This document shows, in pieces, positions 1 through 64,000 of a stretch of 64,000 nt of DNA (the first letter of the stretch is position 1; each line of letters starts with the position of its first letter). Origin of the DNA: a virus; IMG/VR virus record IMGVR_UViG_3300032265_001591, positions 1 through 64,000 of that record, one strand, 5' to 3'. The notes under the pieces were generated by a model. It was given only the letters and a program-made list of their open reading frames with translations, had not been told where the DNA came from and did not search any database. The position numbers and the translations under genes are program-made.

Positions 1-26
1 CTTCAGAATCAAAGGGTTAGACCCAG

Positions 27-135
27 GGCCACCAGTGGTATGGCACCCTCAGACCATACTGGGTATGGTAGGGCCATCAGTAGCCCCTTCCCTGGGGAAC
101 CATACCATACCCAGTATGGCCACCAGTGGTATGGC
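27..135. repeat. Cluster of direct and inverted GGTATGG/CCATACC repeats
   Basis: An 18-bp direct repeat occurs at 27-44 and 118-135 (starts GGCCACCAGTGG). A perfect 17-bp inverted repeat pairs 54-70 (CCATACTGGGTATGGTA) with 103-119. Further GGTATGG/CCATACC heptamers follow at about 145-157 and 236-243. No convincing gene lies here; open frames across it lack ribosome binding sites. The cluster sits directly upstream of the first early promoter, so an origin, a protein-binding site or a structured leader are all possible. I do not recognise it. Confidence 0.6.
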
Positions 136-207
136 CTGGGGACTGCCATACCATACACAGTGGGACTCATTCACACCAACTCCTATGGTACCACCTGCAC
201 AAAATTG

Positions 208-236
208 TGTACATATATTCATAAATGATATATGAT
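208..236 (+). promoter_or_regulatory. Early-type promoter 1 (TGTACA-17-TATGAT)
   Basis: TGTACA at 208-213, exactly 17 bp, then TATGAT at 231-236. Same architecture as eleven others in the first 4.5 kb, but no gene starts within 240 bp downstream. Confidence 0.6.
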
Positions 237-429
237 GGTATGGCCTGGGACTCGACCCACGTCAGCGTTCAGACTACGTTTCTGTCACGCAGGCGCCCCG
301 TCCACCCCGGGAACTCCCCATCGACTGAGTCACTAAGCGTCAGACTATGAGCAGATTCTACCTTTTATGAATAAATATGTACACCCTTCCTTCACCAGGA
401 TTCACCAGGATTCCCTGGGTCTAGACCTG
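237..429 (+). other. Non-coding leader or possible small RNA
   Basis: This stretch lies between promoter 1 and promoter 2 and has no plausible gene. It holds a copy of the GGTATGGCCTGGG element right at the expected transcription start, two related segments (GCGTTCAGACTA near 265 and GCGTCAGACTA near 338), and a tandem 10-mer TTCACCAGGA at 391-410. It may be transcribed as an untranslated RNA; this is inference only. Confidence 0.3.
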
Positions 430-458
430 TGTACATAATTAATGCATAAATGTAGAAT
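430..458 (+). promoter_or_regulatory. Early promoter 2 (TGTACA-17-TAGAAT)
   Basis: TGTACA 430-435 and TAGAAT 453-458 with 17 bp between. The intervening sequence (ATAATTAATGCATAAATG) is nearly identical to promoters 3 and 4. Drives the 92-aa gene at 488. Confidence 0.8.
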
Positions 459-487
459 GGTCTCCTAAACTGAATAAAGGAATGAAC

Positions 488-766
488 ATGACTGAAGACC
501 AACTGATGGCGGCGATGTCGATGAAGAACCGGCACTCCAGGAACTTCCTCATGTGCCTGGACCCGCAGGCCAGCGACTTCGACCAGCAAGTGGCAAGCCT
601 CCGGCGAGTGGCTCGCGTCAGTGGGCGTGGCATCAGGATTCGTGGTCGCCTGGGGAAGAACAACCCGCACCGACACCTGTATGCGGTAGGCGGCTCGCTG
701 TACCGGCCTAGCAGCCAGGACATTCGCATTGAGCACTCCGTGCGGGTTGACATCTACCTGAAGTAG
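488..766 (+). CDS. Small basic early protein, unknown function
   Basis: 92 aa, rich in Arg and His, with a central Gly/Arg stretch (SGRGIRIRGRLGKNN) that suggests nucleic-acid binding, although no known family is recognised. The ATG at 488 is chosen because AAAGGA sits about 7 nt before it; an in-frame ATG at 482 would overlap that ribosome binding site. It is the first gene of the early block and has its own promoter at 430-458. Expected to act very early in infection by position and promoter; function not known. Confidence 0.7.
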   Translation: MTEDQLMAAMSMKNRHSRNFLMCLDPQASDFDQQVASLRRVARVSGRGIRIRGRLGKNNPHRHLYAVGGSLYRPSSQDIRIEHSVRVDIYLK

Positions 767-791
767 CGCCGACCCAGGGACACCTGGGGCC

Positions 792-820
792 TGTACATAA
801 TTAATGCATAAATGTAGAAT
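792..820 (+). promoter_or_regulatory. Early promoter 3 (TGTACA-17-TAGAAT)
   Basis: TGTACA 792-797, TAGAAT 815-820, 17 bp spacer. Precedes the 58-aa gene at 849. Confidence 0.8.
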
Positions 821-848
821 GGTCACCTCAATGCAAAAAGGAATCGAC

Positions 849-1025
849 ATGAACAACATCGACATCGAAGACATGGGCGCGGACGACCTGATGAACATCC
901 TGTTGACCCAGGGTCAGGACGCCTTCGAGGACGCCTTCAGTCAGTGGTACACCGACGAGAACCAGACCGTGTACGACCTGGTGATTCAACTGGTCGACCT
1001 GGTGAAGACCAACGCTTGCATGTAA
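849..1025 (+). CDS. Small acidic early protein, unknown function
   Basis: 58 aa, strongly acidic (repeated Asp/Glu in the first 40 residues) with an amphipathic C-terminal half (DLVIQLVDLVKTN). Start at 849 follows AAAAAGGAATCGAC; an in-frame ATG also lies 18 nt upstream at 831. Acidic mini-proteins in early phage regions often bind host enzymes, but nothing here identifies a target. Confidence 0.65.
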   Translation: MNNIDIEDMGADDLMNILLTQGQDAFEDAFSQWYTDENQTVYDLVIQLVDLVKTNACM

Positions 1026-1039
1026 AGAGTCCCTGGGTT

Positions 1040-1063
1040 CCCTGGTGAAATGATTCACCAGGG
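1040..1063 (+). terminator. Perfect 10-bp hairpin before early promoter 4
   Basis: CCCTGGTGAA, loop ATGA, TTCACCAGGG. No U-run follows; the next promoter begins 4 bp later. It may stop or slow read-through between early units. Shorter versions lie at 1987-2003 and 4396-4412. Confidence 0.5.
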
Positions 1064-1066
1064 GCC

Positions 1067-1095
1067 TGTACATAATTAATGCATAAATGTAGAAT
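1067..1095 (+). promoter_or_regulatory. Early promoter 4 (TGTACA-17-TAGAAT)
   Basis: TGTACA 1067-1072, TAGAAT 1090-1095, 17 bp spacer. Precedes the gene at 1125. Confidence 0.8.
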
Positions 1096-1124
1096 GGCCT
1101 CCTAAACTGAATAAAGGAATCACC

Positions 1125-1325
1125 ATGATTAACGAAAAAGACGTCGAGATCCTCTTGGCCAATCTGTCCACCGGCACCGAGACGGAGTTCGCCAACCTGC
1201 TGTTCAACTTCATGCAGGCCGGTCTCGTCGACAAGGACCGGTTCCGGGACATCATCATCGGTGCCCGGGCGAAGGCCTACGACGACGGAATGGACGCGAA
1301 TTCTGACCGAGGCATTTGGACCTAA
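1125..1325 (+). CDS. Small early protein, unknown function
   Basis: 66 aa, predicted helical, acidic N-terminal half and a mixed-charge centre (DKDRFRDIIIGARAKAYDDG). The start follows AATAAAGGAATCACC, the standard leader of this block. It has its own promoter and its neighbours are all similar-sized unknowns. No family recognised. Confidence 0.65.
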   Translation: MINEKDVEILLANLSTGTETEFANLLFNFMQAGLVDKDRFRDIIIGARAKAYDDGMDANSDRGIWT

Positions 1326-1332
1326 CACGGCC

Positions 1333-1361
1333 TGTACATAATTAATTCATAAAGGTAGAAT
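1333..1361 (+). promoter_or_regulatory. Early promoter 5 (TGTACA-17-TAGAAT)
   Basis: TGTACA 1333-1338, TAGAAT 1356-1361, 17 bp spacer. Precedes the 185-aa gene at 1391. Confidence 0.8.
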
Positions 1362-1390
1362 GGCTACCTCAGTTAAATAAAGGAATCATC

Positions 1391-1948
1391 ATGAACGACA
1401 TCACCTCCGCCCTTGCTTCCCTCAACGTCCCGGTTGGCACCAGCATCACCGAGGCCGTCAAGAACGTCCGCACCTACATCCAGGGCGACCTGGACCCCAC
1501 CGGCGAACTGGCTCGTGCCTACTCTGTGGCAGAGTCCCTGGGCGTCACTGACCCGGCCTCCATCCTGGGTGACAAGCCCCAGCGAGCCCGACTGTTTGCC
1601 ACCAGCCTGGTGGCCAGTGCCCTGGCGGTACCTACTCGGTTCGACGTCAAGGAAGCCATTGACACCGCCATCGAAAAGGTTGCCAACCTGGAGAAGATGG
1701 GTGTGGTGTCCAAGGGTACCAAGGAACCCAAGGCCAAGGTCGAGAAGCCGGTCAAGGCTCCCAAGGCGACCGGCACCAAGGCTCCTCGTGCCCCTTCGAC
1801 CCACGTCAACCTGGCCCAGGCCATCGCCATCTACCAGGCTGATCCCGGCTGCCGAGTGTACGACCTGGTGACCCGTGTGGCCGAGGCCTACAACGTCGAC
1901 CGCAACAAGGCCTACTCCATCCTTCACCGGGCTCGGAAGGCGGCCTGA
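1391..1948 (+). CDS. Early protein with Lys/Pro/Ala linker and C-terminal helical domain
   Basis: 185 aa, the largest gene of the early block. Residues 1-110 look helical and neutral; about 112-138 form a basic Lys/Pro/Ala linker (repeats such as KAPKATGTKAPRAP); about 140-185 form a compact domain ending VDRNKAYSILHRARKAA, which could be a helix-turn-helix, though this is only a reading of the pattern. A DNA-binding or nucleoid-associated role would suit the linker and basic tail. Own promoter at 1333-1361 and ribosome binding site AAAGGA. A 213-aa open frame on the opposite strand is a shadow of GC-rich codon usage. Confidence 0.7.
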   Translation: MNDITSALASLNVPVGTSITEAVKNVRTYIQGDLDPTGELARAYSVAESLGVTDPASILGDKPQRARLFATSLVASALAVPTRFDVKEAIDTAIEKVANLEKMGVVSKGTKEPKAKVEKPVKAPKATGTKAPRAPSTHVNLAQAIAIYQADPGCRVYDLVTRVAEAYNVDRNKAYSILHRARKAA

Positions 1949-1986
1949 CCCAGGGCCTTCACCAGGGTACTCGTCCAACGGGGTAC

Positions 1987-2003
1987 CCTGGTGAATCACC
2001 AGG
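1987..2003 (+). terminator. Short hairpin before early promoter 6
   Basis: CCTGGT-GAATC-ACCAGG, matching the right part of the hairpin at 1040-1063 and placed the same way, between a stop codon and the next promoter. No U-run. Confidence 0.35.
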
Positions 2004-2007
2004 CCTG

Positions 2008-2036
2008 TGTACATAATTAATCATAAAGTGTAGAAT
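2008..2036 (+). promoter_or_regulatory. Early promoter 6 (TGTACA-17-TAGAAT)
   Basis: TGTACA 2008-2013, TAGAAT 2031-2036, 17 bp spacer. Drives a three-gene unit (2066-2632). Confidence 0.8.
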
Positions 2037-2065
2037 GGCTTCACAATATGGAAAAAGGAATGAAC

Positions 2066-2233
2066 ATGGCCACTCGACTTGACTACCTCCGCGATTGTGT
2101 TGCTGCCCTCCAGGAAGAACTGGCGGGCTACCTGGTGAACGGCGCCACGCCGGAAACCATCGAGGCCGTGACTTACGACCTGAACTGGCACCTGGATGCC
2201 TTCGAGGTCGAATACAACCTTGACTGCCAATAG
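2066..2233 (+). CDS. Small early protein, unknown function
   Basis: 55 aa, helical, acidic. ATG 2066 follows AAAAAGGAATGAAC; an in-frame ATG lies 18 nt upstream (2048). First gene of a three-gene operon, 10 bp from the next gene, which has its own ribosome binding site (TAGGAGGAAC). No family recognised. Confidence 0.65.
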   Translation: MATRLDYLRDCVAALQEELAGYLVNGATPETIEAVTYDLNWHLDAFEVEYNLDCQ

Positions 2234-2243
2234 GAGGAACACC

Positions 2244-2423
2244 ATGAAGTACAGCGTTCACAGTCGTCTGACGGAATCCACCAGCTACCCCATCCAGTGG
2301 TACGTCTGCGACGAGCTCGGTCGGTGGGTTCACACCGAACCCTTCCTGACCAAGGAGATGGCCGAGGAATTCCTGAAGGGGTTCCTGGTGTGGGTTGAAT
2401 CAACTGAACCGGGAGTCCTTTAA
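2244..2423 (+). CDS. Small early protein, unknown function
   Basis: 59 aa with an aromatic-rich first half (YPIQWYVCDELGRWV) and a helical second half. Start 2244 follows AGGAGGAACACC; an earlier in-frame ATG (2196) lies inside the previous gene and has no ribosome binding site. Its stop overlaps the next start (TAATG), so translation is probably coupled. Confidence 0.65.
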   Translation: MKYSVHSRLTESTSYPIQWYVCDELGRWVHTEPFLTKEMAEEFLKGFLVWVESTEPGVL

Positions 2424-2632
2424 TGAGCAAGGGTATCACTCAAAAGATGGCTGACAAGATGGTCGAATACCGCATCATTGGTATGAATTCATTCGGGCCA
2501 TTCACTCACGGTCCGGATATCAAGTCATACGCCAAGGCGGTCAAGGAACTTGAGGGATATCGGAAGCGCCCGCATTCACCGTCGACCACCTATACGCTAA
2601 TCGAAGTCACTTGCACCGCCCTTCCAGTCTAG
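2423..2632 (+). CDS. Small basic early protein, unknown function
   Basis: 69 aa, basic (YAKAVKELEGYRKRPHSP). Start overlaps the preceding stop by one base. The pattern of YRIIGMNSFGPFTHGPDIKSYAKAVKELEGY resembles small phage proteins that take a compact alpha/beta fold, but no named family can be given. Confidence 0.6.
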   Translation: MSKGITQKMADKMVEYRIIGMNSFGPFTHGPDIKSYAKAVKELEGYRKRPHSPSTTYTLIEVTCTALPV

Positions 2633-2640
2633 GAGGCCTG

Positions 2641-2669
2641 TGTACATTAATTCGCATAAAGTATAAGAT
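2641..2669 (+). promoter_or_regulatory. Early promoter 7 (TGTACA-17-TAAGAT)
   Basis: TGTACA 2641-2646, TAAGAT 2664-2669. The -10 box differs from the TAGAAT of the others, so this copy may be weaker. Confidence 0.7.
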
Positions 2670-2697
2670 CTATCCATATTCAAAAAGGAACTGATCA

Positions 2698-2892
2698 ATG
2701 AAGCTGCAGGTCACCATTGGTAACGACTTCACCATGAACACCACGCCCCAGGCCCTGGGTCGCTGCTTCAGCCAGGAGGACGCCAGCATCCTGAAAGACA
2801 TGCTGAACCTGTCGGCGGTCCTTCACCTGGAAGGCGAGAGCGTCAACCAGTACATCGACGGCGTCCGTTACGCCGTCACCGTCATCAAGTAA
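2698..2892 (+). CDS. Small early protein, unknown function
   Basis: 64 aa, mixed beta and helix (TIGNDFTMNTTPQAL, then SILKDMLNLSAVLHLEG). Ribosome binding site AAAAAGGAA. Followed by a 55-aa gene after 10 bp. No family recognised. Confidence 0.6.
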   Translation: MKLQVTIGNDFTMNTTPQALGRCFSQEDASILKDMLNLSAVLHLEGESVNQYIDGVRYAVTVIK

Positions 2893-2902
2893 GGAGAATA
2901 CC

Positions 2903-3070
2903 ATGAGCAACCCCCTTGTGAACAACTTTTTCATTGACATGTTGCTGATCATCCTCCGCGACCAGGGCGAGGAAACCTTCTTCAAGCGTACCTTCAATGC
3001 CAAGGAGTATGGGCTCCTGAACCAGGAGGAATTCGAGTTCCTGATGGAAAAGGCTCTGGCCATCATCTAA
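2903..3070 (+). CDS. Small early protein, unknown function
   Basis: 55 aa. ATG 2903 follows AAGGAGAATACC. Predicted helical with a hydrophobic first third (NNFFIDMLLIILRDQG) and an acidic end. Not a clear membrane protein because charged residues interrupt the hydrophobic run. Second gene behind promoter 7. Confidence 0.55.
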   Translation: MSNPLVNNFFIDMLLIILRDQGEETFFKRTFNAKEYGLLNQEEFEFLMEKALAII

Positions 3071-3077
3071 AGGCCTG

Positions 3078-3106
3078 TGTACATTATTTGGTCATAAATG
3101 TAGAAT
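3078..3106 (+). promoter_or_regulatory. Early promoter 8 (TGTACA-17-TAGAAT)
   Basis: TGTACA 3078-3083, TAGAAT 3101-3106, 17 bp spacer. Precedes the gene at 3136. Confidence 0.8.
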
Positions 3107-3135
3107 AGCTACATCAAATGAATAAAGGAATGAAC

Positions 3136-3387
3136 ATGAACTACCGCAACGACATCCTTGACATGACCCGCCTGTACACCGCCCAGGAGTACAACCTCCC
3201 GGTGGCCAGCTACTGCTTGGCCCAAGCGGTTGAGCAGGTCGCTGATTACTGGTTCGAAGGCAACTTCGAGTTTGACTGCGGCATGGACGCGCAGGAAGCC
3301 GTGTGGACTGCCGGGTTGGTCCACATGGTGATGGTGAAGTACTTCGAGCTGGAACAGGAGGCCAACGTTCGTGGCGCAATGTTTTAA
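3136..3387 (+). CDS. Small early protein, unknown function
   Basis: 83 aa, helical. The layout (MNY start, a Val/Ala helix, then a FEFDCGMDAQEA segment and a hydrophobic helix) parallels the next gene, which has CEFDYDKDAQWLE at the same place, so the two may be diverged paralogues. Start follows AATAAAGGAATGAAC; an in-frame ATG lies 18 nt upstream. Confidence 0.65.
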   Translation: MNYRNDILDMTRLYTAQEYNLPVASYCLAQAVEQVADYWFEGNFEFDCGMDAQEAVWTAGLVHMVMVKYFELEQEANVRGAMF

Positions 3388-3393
3388 GGCCTG

Positions 3394-3422
3394 TGTACAT
3401 TAATTAGTCATAAAGGTAGAAT
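3394..3422 (+). promoter_or_regulatory. Early promoter 9 (TGTACA-17-TAGAAT)
   Basis: TGTACA 3394-3399, TAGAAT 3417-3422, 17 bp spacer. The -35 begins 7 bp after the preceding stop codon. Confidence 0.8.
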
Positions 3423-3451
3423 AGCTCCATCAAATGGAAAAAGGAATCGAC

Positions 3452-3736
3452 ATGAACTACGCCTTCAACATCCTCGTCACCCTCCTTGCCACTCGCGCTG
3501 CCAACTCCCTGGGTCTGACCCTGGGCATGAAGAAGGTCGACCGCCTGGTCCGCGAAGCCACCGAGATCGTGGTGATGGACTGGTGCGAATTCGACTACGA
3601 CAAGGACGCCCAGTGGCTGGAACTGATCGCCAGCGTGGAAGCCGGTTCGGATGACGGCGAGGACCTGGTGAGTGCCATCATCAGTCAGATGAACTTCATG
3701 GGCACCCTCGTCCAGGTTGAACGCCTGGCGGCCTAA
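3452..3736 (+). CDS. Small early protein, possible paralogue of the preceding gene
   Basis: 94 aa, helical. Shares with the preceding 83-aa protein the MNY start and a FDY-x-x-DAQ segment near the middle. Start 3452 follows AAAAAGGAATCGAC. Function unknown. Confidence 0.65.
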   Translation: MNYAFNILVTLLATRAANSLGLTLGMKKVDRLVREATEIVVMDWCEFDYDKDAQWLELIASVEAGSDDGEDLVSAIISQMNFMGTLVQVERLAA

Positions 3737-3742
3737 GGCCTG

Positions 3743-3771
3743 TGTACATTAATTAGTCATAAAGGTAGAAT
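3743..3771 (+). promoter_or_regulatory. Early promoter 10 (TGTACA-17-TAGAAT)
   Basis: TGTACA 3743-3748, TAGAAT 3766-3771, 17 bp spacer. Nearly identical to promoter 9. Confidence 0.8.
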
Positions 3772-3800
3772 GGTATCACCAAATGAATAAAGGAATGAAC

Positions 3801-4040
3801 ATGAAACTCTTCATCATCACCGACGTCCTTTCCGACTACACCACCGGCATGGTGGCCATCAAGGCCGAGTCCCTGGAACAGGCTCGTGAGTTCTTTGTGA
3901 AAGGCCAGTCCGAGTACATCGAGAGCGTCATCGAGGAATTTGATGACGCCATCAAGAATGGTTGCTACACCGAATTCGACCTGGCGGACACCGACGACAA
4001 AGATTCGGGTGTCATCGTTGAGGTTTATGGTGGCGGTTAG
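3801..4040 (+). CDS. Small acidic early protein, unknown function
   Basis: 79 aa, acidic. MKLFIITDVLSDYTTGMVAI looks like a beta-strand start, followed by a helix (ESLEQAREFFVKG) and an acidic tail (DLADTDDKDSG). The outline resembles compact phage alpha/beta mini-proteins but no family is named. Standard leader and own promoter. Confidence 0.65.
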   Translation: MKLFIITDVLSDYTTGMVAIKAESLEQAREFFVKGQSEYIESVIEEFDDAIKNGCYTEFDLADTDDKDSGVIVEVYGGG

Positions 4041-4054
4041 TCACCAGGAACCTG

Positions 4055-4083
4055 TGTACATTAATTGCGCATAAAGGTAGAAT
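4055..4083 (+). promoter_or_regulatory. Early promoter 11 (TGTACA-17-TAGAAT)
   Basis: TGTACA 4055-4060, TAGAAT 4078-4083, 17 bp spacer. Precedes the gene at 4113. Confidence 0.8.
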
Positions 4084-4112
4084 AGCTCCATCAAATGGAA
4101 AAAGGAATCGAC

Positions 4113-4388
4113 ATGAAAAACGCATACCCCCGGTTGTCCCAAGAAGCAAAGACCAGCTGGAGATCCACTTACATGGATTTCTCCAAGAAGTCCCTTAAGA
4201 ACGCTCTGGCTACCATGAAAGACTACATTGAAATGGAAGGCGATGCTGAAGCTGTTCGCGAAGTCCAGGAGGCCTTGAAGAAGTGCCTGGACATTGTCAC
4301 TGACCTGGGCAAGAAAGAAGACGAGGCGATACGTGAATCGTACAAGAAGCGTGTGCGTGAGGAGTCTGAACAGGAAGCCATGGGTTAA
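4113..4388 (+). CDS. Small highly charged helical early protein
   Basis: 91 aa, almost wholly helical with dense Lys/Glu pairs (KKSLKNALATMKDYIEMEG, then LGKKEDEAIRESYKKRVREE), likely a coiled coil. Slightly less GC-rich than its neighbours. Start follows AAAAAGGAATCGAC. No family recognised. Confidence 0.65.
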   Translation: MKNAYPRLSQEAKTSWRSTYMDFSKKSLKNALATMKDYIEMEGDAEAVREVQEALKKCLDIVTDLGKKEDEAIRESYKKRVREESEQEAMG

Positions 4389-4395
4389 TGACAAC

Positions 4396-4412
4396 CCTGG
4401 TGATTCACCAGG
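4396..4412 (+). terminator. Short hairpin before early promoter 12
   Basis: CCTGGT-GATTC-ACCAGG, same element as at 1987-2003, placed between a stop codon and a promoter. Confidence 0.35.
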
Positions 4413-4418
4413 AACCTG

Positions 4419-4447
4419 TGTACATTAATTAGTCATAAAGGTACAAT
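4419..4447 (+). promoter_or_regulatory. Early promoter 12 (TGTACA-17-TACAAT)
   Basis: TGTACA 4419-4424, TACAAT 4442-4447, 17 bp spacer. Last of the series; drives five genes to 5203. Confidence 0.8.
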
Positions 4448-4476
4448 GGCTACATCAAATGAATAAAGGAATCACC

Positions 4477-4665
4477 ATGACGCACACCGAACAGCTCGAC
4501 CTCCTGACCTCGCGCTTCCCGGACGCCAACTCCATCCTCAAGGTGGACGGCCTCTGGGAAGTGACCGAGTTTATCGGCGACATCAGCGAGGAGCGTGACC
4601 TCTACGCCTACGTCCCTGGGACCAAGAAGTTCAATTTCATCGGTCACATTTCAGTCGAAATCTAA
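4477..4665 (+). CDS. Small early protein, unknown function
   Basis: 62 aa, mixed alpha/beta, acidic centre (EFIGDISEERDLYAYVPG). Start follows AATAAAGGAATCACC. First gene of the last early operon, 11 bp from the next gene. Confidence 0.65.
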   Translation: MTHTEQLDLLTSRFPDANSILKVDGLWEVTEFIGDISEERDLYAYVPGTKKFNFIGHISVEI

Positions 4666-4676
4666 GGAGACACACC

Positions 4677-4913
4677 ATGCCTTCCATGTCATACTGCATG
4701 TTCGAGAACACCACCCTCGAGATGGATCAGATCCTCAACACCCTCGAGGAGGCCCTTGAACGGGGCCAGGACCTCAAGCTCTCGCGCGACGAACAGTACG
4801 CCTACGACCGGCTGGTCTTCCAATGCAAGCGGTTCCTTCGGTTCCAGGACCTCACGGCAGAAGAGGTTGACCTGACCGATAGCTGCTACATCGACGCCGA
4901 CGACCTGGTCTAA
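4677..4913 (+). CDS. Small acidic early protein, unknown function
   Basis: 78 aa, helical and acidic, with three Cys residues that do not form a zinc motif. Start 4677 follows AAGGAGACACACC. Followed 10 bp later by a tiny membrane-peptide gene with the same AAGGAGGACCAC leader. Confidence 0.65.
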   Translation: MPSMSYCMFENTTLEMDQILNTLEEALERGQDLKLSRDEQYAYDRLVFQCKRFLRFQDLTAEEVDLTDSCYIDADDLV

Positions 4914-4923
4914 GGAGGACCAC

Positions 4924-5010
4924 ATGGAATATCTGACTGAGCTGACGATTTTGCTGTCCGTCGTGTGCCTCTGGGCCGTTCAAGCCTGGAATACCAGGAA
5001 TAACAAGTAA
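4924..5010 (+). CDS. 28-aa single-span membrane peptide
   Basis: 28 codons with a hydrophobic run (LTILLSVVCLWAVQAW) and a charged C-terminus (NTRNNK). Ribosome binding site AAGGAGG at 4912-4918. First of three consecutive tiny membrane-peptide genes, so it is probably real despite its size. Such peptides may act at the host membrane; no family recognised. Confidence 0.55.
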   Translation: MEYLTELTILLSVVCLWAVQAWNTRNNK

Positions 5011-5020
5011 GGAGGACCAC

Positions 5021-5098
5021 ATGGACTACATTTCAGAACTGATGATTGGCCTGGCCGTTTTCACCTACATCACTGTCCAAATCTGGGGGGACAAGTAA
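5021..5098 (+). CDS. 25-aa single-span membrane peptide
   Basis: 25 codons; resembles the preceding peptide (MDYISEL versus MEYLTEL at the N-terminus, then a hydrophobic span), so the two probably arose by duplication. Leader AAGGAGGACCAC is identical to that of its neighbour. Confidence 0.55.
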   Translation: MDYISELMIGLAVFTYITVQIWGDK

Positions 5099-5203
5099 AT
5101 GACCGCTGCCGACCTGGTCGAGGTAACCACCATCATCACCGTTGGCTGCTTGATCTACCTGCTGCTGTGGTGGCTCCAGGGCGGGGACCTCAAGGATGAT
5201 TAG
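5099..5203 (+). CDS. 34-aa single-span membrane peptide
   Basis: 34 codons, ATG directly adjoining the previous stop (TAAATG). Hydrophobic span TIITVGCLIYLLLWWL followed by an acidic end. Last gene of the early block. Confidence 0.5.
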   Translation: MTAADLVEVTTIITVGCLIYLLLWWLQGGDLKDD

Positions 5204-5267
5204 TCCCGCCTAGCCTAGTCCCGCCTGGCCTGCCCAGCCCAGCCTAATCCCGCCCTACCTGCCCAGC
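5201..5267. repeat. Short GC-rich direct repeats
   Basis: TAGTCCCGCCT at 5201-5211 and 5217-5227, variant TAATCCCGCCCT at 5245-5256, and CTGCCCAGC at 5230-5238 and 5259-5267. They start at the stop codon of the last early gene. Confidence 0.6.
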
Positions 5268-5318
5268 AGCCAACCCTACCCCAGGTCCACGGCTGCGAGG
5301 GCTACAACACCCGCCACC

Positions 5319-5359
5319 ACGGTCCACTAGTACTCCCCGCTAGGTACTAGATGGACCGT
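5319..5359 (+). terminator. Strong 15-bp hairpin, possible end of the early unit
   Basis: ACGGTCCACTAGTAC (5319-5333) pairs with 5344-5359 with a single bulged A at 5351; loop TCCCCGCTAG. No U-run follows, so it may be a processing or stability element rather than an intrinsic terminator. It lies in a 595-bp gene-free stretch (5204-5798) in which I also see a weaker GGGTCCC/GGGACCC pair (5509-5515 and 5529-5535) and no gene. Confidence 0.5.
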
Positions 5360-5732
5360 TGCCTTATGCGTGACCCGTGCAGACCCCCAGCCAGACCCAG
5401 GGGCTAACCTAGGGTAACCGGCAGGGGAGGGGTGGGAAGACCGGTTCCCTGGTGATCGGGGTCCGAACAATGGCGGCAAATCCAGAACAATGGCCATAGT
5501 GGAAAACTGGGTCCCATATTCTTCGCTGGGGACCCCATATATATGGATTCCTTAATTCTCTATGGGACTTCTACACATCACCTCCAGACTCTTACATGCA
5601 TTCTCTAAGGATCCACCACACACTTCTAAAAAACTTCCGTTTTCCAATCTAAGAGTTACTTCTAAGAACTGCATAAGAAAAAATTTCCGGGCCAGAAAAA
5701 TTCAAAAAACCCTCATTCAAATAAGAAGGCTA

Positions 5733-5761
5733 TATACAATATACTCTATTCTGTATATAAT
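5733..5761 (+). promoter_or_regulatory. Sigma-70-like promoter (TATACA-17-TATAAT)
   Basis: TATACA 5733-5738 and TATAAT 5756-5761 with 17 bp between, 38 bp upstream of the ATG at 5799. Confidence 0.5.
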
Positions 5762-5798
5762 CTCTTTATACTCTATAACAAAAGGAATATTTAAGTCT

Positions 5799-6224
5799 AT
5801 GAAAGATTATCTAACTGTTGGTATCACTGCAAGCTGTTTTGATCTGTTCCATGCTGGTCATGTACTCATGTTGGAAGAAGCTAAGGAGCACTGTCAGTAC
5901 CTGATTGCTGCTCTGCAGACCGACCCCACGCTGGACAGGCCGGAGAAGATGAAACCGATCCAGTCTGTATACGAGAGGTTTGTTCAGTTGTCTGCTTGTA
6001 AGTATGTGGACGAGGTTGTAGTCTATGATACCGAAGCTGACCTTCTGAATGTGCTGTCGTCTAGGCCGATCGATGTTCGGATCCTTGGCGAGGAGTACAT
6101 GAATAAAGAGTTTACCGGTAAGCACCTGGATCTCTTTGAGTGTGTGTTTAATAAGCGGCATCATTCCTATAGTAGTACTGAGCTGAAGCGGCGGATCGTT
6201 AAGCGTATGAGCAGTGGGGTCTGA
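5799..6224 (+). CDS. Cytidylyltransferase-like nucleotidyltransferase
   Basis: 141 aa, the usual size for the glycerol-3-phosphate cytidylyltransferase (TagD) group. The HxGH motif is present in FDLFHAGHV (residues 14-22), and the C-terminal SSTELKRRIV matches the STT-x-[LI]-[KI]-x-R signature that binds the triphosphate. The family transfers CMP from CTP to a phosphorylated alcohol or sugar; the substrate here is unknown. In a phage it may supply a CDP-activated group for surface or DNA modification. Start at 5799: the upstream frame is AT-rich and lacks conserved sequence, and AAAGGA lies 12 nt before. GC content is between that of the early block and the rest. Confidence 0.75.
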   Translation: MKDYLTVGITASCFDLFHAGHVLMLEEAKEHCQYLIAALQTDPTLDRPEKMKPIQSVYERFVQLSACKYVDEVVVYDTEADLLNVLSSRPIDVRILGEEYMNKEFTGKHLDLFECVFNKRHHSYSSTELKRRIVKRMSSGV

Positions 6225-6225
6225 T

Positions 6226-6438
6226 ATGAACAAAGTAAGTGAACGAGTCTATATGAAAGTAAAGTTTGATCCTATGTCTGTGATTCATATTCGTGAGTAC
6301 CAGTCTTTTCTTAAGACTCGGTCTTGGAAGAAGGGGTGTCGGTTCTTGCTTGAGTGGCCTTATGTGTCAGTACCTGATATGATCAGCTCGAAGTTGATCG
6401 ACAAGCACCTTAAGACCATCTTGGAGAAAGTAGCTTGA
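6226..6438 (+). CDS. Conserved-looking small phage protein, unknown
   Basis: 70 aa, basic (SFLKTRSWKKGCRFLLEWP). ATG begins one base after the preceding stop. Overlaps the next start codon by four bases. Unknown function. Confidence 0.55.
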   Translation: MNKVSERVYMKVKFDPMSVIHIREYQSFLKTRSWKKGCRFLLEWPYVSVPDMISSKLIDKHLKTILEKVA

Positions 6439-6686
6439 ACTACAAGCACAAGTATAATGGTTTCTCTTACGAGCCTGTTCAGTCCGGTAAGGGTGATAAG
6501 TACAACTTGGTTCATAACGTGACTAACACACAAACAAATGAAACTTTTCAAGCTGAGTTTACTCCTTATTGTCATATGAGTAAGATTGACTTTGAGAACT
6601 ACATCGACCTTGGATGTCCGCCTAAGCGTGAAGTACGAATGCTGTCAAGTGATACTCTTCGACGTATGAAAAATAAACAGCTATAA
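6435..6686 (+). CDS. Unknown small protein with TTG start
   Basis: 83 aa. The start is read as TTG at 6435, overlapping the TGA of the preceding gene, because no ATG is available near the upstream boundary and the frame is fully coding from there. Basic at both ends (YKHKYNG; RRMKNKQL). Function unknown. Confidence 0.5.
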   Translation: MNYKHKYNGFSYEPVQSGKGDKYNLVHNVTNTQTNETFQAEFTPYCHMSKIDFENYIDLGCPPKREVRMLSSDTLRRMKNKQL

Positions 6687-6689
6687 ATA
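6682..6689 (+). promoter_or_regulatory. T4-type late promoter TATAAATA
   Basis: Exact TATAAATA overlapping the end of the previous gene, 28 bp upstream of the speD-like ATG. T4 late promoters have this -10 element and no -35 element; the phage also encodes gp33, which acts on them. Confidence 0.55.
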
Positions 6690-6716
6690 ACTTTACTTTT
6701 TATTGGAGATCTGAAG

Positions 6717-7067
6717 ATGGCTTTAGGGTACCATACGATTCTTGAGTGCTACGAGTGTGATGAGGATTTACTCAAGGACCAGGCTATGCTTGAAGAATAC
6801 TTAGTCGCTTCAGCTCAAGAGGCGAGTGCTACTGTTCTTCATACTTATTTTCATAAGTTTGATCGGGGTGAAGGAGTGACCGGCGTGATTGCTTTGTCTG
6901 AATCCCACATCTCCGTTCACACCTGGCCTGAATATGGTTACATGGCCATCGACATCTTCATGTGCGGTGACAGCAATCCAATCGATGCTGCTGACTTCTT
7001 AATAAATAATTTAAGGATCGGGAAGTTTTCGATCAATACGATCAACCGTGGGGATGACTTTACTTAA
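6717..7067 (+). CDS. speD: S-adenosylmethionine decarboxylase-like protein (SpeD family)
   Basis: 116 aa, the size of the bacterial class 1B proenzyme. LSESHISVHTWPE (about residues 60-72) is the family signature: self-cleavage between Glu and Ser generates the catalytic pyruvoyl group from Ser. IDIFMCGD supplies the conserved Cys. The family removes CO2 from S-adenosylmethionine to give the aminopropyl donor for spermidine; some relatives decarboxylate ornithine or arginine instead, so the substrate is not certain. Related speD genes are carried by cyanophages. It is followed after 11 bp by pqqA, so both are probably on one late transcript from TATAAATA at 6682. Confidence 0.85.
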   Translation: MALGYHTILECYECDEDLLKDQAMLEEYLVASAQEASATVLHTYFHKFDRGEGVTGVIALSESHISVHTWPEYGYMAIDIFMCGDSNPIDAADFLINNLRIGKFSINTINRGDDFT

Positions 7068-7078
7068 GGAGAACTCTT

Positions 7079-7150
7079 ATGTGGACAACACCAACATTTA
7101 ATGATGTACGTTTTGGCTTTGAAGTCACCATGTACATTCATACTCGATAA
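7079..7150 (+). CDS. pqqA: PqqA, precursor peptide of pyrroloquinoline quinone
   Basis: 23 aa: MWTTPTFNDVRF then GFEVTMYIHTR. The size, the MW start, and the E-x-x-x-Y pair at Glu15 and Tyr19 are exactly those of PqqA, whose Glu and Tyr side chains are cross-linked by PqqE (with PqqD) and cut out to form PQQ. PQQ is the cofactor of periplasmic methanol dehydrogenases. The ribosome binding site AAGGAG lies 7 nt before ATG. No pqqB-E genes are seen in the window, so the host enzymes would process the peptide. The gene sits between speD and the formaldehyde-fixing genes hps and phi. The last codons overlap the -35 box of the promoter for hps. Confidence 0.88.
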   Translation: MWTTPTFNDVRFGFEVTMYIHTR

Positions 7151-7159
7151 GTATATAAT
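7131..7159 (+). promoter_or_regulatory. Promoter of hps-phi inside the end of pqqA (TGTACA-17-TATAAT)
   Basis: TGTACA 7131-7136 (within the Met18-Tyr19-Ile20 codons of pqqA), 17 bp, TATAAT 7154-7159. Same -35 and spacing as the early promoters, but with a consensus -10. Confidence 0.7.
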
Positions 7160-7173
7160 ATATCTGAAACAAC

Positions 7174-7215
7174 ACCCGTGACGCCTCTCCATGAAGCGCA
7201 CCAGCACGGGTTTTT
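7174..7215 (+). terminator. Terminator-like hairpin with U-run in the hps leader
   Basis: ACCCGTG (7174-7180) pairs with CACGGGT (7205-7211), followed by TTTTT (7211-7215); the loop is 24 nt. It lies downstream of the predicted transcription start of the hps promoter (about 7166), so it would act on both pqqA read-through and hps transcripts and may be an attenuator. Confidence 0.5.
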
Positions 7216-7235
7216 AACCTTGAGGAAAGTAAATA

Positions 7236-7871
7236 ATGGCATTGATTCAAGCAGCACTCGATACTCTAGACTATGAACAAACAATTCGTCTAGCACAACG
7301 CATCTCACCCTATGTAGATATCATTGAACTCGGCACTCCATGTGTCAAATATAATGGTATTCGTATTGTTGAAACTGTTCACACATTGATTCCAAAGTGT
7401 CTAACACTTGCCGATCTTAAGACGATGGATGCTGGGTATTATGAAGCATTACCATTCTACGAAGTTGGGGCTGATATCGTCACCGTTCTTGGTGCTGCTG
7501 ATGCTGGTACAATCAAAGGAGTAGTTGAAGCGTCTAAGACTACTAAAGCCCAAGCACAAGTTGATCTTATTAATGTAAAGAATAAGCTAGAAACAGTTGC
7601 ACTTGCTTATGAGCTTGGTGCTCATATTATTGGTGTACATACTGGACTAGATCAGCAAGCAAAAGGTCAGACTCCTTTTGAAGATCTAAGGAAAGTTCAG
7701 CAAATGAAAGTTGGTCTAAAGATCTCTGTTGCTGGTGGTATCAATAAAGATACTGTTCGTCAAGCAATTGATGCTGGTGCTGATATCGTTGTAGTAGGTG
7801 CAGCGATCTACGGTGCTGCTGATCCTGTTCGCGCTGCAGCTGAGATTTGGGAAGCTGTTGAACGTGGCTAA
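7236..7871 (+). CDS. hps: 3-hexulose-6-phosphate synthase
   Basis: 211 aa, full length for the family. It condenses formaldehyde with ribulose 5-phosphate to D-arabino-3-hexulose 6-phosphate, the first step of the ribulose monophosphate pathway, in the cytoplasm. It has the orotidine-phosphate-decarboxylase-type barrel: ADLKTMDAG (about residues 65-75) holds the catalytic Asp/Lys/Asp set, IIGVHTGLDQQAKGQTP is the family signature that separates it from KGPDC and OMPDC, and SVAGGIN and VVVGAAIYGA bind phosphate. Ribosome binding site GAGGAAAG. The start codon of phi overlaps its end, the usual hps-phi arrangement. Confidence 0.93.
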   Translation: MALIQAALDTLDYEQTIRLAQRISPYVDIIELGTPCVKYNGIRIVETVHTLIPKCLTLADLKTMDAGYYEALPFYEVGADIVTVLGAADAGTIKGVVEASKTTKAQAQVDLINVKNKLETVALAYELGAHIIGVHTGLDQQAKGQTPFEDLRKVQQMKVGLKISVAGGINKDTVRQAIDAGADIVVVGAAIYGAADPVRAAAEIWEAVERG

Positions 7872-8430
7872 TTATTCTGATGTTCTTGATATTGTAAGAG
7901 ACGAACTACTTTATACCGAAAAGGAAACATGTCAGCAGCTTATTGATGTACTCATTCATACGATAAGTCGGAAAGAACATTATAACGGTGGAAGAGTGTT
8001 TATTGCTGCTGCTGGTAGATCTAAGATGGTTGCCAATATGTTTGCGATGCGAATGATGCATTGTGGGCTAAATGTGCAGGTAGTTGGAGAAACTACTACA
8101 ACTCAGATAACGAGATTTGATTCGCTTCTTCTTGTTTCCGGTTCGGGTGAGACTAAGCAGTTAATTACTTTTGCTGAGAAGGCAAAGTCAGTTCGTTCTG
8201 AAGTATTGTTAGTTACAGCAAATCCAACTTCTACTCTTAGGAATATGGCTGATGAGGTTTTTCAGATTGGTCCATCAAGTAGAGCTCTGTCTACAAACAA
8301 GAATCTTCCTCTTGGTAGCAGGTTTGAACTCTCTACTATGATATTCTTTGAGACAGTCATTCTTAATTTTATGGAACAACTTCAATTAAATGAAGATAAT
8401 CTAAGAGACTGTCATACTAACTTAGAATAA
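7864..8430 (+). CDS. phi: 6-phospho-3-hexuloisomerase
   Basis: About 188 aa. It isomerises 3-hexulose 6-phosphate to fructose 6-phosphate, the second step of the RuMP pathway. It is a SIS-domain protein: AAAGRSKMVANMFAMRM (about 42-58) and VSGSGET (about 89-95) are the sugar-phosphate binding loops, and SRFELSTMIFFE near the end is typical. The start is uncertain: GTG at 7864 (8-base overlap with hps) gives an N-terminus MANYSDVLDIV, and TTG at 7858 is an alternative. No ATG fits. Overlap implies translational coupling with hps. Confidence 0.9.
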   Translation: MANYSDVLDIVRDELLYTEKETCQQLIDVLIHTISRKEHYNGGRVFIAAAGRSKMVANMFAMRMMHCGLNVQVVGETTTTQITRFDSLLLVSGSGETKQLITFAEKAKSVRSEVLLVTANPTSTLRNMADEVFQIGPSSRALSTNKNLPLGSRFELSTMIFFETVILNFMEQLQLNEDNLRDCHTNLE

Positions 8431-8509
8431 TAAATAGTATTGTTGGTATGGTCGTATGAAGTAAAGGGAAGGTATTCTGGACGCGGGTGCGAATCCCGCC
8501 ACCTCCACC

Positions 8510-8576
8510 AAAAGCATATTGGGATAAGCTTTCGTGTTTAGGCTTTAGAGTGCCGTATTAACGCCAATATGCTTTT
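8510..8576 (+). other. Intervening segment of the tmRNA precursor with 13-bp perfect stem
   Basis: AAAAGCATATTGG (8510-8522) is perfectly complementary to CCAATATGCTTTT (8564-8576). The stem would hold the two mature ends together before processing by tRNA-type nucleases (RNase P at the 5' end 8580). Confidence 0.75.
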
Positions 8577-8648
8577 GACGGGGGTGACTAGATTCGACAG
8601 GGTAAGATACTGATACAGACGACTCGGTAGGCGATGACCGTAAATCAA

Positions 8649-8705
8649 GCAAAAAATATAAAAGCCAACGATGACTTTTACGGAGATTATGCACTAGCTG
8701 CATAA
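8649..8705 (+). other. tmRNA tag reading frame
   Basis: From resume codon GCA: AKNIKANDDFYGDYALAA then TAA. The ALAA end is the standard ClpXP-type degron. 18 codons. Confidence 0.85.
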
Positions 8706-8776
8706 TTCTTCTGGGGTTTCGCCAGCTGTCCTTATTACCCAATCAGCTGGCACTATTTAATCATTAGAGTTTTATT

Positions 8777-9205
8777 ATGGATACTCACCCGCGAAAGCGG
8801 AATCAAAAGATTCTTGACTTCCTCTCCAAAGCCGCTGAAGCCGCAGACCATGCCGGTATACGTGCTAAGTTAGCAGCCGCAGTTGTCATCAAAAATGAGA
8901 TTATTTCAATTGGATTCAATCGTAGAAAAACTCATCCCTTTCAAGCACAGTTTCAAACAAATGAACAACAGATTTATTTACATGCTGAAACCGATGCTAT
9001 CAATCGAGCACTCAAATACGTAACAAAAGAAGAGTTGCGCAAAGCTACTCTTTACGTTGCTCGTGTAAAATATAAAGACGGACGAAATAAACAAGCTATT
9101 TGGGCTGAGAGCAAACCGTGTATTGGTTGCCAAAAAGCCATCAAATCATATGGAATTGTTAATGTTATTCATACTTGCGATGGGGGTGTATACAAATCTA
9201 TCTAA
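8777..9205 (+). CDS. Zinc-dependent cytidine/dCMP-type deaminase
   Basis: 142 aa. HAE at LHAETDAI (about residues 73-80) and PCIGCQKAI (about 114-122) give the zinc ligands and the catalytic Glu of the CDA fold. The family deaminates dCMP, cytidine or related bases; in T4-like phages dCMP deaminase feeds dTMP synthesis, which would suit the ThyX and NrdAB genes nearby. The allosteric dCTP site of T4 Cd cannot be recognised, so the exact substrate is open. Confidence 0.75.
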   Translation: MDTHPRKRNQKILDFLSKAAEAADHAGIRAKLAAAVVIKNEIISIGFNRRKTHPFQAQFQTNEQQIYLHAETDAINRALKYVTKEELRKATLYVARVKYKDGRNKQAIWAESKPCIGCQKAIKSYGIVNVIHTCDGGVYKSI

Positions 9206-9241
9206 TAAATAGAAGATAACAGTTTCATTCAGGAATAGTCT

Positions 9242-10369
9242 ATGTTATCTTTTGTTCAATACATACTAGAAGTAGCTTTAAGTGCAAGCGGTAACCGCGC
9301 AGAATATCATGCTTCTAAATATTTGGACCCATATATCGGTGGGCATGAAACAGTTAAGCATGTACTTAATGCACCAACTCAAATAGGTGATATTTTACAC
9401 CCTGCCGGCACAGAGATTACTGTTCATGCTTCACGTGATGAACATGGTAATAGGATTACTAGAGGAAAGCATGGAGCTTTTCATAGTGTTGTATCTGTAA
9501 ATGGCGGCCCTCGTCATGAAATTTCAAATTCTAGGATTAAAAAACCTAATTTAGGTAATGCTAATGCAAACAATAAAGCATTTGCTGATGCATTTGAAGC
9601 ATATACTGTAAAAAGAATACATCATATGACAACACATAATAATGATGATCCAGTTCATAAAAAAAGAATGGCAGATATTCAACGTGCTTTTAATGAAGCA
9701 GCTAGTAAAATTCCAATGCATTTGCGTAAAAGAGCAAAAACCTTAGGTAAAAGAGCGGCAAACGCATATCTAAAAAGTTTAGAGAGTCAAGGAATAACTA
9801 AAGATGATATACATGAAGTTCATTTGACCAATAAAGGAATAAGCAACGCAATTGGAAGAGAAGTTTCACGTCGCAATAATCCACATGATATAATCATAAA
9901 AACTAAAGATGGTAAATTTCACGGAGCTTCATTAAAAGCTAGTGAAGGCACAGTGAGTAATAATGGTCTAAAGACATTTGATGAACATTCAATATTTAAT
10001 GGTAAACCTACCAATATAAAAGGAGCGTGGGTAGCACAATCAAATGGAAATGCTGCGGCTGAACACCATGCAAATATGTTTAATTCAGCAAATGATAAAG
10101 AAAAAAAAGATCACTTGCATTACTTACTTAAAAGTCATCCTGATGTGCCATATCATTATGTAGTTGCTGATCAAGATAAATCTATATCCATTGAAAACCA
10201 TCCTGTTATAAAAGCAATAAATAAAGCAACAAAAATAACAGCTGAACGTAGAGGTGCAAATGTTCATTTCTATGATCAAGATGGAAAACACTTAGCTTAC
10301 GTGGAACATCGTCGTCCAGGTAAAGGAAAATCACCACAAGCAAATGCTAAATTTGGGAGTTTAAAATGA
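9242..10369 (+). CDS. Capsid-targeted protein with possible nuclease domain
   Basis: 375 aa. The N-terminus MLSFVQYILEVAL resembles the capsid-targeting sequence of T4 internal proteins (MKTYQEFIAEA), with ILE as a possible prohead-protease cut site, so the protein may be packed in the head and injected. Around residues 215-240, NPHDIIIKTKDG and GASLKASEG look like the D-(x)n-[ESQ]-x-K core of PD-(D/E)XK nucleases; this is a pattern reading, not a firm assignment. Highly basic and rich in His and Asn. First of four overlapping or adjoining genes (9242-12784). Confidence 0.55.
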   Translation: MLSFVQYILEVALSASGNRAEYHASKYLDPYIGGHETVKHVLNAPTQIGDILHPAGTEITVHASRDEHGNRITRGKHGAFHSVVSVNGGPRHEISNSRIKKPNLGNANANNKAFADAFEAYTVKRIHHMTTHNNDDPVHKKRMADIQRAFNEAASKIPMHLRKRAKTLGKRAANAYLKSLESQGITKDDIHEVHLTNKGISNAIGREVSRRNNPHDIIIKTKDGKFHGASLKASEGTVSNNGLKTFDEHSIFNGKPTNIKGAWVAQSNGNAAAEHHANMFNSANDKEKKDHLHYLLKSHPDVPYHYVVADQDKSISIENHPVIKAINKATKITAERRGANVHFYDQDGKHLAYVEHRRPGKGKSPQANAKFGSLK

Positions 10370-11313
10370 AATCATTTATTACATTCATCGTTGAATCAAT
10401 AAGACAAGGATTGCCACATATCACAAAGATGACTCGTGATCAATTTGACAATTTAACTAAAGATGGTAAAGTTCATTTAAATAAGATTACCGAAAAGACT
10501 GATGGCATGACCCATATGATGGGGTATGATGAACATGGGTTTTATACTCAAAGTTCTGGTTCAGGCAATGAGAAAATGAGAAGTCCTCAAGATTTTGTTG
10601 ATAGAGCAACAAGAAGATCACAAGAAACAGGCAAACCTCTTGATCTTACTGCAGCAAATTCATTTGGTCATATTCATAAGATTCTTCATGCTAACCAAGG
10701 CTTACAAGATCATTTAAGATCACAGTTTGAAAAAACTGGACAAGAAGTTAAAGTTCGTGGTGAAGCTTTTTATAAACCACTTTCGACTCCATCTGAAACA
10801 ACTCCAGGTGAAATTAAATTTGTTGGCACTTCATATGATCCTTCACATATGGGATCAGTTGGTAAATATGTTATTCATTCACAATTACCAGAAAATCATC
10901 ATGTAGATCTTGAGCATTTCAAATCACACTTATCTACACCTGAAATGAATTTTGATGATGATATCATTAAGCATAAGCCTGCGCATCTTGATGTATCTGA
11001 TGAAGTTAAAGATTATCATGGATTAAATCATGAACTTCTTGCTGCAAGAACATCTCCAAAAAATAAAGAAGCTAAAGAAGCAGAGAATGCTAAATTTGAT
11101 GCCATCAAGCAAAGAGTATCTGATAAAGTCGATGCTCATTTCAAATCAGCGGGGTTGACTCCTAAATGGGGAAGTGGTTCAGAAGGATTTGTAGTTCATC
11201 CTTCATCTGAAAATCCTGAAGCTCCTCGATTTAAAAAAACTTCAGATGATTTTAGAGCTTATAAAGCAAATCCTGAAAATGCTGCTAACTTTAAGAAAAG
11301 GCAAACGACATGA
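10366..11313 (+). CDS. Capsid-targeted ligase-type nucleotidyltransferase
   Basis: 315 aa; start overlaps the previous stop (ATGA). The N-terminus MKSFITFIVES matches the capsid-targeting pattern. EKTDGMTHMMGYDEHG (about residues 41-56) fits motif I K-x-D-G of the ATP-dependent ligase/RNA ligase superfamily, VRGEAFYKP resembles motif III, and EGFVVHP motif IV, with basic RFKK as a candidate motif V. These enzymes adenylylate their own Lys and seal nucleic-acid ends. Being in the capsid, it could repair or modify DNA or RNA on entry; this is inference. Confidence 0.65.
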   Translation: MKSFITFIVESIRQGLPHITKMTRDQFDNLTKDGKVHLNKITEKTDGMTHMMGYDEHGFYTQSSGSGNEKMRSPQDFVDRATRRSQETGKPLDLTAANSFGHIHKILHANQGLQDHLRSQFEKTGQEVKVRGEAFYKPLSTPSETTPGEIKFVGTSYDPSHMGSVGKYVIHSQLPENHHVDLEHFKSHLSTPEMNFDDDIIKHKPAHLDVSDEVKDYHGLNHELLAARTSPKNKEAKEAENAKFDAIKQRVSDKVDAHFKSAGLTPKWGSGSEGFVVHPSSENPEAPRFKKTSDDFRAYKANPENAANFKKRQTT

Positions 11314-12176
11314 TTAGATTTGTACAATTTATTTTAGAAGGTGGTAATATAAAGATCGGCGACGTATCAGCCGCGCCATTTTCTGTTACTGAAAAAAATA
11401 GAAGTGAGAGAGTTAAAGACGCTAAAGATGCTTTAAGTGAATTGCATGATTCATTCCATAAAGAACATGGTGAAGAATTATTTGGTAAAAATAAAAAGGG
11501 ATTAGCAAGCGGATCTATATTTGCAGGATCAACGCGACAACTAATGGATCCAAAAATTAGTGATAGCGAATTTGCTAAACATAAATCAACTGTTGGTGAC
11601 ATGGATGTTCAGGTGATGAGAGATCATGGTGATAAACTTACATCGCATTTAACACCCGGCAAACGATTTGGTAAATATACTGTAGTTGGAACTAAGAAAC
11701 ATGGTAATGAAATTTCAGCAGTGATGAAACACGACAATGGTGAACACCATCAATTTGATTTTGAAAAAGTGCATTATGAAAATGGTGAGCCAACTCCAGC
11801 TGAACAATTTCTTCATAGTGCAAATTGGGAAGATACAAAGGCAGGAATTAAAGGTGCTCATCATAAGATCCTTTTAAATGCTGCTGGTGGCACTACACAT
11901 AAGTTTTCAATCTCACACGGTTTACGTTCAAGAACTGATGAATCTGATCCGGGCGCACAACATCCAAATGATGTGTCAGCAAGACTGTTTGGCAATAAAG
12001 CAGATCATTCAAAAGTTACTTCATTCTTAGGAGTGTCTGATTTAATTAAGAATCATATTCCTAAAGAACAACACCAAGCAATCTATGATAAATTTAAAGA
12101 AGGTGTTTCACGATTAAAAGTTGATAATGAACCTGCGCTTGCACACTTAAGAAAAACATTAGGAGTTCATGACTAA
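11310..12176 (+). CDS. Capsid-targeted pol-beta-type nucleotidyltransferase
   Basis: 288 aa; overlaps its neighbours by 4 and 1 bases. The N-terminus MIRFVQFILEGG carries the capsid-targeting pattern. GSIFAGSTRQL followed by VGDMDVQV (about residues 69-98) is the GS-(x)n-D-x-D metal-binding motif of the DNA polymerase beta nucleotidyltransferase superfamily (which includes tRNA CCA-adding and antibiotic-modifying enzymes); FEKVHY may supply a third acidic residue. Substrate unknown. Confidence 0.65.
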   Translation: MIRFVQFILEGGNIKIGDVSAAPFSVTEKNRSERVKDAKDALSELHDSFHKEHGEELFGKNKKGLASGSIFAGSTRQLMDPKISDSEFAKHKSTVGDMDVQVMRDHGDKLTSHLTPGKRFGKYTVVGTKKHGNEISAVMKHDNGEHHQFDFEKVHYENGEPTPAEQFLHSANWEDTKAGIKGAHHKILLNAAGGTTHKFSISHGLRSRTDESDPGAQHPNDVSARLFGNKADHSKVTSFLGVSDLIKNHIPKEQHQAIYDKFKEGVSRLKVDNEPALAHLRKTLGVHD

Positions 12177-12784
12177 TGAAGAGCTTAAGGGCATTTATCT
12201 ACGAACAAGAAGTGCATCATGTGTCCGTTGTTCCTCTGGTTGGGTTTTCACCTTTATCTCACATGGGGCATGCACATGATTTAGGCGGAACTTTATCCAA
12301 TTTGCCAGGAAGTAAACATGTTGGAATATCAGCAAAGTCTGATGTGTTTACTCCAGAAGAAAGAAAAAATGTTTTAAATAGACAATGGGGTTCTAATGTA
12401 AAAGCAGAAGTTAGCAATTCTGGTGGAGCAACAATCGCTAATGCTTTTAATTCAATGCCTAAGACTGGTAAAAAGGTATTACACATTGTCGTTGGTTCAG
12501 ATCGTCTTGGGTTTGCTGAAGGATTAAAGAACAGTCTTGAAGCAGGAAAAATAAAAGAAATGGGTGATAATAATTTTGATGAGATTCATATTCATACTCC
12601 TAAAGATGAAGATAGAAGTCATGGAATGAGTGGAACAAACATGAGACAAGCTGCAACTAATGGCGATATTGAAACGTTCCATAAACATTTAGGAACAATG
12701 TTCTCAAGACAAGAAGCTCAAGACATGATGAAAAAAACAAAAGAAGCTATTGATTCAGGTAAACTAAAAGTTAAAAGGAAATAA
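12176..12784 (+). CDS. Capsid-targeted HxGH-type nucleotidyltransferase
   Basis: 202 aa. The N-terminus MKSLRAFIYEQE fits the capsid-targeting pattern. GFSPLSHMGHAHDL (about residues 24-37) contains HxGH, and HGMSGTNMRQA (about 154-164) is the ISGT-x-x-R-type motif; together they place it in the NMN adenylyltransferase/cytidylyltransferase superfamily. The substrate is not known; NMN or a small phosphate ester are possible. Third consecutive putative nucleotidyltransferase in the injected set, each of a different fold. Confidence 0.65.
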   Translation: MKSLRAFIYEQEVHHVSVVPLVGFSPLSHMGHAHDLGGTLSNLPGSKHVGISAKSDVFTPEERKNVLNRQWGSNVKAEVSNSGGATIANAFNSMPKTGKKVLHIVVGSDRLGFAEGLKNSLEAGKIKEMGDNNFDEIHIHTPKDEDRSHGMSGTNMRQAATNGDIETFHKHLGTMFSRQEAQDMMKKTKEAIDSGKLKVKRK

Positions 12785-12788
12785 TATT

Positions 12789-13436
12789 ATGAGTTATGCT
12801 ACATTAATAAATGTGCGAAATCAATTTGTAGATGAATATAGTAATTGGCTTTGGGTTGCTCAAGATTCTGGTGCATGGATAGGGCCTTCTCAAGAGTGGG
12901 CTTCACACAAAGCAATAATACAAAAGTATGTTAAGAAATATGATTGTATAGTTCAAGCCGGTGGAAATCTTGGTCTATATCCAATGCTATATTCAAGATT
13001 ATTTAAGACAGTATATACATTTGAACCAGATCCTTTAAATTTTCATTGCTTAGTGAATAACTGCCAATATGATAATATCGTCAAAATTCAAGCTGCATTA
13101 TCTGATTCTCATGAAATGATGAAAGTGAATCGTAATGGATTTTCAAATGTTGGTGCATACACCGTAAGTAGAGATAAAACAGCAATTATTCCATCACTTA
13201 AACTTGATGATTTTGATTTTGAAACTCTTGATGCAATTCACTTAGACATTGAAAACTTTGAAGAACATGCATTACGTGGCGCAATTGAAACAATCAATAA
13301 GCATAAACCAGTTCTTCTTTTAGAAAATGGACATCGTGTTGAAGTCATGACTGAGATACTAAAATTAGGTTATGAAGTTAGAGATAGATCCGGATCAGAT
13401 ACACTTTTTATGCCAATTAAAAATATAAATAGATAA
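12789..13436 (+). CDS. FkbM-family methyltransferase
   Basis: 215 aa. VQAGGNLGLYPMLYSRLF (S-adenosylmethionine binding), TFEPDPLNFHCLVNN, and IHLDIENFEEHALRGA are the family pattern (usual KIDVEGFE becomes HLDIENFE). FkbM enzymes O-methylate sugars or polyketides. In T4-like phages of aquatic bacteria they are common and may modify glycans or the host surface. A second copy lies at 25959. It lacks a capsid-targeting N-terminus, unlike its upstream neighbours. Confidence 0.8.
   Translation: MSYATLINVRNQFVDEYSNWLWVAQDSGAWIGPSQEWASHKAIIQKYVKKYDCIVQAGGNLGLYPMLYSRLFKTVYTFEPDPLNFHCLVNNCQYDNIVKIQAALSDSHEMMKVNRNGFSNVGAYTVSRDKTAIIPSLKLDDFDFETLDAIHLDIENFEEHALRGAIETINKHKPVLLLENGHRVEVMTEILKLGYEVRDRSGSDTLFMPIKNINR
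13424..13431 (+). promoter_or_regulatory. T4-type late promoter TATAAATA
   Basis: Exact TATAAATA, 28 bp upstream of the ATG at 13459; overlaps the last codons of the methyltransferase gene. Confidence 0.5.
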
Positions 13437-13458
13437 AATAACTTTTTGGCTTAATAAA

Positions 13459-13881
13459 ATGCTTAATTTTATAGATTTTCTCGAACAAAATCCTTTAGAA
13501 GAAGGAAATATGGCCAGAAAATGGATTAATAGACTTAAATCTATTATATCTGGTAACACACGTAGACGAAGAATTGGTAGAGAATTCGCTGCATTTGATC
13601 AACCTCCAGAAAAATCAGTTGGATTAAAGCCAAGACAGCAAAAAACATTTGCTTCAAAGACAAATGCTAGTTTACTTACTCAAGAATTTGAACATAACTC
13701 ACTAAATGAGGCTTATGATTCATTTAATGTTGTAAAAGCAGCCGGTTATGGTACTTTTATGACTGCTAGAGACCTAGGAATTAAAATAAAAGCAGGGGTT
13801 GAACAACATCCAACAGTAGAAGAGGCTATCGAAGAGATCGAAGAGATAGAGGAGAAGAAAAATGATAAACGAATTGATTAA
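13459..13881 (+). CDS. Basic protein with capsid-targeting-like N-terminus
   Basis: 140 aa. MLNFIDFLEQNPLEEG resembles a capsid-targeting sequence, followed by a strongly basic part (IISGNTRRRRIGREF) and an acidic C-terminus (VEEAIEEIEEIEEKK). Such charge layout is typical of internal head proteins. Overlaps the next gene by 20 bases. Function unknown. Confidence 0.55.
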   Translation: MLNFIDFLEQNPLEEGNMARKWINRLKSIISGNTRRRRIGREFAAFDQPPEKSVGLKPRQQKTFASKTNASLLTQEFEHNSLNEAYDSFNVVKAAGYGTFMTARDLGIKIKAGVEQHPTVEEAIEEIEEIEEKKNDKRID

Positions 13882-14140
13882 AAAGATTATTTCATGGATT
13901 AATCCTTCTACAGTTGAACCTGTAGCGCAAATTGTTGAAGTTGCTCAAGTAGTTGTCCCTGAAGTGGTTCAGGAAGTCGTAGAACCAATCGTTCAAGTTG
14001 TTGAACCTGTAGTTGTTAAGCTTGACGAAGTAAAAGTTGTTGTAGAACCAGTTATTGAAGCTAAAAAAGCAACAAAACCTCGGAAACCAAAACCTGCAAA
14101 GGGGCCTAAGCCTAAGCGCAAGTCAAAAGGAACTATGTAA
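13862..14140 (+). CDS. Val/Glu/Pro-repeat protein with Lys/Pro tail
   Basis: 92 aa. An amphipathic N-terminus (NELIKKIISWINP) is followed by about 45 residues of degenerate V-V-E-P/V-A-Q-V-V repeats and a C-terminal basic tail (KPRKPKPAKGPKPKRKSKG). Low-complexity layout like a spacer or nucleic-acid-binding tail, somewhat like TonB-type linkers. No family recognised. Confidence 0.6.
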   Translation: MINELIKKIISWINPSTVEPVAQIVEVAQVVVPEVVQEVVEPIVQVVEPVVVKLDEVKVVVEPVIEAKKATKPRKPKPAKGPKPKRKSKGTM

Positions 14141-14518
14141 ATGATTCGCACAATCATTTCTGTATTTTTAATGACGGTTTCTTTAAGTGGTTGTCTTTCT
14201 TTATCCATGTTACCTAGAGATCATGACCCAGTTCTAGCTGGTGCATATATTGATACACGACTTGAGATAAATAATTTAAAGTGTGAAGCAAAAGATGATT
14301 CTTTTGTTCAGATTAGTTGGCAATCAGCGTTGTATCATAGTAAATTTCTTAAAGAGTATACTACATTCAGAAATGATCCACAAGTTGAAACGGCAAGTGG
14401 AATTAGTGTAAATCTTCAGAAAGCTTTAGATGCAAAAAATGAAAAAATGTGTAATCATTGGCTAAAATTAACACAATCTAGAATGTCTGCTCTAGAAACA
14501 GCTTGGAAGGGTCGATAA
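14141..14518 (+). CDS. Putative lipoprotein
   Basis: 125 aa. The N-terminus has a hydrophobic signal and a lipobox (TVSLSGC, Cys18), so the mature protein is probably lipid-anchored in the envelope. The rest is helical with two further Cys. Start directly follows the preceding stop. It may be a superinfection-exclusion or lysis-related lipoprotein; not recognised. Confidence 0.65.
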   Translation: MIRTIISVFLMTVSLSGCLSLSMLPRDHDPVLAGAYIDTRLEINNLKCEAKDDSFVQISWQSALYHSKFLKEYTTFRNDPQVETASGISVNLQKALDAKNEKMCNHWLKLTQSRMSALETAWKGR

Positions 14519-14760
14519 TGGAAGAACTTATAAAAGAGATTCTATCTCATAAGAATGAAGATGGTGTTATTGGCGAATTAGCTAATGAACTATATAACAT
14601 AATTGAAGATCATAAAGCTGGTCAAATCACAGATGAAGATCTTAAAGAATTATTGACAGAAACTATTAATGCTTTTAAAGCACATGAAAATGCTAATAAT
14701 GAAGTAATGATTAGATGGGCAGTTAAGATTGCACAACTTGCAGCAAAGGCAATGATATAA
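14518..14760 (+). CDS. Small helical protein, unknown
   Basis: 80 aa, acidic helices (IKEILSHKNEDG, ITDEDLKELLTETINAF). Start at 14518 overlaps the previous stop (TAATG) and its stop overlaps the next start in the same way, so it belongs to a tight operon. Confidence 0.6.
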   Translation: MEELIKEILSHKNEDGVIGELANELYNIIEDHKAGQITDEDLKELLTETINAFKAHENANNEVMIRWAVKIAQLAAKAMI

Positions 14761-15197
14761 TGAATCTCATAGATGCAGTAAAAGTAGTACTAGCAAATAA
14801 TTTTGCACTTTATCTAAAGGCTCACTATTTTCATTGGAATGTAGAAGGTCCAGATTTTGCACAATTTCATGAATTCTTTGAAAATCTTTATACTGATATC
14901 TATAGCTCAATAGATCATTTTGCAGAAGAAATTAGAGCGTTGGACGCATACGCTCCTGGATCTTTTGAACGTTACGTTGAACTTTCTCAGATCAAAGGTG
15001 AAGAAAGAATTTTAACCGCCCCAGAAATGTTACGTCAGTTGCAAATTGATAATCAGACAATGATTGCTTCTATGAATACTGCTTATAATTTAGCTAATGC
15101 AGCAAATGAAATCGGACTTTCAAATTTTATTCAAGATAGAACTGACCAACATAAAAAACACGCTTGGATGATCAGATCATTCCTTAAGGGACAATAA
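14760..15197 (+). CDS. Dps/ferritin-like protein
   Basis: 145 aa, four-helix-bundle length. KAHYFHWNVEGPDFAQFHEFF (split here as KAHYFHWNVEG and FAQFHEFF, residues about 20-41), followed by DHFAEEIRALD (about 57-67), match the ferroxidase His, Asp and Glu positions of Dps. Dps proteins bind iron and protect DNA from oxidative damage. In a methylotroph phage it may protect replicating DNA or be packed in virions. Start overlaps the preceding stop. Confidence 0.75.
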   Translation: MNLIDAVKVVLANNFALYLKAHYFHWNVEGPDFAQFHEFFENLYTDIYSSIDHFAEEIRALDAYAPGSFERYVELSQIKGEERILTAPEMLRQLQIDNQTMIASMNTAYNLANAANEIGLSNFIQDRTDQHKKHAWMIRSFLKGQ

Positions 15198-15838
15198 TGG
15201 ATAGGTACAAGTCTTTAGAAAGTGTAATACGGGATATGCCAAAGACAGTTGCAATGTTAGACAGCGTAGAATGGCGTTATTCTCGTGTTTGTTCTACTAT
15301 TAGAAAAATGTATGAACAAGCTAATCAGATTGAAAAGCATGAAGGTGATCAATTAGCTGTTGGTACTTATATGACAAAAGAATTTGAAGAATCTCCAAAA
15401 GCACAACTTCTATTTTCAAGTTTACCTAAGGATACCAATCCAGAGCATGCTGAAAAGTGTGCAATTCTTCTTGACAAACTATTTGCTATACAAAAAAATA
15501 CTAAAGCTTCTGAGAGCGCAACAAAACAAGAAATAAGTACAGCCGAAGACTTAGTTAAACAGATTAAAATGTTTGCTGATAAAATGAATTTTGGTAATAA
15601 AATGAATTTTGTTGATGCCAATCTTAATGCTATTAAAAAATATGCTGGTGTAGTTCCAGAAATGCCAATTGCAACTACGGATAAAGAAGTTGAGCGTCTT
15701 AAGTCAAAGACGCAGCCAACTCCTCCATCTGAAAGAAACCCAGATCCAAAGAAAGATCTTGATTTAGACTCTAAGCAGTTCTTAATTCGTCGAGATCTTA
15801 AAGGTCAAAGAAAAATAAAAATTATCGACGGAGATTAA
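15197..15838 (+). CDS. Unknown protein, possible virion or head-assembly role
   Basis: 213 aa. Helical first 150 residues, with a near-tandem MFADKMNFGNKMNFVDA segment, then a Pro-rich acidic stretch (TQPTPPSERNPDPKKDLDL) and a basic end. Start overlaps the Dps-like stop. No family recognised; position in a structural gene run suggests a virion role. Confidence 0.55.
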   Translation: MDRYKSLESVIRDMPKTVAMLDSVEWRYSRVCSTIRKMYEQANQIEKHEGDQLAVGTYMTKEFEESPKAQLLFSSLPKDTNPEHAEKCAILLDKLFAIQKNTKASESATKQEISTAEDLVKQIKMFADKMNFGNKMNFVDANLNAIKKYAGVVPEMPIATTDKEVERLKSKTQPTPPSERNPDPKKDLDLDSKQFLIRRDLKGQRKIKIIDGD

Positions 15839-15850
15839 CGGAGAACTAAT

Positions 15851-17035
15851 ATGTCTAACCTAAAAAATACTTATGGCTTTTCACAGAGTCTTTTAGATGC
15901 AATTCTAAGCGTTCAAGAAAATGCTTTAAAAGGAAAGCAATCAAACATTGACGTAGCAGAACCCAAGGGTAAGATTACGGCTGCCGATTTTGCAAAGCTT
16001 CGTGCTATGAAAAAAGAAGAAGTCGAACAGATTGATGAAATTTCAAAAGAAACAAAACAACGGTATTTAGGCACAGCCGTTGGTGATCTTGCCACGCGTG
16101 CGTATAAGCATGGATTTAAAACTGCAGGAGCCTACAAGCGAACCGATAGCGAAATCGCTGCCGCTGAACGTAATATAAAAAATCGTCAAGCGGGTATTCA
16201 CCGTGCAACTAAAGAAGAAGTCGATCTTGATGAAGGTGGAATGCCTAGTTCAGTTATTCGGTCAAAACAAAAATATGCTGCCATGACCAATCAAGAATTT
16301 GCTGATCTACATGGACATAAAACTGAAGAGCAATTAAGACAAATGGCTTGGTCACATGGTTATGGTAAAATGAGTCCACATTATTGGAATCGAGTTCAAA
16401 AAGCTAAAGCAACTCAAATGAAAGAAGAAGTTGAACAGCTTGAAGAAGCACAAAATTTAATTCCACTTATTTCACAGCTTAAAGCACTACTAAGTTGGCT
16501 TGTAAGTTCTGGTGCAATTCGTAAGTTTGCAAAAGAAGAAGCTGATGTTGTTGGTATGCTTGAACTACTAGAGTATCGTACACCTGGTTCTAAAAATGGT
16601 CAGCGTAAAGAAAGAAAATCAACTGGCGCAGCGCGTGGTCGTCCTAAGAACTCAGATAGCATGCAATCAAAATCAAATGAAAATGAAGAATTAGACAGTG
16701 CTCCTGCATATGATTCAGCTAGTCGTGATACGAAAGAAGGATTTAGACACGTTTTAACCGATATACAAAATGCAGCAGACAGTTCTACTGGTGGTACAGT
16801 TGTACAAGATAAACAAAAACAAAGACATTTGCCACAAAAAACTGCACAGCAATTACTAAATATTTTTAGAACAGCAAAACCAGCAGTTAATGCTGAACTA
16901 TCTGGGCATATTTTTGCAAACAGAGAAATTCCATTGAGATCCCCACATCATATAGCTGCCTATAAAGCAATGAAAGGTGCTGGCGAAATTACTTCACTTC
17001 CCAATGGACGCGGTAGACCAGCAAACGAGCAATAA
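15851..17035 (+). CDS. Putative head-associated protein with repeated KEEVEQIDE-type motifs
   Basis: 394 aa. KKEEVEQIDEISKETKQRYL (about residues 55-74) and two related acidic motifs (KEEVDLDEG, KEEVEQLEEA) recur; such motifs are common in scaffold or prohead-associated proteins of T4-like phages from aquatic hosts and may mark protease cleavage segments. It contains a basic linker (RKERKSTGAARGRPKNS) and ends in RGRPANEQ. Ribosome binding site GGAGAAC. Exact role unknown. Confidence 0.6.
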   Translation: MSNLKNTYGFSQSLLDAILSVQENALKGKQSNIDVAEPKGKITAADFAKLRAMKKEEVEQIDEISKETKQRYLGTAVGDLATRAYKHGFKTAGAYKRTDSEIAAAERNIKNRQAGIHRATKEEVDLDEGGMPSSVIRSKQKYAAMTNQEFADLHGHKTEEQLRQMAWSHGYGKMSPHYWNRVQKAKATQMKEEVEQLEEAQNLIPLISQLKALLSWLVSSGAIRKFAKEEADVVGMLELLEYRTPGSKNGQRKERKSTGAARGRPKNSDSMQSKSNENEELDSAPAYDSASRDTKEGFRHVLTDIQNAADSSTGGTVVQDKQKQRHLPQKTAQQLLNIFRTAKPAVNAELSGHIFANREIPLRSPHHIAAYKAMKGAGEITSLPNGRGRPANEQ

Positions 17036-17036
17036 T

Positions 17037-17225
17037 ATGACAATAAATGCTAACATTGTAATCATTGAACCAAAAAAGATAGAGTCTAAATTGGCTCTAT
17101 CTTTTGAATCCATACGTGAGAGTGCGGTTAGTAAGTCGTTAAGACAAGAAATGAAAGAACAAAATCAAATAAATACCATTAAAACTTCTAAATACCTAGA
17201 AGATCTCACGAATAAAGGAGACTAA
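17037..17225 (+). CDS. Small charged protein, unknown
   Basis: 62 aa, helical and charged. ATG 17037 starts one base after the preceding stop and is preferred to an earlier in-frame codon inside the upstream gene. Stops 2 bp before the next start. Confidence 0.5.
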   Translation: MTINANIVIIEPKKIESKLALSFESIRESAVSKSLRQEMKEQNQINTIKTSKYLEDLTNKGD

Positions 17226-17227
17226 AA

Positions 17228-18082
17228 ATGTCACAATGGAAAAACACAGATGCCGCCGGCAACTCAGTTCTCTGGGGTGTCACCGGGTTTAAACGAGTAG
17301 CTAATTCTGCTAACAGAGATGCTTTCTTTGGCAACACGACGGTAGATGGTTTAATCACAGGCTTAATCGTTGGTCAATTTGGTGTGGATCCCGCTGAAGC
17401 AAAATCTTCGAACGGTACCATCAACTCAGTAGTATTCACTTCTCGCGGTTCTGGTTATAGCGCAAATGCTACTATCACCGTTAGCGGTGGTTCTGGTTAT
17501 ACAACTGCAGCTGCAGCAAATGCATCTTCAAACTCAATTGGCCGTATTTCTGCTGTTAACTTTACAAATAATGGCGTTAATTATACTTCAGTTCCTACTC
17601 TTACAATTTCTGCACCTACTGCACAAACTTTCGTAGGAAATGCTACTTCAGTAACAGTTGGCAATACAACAAATACTGGTTGGATTTCACTTGGTACAAA
17701 TCGCCTATTCTTTGTGAATAATGATGTTGTTACTTATCTAGTTGGTGCCAGTAATACAGCTATTGGTGGTCTAACAAATAATGTATCTTATTACGTTACT
17801 ACTCCTAACAGTTCAATTATACAATTGTCTGCTACATCTGGCGGTGCACAGATTAATCTATCATCTGTTACAGCCACAGCTCAAGCTGGTCACTCAATCA
17901 CCGGTCAAACTGCAACAGCTTCAGCCGTTCTAAGTTCCGGTCTTCCAATTGCTCACGCTGGTTGGGTAGTACGCAAAGTTGGTACTGGTGGACGTGCTGG
18001 ACGCGTTCAATATGAAACTCTAGTAGCAATGGGTTCAATGACGGGTGATGCTTCTGACGATGCAATTCTAAAGGATGCTTAA
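17228..18082 (+). CDS. Virion structural protein with gp8-like repeat domain
   Basis: 284 aa. The ends (MSQWKNTDAAGNSVLWG and VRKVGTGGRAGRVQYETLVAMG) resemble a conserved structural protein of T4-like phages of aquatic bacteria. The middle (about residues 60-235) is Gly/Ser/Thr/Asn-rich beta repeats, and the TAQTFVGNATSVTVG...GGLTNNVSYYV section closely matches part of the gp8-like wedge protein at 57827. Probably a surface-exposed or host-contact module. Confidence 0.65.
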   Translation: MSQWKNTDAAGNSVLWGVTGFKRVANSANRDAFFGNTTVDGLITGLIVGQFGVDPAEAKSSNGTINSVVFTSRGSGYSANATITVSGGSGYTTAAAANASSNSIGRISAVNFTNNGVNYTSVPTLTISAPTAQTFVGNATSVTVGNTTNTGWISLGTNRLFFVNNDVVTYLVGASNTAIGGLTNNVSYYVTTPNSSIIQLSATSGGAQINLSSVTATAQAGHSITGQTATASAVLSSGLPIAHAGWVVRKVGTGGRAGRVQYETLVAMGSMTGDASDDAILKDA

Positions 18083-18086
18083 TTAA

Positions 18087-18371
18087 ATGTCTGATCGTGC
18101 TAAGAAAGTTAGTGAACTAACGGCACTTACTGCGCCTGTCGGAGAAGATTTTTTACTTATCGTAGACGATCCATCCGGTACGCCAATAAGTAAAAAAGTA
18201 ACTGTTGCTAATCTTTTAGGCAACTCATCAGCCAACGTTGTGATTTATAATACTACTCCAGCTAATAGTACTATTACAGTTAAGAAAGGTACTATTATGT
18301 TTGATAATAGCTATCTTTATATTGCTATTGCAAATAATACATTAAAGAGGGTCTCTTTAGGATCATTCTAA
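18087..18371 (+). CDS. Small structural protein
   Basis: 94 aa. AKKVSELTALTAPVGEDFLL and IVDDPSGTPISKKVTVANL form a motif seen in small structural or tail-fibre-associated proteins of T4-like and other tailed phages. Beta-rich C-terminus. Follows the structural gene by 4 bp. Confidence 0.6.
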   Translation: MSDRAKKVSELTALTAPVGEDFLLIVDDPSGTPISKKVTVANLLGNSSANVVIYNTTPANSTITVKKGTIMFDNSYLYIAIANNTLKRVSLGSF

Positions 18372-18376
18372 AATAA

Positions 18377-18766
18377 ATGAAATGTGAAACCTTGGATAAT
18401 AGTAATTTCTTATTATATGCTGCTAAACATTATGATAATCCACAATGTTTTGACACCAAAGAATTTTATGATGATCTCAAAAAGTTTAAGTATCTTAAAA
18501 GACTTTTTAATCGCTATAAAGAAACTGGTGAATTGAAAGAAAGATTGATAATTAATCATCTACAGATTCTTTATAATCTGTTTGGTATTGATGCAACTAC
18601 TAGAATGTTATTCTTGGCGCTTAAGAAACATCGAGAATGCCTTAAACCTTTTTTAATATTATTCAATACAATGCCGGATGTGGTTAAATGTATTGAGGGT
18701 AGTGATATTTACGAAAGCGATATAGCAATGGATCAAACCATTGTAGAAATACTAAGGAAGATCTAA
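18377..18766 (+). CDS. Conserved T4-like phage protein of unknown function (DUF7207-like)
   Basis: 129 aa. LKRLFNRYKETGELKERLIIN and LQILYNLFGIDATTRMLF form a pattern found in a conserved family of T4-like phages of aquatic hosts. Helical. The family label is from memory of the pattern. Stop overlaps the next start. Confidence 0.55.
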   Translation: MKCETLDNSNFLLYAAKHYDNPQCFDTKEFYDDLKKFKYLKRLFNRYKETGELKERLIINHLQILYNLFGIDATTRMLFLALKKHRECLKPFLILFNTMPDVVKCIEGSDIYESDIAMDQTIVEILRKI

Positions 18767-19110
18767 TGAAAACACTATCTCAATTTATTTTAGAAACTGT
18801 TTCTAAGATTGATCATGATCTCAGTGAAGAGTATATTGCGGAACGAGGTGAAGATTCTAAAGGATATAGACGTCCTACAGAAAAGGGTGCAGGGCTAACT
18901 CGCAAAGGTGTTATGTTTTATCGTCGTCAAAATCCCGGTTCAACCCTACAAACTGCAGTAACGGGTAAAGTCAAGCCCGGATCTAAAGCAGCAAAGCGTA
19001 GGAAATCTTTCTGTGCACGCATGTCGGGTATGCCTGGTCCTATGAAAGATGAAAAGGGCAGACCAACACGAAAAGCCATGTCTCTTAGAAGATGGAGATG
19101 CAGAACATGA
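18766..19110 (+). CDS. Capsid-targeting N-terminus plus DUF6321-like basic domain
   Basis: 114 aa. MKTLSQFILETVS matches the capsid-targeting motif. The rest (EKGAGLTRKGVMFYRRQNPG, RRKSFCARMSGMPGPMKDEKG and RPTRKAMSLRRWRCR) is a very basic conserved phage domain with Cys residues, known as DUF6321 to my recollection. A DNA-binding internal head protein is plausible. Confidence 0.65.
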   Translation: MKTLSQFILETVSKIDHDLSEEYIAERGEDSKGYRRPTEKGAGLTRKGVMFYRRQNPGSTLQTAVTGKVKPGSKAAKRRKSFCARMSGMPGPMKDEKGRPTRKAMSLRRWRCRT

Positions 19111-19805
19111 TATCTTTTAAAACTTTTCTGCAGAGTATTGAAGAATCTGCAGATAAAGGTTTAGCTGCTAAAGTGAAAGCATCTGGTATTTCTATTGGAA
19201 CTCTTCGTACGGTATATCGACGCGGTGTTGCAGCATGGAATTCTGGTCATCGTCCAGGTACAACTCCTCAACAATGGGGAATGGCCAGAGTCAACTCATA
19301 TATTACAAAAGGTAAAGGCACATATCATGGTGCCGATAAAGATCTTCATGAAGTAGATTCTAGATTACATAAAGAACCATATCAAAGAGGTATGAGTCCT
19401 TCTATTGCTGCCGCTAGAGTAAGACATTGGAAAAAGGCAGACAAATTATCTGATAGAAACCCAAGAGCATATGAACCAGCGCCAGGGGATGCTACTGCAA
19501 AAACTAAACTTAGTAAATTTACTAAAAAATATCATAAACTTTATGGTGAAGAAATTGGTATGCAAGAAGTTTGTTGGAAAGGCTATAAGAAAATTGGTAT
19601 GAAGAAAAAAAGCAGTAAAATGGTGCCAAACTGCGTACCTATAAAAGAAGATAGTGAAGGTGTTGCTGCAAATAACATTGGATCAGGCAACATAAAAGGG
19701 TTTGATCCAATATTAGGATTCTCGCCAATGCAGAAAAGAAAAAAACCTAATGTTTCAGTTTTTCTTGCAAAAATAATTAAATCAAAAAAAGATAGTGTAA
19801 AATAA
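19107..19805 (+). CDS. Capsid-targeting N-terminus plus DUF5824-like domain
   Basis: 232 aa. MISFKTFLQSIEES resembles the capsid-targeting pattern. RRGVAAWNSGHRPGTTPQQW is the core of a conserved phage domain (DUF5824 by recollection), and VCWKGYKKIGMKKKSSK with MVPNCVPIKED is a second motif common in virion proteins of these phages. Start 19107 overlaps the previous stop (ATGA). Confidence 0.65.
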   Translation: MISFKTFLQSIEESADKGLAAKVKASGISIGTLRTVYRRGVAAWNSGHRPGTTPQQWGMARVNSYITKGKGTYHGADKDLHEVDSRLHKEPYQRGMSPSIAAARVRHWKKADKLSDRNPRAYEPAPGDATAKTKLSKFTKKYHKLYGEEIGMQEVCWKGYKKIGMKKKSSKMVPNCVPIKEDSEGVAANNIGSGNIKGFDPILGFSPMQKRKKPNVSVFLAKIIKSKKDSVK

Positions 19806-19814
19806 GATTTGATT

Positions 19815-20246
19815 ATGCAAATTAAACTCATTATTTTTATAGCAGTATTGACTTTATTAACCACGGTTATTGGTGGGTCTTATTATTATTATAAAACTTC
19901 TCAAGAATTAATAGCAGAACTTAATCAAAAGAACGCAACGCTAAACATAACAATTGAAGAACAAAAACGTGCTATAGATTCTATTCAACAGTCTTTACAA
20001 CAACAAACTGTTATTAGAGAAAAAATGCAAAAAGAAGTTCAATCTGCAAAAAAAGATATAGATAATTTACAAAATAAATTAAGTTCACATGATTTTAATA
20101 AAATTGCATCAAAAAAAATAACACTTCTTGAAAAAAAAATTAATATTGCAACTGATGACGTAATAAGATGTTTTGAAATAGCAACAGGAAATAAGGTAAA
20201 ACAAAATGAAACTAATCATCAGTGCCCTGATCTTATGCGTCCTTAG
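19815..20246 (+). CDS. Membrane-anchored coiled-coil protein, candidate inner-membrane spanin
   Basis: 143 aa. An N-terminal transmembrane segment (IIFIAVLTLLTTVIGGSYYYY) is followed by about 100 residues of periplasmic coiled coil rich in Gln/Lys. This layout and the overlap of a lipoprotein gene with its 3' end are those of Rz/Rz1 spanin pairs, which fuse inner and outer membranes in the last step of lysis. A TTG at 19809 is an alternative start. Confidence 0.65.
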   Translation: MQIKLIIFIAVLTLLTTVIGGSYYYYKTSQELIAELNQKNATLNITIEEQKRAIDSIQQSLQQQTVIREKMQKEVQSAKKDIDNLQNKLSSHDFNKIASKKITLLEKKINIATDDVIRCFEIATGNKVKQNETNHQCPDLMRP

Positions 20247-20529
20247 TGGATGTTCAGCTTTTCAAACTAAAGAACCTGTAAAAATATCATGCATTCCTGT
20301 TGAAAAACCAAAATTACAAGTAGATCTACCTTCTCCAGTAGCGTTGCAGTCAGTAAATTGGTCTCTTTTAATGAATAATAATGTATTATTGATTGCGTTG
20401 GATGAGCAAGGATATAAAGCTTTAAGTTTAAATAATGCTAAAATTCTAAAATATATAAGAGAACAAAATTCACTTATAACAGCTTATAGGAAATACTATG
20501 AGTCAGACACCAAATCAGAAAAACATTAG
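20206..20529 (+). CDS. Lipoprotein, candidate outer-membrane spanin
   Basis: 107 aa. Signal sequence and lipobox (LCVLSGC, Cys16). The start lies inside the preceding gene in another frame (41-base overlap), as in many Rz/Rz1 pairs. It is longer and less Pro-rich than classical Rz1, so it could be a different envelope lipoprotein. Confidence 0.6.
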   Translation: MKLIISALILCVLSGCSAFQTKEPVKISCIPVEKPKLQVDLPSPVALQSVNWSLLMNNNVLLIALDEQGYKALSLNNAKILKYIREQNSLITAYRKYYESDTKSEKH

Positions 20530-20890
20530 CATGTTAGACAACGCTCAAGAATTAAAAACGCATGTTGCGCTTTTAGAAAAAGACGTAACGCAAATGACTA
20601 TGTTTGTTGAAAAACTTGATTCTGCAATTGAAAAACTAGCAGATGTTTCAGCTTCAATTAAAGAATTACTTGCTGTACATGATCATAAACTTAACCAACA
20701 GTCTCAAGTTAATTCAGAGATTTATGATATGATTAAACAATTGAAGATTGAAAATCATGCAGAACATTCTCAAACAAAACATGAACTTCAGAATTTAGCA
20801 AATCGAATTAATTCTCTTGAAAAATGGAAATATAGCGTTGTAGGTGGAGCATTTGTTTTTGGTTCAGTTGTTTCGTATTTGCTAAAATAG
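20498..20890 (+). CDS. XhlA-like coiled coil with C-terminal membrane anchor
   Basis: 130 aa. Long coiled coil (heptads across residues 14-105), then EKWKYSVVGGAFVFGSVVSYLLK, a single membrane span at the extreme C-terminus. This resembles the haemolysin XhlA/holin-associated family. It overlaps the spanin-like lipoprotein gene, completing a lysis cassette. Holin function itself is not shown. Confidence 0.6.
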   Translation: MSQTPNQKNISMLDNAQELKTHVALLEKDVTQMTMFVEKLDSAIEKLADVSASIKELLAVHDHKLNQQSQVNSEIYDMIKQLKIENHAEHSQTKHELQNLANRINSLEKWKYSVVGGAFVFGSVVSYLLK

Positions 20891-20892
20891 TA

Positions 20893-20921
20893 TTTACTTT
20901 TTTTCTCTTGATTGGTATAAT
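20893..20921 (+). promoter_or_regulatory. Promoter of primase operon (TTTACT-17-TATAAT)
   Basis: TTTACT 20893-20898 and TATAAT 20916-20921, 17 bp apart, 30 bp before ATG 20951. TTGATT/AATCAA around the -10 (20908-20924) is an interrupted palindrome. Confidence 0.6.
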
Positions 20922-20950
20922 CAACTAAGTGAAAAAACATAGTATACTGT

Positions 20951-21973
20951 ATGAGTATTTGGATAGATTTGCAATATCTTGGTTTGGTCTCAAACCGTCT
21001 AGATAGATTTAAACAGAAAGATAAAGAAGTATTTAATTGTCGTTGTCCTCTGTGTTTGGATTCACAGAAAAGCAAAACAAAGGCAAGAGGATGGTTTTTC
21101 TCTAAATCAAATAAGTTAAGGTACTACTGTCATAACTGTGGTGCTTCAATGTTATTTGGTACTTTCCTTAAAACATTTGATGCAATGTTGTATTCTGATT
21201 TCTTAAAAGAAACATTTATCGAAGATAACATTCATAATCCTTTGCCCGAGAAAACTCCTGATATAACGAATTTTGCTCCTCCTAAGTTCATGTCAGGCAC
21301 TTCGCCTTTAAAGAGTTTGAAAAAGATTTCATCTTTGCCTGTAGATCATGCCTATAAAAAGTATGTGATGAAGAGAAAGATTCCATCTCATCACCAGTAT
21401 AGATTATTCTATTGTGATTCATTTAAGAAATGGGTAAATACTTTTTTACCTGGTAAGTTTGAATCAACTGAAAATGATCATTCAAGATTAATTATTCCAT
21501 TCATTGATCGTGAAAAGAATTTCTTTGGTTGTCAGGGCAGGAGTTTATCTTTTACAGGAATTAGATATATAACAATCATACTAGATGAAAACAAACCCAG
21601 AGTGTTTGGTCTAGACACATGTGATCTTAAGAAAGATACGTATGTGTTTGAAGGACCAATTGATTCGTTGTTCTTTGATAATGCAATCGCCATGTGTGGA
21701 TCTGATCTGTCTAAGTCCCTTGATCTAGATAAGAGTAAAACTACTGTAGTGTTCGATAATGAACCTAGGTCAAAAGAGATCGTAAACAAGATTGATAAGT
21801 ATATTAATCTGGGGTATAAAGTATGCATCTGGCCCTCAAGGATTGAGCAGAAAGATGTGAACGATATGATCTTGGCGGGACGTGATCCCGAAGAACTTAA
21901 GATCATAGTTGATAGAAATACATTTAGTGGAATAGAAGCTCAATTGCAATTACAAACGTGGAGAAAATGTTGA
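20951..21973 (+). CDS. 61: DNA primase, T4 gp61 type
   Basis: 340 aa. Makes RNA primers for lagging-strand synthesis with the replicative helicase. Zinc ligands are visible as CRCPLC (about residue 30-35) and YYCHNCG (about 58-64). The TOPRIM part includes YVFEGPIDSLFFDNAIAMCG (about 233-252) with the catalytic Glu and TTVVFDNEP with the Asp. Full length for the family. First gene behind a good promoter, overlapping thyX by one base. Confidence 0.85.
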   Translation: MSIWIDLQYLGLVSNRLDRFKQKDKEVFNCRCPLCLDSQKSKTKARGWFFSKSNKLRYYCHNCGASMLFGTFLKTFDAMLYSDFLKETFIEDNIHNPLPEKTPDITNFAPPKFMSGTSPLKSLKKISSLPVDHAYKKYVMKRKIPSHHQYRLFYCDSFKKWVNTFLPGKFESTENDHSRLIIPFIDREKNFFGCQGRSLSFTGIRYITIILDENKPRVFGLDTCDLKKDTYVFEGPIDSLFFDNAIAMCGSDLSKSLDLDKSKTTVVFDNEPRSKEIVNKIDKYINLGYKVCIWPSRIEQKDVNDMILAGRDPEELKIIVDRNTFSGIEAQLQLQTWRKC

Positions 21974-22692
21974 TGAATAAGCAAGTTAAACTTGTTAATT
22001 ATACCCGTGCTGATATGGATTTTATGATTGACAATGGAAATGTTATCTTAGTAGATGATGTACAAGAAATGATTGCTTTCTGTGCCCGAGTATCAAATCC
22101 TAGTAATCAACAAAATAGTTCTACTTCTGATAGGTTAATTAAGTACCTGGTAAAACATAAACATTGGTCTCCCTTTGAGATGGCAAGTGCCTGCATCGAG
22201 ATCAATACGACTCGTGATATTGCTCGACAGATCTTGAGACATCGTTCTTTTTCTTTTCAAGAATTTAGTCAGCGATATGCAGATCCAACACAGGATCTTG
22301 GGTTCGAGTATCGTGAAGCAAGACTTCAAGACACTAAGAATCGTCAGAACAGCATTGAAACAGATGATCGTGAATTAAATGCTATTTGGCTTGAGAAGCA
22401 ACAAGCAGTTATTCGTGCAGCAAAAGATGCATATGAATTTGCTATTACTCAGGGTATCGCAAAAGAACAAGCACGTGTAGTTCTTCCAGAAGGACTAACT
22501 ACTTCTAGGATGTATGTAAATGGAACAATTAGATCTTGGATTCATTACATTGAAGTACGTACAGATCCAAGTACACAAAAAGAACATCGTATCATTGCAG
22601 AACAATGCGCACAAGAACTATCTAAAGTAGTACCAATTATTTCTGAATTTGTATATAATAAGACACCTGTAGGTGAATGGCTAGGCCTCTAA
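21973..22692 (+). CDS. thyX: Flavin-dependent thymidylate synthase ThyX
   Basis: 239 aa. Methylates dUMP to dTMP with FAD, NADPH and methylene-tetrahydrofolate. The signature RHRSFSFQEFSQRY (RHR-x7-S-x-R type) is intact. Methylene-tetrahydrofolate ties it to one-carbon metabolism, which is prominent in a methylotroph host. ATG at 21973 overlaps the primase stop; upstream in-frame starts lie inside the primase gene. Confidence 0.9.
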   Translation: MNKQVKLVNYTRADMDFMIDNGNVILVDDVQEMIAFCARVSNPSNQQNSSTSDRLIKYLVKHKHWSPFEMASACIEINTTRDIARQILRHRSFSFQEFSQRYADPTQDLGFEYREARLQDTKNRQNSIETDDRELNAIWLEKQQAVIRAAKDAYEFAITQGIAKEQARVVLPEGLTTSRMYVNGTIRSWIHYIEVRTDPSTQKEHRIIAEQCAQELSKVVPIISEFVYNKTPVGEWLGL

Positions 22693-22710
22693 CACATAAC
22701 GAGAAGAACT

Positions 22711-24519
22711 ATGACAACAAAAACAAATTACATGGGCATCGACATTGATTACTCTCGTGATAATCTATTTGATGACTTAGGTGTTAAGCGGCTCAAAGAA
22801 TCATATATGCTTGATTATGAGACTTCACCACAAGAGAGGTTTGCATATGTTTCTAAAACTTTTGCATCGAATGATGCTCATGCTCAACGGCTGTATGAAT
22901 ATGCTTCTCATCATTGGTTGTCTTATTCTACTCCCATTCTTAGTTTTGGTCGTTCTGTTCGTGGCCTTCCCATTTCTTGTTTTCTTAATTATATTGAAGA
23001 TACTGCGGAAGGTTTGGTTAACAATCTCTCTGAAACGAGTTGGCTCAGTATGTTTGGCGGTGGTGTGGGGATTGGGTTTGGTATTCGCAGCGCCGGTGAT
23101 AAGTCTACTGGCGTTATGCCACATCTTAAGTTGTACGATGCGTCCAGTTTGGCGTTTAGGCAAGGACGTACTCGGCGTGGTTCTTATGCTGCCTATCTTG
23201 ATATTAGTCATCCCGATATCATTAATTTTCTTGAAATGCGAAAGCCTACGGGGGACCAAAACCTCAGAGCATTAAACATGCATCATGGAATTAATATCAC
23301 TGATGATTTTATGCAAATCATTGAAAGATGCATGTTAGATTCCGATGTTGATGATTCATGGAATCTAATTGATCCGCATAGCAAAGAAGTTCATGAAACA
23401 ATTTCTGCAAGGGATCTTTGGCAACGAATTCTAGAGACCAGAATGTTGACCGGTGAACCTTATTTGCATTTTATTGATACGAGTAATAAACATCTACCGC
23501 CCTGGCAAAAAGATCTAGGTCTTTCAGTTAAACAATCTAACCTTTGTTCAGAAATTGTTCTTCCTACTGGTAAGAACCGCACGGCAGTTTGTTGTTTGTC
23601 TTCAGTAAATTTGGAGTATTACGATGAGTGGAAAGATAATGAGTTATTTCTTAAAGACATTGCTGAAATGCTTGATAATGTATTACAGTATTTCATTGAT
23701 AACGCACCCGACTCTATCGCACGAGCAAAGTTTTCTGCTTGGTGTGAGCGTTCTATTGGGGTCGGTGCTCTTGGATTTCACGCGTATCTTCAAAGTAAAA
23801 TGATTCCTTGGGAGTCGTCAATGGCTGTGGGATTAAATAAGAAAATCTTTAAGCATATTCGTGATAAACTTAATATTGCTAACGTACAACTTGGATTGTT
23901 TCGTGGATCTCCTCAAGATGCATTTGGTACTGGGTTACGTTTTAGTCATCTAATGGCAATTGCTCCAAATGCTACAAGTTCAATCATCATGGGGAATACT
24001 TCTCCCTCTGTGGAACCATATAGAGCAAATGCATATCGTCAAGATACTTTATCTGGTTCTAGTTTTGTAAAGAATAAGTTTCTTGATAAACTATTATGGG
24101 AAAAGGTAGGCAATCACGATCATAATGAACAAGAGATGGCAGATATTTGGTCATCTATTATTGCAAATGATGGTTCAGTTCAGCATCTAACAATACTTAC
24201 TGATTGGGAAAAAGATGTATTTAAGACATCAATGGAAATTGATCAACGATGGGTAATTCAACATGCAGCGGACCGTCAAGAGCATATAGATCAAGCACAA
24301 TCATTAAACACATTTTTTCGACCAGATGTAAATATTAAATATCTTCATGCAGTTCATTTCATGGCTTGGAAACAAGGATTAAAGACTCTTTATTATTGTC
24401 GTTCAGAGAAGATTGGAAAAGCAGATAAAGTTTCTAAGAAGATTCAAAGACAGATCATTCAAGAGATTGATTTAAAACAACTAATAGACGGTGATACCTG
24501 TCTAGCTTGCGAAGGGTAA
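22711..24519 (+). CDS. nrdA: Ribonucleotide reductase alpha subunit (class I)
   Basis: 602 aa. Reduces ribonucleoside diphosphates to deoxy forms together with NrdB. NLCSEIVLPTG contains the active-site Cys, SVNLEYY follows, and CLACEG at the C-terminus gives the Cys pair that reduces the active site. The N-terminal ATP-cone domain of E. coli NrdA is missing, so overall dATP inhibition is probably lost, as in several phage enzymes. Followed by nrdB after 1 bp. Confidence 0.9.
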   Translation: MTTKTNYMGIDIDYSRDNLFDDLGVKRLKESYMLDYETSPQERFAYVSKTFASNDAHAQRLYEYASHHWLSYSTPILSFGRSVRGLPISCFLNYIEDTAEGLVNNLSETSWLSMFGGGVGIGFGIRSAGDKSTGVMPHLKLYDASSLAFRQGRTRRGSYAAYLDISHPDIINFLEMRKPTGDQNLRALNMHHGINITDDFMQIIERCMLDSDVDDSWNLIDPHSKEVHETISARDLWQRILETRMLTGEPYLHFIDTSNKHLPPWQKDLGLSVKQSNLCSEIVLPTGKNRTAVCCLSSVNLEYYDEWKDNELFLKDIAEMLDNVLQYFIDNAPDSIARAKFSAWCERSIGVGALGFHAYLQSKMIPWESSMAVGLNKKIFKHIRDKLNIANVQLGLFRGSPQDAFGTGLRFSHLMAIAPNATSSIIMGNTSPSVEPYRANAYRQDTLSGSSFVKNKFLDKLLWEKVGNHDHNEQEMADIWSSIIANDGSVQHLTILTDWEKDVFKTSMEIDQRWVIQHAADRQEHIDQAQSLNTFFRPDVNIKYLHAVHFMAWKQGLKTLYYCRSEKIGKADKVSKKIQRQIIQEIDLKQLIDGDTCLACEG

Positions 24520-24520
24520 T

Positions 24521-25492
24521 ATGACAAATAAATTAAAACTTACAGACGAGCGTCAATATTTTAAACCGTTCTCTTATCCTTGGGCGTATGAATCGTGGCT
24601 TAAGCATGAACAATCTCATTGGATTCATACTGAAGTTCCTATGCTTGAGGATGTTAAAGATTGGAAGAAACGTTTAAGTAAAGAAGAACAAACGTTTCTT
24701 ACAAACATCTTTAGGTTCTTTACTCAGGGTGACATCGATGTGGCTGGTGGATATGTCAATAACTATCTACCATATTTTCCACAACCAGAAGTAAGAATGA
24801 TGCTTTGTGGTTTTGCTGCTCGCGAAGCTCTTCATGTTGCTGCATATTCTCATCTCATTGAGACTCTTGGAATGCCTGAGACAACATATAATGAATTCAT
24901 GCAATATGAAGAGATGAAGGCTAAGCATGATTTCTTTGCTCAGATTGCAGGACAAGATGCTCAGACTATCGCTCAACAGATTGCAGCATTCTCAGCATTT
25001 ACTGAGGGTATGCAGTTATTCTCATCATTCATCATGTTACTTAATTTCCCTCGGCATGGTAAAATGAAGGGTATGGGACAGATCATTACTTGGTCTATCG
25101 TTGATGAAACAATGCATGCTGAATCAATGATTAAATTGTTCAGAACGTTCATTGAAGAAAATAGAGATATTTGGAATGATGAACTGAAGTCTGAAATTTA
25201 TAAGATTGCAGAAAAGATGGTAGAACTTGAAGACAAATTTATTGATCTAGCATTTTCAATTGGACCAATGGAGGGATTAGATGGAGATGGTGTTAAGCGT
25301 TATATCAGGTATATTGCTGATCGTAGGCTTATCTCTCTTGGGCTTAAAGGGATTTTCAAAGTAAAGAAAAACCCATTACCTTGGGTTGAAGAGATGGTCA
25401 ATGCACCTATTCATACTAACTTCTTTGAGAATAGAGCTACAGATTATGCTAAGGGTGCGTTGACTGGTTCTTGGGAAAGTGTTTGGGCGTAA
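24521..25492 (+). CDS. nrdB: Ribonucleotide reductase beta subunit (class I)
   Basis: 323 aa. Carries the di-iron tyrosyl-radical site: acidic ligand in QGDIDVAGGY, E-x-x-H in REALHVAAYSHL (with a candidate radical Tyr), FTEG, and DETMHAE. Full length and without an intron, although T4 nrdB has one. A GIY-YIG-like gene follows. Confidence 0.9.
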   Translation: MTNKLKLTDERQYFKPFSYPWAYESWLKHEQSHWIHTEVPMLEDVKDWKKRLSKEEQTFLTNIFRFFTQGDIDVAGGYVNNYLPYFPQPEVRMMLCGFAAREALHVAAYSHLIETLGMPETTYNEFMQYEEMKAKHDFFAQIAGQDAQTIAQQIAAFSAFTEGMQLFSSFIMLLNFPRHGKMKGMGQIITWSIVDETMHAESMIKLFRTFIEENRDIWNDELKSEIYKIAEKMVELEDKFIDLAFSIGPMEGLDGDGVKRYIRYIADRRLISLGLKGIFKVKKNPLPWVEEMVNAPIHTNFFENRATDYAKGALTGSWESVWA

Positions 25493-25543
25493 TATTCAAT
25501 GAACAATAAATATTAGCATCAGGGTGAATATTATGGTGCTAAT

Positions 25544-25957
25544 ATGTGGTTTTACGAAGAAAAAGAAATAGATCATGAACTTTCAATTAAATACTACGGC
25601 TTTATATATTGCATTGAGCATATGCCATCAGGCAAAAAATATATAGGCCGTAAGTATTTCACTAAAGCTGCAACAAAGCAAGTCAAAGGAAAAAGAAAGA
25701 AGATCCGTAAAGACTCTGATTGGAAAGACTATTGGGGATCATCTACAAAACTCCTAGAAGAAATAGAAAAGCTCGGAAAAGAAAACTTTAAAAGAACAAT
25801 CATACGATTATGTAAGACGCGTGGTGAATGTAACTATTGGGAAGCTAAGTTACAATTTGAACAAGACGTATTATGCGCAACTATGCAAAATGGTGAACCA
25901 GCATACTATAATGAAAATATAATGATGAAGTTTACTCGAAGAAATATAGGAAAATAA
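25544..25957 (+). CDS. GIY-YIG-like endonuclease family protein
   Basis: 137 aa. YGFIYCIEHMPSGKKYIGRK is a variant GIY-YIG motif (FIY...YIG), followed by conserved DYWGSS and NYWEAKLQFEQDVL. Close relatives occur in T4-like phages of aquatic bacteria. Position just after nrdB could mean a homing endonuclease, but no NUMOD-type DNA-binding repeats follow, so a fixed phage function is equally likely. Confidence 0.65.
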   Translation: MWFYEEKEIDHELSIKYYGFIYCIEHMPSGKKYIGRKYFTKAATKQVKGKRKKIRKDSDWKDYWGSSTKLLEEIEKLGKENFKRTIIRLCKTRGECNYWEAKLQFEQDVLCATMQNGEPAYYNENIMMKFTRRNIGK

Positions 25958-25958
25958 T

Positions 25959-26843
25959 ATGAAAAGCATATATGAAACACAAAATTTAATGGTAAAACCT
26001 GCAAAGCATGGTATGTTTGCTTATTACATGGATGATGATCCAATTGGAACGTGTTTATTTTTCTATGGAGAATGGGCTGAACAAGAATTTGAAGTCATTA
26101 AACGATTGATTACACCTAATACTAATTGTATTGACGTTGGATCAAACATTGGTACACATTCTGTTTGGTTATCTAAACAATGCCCTGGTGGCTATGTATT
26201 TTCCATAGAACCACAATTTTATATCTTCCAGTTATTAAATACTAACATTGTTCTTAATGATTGTTTTAATGTTGTACCAATGAATATTGGTATTGCAAAC
26301 ACTACTGGACAAATGTTAGTGAAAGTTTCAACTACCGCTGGCGTAGGACACAAACAAAATTATGGTGAGTTCTCTCTTTTAAATCAACCTAATGATCAAG
26401 GTGTTCTAATTGACATTAAAAAATTGGATGATCTCGAGTACATGGGAAATGAAATTGGGTTTATGAAAGTTGATTGTGAGTTGCTTGAAGCTCAAGTTCT
26501 TATGTCAGCGAGCAATATACTAAAAACTAGTAAACCAAATATGTACATTGAATTTAATTCTGTAAATGGAAATGATGAAGTACTTAGAATCTTAAATGAA
26601 CATGATTATAATTGCTATTGGCATGTATATGAAAAATTTAATGTAGATAATTTCAATAAACATCCAACCAACATTTATCTTGATGCAGATTGCTCTAAGA
26701 CTGTGTATTACATATCAAAGTATTTTGAATCAAATTTGATTGCTATTCATAAAGATAAAGATGAAGGACTGTTTACTGATAAGATCGAGATGGGTGACAA
26801 CATTGCAAAGTGGCTATTACGGCATAAATGGATAACATTATAG
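25959..26843 (+). CDS. FkbM-family methyltransferase
   Basis: 294 aa. CIDVGSNIGTHSVWLSKQCP (about residues 46-65) binds S-adenosylmethionine; FSIEPQ and FMKVDCELLEAQVL are the other family motifs. Together with the copy at 12789 the phage has two such enzymes. Likely O-methylation of a glycan; substrate unknown. Confidence 0.8.
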   Translation: MKSIYETQNLMVKPAKHGMFAYYMDDDPIGTCLFFYGEWAEQEFEVIKRLITPNTNCIDVGSNIGTHSVWLSKQCPGGYVFSIEPQFYIFQLLNTNIVLNDCFNVVPMNIGIANTTGQMLVKVSTTAGVGHKQNYGEFSLLNQPNDQGVLIDIKKLDDLEYMGNEIGFMKVDCELLEAQVLMSASNILKTSKPNMYIEFNSVNGNDEVLRILNEHDYNCYWHVYEKFNVDNFNKHPTNIYLDADCSKTVYYISKYFESNLIAIHKDKDEGLFTDKIEMGDNIAKWLLRHKWITL

Positions 26844-26872
26844 TGTACTTATATGTTAATCTATAGTAGTAT
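26844..26872 (+). promoter_or_regulatory. Promoter of tRNA-Arg (TGTACT-17-TAGTAT)
   Basis: TGTACT 26844-26849, 17 bp, TAGTAT 26867-26872. ATCTATA-GTAG-TATAGAT (26859-26876) overlaps the -10 as a perfect inverted repeat. Confidence 0.55.
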
Positions 26873-26883
26873 AGATATGTATT

Positions 26884-26957
26884 CTGCCTATAGCTCAGTT
26901 GGATAGAGCACTAGCCTTCTAAGCTGGTGGTCGGGGGTTCGAATCCCTCTAGGCAGG
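26884..26957 (+). tRNA. tRNA-Arg (UCU)
   Basis: Acceptor stem CTGCCTA/TAGGCAG, anticodon stem CTAGC/GCTGG around CTTCTAA, T-loop TTCGAAT. Discriminator G; CCA is not encoded (CCC follows). Reads AGA, common in AT-rich phage genes. Confidence 0.9.
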
Positions 26958-26963
26958 CCCTTG

Positions 26964-26981
26964 GAGTCTTAGTCAAGACTC
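26964..26981 (+). terminator. Terminator after tRNA-Arg
   Basis: GAGTCTT-AGTC-AAGACTC perfect stem followed by GAACTTTT. Confidence 0.6.
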
Positions 26982-26988
26982 GAACTTT

Positions 26989-26996
26989 TATAAATA
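26989..26996 (+). promoter_or_regulatory. T4-type late promoter TATAAATA
   Basis: Exact TATAAATA 17 bp before the ATG of the homing endonuclease; overlaps the end of the terminator. Confidence 0.55.
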
Positions 26997-27012
26997 AGTG
27001 TAGGAGGCTTTT

Positions 27013-27648
27013 ATGCACTACACAATTTATAAAGTTACAAACAAGATAGATGGCAAGATCTATATTGGATCTCATAAGACCAAAAATCTTGATGACGGCT
27101 ACATGGGTTCAGGTAAGTATCTTAAACGAGCAATAGAGAAATACGGTATTGAAAATTTTGAAAAAGAAATACTGTTCGTTTACGACAACCCTGAAGCTAT
27201 GTATCAAAAAGAAGGCGAAATTGTTAACGAAGATTTTCTCTCTACAGAAAACACTTACAACTTGAAAGTTGGTGGATTTGGTGGATGGGATTACATAAAT
27301 CAGAATGACTTAAGTGGCGGAGGTTGGCGAAAGTCATCATCAGAAAAAAAATCTAAATCTGGTAGATTTGGAGGAATTACAGCATTCAATAAAAAAGTTG
27401 GAATCTTTAGTGAAGAGTCAAAAAATAAATCAAAAAAGACGCTGTTGGAAAAATATCCTAACGGCACCTTTTATGGAAAAACTCATTCCGAAGAAGCCAA
27501 AAAGATTATATCGCAACGAAATTCTATGATGCAATCCGGTGAAAAAAATTCACAATATGGCACGATGTGGATCACTAATGGCATTAAAAATGCAAAAATT
27601 AAAAGAAATGACGCTATTCCGGATGGGTGGCAAAAAGGAAGAAAATGA
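27013..27648 (+). CDS. GIY-YIG homing endonuclease (Seg-like)
   Basis: 211 aa. YTIYKVTNKIDGKIYIGSHK (residues 3-22) is the GIY-YIG motif, with catalytic Tyr/Arg-type residues in the following helix. The C-terminal part contains Ser/Lys-rich repeats (GRFGGITAF, GTFYGKTHSEEAKKI, SQYGTMWITNG) typical of NUMOD DNA-binding segments. Selfish mobile gene; it lies between tRNA-Arg and tRNA-Leu, a usual target context. Ribosome binding site AGGAGG. Confidence 0.85.
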   Translation: MHYTIYKVTNKIDGKIYIGSHKTKNLDDGYMGSGKYLKRAIEKYGIENFEKEILFVYDNPEAMYQKEGEIVNEDFLSTENTYNLKVGGFGGWDYINQNDLSGGGWRKSSSEKKSKSGRFGGITAFNKKVGIFSEESKNKSKKTLLEKYPNGTFYGKTHSEEAKKIISQRNSMMQSGEKNSQYGTMWITNGIKNAKIKRNDAIPDGWQKGRK

Positions 27649-27650
27649 AC

Positions 27651-27727
27651 GCGAGTGTAATCCAATCGGTAGAGATAAGGGACTTAAAATCCCTAAAGTG
27701 TGGGTTCGAATCCCACCACTCGTACCA
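27651..27727 (+). tRNA. tRNA-Leu (UAA) with unusually short variable region
   Basis: Acceptor GCGAGTG/CACTCGT, anticodon stem AGGGA/TCCCT around CTTAAAA, T-stem GTGGG/CCCAC, CCA encoded. Only about 5 nt lie between anticodon and T stems, whereas tRNA-Leu normally has a long variable arm. D-arm is weak (ATC/GAT). Confidence 0.8.
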
Positions 27728-27735
27728 AACACAAC

Positions 27736-27811
27736 GCCCACGTAGCTCAGTGGTTAGAGCAGACGGCTTATATCCGTCCGGTCGGTGGTTCAATTCCATC
27801 CGTGGGTACCA
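27736..27811 (+). tRNA. tRNA-Ile (UAU)
   Basis: Acceptor GCCCACG/CGTGGGT, anticodon stem GACGG/CCGTC around CTTATAT, CCA encoded. A UAU anticodon reads AUA directly, without lysidine. Confidence 0.85.
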
Positions 27812-27821
27812 AATAAAATAT

Positions 27822-27914
27822 GGGTGAGTTGATGCTATGGTGTGTGCATCTCCAGACTGTAAATCTGGTCCCTCTGGGTAAACATTGTCAGTTCGACTCT
27901 GACCTCACCCACCA
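27822..27914 (+). tRNA. tRNA-Tyr (GUA)
   Basis: Acceptor GGGTGAG/CTCACCC, anticodon stem CCAGA/TCTGG around CTGTAAA, long variable arm as expected for Tyr, CCA encoded. Confidence 0.9.
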
Positions 27915-27924
27915 TATAAAATGC

Positions 27925-27999
27925 GGGATTGTGGTGAAATGGTATCACAACGGACTTTTAATCCGTAAATTTTGGGTTCGAGCCCCAACGATCCTACCA
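27925..27999 (+). tRNA. tRNA-Lys (UUU)
   Basis: Acceptor GGGATTG/CGATCCT, anticodon stem ACGGA/TCCGT around CTTTTAA, T-stem TTGGG/CCCAA, CCA encoded. Confidence 0.85.
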
Positions 28000-28018
28000 A
28001 ATATATAAGGATTATGGT

Positions 28019-28555
28019 ATGATAGAATTTTTAGTGTGTTTATATTGTGCTATAGCAGATCGAGTTCGCGGAGGATTTCCTAGTGACAGATTTTGGAAAA
28101 TTAAACCTTGGTGGAAACCACCTTTGCGCTCGTCTATTTGGTATGTTTCTGGTGGTATTCTCTCCGCTAGTATTCTTAATCCACATGATATTAAATCTTT
28201 TCTAATCTGTTTGCTTGCATCTATTCTTTTTGCTCTAGGTGAACGTCAGAACATGGGTGTAATTGGTTGGTTATATCCTACCAGTAAAAAGCAATTTCAA
28301 GGATGGATTCAGCAATTTCGAATTGGTGGTTTGTGGGCATTGATTGTCTCGCCTCTTTATTTTCTAGATTCAAACCTTTGGGTTTTAATTCCGGCTTGTT
28401 TTTTTGGTCCTGCTTTGGGTGCGCTATTTGCACGATTCTTATGGGTAAAATTGCCAGATCTTTGTCTTGAGCTTAATGGTCAATGGGCATGGACGGAATT
28501 TTATCGTGGATTGTTTATGGCATTAATTGCGGTAAGTCTTAAATTATTTTGGTAA
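28019..28555 (+). CDS. Multi-span membrane protein, unknown
   Basis: 178 aa with about five hydrophobic spans (for example YVSGGILSASIL, FLICLLASILFALG, GLWALIVSPLYFL, FFGPALGALFARFL, GLFMALIAVSLKLF). No recognised family; a holin or envelope-modifying role is possible. Located just after the tRNA cluster. Confidence 0.55.
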   Translation: MIEFLVCLYCAIADRVRGGFPSDRFWKIKPWWKPPLRSSIWYVSGGILSASILNPHDIKSFLICLLASILFALGERQNMGVIGWLYPTSKKQFQGWIQQFRIGGLWALIVSPLYFLDSNLWVLIPACFFGPALGALFARFLWVKLPDLCLELNGQWAWTEFYRGLFMALIAVSLKLFW

Positions 28556-28561
28556 TATAAA

Positions 28562-29065
28562 ATGAAAGTTTACATCGGTCCATTTAAGAAAAATTCTGAT
28601 GAGCGTAAGATTGATGTTCGTATCGATAAGCATGATACATGGAACATGGATTCTACTCTCGCATATATTGTTCTTCCTATGCTTAAGCAATTGAAGGCAA
28701 CTATACATGGGTCTCCTGGAGATCTTATTGAGTTTCAACAGACTTCAAATTCAGCTCAATACTCTTTTGACTTCTATGAAGAAGGCGATAAACTTGCTTG
28801 GGAAAAGGGACATGAACATTGGCACCAAATTCTTGATAAGATGATTTGGTCATTTGAGCAGATAAATACTGATTGGGAAGATCAGTTTCATTCTGGCGTG
28901 TTAGACGTTTACTTCGAAGAAGTTGAAGGAACTGAACATTCTATTATGAAAATTGGTCCTAATGATACGCATAAATTTGATTCTAAAGGTTGTCTTCAGT
29001 TTCAAGATCGTATGCAAGAAGGATTCGAGTTGTTTGGTAAATATTATAGAAACTTATGGGATTAA
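28562..29065 (+). CDS. Conserved T4-like phage protein, unknown function
   Basis: 167 aa. MKVYIGPFKKN start, a WNMDSTLAYIVLPMLKQLK segment, then WHQILDKMIWSFEQI and a C-terminal LQFQDRMQEGFELFGKYYRNLW. I recognise this outline from conserved uncharacterised proteins of T4-like phages of aquatic hosts. Stop is 2 bp before the nuclease start. Confidence 0.6.
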   Translation: MKVYIGPFKKNSDERKIDVRIDKHDTWNMDSTLAYIVLPMLKQLKATIHGSPGDLIEFQQTSNSAQYSFDFYEEGDKLAWEKGHEHWHQILDKMIWSFEQINTDWEDQFHSGVLDVYFEEVEGTEHSIMKIGPNDTHKFDSKGCLQFQDRMQEGFELFGKYYRNLWD

Positions 29066-29067
29066 AC

Positions 29068-29718
29068 ATGAAAATAAAATTAATTACTTTTCTTACATCA
29101 CTTCTATGCTTAAATGTATATGCAACTGAGTGCAATCAGTTCTTTCCTAATGGTAAAGAAATTGTCATTCCCGGAACTACTGCGCTATGTAATAGCTTCT
29201 TTGTAGTGCTGTTTGATACTAAACATGAAGCTCCTATGGTTTCAGCTGAGATTACACAACCTAAAGATCAGCGTGCTAATCGCACAAATGATTTTCATGG
29301 TGATTCGCGGTTAAAGAATGATTCACCTCTTCCAAGTGATTATGATAATTCTGGATTTGATCGTGGTCACATGACACCTGCTGCTGATGCATCAACTCCA
29401 AAGCAAATGAGTGAAACGTTTCTCATGACAAATATGACTCCACAGGCTCCTAAATTGAATCGGGTTGCATGGAGATTGATGGAAGAAAAAGTTCGTGGAA
29501 TGGATAGCCAGTATATTGTAACTGGTGCAATTTATAAGTATCCTGCTAAGACAATTGGTAAGCATAATGTTCCAGTGCCAGTTTCTTACTATAAAGTAGT
29601 TTATCTTAAAGATGGTAAGAAAGTTGCATTTAATGCTACGAATTTAAATGAAGCAGATGTAACTGAGATTTCTTTTGAACATCTACAAGAAATGTTGGAG
29701 TATAAACTTCCAAATTGA
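29068..29718 (+). CDS. DNA/RNA non-specific endonuclease with signal peptide (NucA family)
   Basis: 216 aa. An N-terminal signal (MKIKLITFLTSLLCLNVYA) suggests export to the periplasm. GFDRGHMTPAAD (about residues 97-108) contains the catalytic DRGH, and TNMTPQAPKLNRVAW supplies the metal-ligand Asn. Degrades DNA and RNA. A periplasmic nuclease could destroy incoming competitor DNA or salvage nucleotides. Start 29068 preferred to an in-frame codon overlapping the previous gene. Confidence 0.85.
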   Translation: MKIKLITFLTSLLCLNVYATECNQFFPNGKEIVIPGTTALCNSFFVVLFDTKHEAPMVSAEITQPKDQRANRTNDFHGDSRLKNDSPLPSDYDNSGFDRGHMTPAADASTPKQMSETFLMTNMTPQAPKLNRVAWRLMEEKVRGMDSQYIVTGAIYKYPAKTIGKHNVPVPVSYYKVVYLKDGKKVAFNATNLNEADVTEISFEHLQEMLEYKLPN

Positions 29719-29730
29719 TGAGGTTTTGAT

Positions 29731-29913
29731 ATGAAAAGATTTATAATAAAAGACTCGCCTTCTCATGTGTTTGAAGATGATGTAGATTATTCTATTCCTT
29801 CACATTCTGATTTAACACAGGTATGCGAAGCGTTTACTTTTTTTCTAAAAGCGTGTGGCTATAATCTCGATGGACAATATGTAACAATTGATTTTCACGA
29901 TGACTTAAAATGA
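29731..29913 (+). CDS. Small acidic protein, unknown
   Basis: 60 aa, acidic, one Cys pair. Overlaps the next gene by 4 bases (ATGA). Function unknown. Confidence 0.55.
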   Translation: MKRFIIKDSPSHVFEDDVDYSIPSHSDLTQVCEAFTFFLKACGYNLDGQYVTIDFHDDLK

Positions 29914-30632
29914 AAACTTATATTTTTGATGTAGATGGTGTATTGGCTTTACCCAATCAGCCAATTGAACCTCATTTTATGAGAATGTTTGAACACTGGA
30001 TGCTTAAGAAAGACGTATATATTTGCACGAATAACACTTATCAAAACATTATGCCTAGGCTTGGACGTAGGATTATTGATAATTGTCAAGCTGTATTCAC
30101 CAGTGGTGGTAACTCTATATGGAAAGAAAATAAAGAACATGTGGTGAGCAATTGGCGGCCATCATATGAATTAATTTCTTTTCTTGAATCTCTTCTAAAG
30201 ATGTCGGATCTTAAGACAAGATCTGGACCGAATATTGAATATCGTACAGGAATGATTAGTTTTTCTTTAGTTGGAAAGACAGCATCAGAAGATGAGATTA
30301 AGAGATATCAGCAATGGGATAAGATTTCAAAAGAAAAGAAAACTTTTGCCGAAAGCATTAAGAAAGCTTTTCCAAATTTAGGCATATGCTTCGGTAGTGA
30401 TACATCTATTGACATCAGTGAATCATGTTACGATAAAGCAAACATTTATAATTTTCTTAAGTTTAAAACAAATGTTACTTCAGTGTATCATTCAGTATAT
30501 GGTAATAACAAAGACACACAAGAACGTATAAAAAACATAACTGAACAAGCTATGTCAATTAATAAAAAAGCAGTATATAATACTATTATTAGCAATAGTC
30601 CTGAAGATACACAAAAATATTTGAGATTGTAA
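29910..30632 (+). CDS. HAD-superfamily protein resembling eukaryotic-type phosphomannomutase
   Basis: 240 aa. IFDVDGVLAL gives the HAD D-x-D nucleophile motif at residues 6-8; GGNSIW, IEYRTGMISFSLVGKTAS (about 110-128) and WDKISKEKKTFAE follow the order of phosphomannomutase PMM1/PMM2 cap-domain motifs. It would interconvert mannose 1- and 6-phosphate for sugar-nucleotide supply, fitting the glycosyltransferase nearby. Fructose 6-phosphate from the RuMP enzymes is two steps from mannose 1-phosphate. A HAD phosphatase is the alternative. Confidence 0.65.
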   Translation: MKTYIFDVDGVLALPNQPIEPHFMRMFEHWMLKKDVYICTNNTYQNIMPRLGRRIIDNCQAVFTSGGNSIWKENKEHVVSNWRPSYELISFLESLLKMSDLKTRSGPNIEYRTGMISFSLVGKTASEDEIKRYQQWDKISKEKKTFAESIKKAFPNLGICFGSDTSIDISESCYDKANIYNFLKFKTNVTSVYHSVYGNNKDTQERIKNITEQAMSINKKAVYNTIISNSPEDTQKYLRL

Positions 30633-30634
30633 TT

Positions 30635-31042
30635 ATGATGATATTTATGAATTCTTCTTCCAAAAAGAAGAAAACAAAATTGACTAAAGCAAAACAAAAA
30701 GTTCTTGATGACTATAACGCTTGGAGAAAACAGAATAAATTACCTGCTGTTTCTTCTTTGAATGCTGAAAAGATCTCAAGCTCTTTTCAAGAGTATAAGC
30801 CTAAGGTATCACATGCTCGTAGTACTTCTCATATCAAATCACTTGAGAGCACTGCACCAGCTGTATGCGCGCGGAACTCTATCATGGATAGAACGTCTCT
30901 TGATAAAGAACCTGAACATGTTCGCGAACAGATCATTGCTAAGAGCAAAAGAATTGCACTGATGTATAACAAAGGTGCATATCAATACATTAGCGATGAA
31001 ATTGATATCACTACAATTGGAACCCGCAATAGAAGAATGTAG
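30635..31042 (+). CDS. Conserved phage protein, unknown function
   Basis: 135 aa (or slightly shorter, from the second Met). Basic N-terminus (SSSKKKKTKLTKAKQKV), a YNAWRKQNKLP motif and a conserved C-terminus NKGAYQYISDEIDITTIG, a combination found across many tailed phages. Function unknown. Confidence 0.6.
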   Translation: MMIFMNSSSKKKKTKLTKAKQKVLDDYNAWRKQNKLPAVSSLNAEKISSSFQEYKPKVSHARSTSHIKSLESTAPAVCARNSIMDRTSLDKEPEHVREQIIAKSKRIALMYNKGAYQYISDEIDITTIGTRNRRM

Positions 31043-31071
31043 TGTACATTATTTCCATATAGTATTACTAT
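31043..31071 (+). promoter_or_regulatory. Early-type promoter (TGTACA-17-TACTAT) with hairpin over the -10
   Basis: TGTACA 31043-31048 and TACTAT 31066-31071. CCATATAG-TATTA-CTATATGG (31055-31075) is a perfect inverted repeat covering spacer and -10, a possible operator for the downstream HTH protein. Confidence 0.55.
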
Positions 31072-31131
31072 ATGGTTATGGGTGCTAGTGACCTACACTA
31101 AAAATTTGTTAATTATTAATTGGAGATTATT

Positions 31132-31368
31132 ATGACTAAGACCGAAAAGCTTCTTGATGCATTTAAGAATGGCACTCGACTGACGAGCAAGCAGATTTCT
31201 GCACGCTTTGGTCTAAAGAACCCAACTGCAGCGATCACCGCTCTACGCCAGGAAGGTTATGCTATTCACTTCAATAAGCGTAAGACTATGGCTTCGTACT
31301 TCAAGCTTGGTACGCCAAGCCGAGCAGTAGTTGCTGCTGGGTATAAGGCTCTAGCGCATAACGGCTAA
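31132..31368 (+). CDS. Small helix-turn-helix DNA-binding protein
   Basis: 78 aa. LTSKQISARFGLKNPTAAIT (about residues 17-36) is a helix-turn-helix, followed by LRQEGYAIHF and LGTPSRAVVAAGYKAL, as in a small winged-helix family of phages. ATG 31132 follows TGGAGATTATT. An inverted repeat lies on its promoter, so self-regulation is possible. Followed by a clear terminator. Confidence 0.7.
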   Translation: MTKTEKLLDAFKNGTRLTSKQISARFGLKNPTAAITALRQEGYAIHFNKRKTMASYFKLGTPSRAVVAAGYKALAHNG

Positions 31369-31381
31369 ACCTTGAATAAGA

Positions 31382-31411
31382 AGAAGGGCCCTTGTGGCCC
31401 TTCTCTCTTTT
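31382..31411 (+). terminator. Rho-independent terminator
   Basis: AGAAGGGCC-CTTGT-GGCCCTTCT, 9-bp perfect stem, followed by CTCTTTT. Confidence 0.85.
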
Positions 31412-31421
31412 GGAGATTATT

Positions 31422-31676
31422 ATGATTACTCGTCAAGAACTTTCAGATCTTCTACACAATCACATGATGAAGATTTGCTTTATGAAAAAAGATGAGACTC
31501 AGCGTGAAATGCTGTGTACTCTACAAAAAGATCTTCTTCCTTTAGTTGAGGAAACCACAGAAGAAGTAACTAACAAACCTATCAATGAAACGTTGATTCC
31601 CGTTTGGGATGTGATTAATAATGGTTGGCGTTCTATCATTATAGATAGAATATACCATTATGAAATTGTGGAGTAA
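31422..31676 (+). CDS. Small protein, unknown
   Basis: 84 aa. ATG 31422 follows TGGAGATTATT, the same leader as the HTH gene. Helical N-terminal half, acidic centre (LVEETTEEV). No family recognised. Confidence 0.55.
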   Translation: MITRQELSDLLHNHMMKICFMKKDETQREMLCTLQKDLLPLVEETTEEVTNKPINETLIPVWDVINNGWRSIIIDRIYHYEIVE

Positions 31677-31679
31677 ATT

Positions 31680-32621
31680 ATGCCTATTGCTATTGATGAA
31701 TTATCCAAGAATGCTCTTGGTGGAACCGAGAGAATGAAGTATGCTCTAGCAGAAAAGCTAGATCAGACTATCTTAGATAAATTTCAAATCATTTGTTCCA
31801 GGGTTAGAGACATTGATCCTAAGCTCATCCCTATCTACTGGCTTCATGATCTTCCTGGTGACCCAGAATCAAACCACTTAGCACAAGGTGGTTACACCAA
31901 GTTTGAACGTCTTGTATTTGTTTCTAATTGGCAGATGCAAAACTATCTAAATCACTATAGGATTCCTTGGTATAAATCTTGTGTTATTCAGAACGCAATT
32001 GAGCCTATTCCTTTTGTTGAAAAATCAAAAGAAAAAATTAAACTCATTTATCATACAACGCCACATCGTGGATTGAACATTGTTGTTCCTGTATTTGCTA
32101 AGCTTGCAGAAAAGTACGATAACATTGAATTGGATGTATTCTCATCATTTAAAATTTATGGATGGGAAGAACGTGATGAACCCTTTAAACAATTATTTGA
32201 CTTCTGTGAAAATCACCCTAAAATAAACTATCATGGGTTCCAACCAAATGAAGTGGTGCGAAAAGCTTTACAAGAAGCTCACATCTTTGCTTATCCATCA
32301 ATTTGGCTTGAGACTTCATGCATTGCTCTACTTGAAGCAATGAGCGCTGGTTGCTTATGTGTACATCCTAATTATGGTGCACTCTATGAAACAGCAGCAA
32401 ACCTTACTTGGATGTATCAATATCAAGAAGATCCTAGGGATCATACTAATACATTCTATAATATGCTTGATGTAGCAATTCAAAAAGTTCAAAGTGATAG
32501 TGTTCAATTGTCTTTAGAATCAACTAAGAACTATGTTGATACTCTTTACAATTGGGACCGCCGAGTTGCTGAATGGAATACTTTACTCACTTCAATCTTA
32601 ATTAAGAAGAAACTTATCTAA
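31680..32621 (+). CDS. GT-B glycosyltransferase (GT4-like)
   Basis: 313 aa. LGGTERMKYALAEKL near the start is the donor/acceptor loop, and HIFAYPSIWLETSCIALLEA followed by MSAGCLCV is the E-x7-E signature of GT4 enzymes. Transfers a sugar from a nucleotide donor. The target could be phage DNA, a virion protein or a host glycan. Overlaps the next start (TAATG). Confidence 0.8.
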   Translation: MPIAIDELSKNALGGTERMKYALAEKLDQTILDKFQIICSRVRDIDPKLIPIYWLHDLPGDPESNHLAQGGYTKFERLVFVSNWQMQNYLNHYRIPWYKSCVIQNAIEPIPFVEKSKEKIKLIYHTTPHRGLNIVVPVFAKLAEKYDNIELDVFSSFKIYGWEERDEPFKQLFDFCENHPKINYHGFQPNEVVRKALQEAHIFAYPSIWLETSCIALLEAMSAGCLCVHPNYGALYETAANLTWMYQYQEDPRDHTNTFYNMLDVAIQKVQSDSVQLSLESTKNYVDTLYNWDRRVAEWNTLLTSILIKKKLI

Positions 32622-33748
32622 TGAGCGTTAATAAACTTGCTGATAAATTGATCGCTAAAAAGTTTTGGGGTGACGAACCAATTCATAAAAAAGTAATCAC
32701 ATCTAAAATTGATGATATGCTTTGCAAAATGTTAAATTGGTACAATATCATGTCTGATGAAAAAGACAAAGATAGATGGCTAATTGAATACATGAAAAAT
32801 AATGGTTACAGTAAGACTGATATTTTAAATATCATGAATCTTAATGCTTTAGGTTCAGTTTGCAAAAATTCAGCAAGTGTTTTGGCGCGGATTGAATCCA
32901 ATGGTGCTACTTTTGATGGTGAAATAAAAGGAATCGTTGCTTCTAAAATTAGACAAGCTTTGTCTTATAATCAAAAAGAAATAAAAGAAGATATTACTAG
33001 TGCAAAAGTAGTATCTATCCAAGATAGAATCAAAGCATTAGCAGAACCACACATTGTGCATATCGATGAGGAGATTCATTCATGGTATTATGAACGTAAG
33101 ACTAAAATTGTTTTCTCTTTGTATACGTATCTTCAGCGCAATCAGCTTAATGCACAGATCTGTAATCATATCAAAACATTGATTTCTAAGATTCATGATG
33201 AACACGCTGAAATGCTGCAAGGTGAAGATGAACAATTGAATGAAGCATATGCTTACCTTCCTAATACTTCAAAGAAAGCTATTATGAAGCAATTAACTGC
33301 TTGTATGGAAGATATTGCTCGATTTGTTGGTAATGCTAAAGCTTCTAAACCTAAGAAGCCGCGTAAAAAGAAAGAAGTAACTGCATCTAAACTAATAAAT
33401 AAACTAAACTATCAGAAAGAGTTTAATAAACTTAAGATCAAGTCTATTATGCCTGAATCTATTATTGGTAGTCAGCAGTTATGGTTATATAACACTAAGT
33501 ATGATCAACTGATCATGTTAAACGCCATTAGTCCAACCGGATTAAGCGTTAAAGGTTCAACTATTATAGACTTTGATCCAGATGCTTCTATTAAAAAGAA
33601 AGTTAGGAAACCAGAAGATACAATTCAAAAAGTTCTTAGTGGAGGAAAGCAAGTTCTAATTAAACTCATGTCAACCTTAACTACTAAACCTATTGAAGTT
33701 AATGGCCGAATTAATAATGATACTATCATCCTTAGAGCCATTAAATAG
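32621..33748 (+). CDS. Conserved T4-like phage protein, unknown function
   Basis: 375 aa. Helical, with NEAYAYLPNTSKKAIMKQLT, a basic linker (KASKPKKPRKKKEV) and a beta-rich C-terminus (LWLYNTKYDQLIMLNAIS). The linker plus domains match a large conserved uncharacterised protein of T4-like phages of aquatic hosts. Function unknown; DNA association is suggested by the linker. Confidence 0.6.
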   Translation: MSVNKLADKLIAKKFWGDEPIHKKVITSKIDDMLCKMLNWYNIMSDEKDKDRWLIEYMKNNGYSKTDILNIMNLNALGSVCKNSASVLARIESNGATFDGEIKGIVASKIRQALSYNQKEIKEDITSAKVVSIQDRIKALAEPHIVHIDEEIHSWYYERKTKIVFSLYTYLQRNQLNAQICNHIKTLISKIHDEHAEMLQGEDEQLNEAYAYLPNTSKKAIMKQLTACMEDIARFVGNAKASKPKKPRKKKEVTASKLINKLNYQKEFNKLKIKSIMPESIIGSQQLWLYNTKYDQLIMLNAISPTGLSVKGSTIIDFDPDASIKKKVRKPEDTIQKVLSGGKQVLIKLMSTLTTKPIEVNGRINNDTIILRAIK

Positions 33749-33756
33749 GAGCGTCT

Positions 33757-34143
33757 ATGTCAGTAATAAAAACAAAAAAAGCATCTGACAATGTCGTAAT
33801 ATTCCCTAAGTCAAAGGCTAATGTTCCCCCTATGACAATAGAGGAACTTAATGAAAAACTAAAATGTTCTAAGTTAGAAGTAGCAGAACACTTAGCAGAA
33901 GAATTAACACATGAAGTTGGAAGAATCATGTCTGATAATGGGTATATGATTACTCATGTTGCAGATCTTGCGTTCCTTCTTATTACTGTGAAAGCAGTTC
34001 TTCTAAGACATGAAAAAATATATCATCCAGTTCAAGATTTTATTGATGAGAATATTATCTTAACAGAAGGCGATGAAGACGAAGAAGACGAAGAAGACGA
34101 AGAAGACGAAGAAGACGAAGAAACAATTGACATTGAAACTTAA
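33757..34143 (+). CDS. Protein with long acidic tail
   Basis: 128 aa. The last 30 residues are almost all Asp/Glu, encoded by tandem GAAGAAGAC 9-mers (about 34075-34120). The body is helical. The promoter for RNase H overlaps its end. No family recognised. Confidence 0.6.
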   Translation: MSVIKTKKASDNVVIFPKSKANVPPMTIEELNEKLKCSKLEVAEHLAEELTHEVGRIMSDNGYMITHVADLAFLLITVKAVLLRHEKIYHPVQDFIDENIILTEGDEDEEDEEDEEDEEDEETIDIET

Positions 34144-34155
34144 ATAATATACTAT
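34127..34155 (+). promoter_or_regulatory. Promoter of RNase H gene (TTGACA-17-TACTAT)
   Basis: TTGACA 34127-34132 and TACTAT 34150-34155, 17 bp apart, 30 bp before the ATG. Confidence 0.6.
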
Positions 34156-34184
34156 TAGCATACATATACATTTTGGAGTAAACA

Positions 34185-35060
34185 ATGATTATCGTTGACT
34201 TGAATCAAGTCATGATTGCAAATATTATGGCGCTTTATGGCCGGCACATTGGCGAAACACCAATTGAATTGGATCTATTCCGATCCGCTACACTTAATAC
34301 TATCAGATCATTTAATAAGAAATTTTCTGGTCAGTTTGGAGAAATGGTCATTGCGGCCGATGGCAGACGTAGTTGGCGTAAAGACGTATTTCCATTCTAT
34401 AAAGCAAATCGTAAAAAGAGTCGTGACAAATCTGATGTAGATTGGACTCTTATCTTTAATAATCTTAATACTGTCCGTGAAGAACTTAAAGAGTTCTTTC
34501 CTTATCGAGTTATTCACCTAGATAGCGCTGAAGCTGATGATGTAATTGGTGTTCTTGTTACAGAACTGTCTAATAGAGTTGGATATAAAAAAGAAAATAT
34601 CTTAATTCTATCTGGTGATAAAGATTTTATTCAGCTTCAAGCATATAATTCTTCTGTTGCAGTCAAGCAATACGATCCCATAAATAAGAAATATATTGAT
34701 TGTTCTGATGCTAAACAGTTTATGAAAGAACATATCCTCAAAGGTGATGTAGGTGATGGTATCCCTAATTTTCTTTCTGCAGATAATAGTTTCGTAGATA
34801 ATGTTAGACAGAAACCAATTATGAAGAAAAATCTTAATGAATGGCTTCTTCTTCCAATAGAACAGTTTTGTAACGAAGAGATGCTTAGAAATTTTAAACG
34901 AAATGAAACGTTAATTGATTTAAGTAAAACGCCACAAATTATTCGTGAAAAAATTATTACTGAATATGAACAACAATCAGGAAAAGATAGATCCAAATTG
35001 TTTAATTACTTCATCAAGAATAAACTGAAAGTGTTGATGGAATCTATTAATGACTTTTAA
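34185..35060 (+). CDS. rnh: RNase H / 5'-3' exonuclease, T4 Rnh type
   Basis: 291 aa. Removes RNA primers from Okazaki fragments. Flap-nuclease motifs: IIVDLNQVM (first Asp), AADGRRSWRKDVFPFYKANR, DSAEADDVIGVL, LSGDKDFIQL and KGDVGDGIPNF. All acidic metal ligands are present. Full length compared with T4 Rnh (about 305 aa). Confidence 0.88.
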   Translation: MIIVDLNQVMIANIMALYGRHIGETPIELDLFRSATLNTIRSFNKKFSGQFGEMVIAADGRRSWRKDVFPFYKANRKKSRDKSDVDWTLIFNNLNTVREELKEFFPYRVIHLDSAEADDVIGVLVTELSNRVGYKKENILILSGDKDFIQLQAYNSSVAVKQYDPINKKYIDCSDAKQFMKEHILKGDVGDGIPNFLSADNSFVDNVRQKPIMKKNLNEWLLLPIEQFCNEEMLRNFKRNETLIDLSKTPQIIREKIITEYEQQSGKDRSKLFNYFIKNKLKVLMESINDF

Positions 35061-35069
35061 AGGTTAATC

Positions 35070-35510
35070 ATGCATAAATCACTATACCAAATTCTAAAAG
35101 AAATCTCTGAGCTTAAGACCAATAAAGAAAAAATTGAAGCTCTAAGAACCAATCGATACGCAGAAGCTTTTAAGTGTATATTTCATTATACATATCATTC
35201 TCAGATTAAATGGCTTTTACCGGAAGGTGATGCACCATATAAGCCATGTGAATTTTTAGATGCTGAAGGGCGATTGCTTATTGAACTTAGAAAGCTATAT
35301 CTTTTTATAGAAGGCGGTAATCCAAATTTAGTTCAAGCTAGACGAGAATTTCTTTTCATTCAAACATTAGAAAGCGTTTATCCAAAAGATGCTGAACTTT
35401 TGATTTCTATGAAAGATAGAAAATTACCATTTAAAGGTCTTAATAAGAAGCTTGTTGTGCAGGCTTTTCCAGAACTAGATTTAGGAACACAGGAGGAAGT
35501 AGAAGTATAA
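35070..35510 (+). CDS. Conserved T4-like phage protein (DUF6433-like)
   Basis: 146 aa. LYQILKEISELKTNKEKIEA and LPEGDAPYKP form a recognisable pattern of a conserved family of T4-like phages (DUF6433 by recollection). Lies between RNase H and a small basic gene, so a replication or late-transcription role is possible but unproven. Confidence 0.6.
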   Translation: MHKSLYQILKEISELKTNKEKIEALRTNRYAEAFKCIFHYTYHSQIKWLLPEGDAPYKPCEFLDAEGRLLIELRKLYLFIEGGNPNLVQARREFLFIQTLESVYPKDAELLISMKDRKLPFKGLNKKLVVQAFPELDLGTQEEVEV

Positions 35511-35511
35511 T

Positions 35512-35682
35512 ATGAGCAAATCATATAAAGAACAACGGCGTGATCGTGAGTATGATCCTCTCGAACGTGCTTCTAAACAGAAAAAAATGCCAAAAATTAA
35601 GCAAAGAAAAGAAAAATTATTTAATAATGCTTTGAGATCAACAAATTTACCAGAATTAATTAAGTATTCTGAGGAAGAATAA
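35512..35682 (+). CDS. Small basic protein, unknown
   Basis: 56 aa, very basic (KSYKEQRRDREYDPLERASK). ATG 35512 follows the preceding stop by one base; its stop overlaps the next start (TAATG). Tight operon position supports it. Confidence 0.6.
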   Translation: MSKSYKEQRRDREYDPLERASKQKKMPKIKQRKEKLFNNALRSTNLPELIKYSEEE

Positions 35683-35918
35683 TGCCAACCTATACATTTC
35701 GTAATAGTGAGACTGAAGAATTGTTTGAACAATTTTTTAGTTCGTATGCAAAAAAGGATGAGTTTCTTGTGCAAAATCCACAACTACAACAAGTACTCCA
35801 GCCGGTTGCATTTGGAGATTCAATACGGATGGGGCTGAGGAAACCCGATGATGCGTTCAGAGATAAACTCAAAGACATTAAACGAGCACATAGACATAGC
35901 ACAGTCAACACATTCTAA
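35682..35918 (+). CDS. FmdB-like conserved T4-like phage protein
   Basis: 78 aa. MPTYTFRNSETEELFEQFF start and IRMGLRKPDDAFRDKLKDIK end match a conserved family of T4-like phages related to FmdB regulatory proteins, but the zinc-ribbon Cys residues are absent. Overlaps phoH by about 70 bases. Confidence 0.65.
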   Translation: MPTYTFRNSETEELFEQFFSSYAKKDEFLVQNPQLQQVLQPVAFGDSIRMGLRKPDDAFRDKLKDIKRAHRHSTVNTF

Positions 35919-36645
35919 TAAATCTGAAAAGAAAAAAAAGAAAAATCAATACACAAAAGATAATTCATCTTTAACTGTTCAAAAGCAAAGCTTATCTCTT
36001 AAACAAATTAAACCAATTACTGAGAATCAAAATATTGCTTTTTCAGATTGGAAAGAAGGTCAAAATTTACTTCTACATGGATTAGCCGGAACCGGTAAAT
36101 CGTATATTTCCTTATATCTTGCCTTAAAAGAACTATTCACCCAAGGTTCATATTATAAACATATTTTAATTGTCAGAAGTGTAGTACCTACTCGCGACAT
36201 GGGGTTTTTGCCTGGGTCTGTAAAAGATAAATCAAAAGTATATGAAGCCCCTTATCAAGGAATATGTACTGATTTATTCGGTCGCGCAGATGCTTATGAA
36301 TTATTAAAAACTAAACATATAATAGACTTTACCACAACATCATTTATTCGTGGAAATACTTTTCATGATACTATCGTAATTGTAGATGAAGTTAACAACT
36401 TAACATTTCATGAACTTGATTCTGTCATTACACGATTAGGTGATAATTGTAGAATAATGTTATGTGGTGACTATAGACAATCAGATCTAATCTATCAAAA
36501 TGATAGAAATGGATTAATTACATTTATAGAAGTAATTCGTAAATTGAAAGGATTTTCACATATAGAATTTGGAATAGATGATATTGTTAGATCTGGTTTA
36601 GTTAAATCATATATAATTGCAAAACATGAACTTGGAATAACCTAA
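35848..36645 (+). CDS. phoH: PhoH-like ATPase
   Basis: 265 aa. Walker A LHGLAGTGKSYIS (about residues 75-87), Walker B VIVDEVNN, and CGDYRQSD follow the PhoH pattern; a basic N-terminal extension (SEKKKKKNQY) precedes. PhoH proteins are RNA-helicase/nuclease-type ATPases, widespread in aquatic phages. The start is read as ATG 35848 (or 35851) after GAGGAAA, giving a long overlap with the previous gene. Confidence 0.85.
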   Translation: MMRSEINSKTLNEHIDIAQSTHSNKSEKKKKKNQYTKDNSSLTVQKQSLSLKQIKPITENQNIAFSDWKEGQNLLLHGLAGTGKSYISLYLALKELFTQGSYYKHILIVRSVVPTRDMGFLPGSVKDKSKVYEAPYQGICTDLFGRADAYELLKTKHIIDFTTTSFIRGNTFHDTIVIVDEVNNLTFHELDSVITRLGDNCRIMLCGDYRQSDLIYQNDRNGLITFIEVIRKLKGFSHIEFGIDDIVRSGLVKSYIIAKHELGIT

Positions 36646-36655
36646 GGACTTTGAC

Positions 36656-37336
36656 TTGTTTAATAATATTCAAATTGAAAGAAAAACTTTCATTCGAGAA
36701 GACATTCAATTTACTGAATTAGAATCTTTTAATGAAGACGGCAAAAGATTTTACAAGACACCAACTGGTGAAAACTACCCATCAGTAACAACTGTATTGG
36801 GTAGTAGTCTTGATAAACGTAAATTGTTTGAATGGAGAAAGCGTGTAGGTGAAGCTGAAGCTCAAAAAATATCTACACGAGCTGCAAACAGAGGAACTCT
36901 ACTGCATTCAATGTGCGAAAAGTATATGTTAAATGATGAAACATTTTGTCAAAAGCAAATGCCATTGACTATTGACCTATTTAAGTCTATTCAAAAATAC
37001 ATTGATGCAGTAGAGGTTGTTTATGGGAACGAAATTCCTCTATATTCTCATGATCTAAAGACTGCAGGAAGATCTGATGTCTTTTGTCGGATTGGTGGAA
37101 AGAATGCAATTCTTGACTTCAAGACATCAAGTCGATTAAAGACCGAAGAAGATATCGAGAGTTATTTCTTGCAATGCACCACGTACTCTCTGATGATTCG
37201 AGAGTTAAAGCAAATCGAAGTTCCAAGGATTGTTATTCTTATTGCAGTAGAAAGTGAAAAGCCACAATACTTTATTAAGTCTACGTCTGATTATGAAGAA
37301 AAAGTGAGAAGCATATTCTATAACTATCATAGGTAG
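36656..37336 (+). CDS. PD-(D/E)XK exonuclease-like protein
   Basis: 226 aa. TTG start at 36656 after CTAAGGACT, since no ATG is available. SVTTVLGSS and RGTLLHSMCEKYM (RecB-type motif with His), then GRSDVFCRI, AILDFKTSSR and YFLQCTTYSLM (QxxxY) give the RecB/Cas4-like nuclease core. Likely DNA recombination or degradation. Confidence 0.8.
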   Translation: MFNNIQIERKTFIREDIQFTELESFNEDGKRFYKTPTGENYPSVTTVLGSSLDKRKLFEWRKRVGEAEAQKISTRAANRGTLLHSMCEKYMLNDETFCQKQMPLTIDLFKSIQKYIDAVEVVYGNEIPLYSHDLKTAGRSDVFCRIGGKNAILDFKTSSRLKTEEDIESYFLQCTTYSLMIRELKQIEVPRIVILIAVESEKPQYFIKSTSDYEEKVRSIFYNYHR

Positions 37337-37341
37337 CAACT

Positions 37342-37788
37342 ATGAATATACGTATCTATAAGTGCCCAGATCAAGAATTAAAGAAGCAAATTAAAGATTT
37401 ATGTATTCTAACTTTAGAAACATTAGTTACAAGCAAAAGAGTGCTTGACAATACATCAATTTCAATAAGACTTGATGATGAATTCTTATCTGATAAGAAT
37501 GCTTGGGGAATGTGCTGGTGGAATGATAAGAATGTTAATCCAAGAAAATTTTCAATAATTTTAAGTGAAAATCTTTGTCCAAGAGCATTCAAAAAAACAC
37601 TCATACATGAATTAATACATATAAAACAATACTTATTAAATGAAATGAAAGATTTTTCATCTGGTCAAGTGAAATGGAAATCAAAAATCTTTGAAGAATC
37701 AGAAGATATTAAAGTAATTTTGAAATTTCCTTGGGAAAAAGAAGCATACAAATTAAGTGAAAAATTGTACATTAAGCTATGTACCTAA
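37342..37788 (+). CDS. HExxH zinc metalloprotease-like protein (SprT-like)
   Basis: 148 aa. LIHELIHIKQYLL (about residues 91-103) has the HExxH zinc site in a helix; the surrounding strand pattern is SprT-like. Substrate unknown; SprT relatives digest DNA-protein cross-links, which formaldehyde produces, so a repair role in a methylotroph would fit but is inference. Confidence 0.65.
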   Translation: MNIRIYKCPDQELKKQIKDLCILTLETLVTSKRVLDNTSISIRLDDEFLSDKNAWGMCWWNDKNVNPRKFSIILSENLCPRAFKKTLIHELIHIKQYLLNEMKDFSSGQVKWKSKIFEESEDIKVILKFPWEKEAYKLSEKLYIKLCT

Positions 37789-37808
37789 TTTAAAAGATAA
37801 TATATAAT
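37780..37808 (+). promoter_or_regulatory. Promoter of tRNA-Thr (TGTACC-17-TATAAT)
   Basis: TGTACC 37780-37785 and TATAAT 37803-37808 with 17 bp, ending 11 bp before the tRNA. Confidence 0.65.
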
Positions 37809-37818
37809 ACTACAATAC

Positions 37819-37894
37819 GCTGGCGTAGCTCAGCAGGCAGAGCAGGGGTTTTGTAAACCTCAGGTCGGGAGTTCGATTCTCTCCGCCAGCACCA
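37819..37894 (+). tRNA. tRNA-Thr (UGU)
   Basis: Acceptor GCTGGCG/CGCCAGC, anticodon stem GGGGT/ACCTC around TTTGTAA, T-stem GGGAG/CTCTC, CCA encoded. Separate from the main tRNA cluster. Confidence 0.9.
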
Positions 37895-37910
37895 TTTACC
37901 CAAGATATAT

Positions 37911-38141
37911 ATGAATATACTTCAACTAGATCCACTTATTCCTTTAGATACTCCAAAAGGAAAAGGATGGGCCCATTTTATTATAGATAGATCTCAAGAA
38001 CACCATCTTGAATGGGTAGTCTTTATAGATAAAACTGGAGAATGTTGGACATTTCAAAATACTGAAGTACGAATCCAACATAACTTTACTATGAATAGAG
38101 TATACACTACGTCTAAATCTGCAGGCGTTAATCATGATTAA
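37911..38141 (+). CDS. Conserved small phage protein, unknown
   Basis: 76 aa. LDPLIPLDTPKGKGWAHFII and KTGECWTFQNTEVR form a well conserved pattern of tailed phages. Function unknown. Confidence 0.65.
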   Translation: MNILQLDPLIPLDTPKGKGWAHFIIDRSQEHHLEWVVFIDKTGECWTFQNTEVRIQHNFTMNRVYTTSKSAGVNHD

Positions 38142-38155
38142 GCGATTCTTTTAAC

Positions 38156-38171
38156 AGGACAATATTGTCCT
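38156..38171. repeat. Perfect 16-bp palindrome
   Basis: AGGACAATATTGTCCT, 25 bp before the hydrolase start codon. Could be an operator or a hairpin; no U-run follows directly. Confidence 0.5.
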
Positions 38172-38195
38172 CTCCCTTAAATAAGGAGAACACAT

Positions 38196-38699
38196 ATGTT
38201 CACAGAAATAATTATGTGCATGATTCTAACATGCGCCTCACCTCAACCAGTTATGCCAAATGTAGATGCACTTCAGTCACAAAAAGTAGGGTATAAACCA
38301 TATACTCAAGTTTTAAACGAAAAAGATGTAAAATGTTTAACGGATAACATCTACTTCGAAGCAAGAAATGAAAAAGATATAGGTAAAAAAGCTGTTGCAC
38401 TAGTCACATTAAACAGACTAAAAGAAGATGATTATCCAAATACAATATGTAAAATTGTTCATCAGAGAGATGGTGGCAACTGCCAGTTTTCTTGGACTTG
38501 TTCTAAAGTAAGAATAACCGATCTTTATACTTATAAGAAATGTCGTTCAATTGCTAAAGATGTTTTAATGAATTATGAAGTAATGCGTGACGTAACTAAA
38601 GGCGCAACAAACTTTCATCGAAGAGATATTCGTCCAACCTGGGCTAAACGTACTAAACGTACAATAATCATTGGGAAACATATATTTTACAAACTATGA
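38196..38699 (+). CDS. SleB/CwlJ-type cell-wall hydrolase, probable endolysin
   Basis: 167 aa. CLTDNIYFEARNEKDIGKKA, VALVTLNRLKEDDYPNTICK and NCQFSWTC (about residues 48-110) are the hydrolase_2 family motifs, with the catalytic Glu in FEAR. A hydrophobic N-terminus (IIMCMILTCA) may be a signal or membrane anchor. It would cleave peptidoglycan at lysis. Overlaps the gp33-like start by 4 bases. Confidence 0.8.
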   Translation: MFTEIIMCMILTCASPQPVMPNVDALQSQKVGYKPYTQVLNEKDVKCLTDNIYFEARNEKDIGKKAVALVTLNRLKEDDYPNTICKIVHQRDGGNCQFSWTCSKVRITDLYTYKKCRSIAKDVLMNYEVMRDVTKGATNFHRRDIRPTWAKRTKRTIIIGKHIFYKL

Positions 38700-38938
38700 A
38701 TACACTAAAAGTAAATTTAGTTAAACCTATTCACGAATTCATTAAAGAGATAGATGATCTAGTAAAGAAATCAAAGATTGATTATATTGATGCAGTCATC
38801 TCCTATTGTGAAAAGAATGGTATTGAAATTGAAACAGCAGCATCATTAATTAAAAGCTCAAGTAAGATCAAGGCTAAAATTCAAAATGAAGCGGAAGAAA
38901 TGAACTATCTTCCACGAAGTGCAAAGTTGCCTATCTAA
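38696..38938 (+). CDS. 33: Late-transcription co-activator, gp33-like
   Basis: 80 aa. YIDAVISYCEKNGIEIETAA then SLIK and NEAEEMNYLPRSAKLP match the gp33 family of T4-like phages, which links host RNA polymerase, sigma factor gp55 and the sliding clamp at TATAAATA promoters. Shorter than T4 gp33 (112 aa) at the N-terminus. Overlaps gp59 start. Confidence 0.75.
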   Translation: MNTLKVNLVKPIHEFIKEIDDLVKKSKIDYIDAVISYCEKNGIEIETAASLIKSSSKIKAKIQNEAEEMNYLPRSAKLPI

Positions 38939-39510
38939 TGGACGCTTTTACTGCTTTTCAAAAATACCTTGCATTGAAGCAACACTTCAATAAAGATGGA
39001 TATGATTATTTTAAGTATGGTGGAAAAATAACTGCAAAGATCTCTTCTTTTGAAATGCGCAAGGACAAGTATATGTTCCATAAGCTTTCAAAGAAGAAAG
39101 ATCTTGAAGGATTTATTCTTTCTAATATGCTTGAGAATGAAAATATCTGGGTAAGAGATATGTTGACTTCTGAGTCAGATCAGATCTTTACTGAATGGCT
39201 TAAACGTCAACAATCTATCTCTTACATATTTGAATCAGACATCGCTAAACTAAACGATGATTTGAATGAGAACCTTATCATTAAAGACAATGAGTATCCC
39301 TACTTACTCAAACTCTTTATGCGTAAGGAGATCTGTATCGAGACTCTTATCATTTGCAATGATGTTTTAAACTTCTTTGGTCATTGGAACAAGCACATCA
39401 CAGACCCAGTAATCTGGCCTGGTGCTTATAAAAAGTGTATGAAGTATAAGCCATTCATTAAGTATGATAGGGACCGATGTAAGCAAATCTTGAAGCAAAG
39501 ATTTGTGTAA
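38938..39510 (+). CDS. 59: Loader of replicative helicase, gp59
   Basis: 190 aa. TAFQKYLALKQHFNKDGYDY and FKYGGKITAKISSFEMRKD at the start, with FHKLSKKKDLEGFILSN, are the gp59 N-terminal HMG-like pattern. Loads gp41 helicase at forks covered by gp32, which is the next gene, as in T4 (33-59-32 order). Confidence 0.85.
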   Translation: MDAFTAFQKYLALKQHFNKDGYDYFKYGGKITAKISSFEMRKDKYMFHKLSKKKDLEGFILSNMLENENIWVRDMLTSESDQIFTEWLKRQQSISYIFESDIAKLNDDLNENLIIKDNEYPYLLKLFMRKEICIETLIICNDVLNFFGHWNKHITDPVIWPGAYKKCMKYKPFIKYDRDRCKQILKQRFV

Positions 39511-39534
39511 CTATTATTCTTTATGTGGTAGAAT
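39506..39534 (+). promoter_or_regulatory. Promoter of gene 32 (TGTAAC-17-TAGAAT)
   Basis: TGTAAC 39506-39511 and TAGAAT 39529-39534, 17 bp apart. GAATAAATAG overlaps the -10 and resembles a late promoter. Confidence 0.5.
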
Positions 39535-39601
39535 AAATAGGTCTATACTATGTTTATGTGGACACACTGTAAAAATATATTGTTAATACGGAGAAATACA
39601 T

Positions 39602-40498
39602 ATGACTACTTCTTTTGCACAACTTAAAAACAATCGTCAGTCACAGTTTGAAAAGCTTGCCAATGACCTAAACAAGCAAGGCAACTTTGAATCCAAGGAA
39701 GACAATCGGTTCTGGAAACCTGATGTCGACAAGGCTGGCAATGGTTATGCGGTTATTCGATTCCTTCCTGCACCTAAGGGTGAAGATACTCCCTTTGTTC
39801 GTATCTGGGATCATGGATTCCAAGGTCCAGGCGGATGGTATATTGAAAAGTCTTTGACGACTCTAGGTCAAAAGGATCCAATTTCAGAGTATAACACTCA
39901 ACTTTGGAATACTGGTGTTGATGAGAACAAAGAAATTGTTCGTAAACAGAAGCGTCGTCTTCACTACATCAGCAACATCCTTGTGGTTAAGGACCCAGCT
40001 CATCCAGAAAATGAAGGTAAGGTCTTTCTATATCAATATGGAAAGAAGATCTTTGACAAACTCAACGATCTAATGAGCCCTCAGTTCCAGGATGAAGAAC
40101 CAATCAACCCATTTGATATGTGGGAAGGCGCCAACTTCAAGCTTAAGATTCGTCAGGTTGAAGGCTATCGTAATTACGACAAGTCTGAATTTGATAATCG
40201 TGCACCTATCACGGGTGATGATGATGAACTTGAAGCCCTATGGCACAAGGAACATTCTTTACAGGCTTTCCTCCAGCCCTCTAACTTTAAGTCCTATGAT
40301 GAACTAAAGGCTCGTCTGCATAAGGTTCTTGGTTGGAACAACAATGCTTTTGAAGAACGTCCTCAGATGTCTGCCAGTGCAGAGAGCATGAAGTTTGAAG
40401 AGCCCAAGAGCCATAAGGCAACTCCTTTCAGTGAAAATATCTCTGAGGAAGATGACGATGGTTTGGACTTCTTTAAGAAACTTGCTGAAGAAGACTAA
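39602..40498 (+). CDS. 32: Single-stranded DNA-binding protein gp32
   Basis: 298 aa. Core sequence matches T4 gp32: ILVVKDPAHPENEGKVFLYQ, YGKKIFDKLNDLM, MWEGANFKLKIRQVEGYRNY. The N-terminal basic region begins SFAQLKNNRQSQFEKL; the C-terminus is acidic (SEEDDDGLDFF) for partner binding. T4's zinc Cys/His set is absent: no Cys at all. Followed by a strong terminator. Confidence 0.9.
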   Translation: MTTSFAQLKNNRQSQFEKLANDLNKQGNFESKEDNRFWKPDVDKAGNGYAVIRFLPAPKGEDTPFVRIWDHGFQGPGGWYIEKSLTTLGQKDPISEYNTQLWNTGVDENKEIVRKQKRRLHYISNILVVKDPAHPENEGKVFLYQYGKKIFDKLNDLMSPQFQDEEPINPFDMWEGANFKLKIRQVEGYRNYDKSEFDNRAPITGDDDELEALWHKEHSLQAFLQPSNFKSYDELKARLHKVLGWNNNAFEERPQMSASAESMKFEEPKSHKATPFSENISEEDDDGLDFFKKLAEED

Positions 40499-40516
40499 GA
40501 CTTAATAGTCGAATGT

Positions 40517-40542
40517 AATAAGGGGACTTCGGTCCCCTTATT
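40517..40542. terminator. Strong bidirectional terminator
   Basis: AATAAGGGGAC-TTCG-GTCCCCTTATT, 11-bp perfect stem with a TTCG tetraloop, A/T-rich on both sides. Lies between convergent gp32 and the minus-strand operon. Confidence 0.9.
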
Positions 40543-40543
40543 C

Positions 40544-41692
40544 TTATGCAAGACTTCTATATTGACGTTTTAATTCATCTGGAGATGGTAAAGAATCTGA
40601 CACAGTTGTATCAGAACCTGACACAGTTTGTTGAGCTATTTGTGTTACAATAGTTTCACGTGTAATGTTATTTGTTACAGTTTTTACATTTGGCTTTTGT
40701 TTAGATTCGGCTATTTGCTTAACGTTATTATTATTGATTGGTGATTCGCGTATAGGCTCAACTTTTGCTTGAGGATTTTCTATTTCTGAAGCTTTAGCAG
40801 TTTGTGTTTGCTGTTGCACTTTGAGAGCATCAGTATAAGCTTGTCTAAAGCCCTCATTGGTTTGGTTTGTTTCAATTCCACCAGTTAAAGAAGTCCATTG
40901 ATTTTTTAAAGACTCTTGTATCTTGGCAAATGTGTTTGCATCAGCTGTTTCCAAATCTTCTTGCAAATTTTGACCAGTATCTTTTAAATACTCTTCTTGA
41001 GCTAAATACCATGCGGCTTTATCTTGATTTTCAGGAGAAAAATCGGTTAAATCAGGATGTTTTTTAACTAATCCTTCCCAAGTAGTCTTTGTAAATTGGT
41101 ATCTTCCAGCAGCAGTACTAGGTCCATTATTAGTTCGCATCCCAATAATTCCAGGATGTTTACTAAAATCACTGAATGTGGCTGGAGCTCTTTCATAGCC
41201 TTTTTTTCTATTTGCTGCTTTATCTTCCTCAGTTAATCCTTGTTCTGATCCCATACCTACTATAACATCATATCTTCCTTGCGATTCTTTCACAGAAATT
41301 GCATCTAATAATGATTTACCTTCAATAGTAACTTCTTTAGATATAGCTATTTGAGTTAATTCTTTGTTATCATTACGTTTTAAATCACGATTGGTGCTTG
41401 CTTCAGTATTTCCAGAAAATAAACTACCACCAATTCCTGCAGCAGCAAGACCACCACCCAACAATAACTTACTTAATAATGAGGATTCTTCTTTTTCAAC
41501 ACTAGTTTTTTCTGCTATTGCTTGTGGTCTTTGCTTTCTTTCTTCAAGAATAGCTTCATATTCTTGTTCTCTTTGAATACTTTTTATATTAATAAGCTTA
41601 GTCTTAACAGAATCCAATAAATCTTTTGTAAGATATTGAAGACGACTAAGTTCTGTCTCCAGAGTGTCAATTAAACTTTGTGATATGTTCAT
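40544..41692 (-). CDS. Tail/baseplate protein with GH104-like lysozyme domain
   Basis: 382 aa. An N-terminal coiled coil (about 1-60) is followed by a hydrophobic Gly/Ala stretch (LLLGGGLAAAGIGGSLF). Residues about 128-255 form a lysozyme domain: VKESQGRYDVIVG with catalytic Glu, STAAGRYQFTKTTWEGL, DFSPENQDKAAWYLAQ, resembling lambda R-type transglycosylases. A Gln/Thr-rich C-terminal tail follows. Since gp5 in this phage lacks a lysozyme domain, this protein may pierce the cell wall during injection. Confidence 0.7.
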   Translation of the reverse strand: MNISQSLIDTLETELSRLQYLTKDLLDSVKTKLINIKSIQREQEYEAILEERKQRPQAIAEKTSVEKEESSLLSKLLLGGGLAAAGIGGSLFSGNTEASTNRDLKRNDNKELTQIAISKEVTIEGKSLLDAISVKESQGRYDVIVGMGSEQGLTEEDKAANRKKGYERAPATFSDFSKHPGIIGMRTNNGPSTAAGRYQFTKTTWEGLVKKHPDLTDFSPENQDKAAWYLAQEEYLKDTGQNLQEDLETADANTFAKIQESLKNQWTSLTGGIETNQTNEGFRQAYTDALKVQQQTQTAKASEIENPQAKVEPIRESPINNNNVKQIAESKQKPNVKTVTNNITRETIVTQIAQQTVSGSDTTVSDSLPSPDELKRQYRSLA

Positions 41693-42936
41693 TAAAATTT
41701 ACAATCTAAAGTTTCTGGTAATGATCTATCACAACTTGGAACATCACTTACACTCGGTGAAGAAGTTTGTGATTGCGGTGTGGAGGGTGCAGGTTGACTA
41801 ACTTGTTGTGGTGGTAAATTGATATTATTTACTTCAGGTTTATTGTTGTTTGAAGTTTCTGCACTTTCTTGATTTAATCTTTTACCAACATTACTGTTAT
41901 CAAATAAGCTTTCAACAGCATACTCTCCTGCAGCATATCCACCTACGCCTCCAGCAAATGAACCAACCGGACCAGCCGCAGCAGTCCCAACTAAACCACC
42001 AACTGTTCCAAGTGCAAGACCGCCTGCCATACTTGCTGCTACTCTGAATGGGCTCTCACCTTTATCTAAACGAGTATAAGCTTCAATTGGAAGTAAGAAA
42101 GGAGCAACTTTGCTTGCTGCTTTTCCTATAAATCCTAATCCTTTTGAAACTATTCCACTTCCTGGGATTTTTTGAACTGCACTGCCTACTTTTTGTACAT
42201 ATTTTGGTGATTGAACATTAGGCATTGGAAGTTTTTCTAAAGTTTTTCCTGCTACAGCAGCTGTTGCGGCGCCACCTAATTTCTCTGTTGTACTTACATT
42301 TGGATTAGTGGTTGATGGCGATTCTAAAGGTTCAGTTGGTGGTATATTAGTTGAAGTCTCAGCCGGCGTCTCTGGTGAACCTGGAGGGCTTCCTGCCATA
42401 TTTGTAGGCGGAGTTTGTGGTGTAGTTGATTCAGGTGGAGGAGTCTCTTCTTTTTTTCCTCCACCAAATACATTACTTAATAAACTTGCGCCGCCAACTC
42501 CTGCAGCAATAGATCCTAATAAACCTAATCCGCCCGTAGAATCTGTTTGATTAGTGCTTGATATTTTTTCAATAGGATTAGTTGCTGATCTAGATTGTGC
42601 CGTCTTAGTTGGAAACAGAGTATCAATTACATCTGTAATGACCGAAGAAAGATTCTCTATATTTGTATTAACTGCATCTAGCGTTGATGACATCAGCTCA
42701 AAGAAACTTGAATAGTCAGTGTTATCTACAGCATTTGAATTCTGTTGTGGTAGCGCTATATCATCACTATTTAAAGGTTGAACTGCTTCAACAGGAACAG
42801 CAGCGGTTTGACCCTGAGATCCCTGAGCTTGTATTTGAGATAACGTTTTAGTTTCATTTACATTATCAGAAATAGCACTTCCTACTATCCCTGAATTGTA
42901 TACTGATTGTTGAACTTGCTGTTGTGTTTCGTTCAT
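41692..42936 (-). CDS. Gly/Ala/Pro-rich structural protein, unknown (possible tail or hub component)
   Basis: 414 aa. Gln/Asn-rich start, a hydrophobic Gly stretch (GLGLLGSIAAGVGGASLL), a Pro/Thr/Ser-rich linker (about 165-215), then a C-terminal region with Gly/Ala-rich hydrophobic helices (ASMAGGLALGTVGGLVGTAA). Such helices occur in tape-measure and injected proteins. Overlaps both neighbours by single bases. Function uncertain. Confidence 0.55.
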   Translation of the reverse strand: MNETQQQVQQSVYNSGIVGSAISDNVNETKTLSQIQAQGSQGQTAAVPVEAVQPLNSDDIALPQQNSNAVDNTDYSSFFELMSSTLDAVNTNIENLSSVITDVIDTLFPTKTAQSRSATNPIEKISSTNQTDSTGGLGLLGSIAAGVGGASLLSNVFGGGKKEETPPPESTTPQTPPTNMAGSPPGSPETPAETSTNIPPTEPLESPSTTNPNVSTTEKLGGAATAAVAGKTLEKLPMPNVQSPKYVQKVGSAVQKIPGSGIVSKGLGFIGKAASKVAPFLLPIEAYTRLDKGESPFRVAASMAGGLALGTVGGLVGTAAAGPVGSFAGGVGGYAAGEYAVESLFDNSNVGKRLNQESAETSNNNKPEVNNINLPPQQVSQPAPSTPQSQTSSPSVSDVPSCDRSLPETLDCKF

Positions 42937-43211
42937 TGCTTAGTAGCCCAAGTAGTAAATCCCATGTAAGCACCTACTACTGACGCCATAGCTAAATAGA
43001 AAGCACTAAATACGCCATCTAAAACTTTGATTCTTTCATTATCAATATAAGGAGTGAGTAAAATAGCAGTAAAAGAAACCATAGCGCCCATAGCCAACCA
43101 CGCCATTCGACGTCTATTTTTAAATCTAGTTTCAGCTACGCTGATTTCTTTATTACTCACTTTTCCATCCCCATCAAGATCAATCTTTTCTTCTAAGACT
43201 TCACTCGACAT
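42933..43211 (-). CDS. EF-hand membrane protein, possible holin
   Basis: 92 aa. An EF-hand loop DLDGDGKVSNKE (residues 11-22) precedes a basic segment (RFKNRRRM) and two membrane spans (AWLAMGAMVSFTAILLTPY; FSAFYLAMASVVGAYMGF). This small two-span layout suits a holin; calcium control would be unusual. Relatives seem to occur in T4-like phages of aquatic bacteria. Confidence 0.6.
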   Translation of the reverse strand: MSSEVLEEKIDLDGDGKVSNKEISVAETRFKNRRRMAWLAMGAMVSFTAILLTPYIDNERIKVLDGVFSAFYLAMASVVGAYMGFTTWATKQ

Positions 43212-43221
43212 TTATTGCCCT

Positions 43222-43401
43222 CTATTGATTATTGAGTCTTTCTTTTTCTTTTTGTAAAAAGTCTAATAACATATCAACATAAATGTCTCTTTCAAATGGA
43301 ATCAAGTTTTCAATCTCTGATATAGAATATTTGTGGTGCTGAGCCAAAGCGAATATTAACGTAAAGTAATTATTCAGCGTGGTATGACTCAGCGCTACAT
43401 A
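43222..43401 (-). CDS. Frameshift extension of gp26 (gp51-like chaperone part)
   Basis: 59 codons open in the -1 frame relative to gp26: YVALSHTTLNNYFTLIFALA, QHHKYSISEIENLIPFERDI, YVDMLLDFLQKEKERLNNQ. No ATG, GTG or TTG start lies between the upstream in-frame stop and this region. The gp26 frame ends TTT TTT ATG TAG, a T-TTT-TTT slippery heptamer; a -1 slip there would join the two products. The sequence looks like a conserved short baseplate-hub assembly protein of T4-like phages. Confidence 0.7.
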   Translation of the reverse strand, partial: YVALSHTTLNNYFTLIFALAQHHKYSISEIENLIPFERDIYVDMLLDFLQKEKERLNNQ

Positions 43402-44090
43402 AAAAAATCTTTGATTCCTTGTATTTCTATTACTCTAGGAGTTCCATTAGAATTGACATATTCAAGCCTATGTAGTAATTTAGGCATTGTATTGAAGAAA
43501 TGCTGTATCTTCTCAAAAGTAGGAACATCTAAGTTATCAATGAAATTTTTAGCTTCTTCAAATGAGTACTCATTCATCTTGAATATTTCATTATCATTAT
43601 ATACTTTATCAATACAATTTACAATCATCTTATAAAATACATCATCCTGTGAAACCATTTTAATTTGATCAGGAAGATCAATCCCAGGATACTTCATTAG
43701 AATTGTATATTGATCATTGATTTTAATCTTATTCGTATGATTTAAATCATAGATAATGTCAACGTTATCTAGATCAACTTCAAAAGTATAGACCTTATCA
43801 TCTTCTTTGTCTCTGTACTTGAGTTCAACTAGGTTATTGACAGACCTAGCTCTTAACTTTAAAAAGATATATTCCAAATCAAAACTGGCAAGTGATGAAA
43901 TGTTTAGGTCTTCCAAGCAACAGTTGTTAATGATCTGTGTAATTGCATCTAAAAGATCACTATCATTTCCTTGTTGTGCAAGCAAAAGTATCTTTTCTTC
44001 TTTTACAAGAAATGGACGAAACTTCTTTGTCTTTTTAATAGATGGTATTTCGATATTAAAAATCGGTGTTTGAATCTTAGGTAATTGCAT
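43395..44090 (-). CDS. 26: Baseplate hub assembly protein gp26
   Basis: 231 aa. KKFRPFLVKEEKILLLAQQG (about residues 23-42) is the gp26 signature; C-terminal IQHFFNTMPKLLHRLEYVNS also fits. T4 gp26 (208 aa) is needed for hub assembly. The last codons contain seven T residues followed at once by a stop, the likely frameshift site for the extension at 43222-43401. Confidence 0.8.
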   Translation of the reverse strand: MQLPKIQTPIFNIEIPSIKKTKKFRPFLVKEEKILLLAQQGNDSDLLDAITQIINNCCLEDLNISSLASFDLEYIFLKLRARSVNNLVELKYRDKEDDKVYTFEVDLDNVDIIYDLNHTNKIKINDQYTILMKYPGIDLPDQIKMVSQDDVFYKMIVNCIDKVYNDNEIFKMNEYSFEEAKNFIDNLDVPTFEKIQHFFNTMPKLLHRLEYVNSNGTPRVIEIQGIKDFFM

Positions 44091-44103
44091 ATCTCACTCC
44101 AAA

Positions 44104-45084
44104 TTAAAAAATACTTCTGGAATTACGTCCAATAATATTTACGTTATTATATGTTTGAATTATGTCGGCTATGCTATTAGGAACACCAATAGCTGAAAAG
44201 GTAGAATAAATTGAACCAAGTTTTAAAAGGCTTTGTATGAACTTTAATCCTGGAAGTTGTGCTTTAATCATGTTTGCTGTGTCAAATCTTTCTGATTTCC
44301 AGTTCAAAAACGAAAATTGAGATATGACTGACATTAAACTGTTTTGACTCTCTGCGGCCCAAGATAATTCTGCATCACGTAAAGCTACTGGAAAAGCTTT
44401 ATATAATGTATACTTGTCAATAGTGCCACCGGCTGTATTATATGTTTCAATTACTACTTCGGTTTGAAATTCTTTCTTATAAGCAACTTCACCCGGTTCC
44501 CATAAATACGCCCCATCTACTGATTGCTGAGGTGCGGATAAATCATGCGCATTTGAAAATGCTACAATTTTATTCATCCATGTCTCAAAGAAATTTAATA
44601 CATGCCCTTGACCATCACCTATGAATCGTAAAAAGATTTCATTAAAAGCAGCACCATATGGAACTTGTTCTTGAAATCCTACACCAAATCTTTTATAATC
44701 ATTTGTAGTAAAAAGACCAACGCCAGGTAATGTTGCATCGTGGCATAATAATACTAAATCTTGTTCTTTAAATCGTGAGTCACTTATAAATCTATTGCTA
44801 TTCTTTATAGTTACGGTGAATAAGTTTGTCTTTTGAACATTAACCTTTGAAAGAGTTTCTTTTAATTTGCTTATTCTAAATTTGTTTGGATCTACTGGAT
44901 CATATGGAGGAGGCGTTGGCGTTGCTCCTCTTTCAAATACAGGTTTTGAATAAGTTGATCTAAATTGCTCAGTGGTTATTTCGCCAGTTCCTGTTTTTGC
45001 ATCTTCAAAATATAATGCACGTAATTGATCTTCTCTTACGGCTTTTTGAGTAGTTGCATCTAAAATTTCATTACCTGTTGCCAT
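44104..45084 (-). CDS. 54: Baseplate tail-tube initiator, gp54-like
   Basis: 326 aa. DATLPGVGLFTTNDYKRFG and FNEIFLRFIGDGQGHVLNFF are the tube-like (gp19 fold) motifs; AELSWAAESQNSLMSVISQF follows. gp54 starts polymerisation of the tail tube on the finished baseplate. A gp48-like role cannot be fully excluded, but gp48 is better matched by the gene at 46044. Confidence 0.75.
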   Translation of the reverse strand: MATGNEILDATTQKAVREDQLRALYFEDAKTGTGEITTEQFRSTYSKPVFERGATPTPPPYDPVDPNKFRISKLKETLSKVNVQKTNLFTVTIKNSNRFISDSRFKEQDLVLLCHDATLPGVGLFTTNDYKRFGVGFQEQVPYGAAFNEIFLRFIGDGQGHVLNFFETWMNKIVAFSNAHDLSAPQQSVDGAYLWEPGEVAYKKEFQTEVVIETYNTAGGTIDKYTLYKAFPVALRDAELSWAAESQNSLMSVISQFSFLNWKSERFDTANMIKAQLPGLKFIQSLLKLGSIYSTFSAIGVPNSIADIIQTYNNVNIIGRNSRSIF

Positions 45085-45579
45085 TTATCGTATTCCTAAT
45101 TTCTTTTTGCTTTCGGCCCAGACTGCTGTTTTGTTGGACTTTCTAAATGCTTCTATTGGTAGCAATATAGCTTTTTCCCATTCATCAGGATTGATGTACA
45201 TCATCTTTGATGCTACATGACCAAATAAGTAATGTTTTATGCACGGCTCAAAGAAACTAGCAGACATTATATTTATGGCTCGTGTAGTATTGTCTTTCTT
45301 ATTATTATTTAAAGACAAACTGTTAATTAAACCAGATCTTAAAGCATATGGTAAATAGTGTAAGTTTAATCCATAGAATCCAGTTGTTTCAATTCTAAAC
45401 GGAAACACCAATGGCAAAGTATCATAGTACTTAAGAGTAGCGGCGTGCTTTGGATTATAGCCAAATAAAAACATTTGGCCTACTCCATTTCTAATATTAC
45501 CCTGCTTCATGCTTCCAGGAGCAGAGATGCTTTTCAATTCTTCTACTTTATCTTTAAACCAATCAAGAGGAGTTGCCAT
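45085..45579 (-). CDS. Conserved T4-like phage protein, unknown function
   Basis: 164 aa. MFLFGYNPKHAATLKYYDTL, PLVFPFRIETTGFYGLNLHY and FFEPCIKHYLFGHVASKMMY form a pattern I recognise from a conserved protein of T4-like phages, next to gp4 and the baseplate genes. Function not established to my knowledge. Confidence 0.65.
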   Translation of the reverse strand: MATPLDWFKDKVEELKSISAPGSMKQGNIRNGVGQMFLFGYNPKHAATLKYYDTLPLVFPFRIETTGFYGLNLHYLPYALRSGLINSLSLNNNKKDNTTRAINIMSASFFEPCIKHYLFGHVASKMMYINPDEWEKAILLPIEAFRKSNKTAVWAESKKKLGIR

Positions 45580-46019
45580 TAGAGTTTAATCCCAAGTTCT
45601 TTTTCTGAAGCTATTAAAAATTTCCAGCCTTTTGCATTACAATATTTATTTGCGGATTCCCATTTTGCTTGGTTTACACCCCAAGTTTGCACCTCAGTTA
45701 AGTACCGCTTGTCTATTTGTTTCTTGGGAACTGGAGGAATGGTTTGAATATATGGCTTGACTTCAACCACGACGGTTTCAATTATGCCTTCTGTGTTTCT
45801 TTTTTTGATCCAGAAATCAGGAAAATAACGATGAACTTTTCCATCTATAGGAGACTTATAGGGTATAAAGAACTCTTCTGATGCCCACTCCAACACGTTT
45901 GGATTCTTATCCAAGTGCGCCATTAGCTTTAGTTCGTATAAAGACCGATAAATAATAGTAGTCGGGTTGCCTTTATATTTACTTGGATATTTTGCTTTGA
46001 AGTAACCTTTATAGCTCAT
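45579..46019 (-). CDS. 4: Head completion protein gp4
   Basis: 146 aa. IYRSLYELKLMAHLDKNPNV, LEWASEEFFIPYKSP and YFPDFWI with VVEVKP are the gp4 (gp50) pattern, a nuclease-like fold (E, PDF, E-x-K). It completes the filled head before tail joining. First gene of the minus-strand operon; TATAAATA on the minus strand (46032-46025) lies just 6 bp upstream. Confidence 0.85.
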   Translation of the reverse strand: MSYKGYFKAKYPSKYKGNPTTIIYRSLYELKLMAHLDKNPNVLEWASEEFFIPYKSPIDGKVHRYFPDFWIKKRNTEGIIETVVVEVKPYIQTIPPVPKKQIDKRYLTEVQTWGVNQAKWESANKYCNAKGWKFLIASEKELGIKL

Positions 46020-46024
46020 AATCG

Positions 46025-46032
46025 TATTTATA
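46025..46032 (-). promoter_or_regulatory. Possible late promoter TATAAATA on minus strand
   Basis: Exact TATAAATA read on the minus strand in the 24-bp divergent gap between gp4 and gp48. Very close to the gp4 start codon, so a nearly leaderless transcript would result; uncertain. Confidence 0.35.
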
Positions 46033-46043
46033 GGAAAACATAA

Positions 46044-47264
46044 ATGTCAGTAAGTAGTTATACAAATAAAGCGGTTAACGGCGTCATTGGTGGTGTCACT
46101 AATGCGGCAGGAAGTCTATTAGATGGTGCATCAAAAGCGGTAGGTGGTTTATTTGATGGTGTTTCTGGAGCCGTTGGAGATGTCCTTGGCATATTTACTT
46201 CAGCTACAAGTGAGAAACATTGTACGATTACGCTAAGTTCTTGTGGAATTGGTGATGGAATTAAAAATGACCAAGTAGATCGATCTGGAATCAACAGATT
46301 AAATGAACAAAGACCCAAAGCAAAAAATATTACTGATGAAATGAATAAATATAAAGATGATAAGTCTTATAAGTTTCAAACATATCCTCCAGATTTAACA
46401 TATAGCAATTATTTTATACAATTAGAATTTGGTGAATACGTCAGACCATATTTTGGCGACAATAAACAAGATAGTACTAAATTTAATCCTTCATATAGGG
46501 TTGATCTACCGTTGCCACCCCAGTTAACAGATGCACAAGGGTTAGGTTGGCACACAGCTAACTTTGGAGCAACTGGATTAGCAATGAATGCTGTTCAAAA
46601 GATTGGAAATCTTGATTGGCAAAATAATCTTAGTGCAAGTTCTTGGACAGGACTTGCAAAAAAACTTGAAAATACTGCGGTAGGAATAGGTGAAGCGGCT
46701 TTATATGGATTAGGAACAGCAATGCAAAATCCAAACAGCAAAGTTCCAAATAGTGTTCTTGGTGTAGATCTTGCTGCGTCAATAGGAAATTTATTAGGTT
46801 ATTCAATGAACCCCTTTCCTGGGGCTTTTTACGTTGGACCAGAGCTTAGAGCATTTCAATTTTCATGGATATTTGTTCCAGAATCACGAGAAGAAATGCT
46901 TCTTCTTAAATCTATTATTAAACAGATAAGAAAAAGAACACTATCACAACCTGCTGGAGAAATAGGAGCATTCTTAAAATATCCTGAAATATGTAAAATA
47001 AAACTTTATCCTGATAAATTAAGTTCAATGTTTCCAATCAAAGAATGCGCGCTAACAGCAATCAATGTTGACTATGCACCATATGGGTTATCATTTCATA
47101 ATGATAAAAATCCAACAGCTATTGGAATTGGACTAGTGTTTGCTGAAATACGACCATTATTTAGAGAAGATATTGATGATACTGGAGAATTTTATGATAC
47201 TTCTGGAAAAGTCGTTCCAAATGCAATTAAGCCATTAGATCCTTTGGGAGTATTCACTAAATGA
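46044..47264 (+). CDS. 48: Baseplate tail-tube cap, gp48-like
   Basis: 406 aa. Gly/Val/Ala-rich start (NKAVNGVIGGVTNAAGSLLD), then FRAFQFSWIFVP-type sequence (LRAFQFSWIFVPESREEMLL), IIKQIRKRTL and FPIKECALTAINVDYAPYG, as in gp48 of T4-like phages of aquatic hosts. It caps the hub and is followed by gp53. First gene of the plus-strand baseplate operon. Confidence 0.75.
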   Translation: MSVSSYTNKAVNGVIGGVTNAAGSLLDGASKAVGGLFDGVSGAVGDVLGIFTSATSEKHCTITLSSCGIGDGIKNDQVDRSGINRLNEQRPKAKNITDEMNKYKDDKSYKFQTYPPDLTYSNYFIQLEFGEYVRPYFGDNKQDSTKFNPSYRVDLPLPPQLTDAQGLGWHTANFGATGLAMNAVQKIGNLDWQNNLSASSWTGLAKKLENTAVGIGEAALYGLGTAMQNPNSKVPNSVLGVDLAASIGNLLGYSMNPFPGAFYVGPELRAFQFSWIFVPESREEMLLLKSIIKQIRKRTLSQPAGEIGAFLKYPEICKIKLYPDKLSSMFPIKECALTAINVDYAPYGLSFHNDKNPTAIGIGLVFAEIRPLFREDIDDTGEFYDTSGKVVPNAIKPLDPLGVFTK

Positions 47265-48094
47265 AATATTTTTCAAATCTTCCAATCATATCTTATGCTA
47301 ATAATCTTGCACGGAATATTTTTTCACGTGTCAAGATAAGTAATACACCTCAGTATTACCCATATACCATGAATGAAGGACAAAAAATTGAACATATTGC
47401 ATATGACTATTACCAAGATTCGGATGATGTTTGGATATTACATCATATCAATAATGTAGTAGACCCATATTTTGATTATTCTTTAAGTCGAATTGATTTT
47501 GATCGTTACATTGAAAAGAAATATGGTTCAATATATAAGGCTCAAAGAGACATTGCTTTCTATCATACCCATTATTACAATGATGATTCTACTTTAGATG
47601 TATCAGAATATAATTCTCTTACACCGAGTTCACGTAAAAAGTATTGGGCTCCAGTCTTGGATTTATATGGTAATCCCTATGAATACGTTAGGTCTAAAGA
47701 AGATATTGTGATTTCAACAAATAAAATAATTAGTGCAAATATTACTTTAACAACTAACACCACTTTCGCTACTGGTGAAAAGATAACTCAAAGCACAAGT
47801 GGAGGAACAGCTTTCGTTGCATTTAGTAATTCATCTATGCTAACAATACAGCATATTACTGGAACTATTAATGCTAATAATATTACTGGTAATGATTCCG
47901 GTGCAGTTGCAACTGTTCAAGATGTAACGACCATAAGCACTCCAATATCAGAAGATGAGTTTGTATACTTCATACCAATTTCTTATTATGATTATGAATT
48001 AGATTTAAACACAAAGAAAAAGAATATTAATGTTCTCGATAAAGCTTATACGGATATTGTAAGTTCTCAATTTAGGCAATTGATCAATGACTAA
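47261..48094 (+). CDS. 53: Baseplate wedge protein gp53
   Basis: 277 aa. The N-terminal 100 residues (MNEGQKIEHIAYDYYQDSDD, VWILHHINNVVDPYFDYSLS) are the LysM-like gp53 domain. A Thr/Asn-rich beta insertion (about 160-225) containing TTNTTFATGEKITQST resembles the repeat unit of gp7 and gp8 here. Joins wedges to the hub. Overlaps both neighbours. Confidence 0.8.
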   Translation: MKYFSNLPIISYANNLARNIFSRVKISNTPQYYPYTMNEGQKIEHIAYDYYQDSDDVWILHHINNVVDPYFDYSLSRIDFDRYIEKKYGSIYKAQRDIAFYHTHYYNDDSTLDVSEYNSLTPSSRKKYWAPVLDLYGNPYEYVRSKEDIVISTNKIISANITLTTNTTFATGEKITQSTSGGTAFVAFSNSSMLTIQHITGTINANNITGNDSGAVATVQDVTTISTPISEDEFVYFIPISYYDYELDLNTKKKNINVLDKAYTDIVSSQFRQLIND

Positions 48095-49343
48095 TAACAA
48101 TGAATTGAATTATGACATATTAATAACTGCAATTAATATCATATCTTATGATGGAAAAACTAAACAGAGTATAATCTCTCAAGTCTCCAGTATTGACATT
48201 TATGAATCAATATTCAATGCGCTCGTAAGCTGCGATGTTGAAATAATTGACCAGATCAATATCATTGAAACATTTCCTTTATTGAGACAAAAAGTATATC
48301 TTGAGATGGAATACTCTACTCCTAAACTTGAAGGCAGTGTGAAAAGAAGATTTATTGTAAATGAGATTGGATTGCGTACATATGACAATCAACTTAAAAC
48401 TTCTAAATATGTTTTACAGTGCTTAAGCGAAGAAGTTATTCAACATTCAAACCAAGTTGTGACAGAAGCAATTACTGGAGAAGAGATCTCTAAAGCAATT
48501 CCTCGATTCGTAAAAACATATTTAAACTCTAATAAAAAAGTATCAGTAGATAATACTAAAGGCACTCAGTCTATTCAAGTTCTAAATCTCAAACCGTTAA
48601 AAGCAATAGATTTCTTAAGAAAGAAAGCAATATCTAAATCATATGTATCCAATACTTTTCTTTTCTTTGAGAACGTACATGGGTTTCATTTTGTGACGCT
48701 TGAATGGTTAATAAGCAATATCAAAGGTCCGGCCGATGCTAAGTTTTTTCTTAAATTAGGTGATGATCCATCAGTTGCAAGATTTAGAAACATATTAGGT
48801 TATCAGGGAATAGTGCAAGATAACGCTACAGATATTATTGCATCAGGTGGTTTACATACAGTTCATAAACGTTTAGATATTGCAACTGGTGTAGTAACTG
48901 AGTTTGTGACTAAACCAAACATTGAAGCATTCCTTAGAGGCGCTGGAGTCAATATTTCTCCTCATCTTTCTACGTTCATTACTGATAACAGCAAACAGCC
49001 TGCAATCACAGTGTTTACAGTATGGGATTCTACTCAAGGTGAAACGTTCTCATATGAACAACCTTTAAGAGATTTTTATATTAATTTATGCACAAGTAAT
49101 ATAACGAGAATACACGTGTATGGTGATGCAGCATTGACATGTGGAGACACAGTTGATCTACAGTTGCCAGTAGCAAGTAGTGATGTAGAAGATATGAAAA
49201 AAGTTAACTATAGCAAATACATGTCTGGGAAATTTCTAATTTCAAAAATTAGACATATGATAAGCGTTCAAGGAAATGCTTCATTTTCATATCGTATGTC
49301 TTTAGAGTTAATACGACCAGCATATGGAGAAACTATACTATGA
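48087..49343 (+). CDS. Baseplate hub protein, gp27-like
   Basis: 418 aa. Between gp53 and gp5, where hub gp27 is expected. ISQVSSIDIYESIFNALVSC, VEIIDQINIIETFPLLRQK and IHVYGDAALTCGDTVDLQLP fit the two-barrel gp27/VgrG-type hub. Sequence similarity to T4 gp27 is weak by eye, so the call rests partly on position. Confidence 0.65.
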   Translation: MTNNNELNYDILITAINIISYDGKTKQSIISQVSSIDIYESIFNALVSCDVEIIDQINIIETFPLLRQKVYLEMEYSTPKLEGSVKRRFIVNEIGLRTYDNQLKTSKYVLQCLSEEVIQHSNQVVTEAITGEEISKAIPRFVKTYLNSNKKVSVDNTKGTQSIQVLNLKPLKAIDFLRKKAISKSYVSNTFLFFENVHGFHFVTLEWLISNIKGPADAKFFLKLGDDPSVARFRNILGYQGIVQDNATDIIASGGLHTVHKRLDIATGVVTEFVTKPNIEAFLRGAGVNISPHLSTFITDNSKQPAITVFTVWDSTQGETFSYEQPLRDFYINLCTSNITRIHVYGDAALTCGDTVDLQLPVASSDVEDMKKVNYSKYMSGKFLISKIRHMISVQGNASFSYRMSLELIRPAYGETIL

Positions 49344-50071
49344 ATAGTTTAAATGATTTAGGAGGAGACGGACTTCTTCGGTGGTTCATAGGTACAGTAG
49401 AAGACATCAATGATCCTTTAAAATTAGGCAGAGCTAAAGTAAGAATTCCTGCATTACAAGATGGAATCTATACTGAAAACTTAATCTGGGCTCGTCCAAT
49501 TAGTCCAGTGCAAAGCGCAAGCTATTATGGGATTGGAATCTCACCTAATGGTCTTCTCAATGGATCACAAGTCTTTGGTTTCTTTTTAACAGGAACTGAA
49601 GGAAATATTCCAATGATAATTGGATCAATTTCTAAACACAATAACAATGATCCAAATTTAAGTGATGTGAATGCTCTTGCTAGAGAAGTAAATGACATAC
49701 CAAAAACACAAATTGATTATGAAAGTTCTGCTAACCCTGGCGTAACATTCAAAGAACCAAAACCAACATACGCTGCTAAGTACCCTTATAATCATGTAAT
49801 GAGAACTATATCTGGGCACACTGTTGAATTTGATGATACGCCTGGTGCAAATAGAATTCACATTTATCATTCATCTGGAACATACATTGAGATTTCCGCA
49901 GATGGCAGTCAGGCTACTCATATTAAAGGTAACAATACAAACGTTACTCTTAAAGATGAAAAAGTCTTTGTTGAAGGTAAGTCAACCATCATCGTAAAGG
50001 GAGAAGCAGAAATCTATTCAGATACTAAGATAACACTTCAAGCTCCTGAAGTAAGTATAAACGGAGGTTGA
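49340..50071 (+). CDS. 5: Baseplate central spike protein, gp5-like without lysozyme domain
   Basis: 243 aa against 575 for T4 gp5. N-terminal OB-fold (WFIGTVEDINDPLKLGRAKV, RIPALQDG, LLNGSQVFGFF), then HTVEFDDTPGANRIHIYHSS and a short beta-helix (VTLKDEKVFVEGKSTIIVKG). No lysozyme sequence is present. It forms the tip of the tail spike. Confidence 0.8.
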   Translation: MNSLNDLGGDGLLRWFIGTVEDINDPLKLGRAKVRIPALQDGIYTENLIWARPISPVQSASYYGIGISPNGLLNGSQVFGFFLTGTEGNIPMIIGSISKHNNNDPNLSDVNALAREVNDIPKTQIDYESSANPGVTFKEPKPTYAAKYPYNHVMRTISGHTVEFDDTPGANRIHIYHSSGTYIEISADGSQATHIKGNNTNVTLKDEKVFVEGKSTIIVKGEAEIYSDTKITLQAPEVSINGG

Positions 50072-50072
50072 T

Positions 50073-51164
50073 ATGGTTATCGTATGTATGAATGGACCAT
50101 TTGGTGGATTTGATTCTTTATACAATCAAATCAAAGACAGTTTAACGCATCCTCCTTTGTTTTCAAGAATTGTAGTTCCAGACATCATTGGAACCCTCCA
50201 AGAAAAGATGTTCTCGACGGTTGAAGATATTGTTGATGCTGCAGGTAATTTAGTTGAAAGAACTAGATCTTATATCAGCATCGTTAACATGGAAGTTTGT
50301 CATTTACTATCACATTTAAATGATATGTCTTTTTTTGATCTAATCATTAAAGGCGTTAAAAAGATACTTGATTTTGTTGGGCTTAGTAATCTTTTTCGTT
50401 CATTCTTTCCAAAGATTTTAGGATTAGGAATATCCATTTACGATATTATTGTTGGCGGAATATCTCCTAAAGAAATCTACAAAGCAATACGAGAAGCAAT
50501 TGACAATGGTTTAGATGTTCTTTGGAGTTTTGTTCCAAAACCATTTTATATTGATTTAAATCTTCCTGACATTTCTTTACCTAATATTTTTCAAATGATT
50601 ATGAAACAATATAAGGACATTATTTTAAAGCCAATCATGGATTTGGTAGGTATACTTACTGACTTTTTAGATAGCATATCTTTAGGCTTATTTAGTTTTA
50701 CTCTTCCTCAAGTTCCATCTATTGGTGAAATAGTCAATAAGCTTTATGAAAAAATTAAAGTGTTTGCAATTGCTAAGGCTATTGATTTAAAAGATATGGT
50801 CATGGGAGGATTTAATGAGGTAATGTCTCTTGCTAGAAAAATGATGAATTTTGGAATGAAAATTTCTGATCTACTAAATGGATTATCTTTTGGCAGTCTT
50901 ACGGGATGGCTATTTAAAGCAATAGACAATATGTTTAATACAGTGAAAATGATGAGTGTTGAATTGCTGATGCAAGTTAATAATATGATTGATTCAATTT
51001 ACAATTTTCTGTATAAGACAATATGGGATTTTATTACAAGTTTACCCGTGATCGGTGATATAATTAAAGCTATATTTTCTCCAATATGTATTCCAATTCC
51101 AACTGTTCAAGATGCGGTAAATGAAGCAACGAGTGTGGTTGCTTCTGCTATTCCGCGGGTATAA
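50073..51164 (+). CDS. Helical virion protein, unknown (possible hub or tape-measure component)
   Basis: 363 aa, mostly long amphipathic or hydrophobic helices (FFPKILGLGISIYDIIVGG, IMDLVGILTDFLDSISLGLF), with MNGPFGGFDS at the start and two Cys. Lies between gp5 and gp25. A tape measure (gp29) or hub protein (gp28) are candidates by position only. Confidence 0.55.
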   Translation: MVIVCMNGPFGGFDSLYNQIKDSLTHPPLFSRIVVPDIIGTLQEKMFSTVEDIVDAAGNLVERTRSYISIVNMEVCHLLSHLNDMSFFDLIIKGVKKILDFVGLSNLFRSFFPKILGLGISIYDIIVGGISPKEIYKAIREAIDNGLDVLWSFVPKPFYIDLNLPDISLPNIFQMIMKQYKDIILKPIMDLVGILTDFLDSISLGLFSFTLPQVPSIGEIVNKLYEKIKVFAIAKAIDLKDMVMGGFNEVMSLARKMMNFGMKISDLLNGLSFGSLTGWLFKAIDNMFNTVKMMSVELLMQVNNMIDSIYNFLYKTIWDFITSLPVIGDIIKAIFSPICIPIPTVQDAVNEATSVVASAIPRV

Positions 51165-51167
51165 ATA
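51160..51167 (+). promoter_or_regulatory. T4-type late promoter TATAAATA
   Basis: Exact TATAAATA, followed by G, 18 bp before the gp25 start codon and overlapping the end of the preceding gene. Confidence 0.6.
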
Positions 51168-51185
51168 GGAATAAAAAGAACTACT

Positions 51186-51611
51186 ATGGATATAACTTTT
51201 TCAGATAGAAAAACTACAGTACTTCCAAAAACTGAATACTTCAGTGACTTTCTCGTCAATTTGGATGCCCATCCAGATAACATGCAATTGGTAAAAAACA
51301 TCAATGAAAAGGCTGTAATTAGATCTATTAGGAATCTTTTATTTACAAATAAATATGAAAGACTATTTCAACCAGACATTGGTTGTGAGATAAACAAGAT
51401 ACTTTTTGAACCACTCACTCCAGCATCAGTATCTGCTTTAAAGACGGTAATTGAAAATACTATTCAAAGATATGAACCAAGAGCTGGACTTTTAGAAGTA
51501 ATAGTAACTCCATATATAGAACAAAATTTATTAGTAGTTACTATTAAGTTTTTCATCTCAAATAGTCAGCAGCCTGTATCTTTCACCGTTCAACTATCAA
51601 GAGTTCGATAA
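51186..51611 (+). CDS. 25: Baseplate wedge protein gp25
   Basis: 141 aa. KAVIRSIRNLLFTNKYERLF, QPDIGCEINKILFEPLT and the final beta-sheet (TIKFFISNSQQPVSFTVQL) are the gp25/lysozyme-like wedge pattern. It connects the wedge to the sheath. Stop abuts gp6 start. Confidence 0.88.
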   Translation: MDITFSDRKTTVLPKTEYFSDFLVNLDAHPDNMQLVKNINEKAVIRSIRNLLFTNKYERLFQPDIGCEINKILFEPLTPASVSALKTVIENTIQRYEPRAGLLEVIVTPYIEQNLLVVTIKFFISNSQQPVSFTVQLSRVR

Positions 51612-53401
51612 TGGCAAATAACAGTATAAATTTAGTCAATCTTGACTTTGCTTCATTCAAAACTCAGTTAAAAACATATCTTAAATCACAAGATATTTTT
51701 AAAGATTATGATTTTGAAGGAAGTAATATGTCCGTTCTATTGGACATACTTTCATATAATACTTATACGAACTCATTCTATTTGAACATGATTGGTAATG
51801 AAATGTTTATGGATACTGCTGTATTACGTGACAGCGTAGTCTCTCATGCTAAGATGTTGAATTATGTTCCAAGATCTTTTAAGTCAGCTCGTGCCATCGT
51901 TGATCTTACAGTTTATGGTGGAAACACATCAGTTACTTCAATCATTGCACCAAAGGGCACCTCGTTCACTTCTAGGGTTGGTTCTAATAACTTCGTATTT
52001 GTCACTGATCAGAATCTAATTCTTACCGGAACCGATGGAACATACTCAGCTGAAAATGTAGACATTTACGAAGGTGATTACGTTAGTGAAAGTTTTGTTG
52101 TCAATTATGCAAATACTACTCAACGATACATTTTAAATAGCACTAATATTGATACGGATTCAATTACCATTGCTTCTATTGAAGATAATGGTGGTAATAC
52201 TATCCATTATACACTAGCAACATCATTACTTGATAAGACTAGCAATTCGCAAATATATTTTGTTCAAGCTGCACAAAATGAAAAATATGAAGTTTTATTT
52301 GGTGATGGAATTAGTGGTAGAAAACCAAAAGATAATGCTGTTGTCTTATGTGAATATCGTGTAACAAATGGTGAAATTCCTAATGGTGCATTTAAATTTA
52401 TATCTGACGGCGCTATTGGCGGACTATCAAACGTTCAAGTTGGCACAATTGCTGCCGCAATAGGTGGTTCAGTTAATGAATCAATTGAATCTGTTAAATT
52501 TAATGCTCCACGTTATTTTACGGCTCAGGAAAGAGCAATCACTACTGAAGATTATGAAAATCTTTTGAAAATTAATTTTCCAGAAGTTCTTGCTGTATCA
52601 GCTTATGGCGGTCAAGATGTAGATCCTCCACAATATGGTCGGGTGTTTGTTGCTGTTGATATTGATCAAGTTGATGGCTTACCTGCAAGTAAGCGTGATG
52701 AGTATTATAGTTTCTTAAAGACAAGATGCCCGGTATCTATTGAACCAATTATCATTGAGCCTGAAATGACATTTGTTTATATTTCAAGTCTTGTTCGTTA
52801 CAATATTAACACTACAGATTTGTCAGCTGGTGATATTAAATCATTTGTCTTATCAGCCATTAGCACTTATTCTACTACTTATCTAAATGATTTTAATAAA
52901 ACATTAAGATATAGTCAATTAGTCACTACTATTGATAATGCAAATGAAAACATTGTTGGTAATGAAACGGACATTGAAGCAGTTAAGAAGATTCGCCCAC
53001 AATTGAATAGTAATACTCCTATTGTATTAGATTTTAATTTTGCTTTAGAGAGTGGTGTTACTTCTGGTAAATTGCGGCATAATAATAGAAGTACTAGTCC
53101 AGTATTTTCTAGTAGTTTTGATTTTCAAAATCGTGTCGCTAGATTACAAGATGATGGTTTAGGTAGTCTTAATATAGTAAAAGCAGATAGTACTTCAATT
53201 GAGAAATTAGCTCCGGCTGGAACCGTCGACTATACAACTGGAAGATTGAATATTACAGGATTAAATATTCAATCATATTATGGTTCAAGCATTAAAATTT
53301 ATGTTAGACCTCTACTTAAAGATATATTCTCAACTAAGAATTCAATATTGCAAATAGTTGCAGACGATGTTGAAATTGCAATTGAACAGGTTCGTATATA
53401 A
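51611..53401 (+). CDS. 6: Baseplate wedge protein gp6
   Basis: 596 aa (T4 gp6 660). DFEGSNMSVLLDILSYNTYT, SFYLNMIGNEMFMDTAVLRD and VVSHAKMLNYVPRSFKSARA are the gp6/J-like motifs; PEVLAVSAYGGQDVDPPQYG belongs to the core. Forms the continuous ring of the baseplate. Overlaps gp7 start by one base. Confidence 0.88.
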   Translation: MANNSINLVNLDFASFKTQLKTYLKSQDIFKDYDFEGSNMSVLLDILSYNTYTNSFYLNMIGNEMFMDTAVLRDSVVSHAKMLNYVPRSFKSARAIVDLTVYGGNTSVTSIIAPKGTSFTSRVGSNNFVFVTDQNLILTGTDGTYSAENVDIYEGDYVSESFVVNYANTTQRYILNSTNIDTDSITIASIEDNGGNTIHYTLATSLLDKTSNSQIYFVQAAQNEKYEVLFGDGISGRKPKDNAVVLCEYRVTNGEIPNGAFKFISDGAIGGLSNVQVGTIAAAIGGSVNESIESVKFNAPRYFTAQERAITTEDYENLLKINFPEVLAVSAYGGQDVDPPQYGRVFVAVDIDQVDGLPASKRDEYYSFLKTRCPVSIEPIIIEPEMTFVYISSLVRYNINTTDLSAGDIKSFVLSAISTYSTTYLNDFNKTLRYSQLVTTIDNANENIVGNETDIEAVKKIRPQLNSNTPIVLDFNFALESGVTSGKLRHNNRSTSPVFSSSFDFQNRVARLQDDGLGSLNIVKADSTSIEKLAPAGTVDYTTGRLNITGLNIQSYYGSSIKIYVRPLLKDIFSTKNSILQIVADDVEIAIEQVRI

Positions 53402-56400
53402 TGAAAGATATTGAAAAAAATATATCGACATTAATCCAGTCACAATTTCCTTCTTTCTATAATGAAGAAGGAGAGATGTTCATTGCTTTTGTTAAAGCGT
53501 ACTATGAATGGTTAGAAGAAAACGGAAATACTCTATATCATTCTCGCCGTCTTTTAGAATATAGTGATGTTGATAGAACTTTAGATACTTTCATAAAGCA
53601 ATTTAAAGAACAATATTTAAAGAATATTGTATTCACTACTGATTCAAATAAACAACTTTTTATTAAGCACGCATTAGAATTCTATAAGTCTAAAGGATCT
53701 CAAAGATCTATAGACCTATTTTTTAGACTAGTCTATGGTATTCCTGCAGAAGTTTATGTTCCAGCAGATGACATCTTTAGGTTATCTGCTAGTGAATACA
53801 CAACTCCGTATTATCTTGAAGTCACTCGTCAACCTAATAATATCAATTTTGTAGGAAGCCAAATTACAGGAGCTCTTTCTGGCGCTACGGCTTTCGTTGA
53901 AAAATTAATTAGAAAAAGAATTAATTCTCAAAACATTGATGTTTTTTTCATATCAAACATCAATAAAGATTTTCAAGTTCATGAACCAATTTCTTATTCT
54001 AACAATTTTAGTGATTCACCTAGAATCATTGGATCACTTTCTAGGTTTGAAGTAATTGCAGGTGGTTCAGGATTTGCTGTAGGAGACATCGTTGATATTG
54101 ATTCAACTACTACAGGAGCTCAAGCAAAAGGTCGAGTAACAGAAGTTGATAATGTTACAGGCGTTGTTGAATTTGCATTAGTCGATGGCGGATGGGGATT
54201 TTCTACTAATGCTCAAGTCATTGTGTCTGAGAGAGTATTAGTTGTTAATAATGTGATTATGGCAAATACCTCTGTTCCAAACACATACTTGCTATTTGAG
54301 AAAGTTACACAACCATTAGCAAATATCATATTCACAACGATAACGGGTGCGTTTGCTCCAAAAGATGTATTTCAAAAATATCATTCAAATGGTTCGCTTG
54401 CAGCAAATGGAAGAATTTTAGCAGTCACTCAAAATACTGTAACTAAAACTGGTGAGTTGTTAGTCAATACGAACAGAGGAAATGTTGAACTTGGAACAAG
54501 CACGCTTTACATATCTGGAAATGCTACGTATGCTACTGCTACAAGCATTACTGATAAGACAGCAACCGCAAATGTTATGGGTGTTTCTAGCAATATAGTT
54601 TTATATTGCTATGATTCACATGGTTCATTTAAAATAAATGATGAAGTTTATCAAGGAAATTCAACTGTTGAATGGGCAAATGGCATAGTCTATAATGCAA
54701 TAGGAACATCAGCAAATCTAACATTAACAATATCTAATGTCAATGGGATATTCCGACCATCCGTTGCAAATATATACGCAAGAGCTTCCATTTCTACATA
54801 TGCACAAGTAAATTCATTTTCTACAGCCATTGGGGTTTACGATGTAGATAATGCATTTTCTAAACTTGAATCAAATTATATTAGAGCTCAAACTCCATCT
54901 GGGTTTGTAGTTGTTTCTACTGGTGGTGCTGGATTTGTTAATGCTCAAGCATTAACTTTGATTGGTGGTACTTCAACTATTAGCACGGCTACTGCCACAG
55001 CTACTACAAATGCTACTGGTGGATTAACAAGAGTAACCATTACATCAGGATTATCTAATTACATAGATAATGAAACTCTCACAATTCAAAGTGGAACATC
55101 ATCTACAAATGCTACTGGTGTCATCAATATTATTCCTGGCTCATCAACTATAGCAAATATCGAACTTGTTAGTGAAGGTTCTCTAGCCGGATTCTCAGTT
55201 GGCGGTTTATCACATGAAGAAACTGTAGTAGTTAATCAAGATTTAATTTCTTCAAACAATGCAGCAAACGTATATTTTACAAATACTGCATTTATCTTAG
55301 ATGGTACTGGTTCTGGCATTTCTTCAAATGGTTATGGGTTTATTAAATTTCCAGTTGGAAACATAAATTCTATTATTCTTGACTGTTTAGATATTTCAAG
55401 CAAAGTAGTTGGTACTATTACTGCAATTACTGGTATTAGTAAGGGCACAAACTATACGCTTGATCCATTTGTTGCAGTAGTTGAACCTGCAATTGTTGCA
55501 CAGGGTGCAAATGATTATATCTTTACAGTTATGAACGCAACAGGAAACTTTGCTAATGGTGAATTAATTCAACAAAGTAGAAACATTGCAAATGTTAACA
55601 TATTAACAGTATCAAGTGCTACGAGTGGTAATGTAGATATACTCACTGTTACTGATGCAACCGCTCCTTTCACTCTTGGAGAAATAATTTATCAATCAAA
55701 TGGCACTGCAAATATTGGTTATGGTACTTTGCAAACTTCTGTCATTACTTCTAATGCTGGAACGATGACCATCAGGCCAGTATCAAATGGGTTTTCAAAT
55801 GGTGTTTATAAAATAAAAGGTGCAACTTCAGGTGCAAATGCGACTGTAACATTAGTAAGTTATAACTTCTTCCAGGTAAATGAACAAATTCAACAATATG
55901 CCAATAGCACGACAGTTGTTGCTAATGCAATTGTTCAAAGTGTTTCTATAAACCCAACAACACGAGTTGGATCAATTACAATTAATTCTGTTTCTTCTAA
56001 TTTTCAAGTGTCTTCGAATAGTTCAAATGGTTTGATTAGAGGAACTTTAACCGTTGCAAACGCTATTGTTGACACCGTGAATACTGCTAACATAACCGTC
56101 AACACGCAAGCCCTTATTCACGGTGTTGTAAATGATTCAACACTATATGTTAAACGGTTAAGCCTTGCAAATTTCTTTGAAGTCACAACTAATAGTATGG
56201 TTATTGGTTTATCTTCAGGTGTTTCTGCTAACTTAGTAGCATTTGATTATGATGATACAAAGTCAGGAATCAATGCAAACGTTACTGCTAATTCAACTAT
56301 CGCCAATGGTCACGTAGTTTCACTTGACTTAGCTGATTCTGGCTTTGGATATGCAAATGGTGATGTTTTAGATTTTATCTCACAAGATGGTTCACTACTT

Positions 56401-57825
56401 GGAACAGCTAAGTTAATTCTTGAAAAGCAAGGAAAAGGTGAAGGATATTTTAGAAATCAAAAAGGCTTCTTGAGTCAAAATTCAAACTTATTTGATGGTC
56501 AATTCTATCAAGAATATTCTTATCAGATTATTTCTAGACTACCATTTGAAAAATATTCAGACATGTTTAAGAAAGTTTTACATGTAGCAGGTACTGAAGT
56601 ATTTGGTAAAGTACTACTCGAAGAAATTAATGAGTTACCAATAGAGATTGCTAATGTAAATCTAACGACAGCTAATGTGGTATTTAAAAATGTAGCAAAT
56701 ACTGAAGAGATTATTCCTAATCTTTTTGTGTATCAAACAAATGGTTCAGTCAACACTGCAACTGGTTATGCTAAAGATTATCCGTCTGCTGAATTAGTAT
56801 TAAGCAATACTACAGTTTCATATGAAGTAGGAGCAACAGTATATCAGTCTAATACACAAGTAAATGCTGCATCTGGTTATTTGCAATATAAGAGTTCAAA
56901 CGCAACTCACACAACTCTATACTTATCAAATACTAGAGGAACTTTTGCAAATACTTCAAATATTGAATCAATCATTCAACGTAAGATAGTAGTTAATCCT
57001 TTAGTTGATATTATTACGAAGAATGTATCTTTACCAAGCAATACTACTCAATCGTTTGTCTCTGGTGAAAGAGTGTATCAGGGTTCAGTTGGATCAGAAA
57101 CATTTATTGGAACAGTTATTGCATCTAATTCATCATTGATTAGAGTATCAACTACTTCAGGTTCAATTACTAACAATGCAACAATTTTAAGTTCTAATTC
57201 ATCTACTACTGCAATCGCTAATGGTGTTACATCAACAACTTTCTCAACATCACAAACAGCATATCAGCAAGTAAAGACATTATTCTTGAGTAATGTTTCT
57301 AATTCTTTCTCAAATGGTGAATCAGTTTATCAATATAAACTTAATTCAAGCGTATCTGCTAATGTTTATAATGTAAATACTGCAATAGGTAAAGTCGTAT
57401 CAGTCAATTCAACCGCAATTCAAGTGGTTAATATCTTTGGTAATTTTGCTAATACTAGACAAGTATTTGGTTCTACTTCCAATTCATATGGTGTAATAAA
57501 TTCGATAGTTTCTCAAAATTCAGCAACAGGAAACGTAGTGCTTTCAAATACTACAACATTAATTGTAAAAGACGTTGTTGGATCATTCGTGTCTAACCAA
57601 CAAATTCTTGGGGCAAACAGTGTAGCTAATGCTACATCAATAACATCAAATACTCAAATTATTCGTGAAAGCAATATTGCATCAGTAATAAATATACTAG
57701 TAATCTCAAATACGCAAGGCACTTTCAGTGCTAATTCGACTTCCAATGGTGTAGTAGTATTGTATTCTAATAATACAACTGCCGCAACCGCTAATTTAAC
57801 CGCAGTAAAGATAGAATCATTGTAA
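53401..57825 (+). CDS. 7: Baseplate wedge protein, gp7-like, with many repeats
   Basis: 1474 aa (T4 gp7 1032). The N-terminus (FPSFYNEEGEMFIAFVKAYY, EWLEENG, FYKSKGSQRSIDLFFRLVYG) fits the gp7 position between gp6 and gp8. Most of the rest is beta-rich Ser/Thr/Asn sequence with at least ten copies of a unit like LSNTRGTFANTSNIES or LSNVSNSFSNGESVYQYK, whose core is SN-x-x-G-x-F-x-x-G-E-x-V-Y-Q-S. These may form stacked surface modules. Around residue 1015-1060 a unique helical part (KQGKGEGYFRNQKGFLSQNS) interrupts. Confidence 0.7.
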   Translation: MKDIEKNISTLIQSQFPSFYNEEGEMFIAFVKAYYEWLEENGNTLYHSRRLLEYSDVDRTLDTFIKQFKEQYLKNIVFTTDSNKQLFIKHALEFYKSKGSQRSIDLFFRLVYGIPAEVYVPADDIFRLSASEYTTPYYLEVTRQPNNINFVGSQITGALSGATAFVEKLIRKRINSQNIDVFFISNINKDFQVHEPISYSNNFSDSPRIIGSLSRFEVIAGGSGFAVGDIVDIDSTTTGAQAKGRVTEVDNVTGVVEFALVDGGWGFSTNAQVIVSERVLVVNNVIMANTSVPNTYLLFEKVTQPLANIIFTTITGAFAPKDVFQKYHSNGSLAANGRILAVTQNTVTKTGELLVNTNRGNVELGTSTLYISGNATYATATSITDKTATANVMGVSSNIVLYCYDSHGSFKINDEVYQGNSTVEWANGIVYNAIGTSANLTLTISNVNGIFRPSVANIYARASISTYAQVNSFSTAIGVYDVDNAFSKLESNYIRAQTPSGFVVVSTGGAGFVNAQALTLIGGTSTISTATATATTNATGGLTRVTITSGLSNYIDNETLTIQSGTSSTNATGVINIIPGSSTIANIELVSEGSLAGFSVGGLSHEETVVVNQDLISSNNAANVYFTNTAFILDGTGSGISSNGYGFIKFPVGNINSIILDCLDISSKVVGTITAITGISKGTNYTLDPFVAVVEPAIVAQGANDYIFTVMNATGNFANGELIQQSRNIANVNILTVSSATSGNVDILTVTDATAPFTLGEIIYQSNGTANIGYGTLQTSVITSNAGTMTIRPVSNGFSNGVYKIKGATSGANATVTLVSYNFFQVNEQIQQYANSTTVVANAIVQSVSINPTTRVGSITINSVSSNFQVSSNSSNGLIRGTLTVANAIVDTVNTANITVNTQALIHGVVNDSTLYVKRLSLANFFEVTTNSMVIGLSSGVSANLVAFDYDDTKSGINANVTANSTIANGHVVSLDLADSGFGYANGDVLDFISQDGSLLGTAKLILEKQGKGEGYFRNQKGFLSQNSNLFDGQFYQEYSYQIISRLPFEKYSDMFKKVLHVAGTEVFGKVLLEEINELPIEIANVNLTTANVVFKNVANTEEIIPNLFVYQTNGSVNTATGYAKDYPSAELVLSNTTVSYEVGATVYQSNTQVNAASGYLQYKSSNATHTTLYLSNTRGTFANTSNIESIIQRKIVVNPLVDIITKNVSLPSNTTQSFVSGERVYQGSVGSETFIGTVIASNSSLIRVSTTSGSITNNATILSSNSSTTAIANGVTSTTFSTSQTAYQQVKTLFLSNVSNSFSNGESVYQYKLNSSVSANVYNVNTAIGKVVSVNSTAIQVVNIFGNFANTRQVFGSTSNSYGVINSIVSQNSATGNVVLSNTTTLIVKDVVGSFVSNQQILGANSVANATSITSNTQIIRESNIASVINILVISNTQGTFSANSTSNGVVVLYSNNTTAATANLTAVKIESL

Positions 57826-57826
57826 A

Positions 57827-60800
57827 ATGGCAGCAAATACACATAAACTTGTCACAAATAATTTTAAAAACTATTCGGTTAATCAGTTTATTGAATCATT
57901 AACTGAACCCGCAAATACTATTTTTTATGCGTTTGCCGGTAAACATACTGAATATACTGGTGGTGATTCTAATGTTGCGTATCCAAATAATAGCACTCAA
58001 TCATTGAGTATTGATGCTTATAGACAGATGGTATTTGGAAAACAAATTACCGGTAATGATGTTAAAGTTATGATTCCACGGTATGATTGGACAGCCGGGA
58101 CAGTGTACACACAATACAGCGATCAAGATGGTGAATTATTTGGAAAGATGTTTTATACAATATCGCGTGCTGGAAGCAATTATTACGTATTTAAATGCTT
58201 GTTTAATAACAATGGTGCGTCATCTACAATTAGACCTGATTATAATGAAACTGCAGCAGATGATATTATCTATGAAACTTCAGATGGATATCAGTGGAAA
58301 TATCTTTTTACAATTACTAAAGATGTATTTGATAAATTTGCAACAACTAGTTACATACCAGTAGTAGAAGATACTAATGTCACTGCAAATGCAATATTTG
58401 GTGCAATTGATGTTATTACAGTTTCAAGTAATGGTGCCGGATATAATAATTTTTATAGCGGGCAATTTAAAACTGAAGACGTTGCTGTAAATGGTAATAA
58501 TTTAGTATATAACGTAGGATCTGATGCTTCTCCTGCAAATAATCAATATTATAGTTGTATCATTAAGATCACTGAAGGAAAAGGAAAAGGCGGTTACAGA
58601 AAAGTAAATGGTTATCGGGTTTCAGGAAATACTAAACAGATCATAGTCAATAGTGCATTTACTACTACGCCAGATGCAACTTCTACTTATGAAATTTCTC
58701 CTTTAGTTTTAATCACTGGTGATGGAAAACAAACTACCGAAGCTGAAGCACGAGCACTGGTCAATACTGCAGCAAGCAATTCAATCTATAAAGTTGAAGT
58801 ATTAAATAGAGGCGCCGGATATTACTTTGCTTTTGCAAATGTTCAAGTTTCAAATGTTATCTCTATTTCTAATTCTGCTAATCTGTCGGTTGTTATACCT
58901 CCACGGGGTGGTCACGGCGCAAATGTTCAAGCCGAACTTGGAGGTTCCAGAGCAGGAATTAGTGTTTCATTTGCAAATGGTGAATCTAATACTATTCTTA
59001 CTGAAAACGATTATAGAGTAATCGGTATCATTAAAGATCCTGCATTCTCAAACGTTGGATTAACTGTTGGAAATATTTCTGGTACATTTACAGCAAATGA
59101 AAAGCTTTATCAAGTAAGACCAATTAAAATAGACGGAATGGTTACGATTAGTAATATAAGTAATACTATTACTTCAAATAGTATTAATCTTCAAGACACG
59201 TTTAAAGTAAATGACTATGTTTACATTGCAGATCTTAAAGGTTCAGAAGTAACTAACATTCTTGTTTCTCAAGGCGGAAGTGGTTACGTTACTGGTGAAA
59301 GCTTAACTTTCACAGGTGGCGGTGGTTCAAACGCAGTAGCATATGCTGTAACTGTAAATGGAGCAATCACGGAAGTAAGATTCAATAGCATCACTAATCT
59401 TACATTCTTCTCAGGTGGATCAGGATTCAGAAATAATCAATCTTTGGGAATTACGGGTCAAACTTCCGGAAATTCTTCAGCTATTGGGTTTGCCACAACA
59501 AATGCTACTGGTGGACTTACAAGCATTACTCTTACTTCCGGAGGAAAAGGGTATACGAATAATGAAACAGTAACTGTTCGAGGCCAAGCAAGTTACGTAA
59601 ATGGAACTGTTCTATTTTCTAATACTACAGCTCAAACTTTCTTTGGTAACACAACTTCTGTTTTAATAGGTAATTCTACAACTAATGGATTTATTGGTCT
59701 TGGCACAAACCAAACGAGATTTGTTAACAATGATATTGTAACATATATTGCAAACAGTGGAAACACAGTTTTGGGTGGATTAACTAATAATACTTCTTAT
59801 TTTGTAATTACAACAAATGCTACTCATATTCAATTAACAGCAACAAATAGTGGTGCTGCTATTAATTTAACATCAGTTCCTACATCAATACAAACACATT
59901 CTCTTACACCACTTAGTGCATCATTAACTAATGCAGTATACACGGCTACAGTTCCTAATGGAGGTGCTGGGTTTACAAATAACCAAACAGTAAACATCAA
60001 AGGTGTAAATTCTGTAGTGAATGTTGCAACTGGATTAGCTACAACAAATGTAACTGGTGGATTAACTTCTGTGACTATTGTTGAAAATGGATTTTGTTAT
60101 GTAGAAAATGAATCAGTTCAAATTAGTAGTTCAACTTCAAGTTCTAATGCTTCAGGTACAGTTGACACCGCAAATGGCGTTATACGTTCAGCTATTTTGA
60201 GTTCTTCGGGATATGATTATTCATCAGCGCCATCAGTTGGAGTAACCACGACGGGTGGATCTGGTGCAAGTTTATCTGCAGTAGTTAATACAACTCCTGT
60301 TTCTTTACGAAGAATGTTAGCAAAAATTGGTTCAATTGCAAACACAACGTCTATAAGTTTAATGTCAAATGGGTTGTTTACAGATTCAACTGCTACAATC
60401 TTCTTAGCAAATGTTGGTGCATCTGGAACGATTGATACGTTTGATGTTGACTTAATTCAAGTTCAGAATAGTGTAGGTTTCTTTACTGTTAACTCGTTTG
60501 TAATTGGTAACACATCTCTTGCAACTGCAAACATTAATTCTATTCAGATTAGTAGCGCAACTAAGCCTTATACTACTTTTCTTCAAGCTAAGAGATATGA
60601 AGGATCTATTGCAATCAGTGGAACTTATGTAGAAGACGAAAAAGTAATTCAAGGTACTGCTGGTGCATTCCTTGCTAATGCATATCTGCATACTGCTAAT
60701 ACTTTAAACAATACGATTTATGTAACAGAAGAGCAAGGAAACTTTTTAATAGCTAATACTATTACTGGTGCTAATAGCGGTGCTACATTAACTATAAATA

Positions 60801-60919
60801 AGATTTACAAAGGCGACTTGGTTCCTTGGTCTGGCGATGTAGTATACATTCAAAACATGGACCCAATTGCACGTTCAGCTGAACAAACAGAGACAATAAA
60901 GATCATCTTGGAGCTCTAA
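57827..60919 (+). CDS. 8: Baseplate wedge protein, gp8-like, with beta-repeat insertions
   Basis: 1030 aa, three times T4 gp8 (334). The first 170 residues carry gp8 motifs: YRQMVFGKQITGNDVKVMIP, RYDWTAGTVYTQYSD, YYVFKCLFNNNGAS, TSDGYQWKYLFTITKDVFDK. From about 190 on, Gly/Ser/Thr/Asn-rich repeats (VSQGGSGYVTGESLTFTGGG type) dominate, and about residues 600-700 (AQTFFGNTTSVLIGN...GGLTNNTSYFV) match the protein at 17228. The C-terminus (LVPWSGDVVYIQNMDPIARS AEQTETIKIILEL) is again gp8-like. Confidence 0.8.
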   Translation: MAANTHKLVTNNFKNYSVNQFIESLTEPANTIFYAFAGKHTEYTGGDSNVAYPNNSTQSLSIDAYRQMVFGKQITGNDVKVMIPRYDWTAGTVYTQYSDQDGELFGKMFYTISRAGSNYYVFKCLFNNNGASSTIRPDYNETAADDIIYETSDGYQWKYLFTITKDVFDKFATTSYIPVVEDTNVTANAIFGAIDVITVSSNGAGYNNFYSGQFKTEDVAVNGNNLVYNVGSDASPANNQYYSCIIKITEGKGKGGYRKVNGYRVSGNTKQIIVNSAFTTTPDATSTYEISPLVLITGDGKQTTEAEARALVNTAASNSIYKVEVLNRGAGYYFAFANVQVSNVISISNSANLSVVIPPRGGHGANVQAELGGSRAGISVSFANGESNTILTENDYRVIGIIKDPAFSNVGLTVGNISGTFTANEKLYQVRPIKIDGMVTISNISNTITSNSINLQDTFKVNDYVYIADLKGSEVTNILVSQGGSGYVTGESLTFTGGGGSNAVAYAVTVNGAITEVRFNSITNLTFFSGGSGFRNNQSLGITGQTSGNSSAIGFATTNATGGLTSITLTSGGKGYTNNETVTVRGQASYVNGTVLFSNTTAQTFFGNTTSVLIGNSTTNGFIGLGTNQTRFVNNDIVTYIANSGNTVLGGLTNNTSYFVITTNATHIQLTATNSGAAINLTSVPTSIQTHSLTPLSASLTNAVYTATVPNGGAGFTNNQTVNIKGVNSVVNVATGLATTNVTGGLTSVTIVENGFCYVENESVQISSSTSSSNASGTVDTANGVIRSAILSSSGYDYSSAPSVGVTTTGGSGASLSAVVNTTPVSLRRMLAKIGSIANTTSISLMSNGLFTDSTATIFLANVGASGTIDTFDVDLIQVQNSVGFFTVNSFVIGNTSLATANINSIQISSATKPYTTFLQAKRYEGSIAISGTYVEDEKVIQGTAGAFLANAYLHTANTLNNTIYVTEEQGNFLIANTITGANSGATLTINKIYKGDLVPWSGDVVYIQNMDPIARSAEQTETIKIILEL

Positions 60920-63900
60920 ATGCCTATTAAGACAAACCTTGAATCACCACCATATTTTGATGACTATGATGGTAATAATGACTACTATAAGGTACTTTTT
61001 AAGCCTGGAGTTCCTGTTCAGGTTAGAGAACTTAATCAGCTTCAAACCATGCTTCAGTCACAGATTGAACGGTTTGGCGATAATATCTTTAAGCGCGGAA
61101 CAATAATTGATGGTTGTGGTTTTACTTTTCATGACAATATTCCATATATTAAAATCAAAGATAGTGAAGCCAATACCGGAGCTCCAGTAAACGTTGCAGG
61201 TTATCCTGGTCTATATGCACGGAATGAAACCACAAACGTTCATGCGTATGTTATTGCATCCAACACTGGGTTCGAAACGCAAGCTCCCGATTTAAATACT
61301 CTATACTTAAAGTATATAAACAGTGGTACTGCCGGTGAAGCATCATTTTCTTCAAATGACCAAATTATAATCTATAATAAAGAAGAATCAGTTTATGAAG
61401 TTGGTATTGATAATGGAAGCACAGGATTTTCAAATACAGATTCAGTATTATTTTTAAGTTCCATAACAGTACAGAATTCTTCTTCAGGAAAGACATTCTC
61501 AAATAGTTCAGGACTTCTTTCTACATTTTCTGCTGGCCAAACAATTATTGGATCTACTTCTGGTGCTCAAGCTGTAGTTGTAGAAGCAAATACTACAGCA
61601 AATGCTGAAGCAATTGTTCTCAAAATAAGACCAGTTTATACAGACCTAACCGCAAACCCAGCAAATACTGCAAAGTGGACTTTTGCTTCTGAAGAAAATA
61701 TTACAGTAACTACTGGCCCAACAAATGCACGATTAATTAATAAAATTGGTTCAGGCGCAACTGGTTCACTCGTCACAGATGGTGCAGGTAAGCTTATAAC
61801 ACTTACCGTTACTTCTGGTGGCCAAGGATATTATGTTCCTCCTTTTGCTACTATTATTTCTACTGGAGGCACTCCAAGCGCTCTTTCTTTAGAATCAAGA
61901 AATTATTTTGCTAAAGTTATTGTTGCAACTGTAGACTCTTCTGTAGGAACCGGATATGGTTTCTCTATTAGTAATGGCGTAATATATCAATTAGGTTATT
62001 TTTCAAGAGTTGCAAATCAGTTTACCATTGTTGAAAAGTATTCAAATACACCTGACGCAAAAGTAGTTGGGTTTGATACCACAGAAATTATTAAGAACAG
62101 CAATCAAGATCAGTCTCTTCTTGATAATGCTTTAGGAACATTTAATTATACAGCACCAGGCGCAGATCGTCTTGAACTAGTTCCTACTCTTGTAGTTCTT
62201 GATAAAACTGATGCTGATGCAAACAATGACTTCTTCTCTATTGTTGAATTTTCTGAAGGTAAACCCTTTAAACAGAATAGAGTAACACAGTATAAAGCAA
62301 TTGAAGATGAACTTGCTAAAAGAACATACGAAGAAAGTGGTGATTATGTTCTTGATCCTTTCTTGGTTTCTACTCTTTCTGATGAAAATTTTGAATGGAC
62401 TGATGCTGGTACTTCAAACGAAGCAAACAATTTTGATATAATCATTGATCCAGGCAAGGCATATATTAGTGGTTATCGCGTAGAGACGATGGGTAACTAC
62501 AGAGCAACTCTTGATAAATCTGTTGACACCGAAATTGCATTGAATAGATCTGCTGGTGTAAATTATGAAAACTTTATTCACGTTAAGAACGTTGCAGGAG
62601 TATTCTTATTCTCAACAGGTGACGTAGTTTCTTTACGCGATACTGCTAAAACATTCTTAACGACTGGATCAAACTACGGCATTGCACCAACTGCTGCTGG
62701 TTCTGAAATTGGTTCTGCAAGAATTAGGTCAATGATATATGAATCAGGAATTCCTGGTTCAAATCAAGCAATATATCGGTTATACCTATTTGATATTTCA
62801 ATGAACACTGGCAAGAACTTTAAAGATGTTCGCTCATTGTTCTATGATGGTGCAACTTATGATGGTGTAGCTGATGTTATTTTAGACACAACTTCATTAG
62901 GCACAAGCATTGCATCTCTTCAAGGAACAGCTAATGATATATTAGTTTTCCGAGTTGGTGAAAAAGCAGTTAAATCTGTCAACAACATTTCATATACGTA
63001 TAGAACAATTAATCAAACTGCGCTAACTGCAAACGCAGCTGGTAAGATTACAATAACAGTTACTGGTAATGAAACATTCCCTTATCTTGGTACGCTCAAT
63101 TCAAATGAAAAAGAAGACATTATTGTAATTCCCCTTGCCAATATTGCTGCTGCAGCTGCTATCACCGGAACTATTTCAGTCAATACTACAACGACAAATG
63201 TAGTTGGAACTGGAACAAGTTTTACTACTCAATTTGAAGCTGGTGATTATATTAAAATTTCTGCAAACTCTACTGGTGGATTTGATCATAGAAGAATCAC
63301 AAGCATTACGAATGGTACATTTTTAACTATTGATTCTTATGCTTCTTTTACAAATGCTGTTTCGACCGCCACGTTTGCTTTCCCTGCTTTTATTCCTGTT
63401 CCTCTTTCAACAAGAACTGGGCGTGTTGCAAACGTTGATATCGCTCAACAAACAATGATCATTGATTTAAACCAGACATTGAGCGGCGCAAATAACGTTG
63501 CTGTTGCATATAATGTAAAAGTAACTAATGCTACTCCAATTGCTAAGCAAGCTCAAAGAAATCTATTTGTTCGTATAGACTGCTCCAATAATACGGGTAA
63601 CACTTCTGGTCCTTGGACTCTAGGCGTACCAGATGTATTCAGACTGAGAAAAGTTTATAAGGGAACAACAAATACATTCACATCTGCTACATCCGGAATA
63701 GAAGATGTTACAAGAAACTTTGTGATTGATCATAATCAAGATGAGAACGTATATAACCAAAGCTATCTTTACATTAAGCCTGGTACCAATCAGACTTTGG
63801 TGGGTGGTGATAGACTATTAGTTCAATTTGATTGTTTCTCCAACAATTTATCAAATACGCTATTCAGTATTGGTTCATATACTGAAAATGATACTAAACT

Positions 63901-64000
63901 ATTAGCTAATCTTACTATAAGCGTTAACAGATTAGAAATTCCTCAGATGATTACTTCTAGAGGACAGAATGTAGATTTAATTGAATACTTTGATTTTAGA
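60920..64000 (+). CDS. Large virion structural protein (DUF4815-like), cut by window end
   Basis: At least 1027 codons, open to the last base. MPIKTNLESPPYFDDYDGNN, DYYKVLFKPGVPVQVRELNQ and LQTMLQSQIERFGDNIFKRG form the N-terminal pattern of DUF4815-type structural proteins of T4-like phages, placed after gp8 where gp9/gp10-type baseplate or fibre-attachment proteins occur. Later VDTEIALNRSAGVNYENFI and YTYRTINQT fit that family. Start ATG directly follows the gp8 stop. Confidence 0.7.
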   Translation, partial: MPIKTNLESPPYFDDYDGNNDYYKVLFKPGVPVQVRELNQLQTMLQSQIERFGDNIFKRGTIIDGCGFTFHDNIPYIKIKDSEANTGAPVNVAGYPGLYARNETTNVHAYVIASNTGFETQAPDLNTLYLKYINSGTAGEASFSSNDQIIIYNKEESVYEVGIDNGSTGFSNTDSVLFLSSITVQNSSSGKTFSNSSGLLSTFSAGQTIIGSTSGAQAVVVEANTTANAEAIVLKIRPVYTDLTANPANTAKWTFASEENITVTTGPTNARLINKIGSGATGSLVTDGAGKLITLTVTSGGQGYYVPPFATIISTGGTPSALSLESRNYFAKVIVATVDSSVGTGYGFSISNGVIYQLGYFSRVANQFTIVEKYSNTPDAKVVGFDTTEIIKNSNQDQSLLDNALGTFNYTAPGADRLELVPTLVVLDKTDADANNDFFSIVEFSEGKPFKQNRVTQYKAIEDELAKRTYEESGDYVLDPFLVSTLSDENFEWTDAGTSNEANNFDIIIDPGKAYISGYRVETMGNYRATLDKSVDTEIALNRSAGVNYENFIHVKNVAGVFLFSTGDVVSLRDTAKTFLTTGSNYGIAPTAAGSEIGSARIRSMIYESGIPGSNQAIYRLYLFDISMNTGKNFKDVRSLFYDGATYDGVADVILDTTSLGTSIASLQGTANDILVFRVGEKAVKSVNNISYTYRTINQTALTANAAGKITITVTGNETFPYLGTLNSNEKEDIIVIPLANIAAAAAITGTISVNTTTTNVVGTGTSFTTQFEAGDYIKISANSTGGFDHRRITSITNGTFLTIDSYASFTNAVSTATFAFPAFIPVPLSTRTGRVANVDIAQQTMIIDLNQTLSGANNVAVAYNVKVTNATPIAKQAQRNLFVRIDCSNNTGNTSGPWTLGVPDVFRLRKVYKGTTNTFTSATSGIEDVTRNFVIDHNQDENVYNQSYLYIKPGTNQTLVGGDRLLVQFDCFSNNLSNTLFSIGSYTENDTKLLANLTISVNRLEIPQMITSRGQNVDLIEYFDFR

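Follow-up and report, generated by a model that had tools for sequence, protein, structure and literature searches.

We found that a T4-like phage carries hps and phi, the genes for 3-hexulose-6-phosphate synthase (HPS) and 6-phospho-3-hexuloisomerase (PHI), together with pqqA, the gene for the PQQ precursor peptide. Probably, these genes constitute an auxiliary metabolic cassette in a lineage of T4-like phages whose host is a gammaproteobacterial RuMP methylotroph or methanotroph, and in which the cassette would raise RuMP flux. The window, that is, the whole stretch of DNA analysed here, comprises 64,000 nt of the 73,723-base IMG/VR virus record IMGVR_UViG_3300032265_001591, and the locus is composed of the following features:

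6682–6689, plus strand: T4-type late promoter-like TATAAATA, 28 nt 5′ of speD
6717–7067, plus strand: speD, S-adenosylmethionine decarboxylase (TIGR03330, 129 bits; cut-off 75.65)
7079–7150, plus strand: pqqA, PQQ precursor peptide of 23 aa, MWTTPTFNDVRFGFEVTMYIHTR (PF08042, 43.5 bits, cut-off 21.1; TIGR02107, 43.9 bits, cut-off 20)
7131–7159, plus strand: promoter-like TGTACA-N17-TATAAT, overlapping and reaching just past the pqqA 3′ end, with the build of the elements at the left end of the window
7172–7215, plus strand: abiF-like small RNA between pqqA and hps, a hairpin followed by a T-run (Rfam model match at 7175–7211)
7236–7871, plus strand: hps (hxlA), HPS of 211 aa (TIGR03128, 232.9 bits; cut-off 200)
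7864–8430, plus strand: phi (hxlB), PHI of 188 aa (TIGR03127, 164.6 bits; cut-off 160)
8418–8796, plus strand: permuted tmRNA gene with the tag ANDDFYGDYALAA (ARAGORN; RF04321, 147.1 bits; RF01850, 121.5 bits)

The first-pass annotation had named pqqA, hps and phi at these positions, and all three indeed scored above curated family cut-offs, albeit with a narrow margin for PHI. The motifs it had quoted were present as well, namely the cross-link residues Glu15 and Tyr19 of PqqA, the DLKTMDAG region and GVHTGLDQQAKGQTP of HPS, and the SIS motifs of PHI. Within HPS, D60-L-K62-T-M-D65 and GVHTGLDQQAKGQTP are both intact, as is the HTGLDQQ motif, and D60, K62, D65 and H135 are invariant in an alignment reaching from the virus through Methylophilaceae to Sulfurospirillum; the closest solved structure, 3ajx, is an HPS (E 5e-41). 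For PHI, we found AAAGRS, SGSGET and PLGSRFE, and residues R52, S53, S92GSG95, E155 and H184, which cover the SIS motifs and the C-terminal His/Glu, are invariant in the PHI alignment; its closest solved structures are YckF of B. subtilis (1m3s), AF1796 (1vim) and MJ1247 (1jeo). The longest listed PHI reading frame begins at GTG 7798; the conserved start is GTG 7864, 8 nt within the hps 3′ end, and this overlap is kept in the relatives. Among the viral copies, dN/dS (NG86, all pairs of distinct sequences) amounted to 0.06–0.22 for hps and 0.07–0.26 for phi and such values in every distinct pair show purifying selection on both enzymes. The PHI branch is long, at about 2 changes per site, and the specificity of the enzyme may therefore be altered.

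That the carrier is a T4-like phage, as first proposed, was borne out by the replication and structural core on the contig—gp32 single-strand binding protein, gp61-type primase, gp59, gp5 and gp6—along with tail tube, baseplate hub, PhoH and the phage's own nucleotide-synthesis genes (NrdAB, thymidylate synthase and dCMP deaminase). The contig has a GC content of 36%; its first 25 kb had no nucleotide-level relative among 50,697 deposited phage records, and the nearest phages by protein are Sinorhizobium phiM12-like phages and cyanophages. HPS and PHI being bacterial enzymes, one might suspect contamination, or bacterial DNA wrongly binned as viral. We rejected this explanation as barely conceivable, because the identical arrangement recurs in separate viral contigs, a phage tmRNA and T4 genes share the contig with hps-phi, and the viral sequences form virus-only clades in both the HPS and the PHI tree. 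Elsewhere on the contig, five proteins (encoded at 9242–12784 and 18766–19110) share an MKxFxxFIxE-type start resembling the T4 capsid-targeting sequence and are possible internal head proteins co-injected with the DNA, and a Ferritin/Dps-like protein (PF00210, 83 bits) is encoded at 14760–15197.

To place the cassette among viruses, we sought relatives in 2.9 million viral contigs by pattern-seeded searches, two of them using alignments. Beyond the window, hps was detected in six viral contigs and phi in seven. A complete, overlapping hps-phi pair is present in seven IMG/VR records including the window, corresponding to six distinct sequences because L004 and L005 are identical across both genes; an eighth record, L010, holds a partial phi only, at the contig end. 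Identity amounts to 72–96% for HPS and 68–96% for PHI, and a sequence resembling the phage tmRNA lies close 3′ of phi in all relatives. Seven records among 2.9 million contigs, as recovered by the pattern-seeded searches, make for a narrow hps-phi lineage. The alignment-based HPS/PHI search of viral contigs revealed no further families, and among the deposited phages in INPHARED there were only distant HPS matches (<41% identity), located in bacterial-looking contigs or short unannotated pieces. As a separate observation, the relative divergence of hps and phi differs between virus pairs (L005 and L011/L012), which suggests recombination within the cassette.

One relative has lost the two enzymes. 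On the 154,777-base viral contig L366 (8121–8320), which the HPS searches did not return, pqqA, the promoter-like sequence and the RNA are kept, and the last 23 codons of phi are fused to a leader and followed by the tmRNA, while hps and most of phi are gone. Here, hps-phi was deleted and a phi remnant left behind; the pair can thus be lost independently of pqqA, and at least one phage can dispense with it.

A ribosome-binding site (AAGGAG) lies directly 5′ of pqqA, and the gene is held by seven of the eight records with hps and/or phi, a co-occurrence tying the lineage to methanol oxidation. It does not always adjoin the pair, being located ~3 kb off on the other strand in L002 and ~24 kb off in G006, and it was not found in G007, an hps/phi-bearing record. 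More widely, the PqqA pattern FGFEVTMY occurs in at least 120 stretches of the 2.9-million-contig viral collection, and PqqA is encoded by nine deposited genomes of isolated Methylophilales phages (Melnitz ×4, P19250A, Venkman, MEP301, MEP401 and MEP402), although five of these records, when examined, contained no feature annotated as PqqA. On the bacterial side, pqqA was present in each of the 100 Methylophilaceae genomes sampled, in ~96 of them in more than one copy (mean ~4, maximum 12); such copy numbers suit a dosage-limited substrate peptide, one of which is used per cofactor. No PQQ_2 domain (PF13360) was detected in the window's genome or its seven relatives, all of which are fragmentary records. 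On present evidence, methanol dehydrogenase must therefore come from the host, and the phage does not, on its known sequence, itself boost the methanol-oxidising enzyme.

We also asked whether PqqA merely provides for general PQQ supply, functionally unconnected with hps-phi and adjacent to it by coincidence. Its remote position in L002 and G006, the failure to find it in G007, the abiF-like RNA gene separating it from hps, its retention in L366 without hps-phi and its presence in isolated Methylophilales phages that have no hps-phi would all fit this explanation. We nevertheless hold it to be rather unlikely, given the co-occurrence in seven of eight records against a rare background of the pqqA pattern, and the conservation of the PqqA core residues.

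The first-pass annotation had described pqqA, hps and phi as a side-by-side module. All three do lie within 7079–8430, but they do not make up one tight operon, because the abiF-like RNA with its promoter-like sequence and terminator-like end intervenes and pqqA is found elsewhere in some relatives. speD and pqqA are probably part of the same late transcript. Five of the eight TATAAATA sites on the contig precede the start of a gene on the same strand by at most 30 nt, compared with a background of 3.5% of positions within 60 nt of a gene start; by count alone, the motif shows no enrichment in the window (6 observed, 7.5 expected). In the second promoter-like element, at 7131–7159, the AGTATATAAT part has been conserved, at the corresponding position, in L003, L005 and L366. 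Separately, positions 1–5500 of the window have a GC content of 47–64%, against 36% for the contig, and contain a run of short genes, most of them preceded by a near-identical promoter-like TGTACA-N17-TAGAAT (~11 clear copies); this region could comprise early takeover genes or be a foreign or chimeric end, either being possible.

The RNA between pqqA and hps matched the abiF RNA family RF03085 with 31.2 bits (E 0.00017), below the gathering score of 37, and for this reason we call it abiF-like only. Across 43 viral stretches (L332–L374), the hairpin core GACGCCUCUC...GAAGCGCACCA is invariant, whereas the outer stems differ and yet remain mostly complementary, that is, they covary; between the window and its relatives, for example, CCCGUG/CACGGG is replaced by CCCACG/CGUGGG in a compensatory stem change. 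When folded alone, the hairpin stretch was no stabler than shuffled sequence (z −0.36), so the case for an abiF-like element rests on the covariation and the Rfam match. A role as an hps riboswitch was considered and set aside, given the abiF motif match and the occurrence of the element in many other viral contigs. The abiF-motif RNAs of Clostridioides difficile bind the AbiF toxin directly and so neutralise it (PMC12373285), and an abiF RNA has been reported from cyanophage S-CREM1 (PMC9964418). Like the antitoxin RNA (RF03085; PMC12373285), the phage hairpin has the conserved GCCUCUC...GA.GC.CA core; unlike it, it scores under the gathering threshold, is present in a single copy and lacks a recognised toxin gene, as no AbiF-type protein was recognised among the contig proteins scanned. 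From these sequence features, it is reasonable to regard the element as a putative orphan antitoxin RNA that would serve counter-defence against the host. A more far-reaching and tentative idea, possible but somewhat doubtful, is that this phage lineage, with methanotrophs or other RuMP gammaproteobacteria as its hosts, uses HPS-PHI to take control of one-carbon assimilation, while the orphan RNA neutralises an AbiF-type RNase defence of the host. If true, the sister phage L366, which has pqqA and the RNA and is devoid of hps-phi, would be a ready-made control.

Trees against Methylophilaceae and viral metagenomes, as suggested in the first-pass annotation, placed the viral sequences in a clade of their own outside Methylophilaceae. 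In the HPS, PHI and joined trees alike, this clade has full support and a long branch leading to it; the joined tree puts it between Methylophilaceae (27 rows, 100/98) and other RuMP gammaproteobacteria, nested in none of them. The latter group consists of the order of G406, which we take to be Methylococcales because its HPS-PHI genes are fused, and a small group with G317. Viral HPS resembles Methylophilaceae and order-G406 sequences to much the same degree, and the best scores of viral PHI are with order-G406 sequences (148 bits vs 134). While family (TIGR03128, TIGR03127), gene order and catalytic residues are those of bacterial RuMP enzymes, the viral proteins share with them only ~54–63% (HPS) and 32–48% (PHI) identity, form a phage-only clade and are encoded by overlapping, unfused genes, in contrast to the fused genes of order G406. 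Accordingly, we rejected a recent capture from any sampled host, the genes being too diverged and nested in no sampled family. Nor did we retain an origin by splitting of a fused methanotroph HPS-PHI, as viral PHI and fused PHI do not cluster together.

PqqA likewise differs from the Methylophilaceae type. The peptides of the sampled Methylophilaceae and most viral PqqA follow the pattern ...[AV]TEMRFGFEVTMYV[MC]N[KR], with a TEM...V signature in every sampled Methylophilaceae PqqA. This signature is missing from the phage peptide; in this phage lineage the pattern is ...F.D.R.GFE...Y[IV]..R, closer to the D-type peptides of other gammaproteobacteria. The Methylophilaceae-like host that had been put forward at first was thus not upheld: HPS and PHI branch outside the sampled Methylophilaceae and order-G406 genes, and with a viral clade nested in no family and a different PqqA type, such a host is unproven. 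Judged from these sequences, a methanotroph or another RuMP gammaproteobacterium would fit at least as well as Methylophilaceae.

The genes, their motifs, selection, co-occurrence, virus context and the loss in one relative are directly established, and from them we infer enzyme activity, direction, timing, benefit and host. In the mechanism we favour, host methanol dehydrogenase, absent from the contig, would make formaldehyde, phage HPS would condense it with ribulose 5-phosphate, and phage PHI would isomerise the HPS product to fructose 6-phosphate. Hexose phosphate would keep flowing via host Zwf/Gnd and transketolase steps, and the NADPH and ribose 5-phosphate would supply the phage's NrdAB, thymidylate synthase and dCMP deaminase. 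At the same time, phage HPS-PHI would clear formaldehyde once synthesis of the host's own enzymes ceases, and phage PqqA, as the substrate peptide of the host's PQQ-making enzymes, would top up the PQQ precursor. From what is known of the pathway, a greater flux of methanol and formaldehyde into hexose phosphate, pentose phosphate and NADPH would be expected.

HPS and PHI are reversible, and their reverse use is known in archaea without a pentose phosphate pathway, from Fae-Hps/Hps-Phi work that PMC10904782 cites as its reference 35. The phage pair might therefore work mainly in reverse, releasing ribulose 5-phosphate and formaldehyde from fructose 6-phosphate and yielding ribose for nucleotides, which would go together with the nucleotide-synthesis genes of the phage. 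We consider this quite unlikely, because PqqA in seven of eight records links the lineage to methanol oxidation, in which case formaldehyde drives the reaction forward, and because reverse use would release a toxic product in a cell that already makes formaldehyde. Alternatively, the pair might serve detoxification, protecting the infected cell while methanol dehydrogenase runs and its own HPS-PHI synthesis has stopped, with carbon gain being secondary. HPS and PHI do detoxify formaldehyde in non-methylotrophs such as Bacillus, and the nearest PDB match of PHI is YckF from B. subtilis. However, a RuMP host assimilates carbon by these very reactions, which makes the two roles hard to separate, and PqqA would raise formaldehyde production rather than lower it; we deem detoxification as the main role unlikely, and favour raised RuMP flux.

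Cyanophage auxiliary genes such as psbA, talC, zwf and gnd channel carbon of the host into NADPH and into the ribose needed for phage DNA. The logic is shared with the present cassette and the pathway differs, formaldehyde fixation taking the place of photosynthesis or the pentose shunt. The first-pass annotation had seen in the cassette a methanol counterpart of the cyanophage photosynthesis genes. As an idea this is not wholly new, being preceded by viral methanol dehydrogenase and PqqA (PMC7678222), by pmoC phages (PMC7674155) and by PqqA in Methylophilales phages. The T4-like Methylophilaceae phages VP_139 and VP_266 from Lake Baikal, described in 2020, carry methanol dehydrogenase, PqqA and S-adenosylmethionine-cycle genes (PMC7678222). 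They resemble our phage in being T4-like, in low GC, in PqqA and in the claimed boost of methanol use and nucleotide synthesis; unlike them, the window has hps-phi and is devoid of a PQQ_2 domain, and the main text on the Baikal phages does not contain the word 'hexulose' (PMC7678222). The pmoC phages of methanotrophs, also from 2020, likewise encode a function in aerobic one-carbon use, yet theirs acts in methane oxidation, the first step, and is >90% like host genes, whereas the genes in the window serve formaldehyde fixation and are old and diverged; that report mentions neither hexulose nor pqq (PMC7674155). A further study reported 24 viral methane-metabolism genes, and its main text lists neither HPS nor PHI as viral (PMC10904782). 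The isolated Methylophilales phages (Melnitz, P19250A, Venkman and MEP301/401/402) share the PqqA peptide but differ in that the deposited ones are without hps and their PqqA is mostly of the Methylophilaceae type.

Full-text literature searches, whose coverage is thin for subscription papers, preprints and supplementary tables, returned no report of viral HPS or PHI, and phage hps-phi appear to be unreported before. If active, the pair would represent, as far as these searches reach, the first known case of a virus-encoded formaldehyde-fixation step. It would also extend phage control of one-carbon metabolism from methane and methanol oxidation to assimilation, the point where methane or methanol carbon becomes biomass. 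HPS and PHI are small, directly testable enzymes, and the natural deletion in L366 offers a comparison.

Finally, the tmRNA gene immediately 3′ of phi in the window was compared with those of Methylophilaceae. Among twelve Methylophilaceae tmRNA loci read, eleven are of the standard type, with tags such as ANDETYALAA, and one, in Novimethylophilus kurashikiensis (G014), is permuted; the phage tag is unlike the usual Methylophilaceae tags. At the DNA level, the phage tmRNA gave only 32–44 nt matches to seven Methylophilaceae genomes. In another viral stretch, L360 (6587–6826), an abiF-like element lies inside the span of a permuted tmRNA match.
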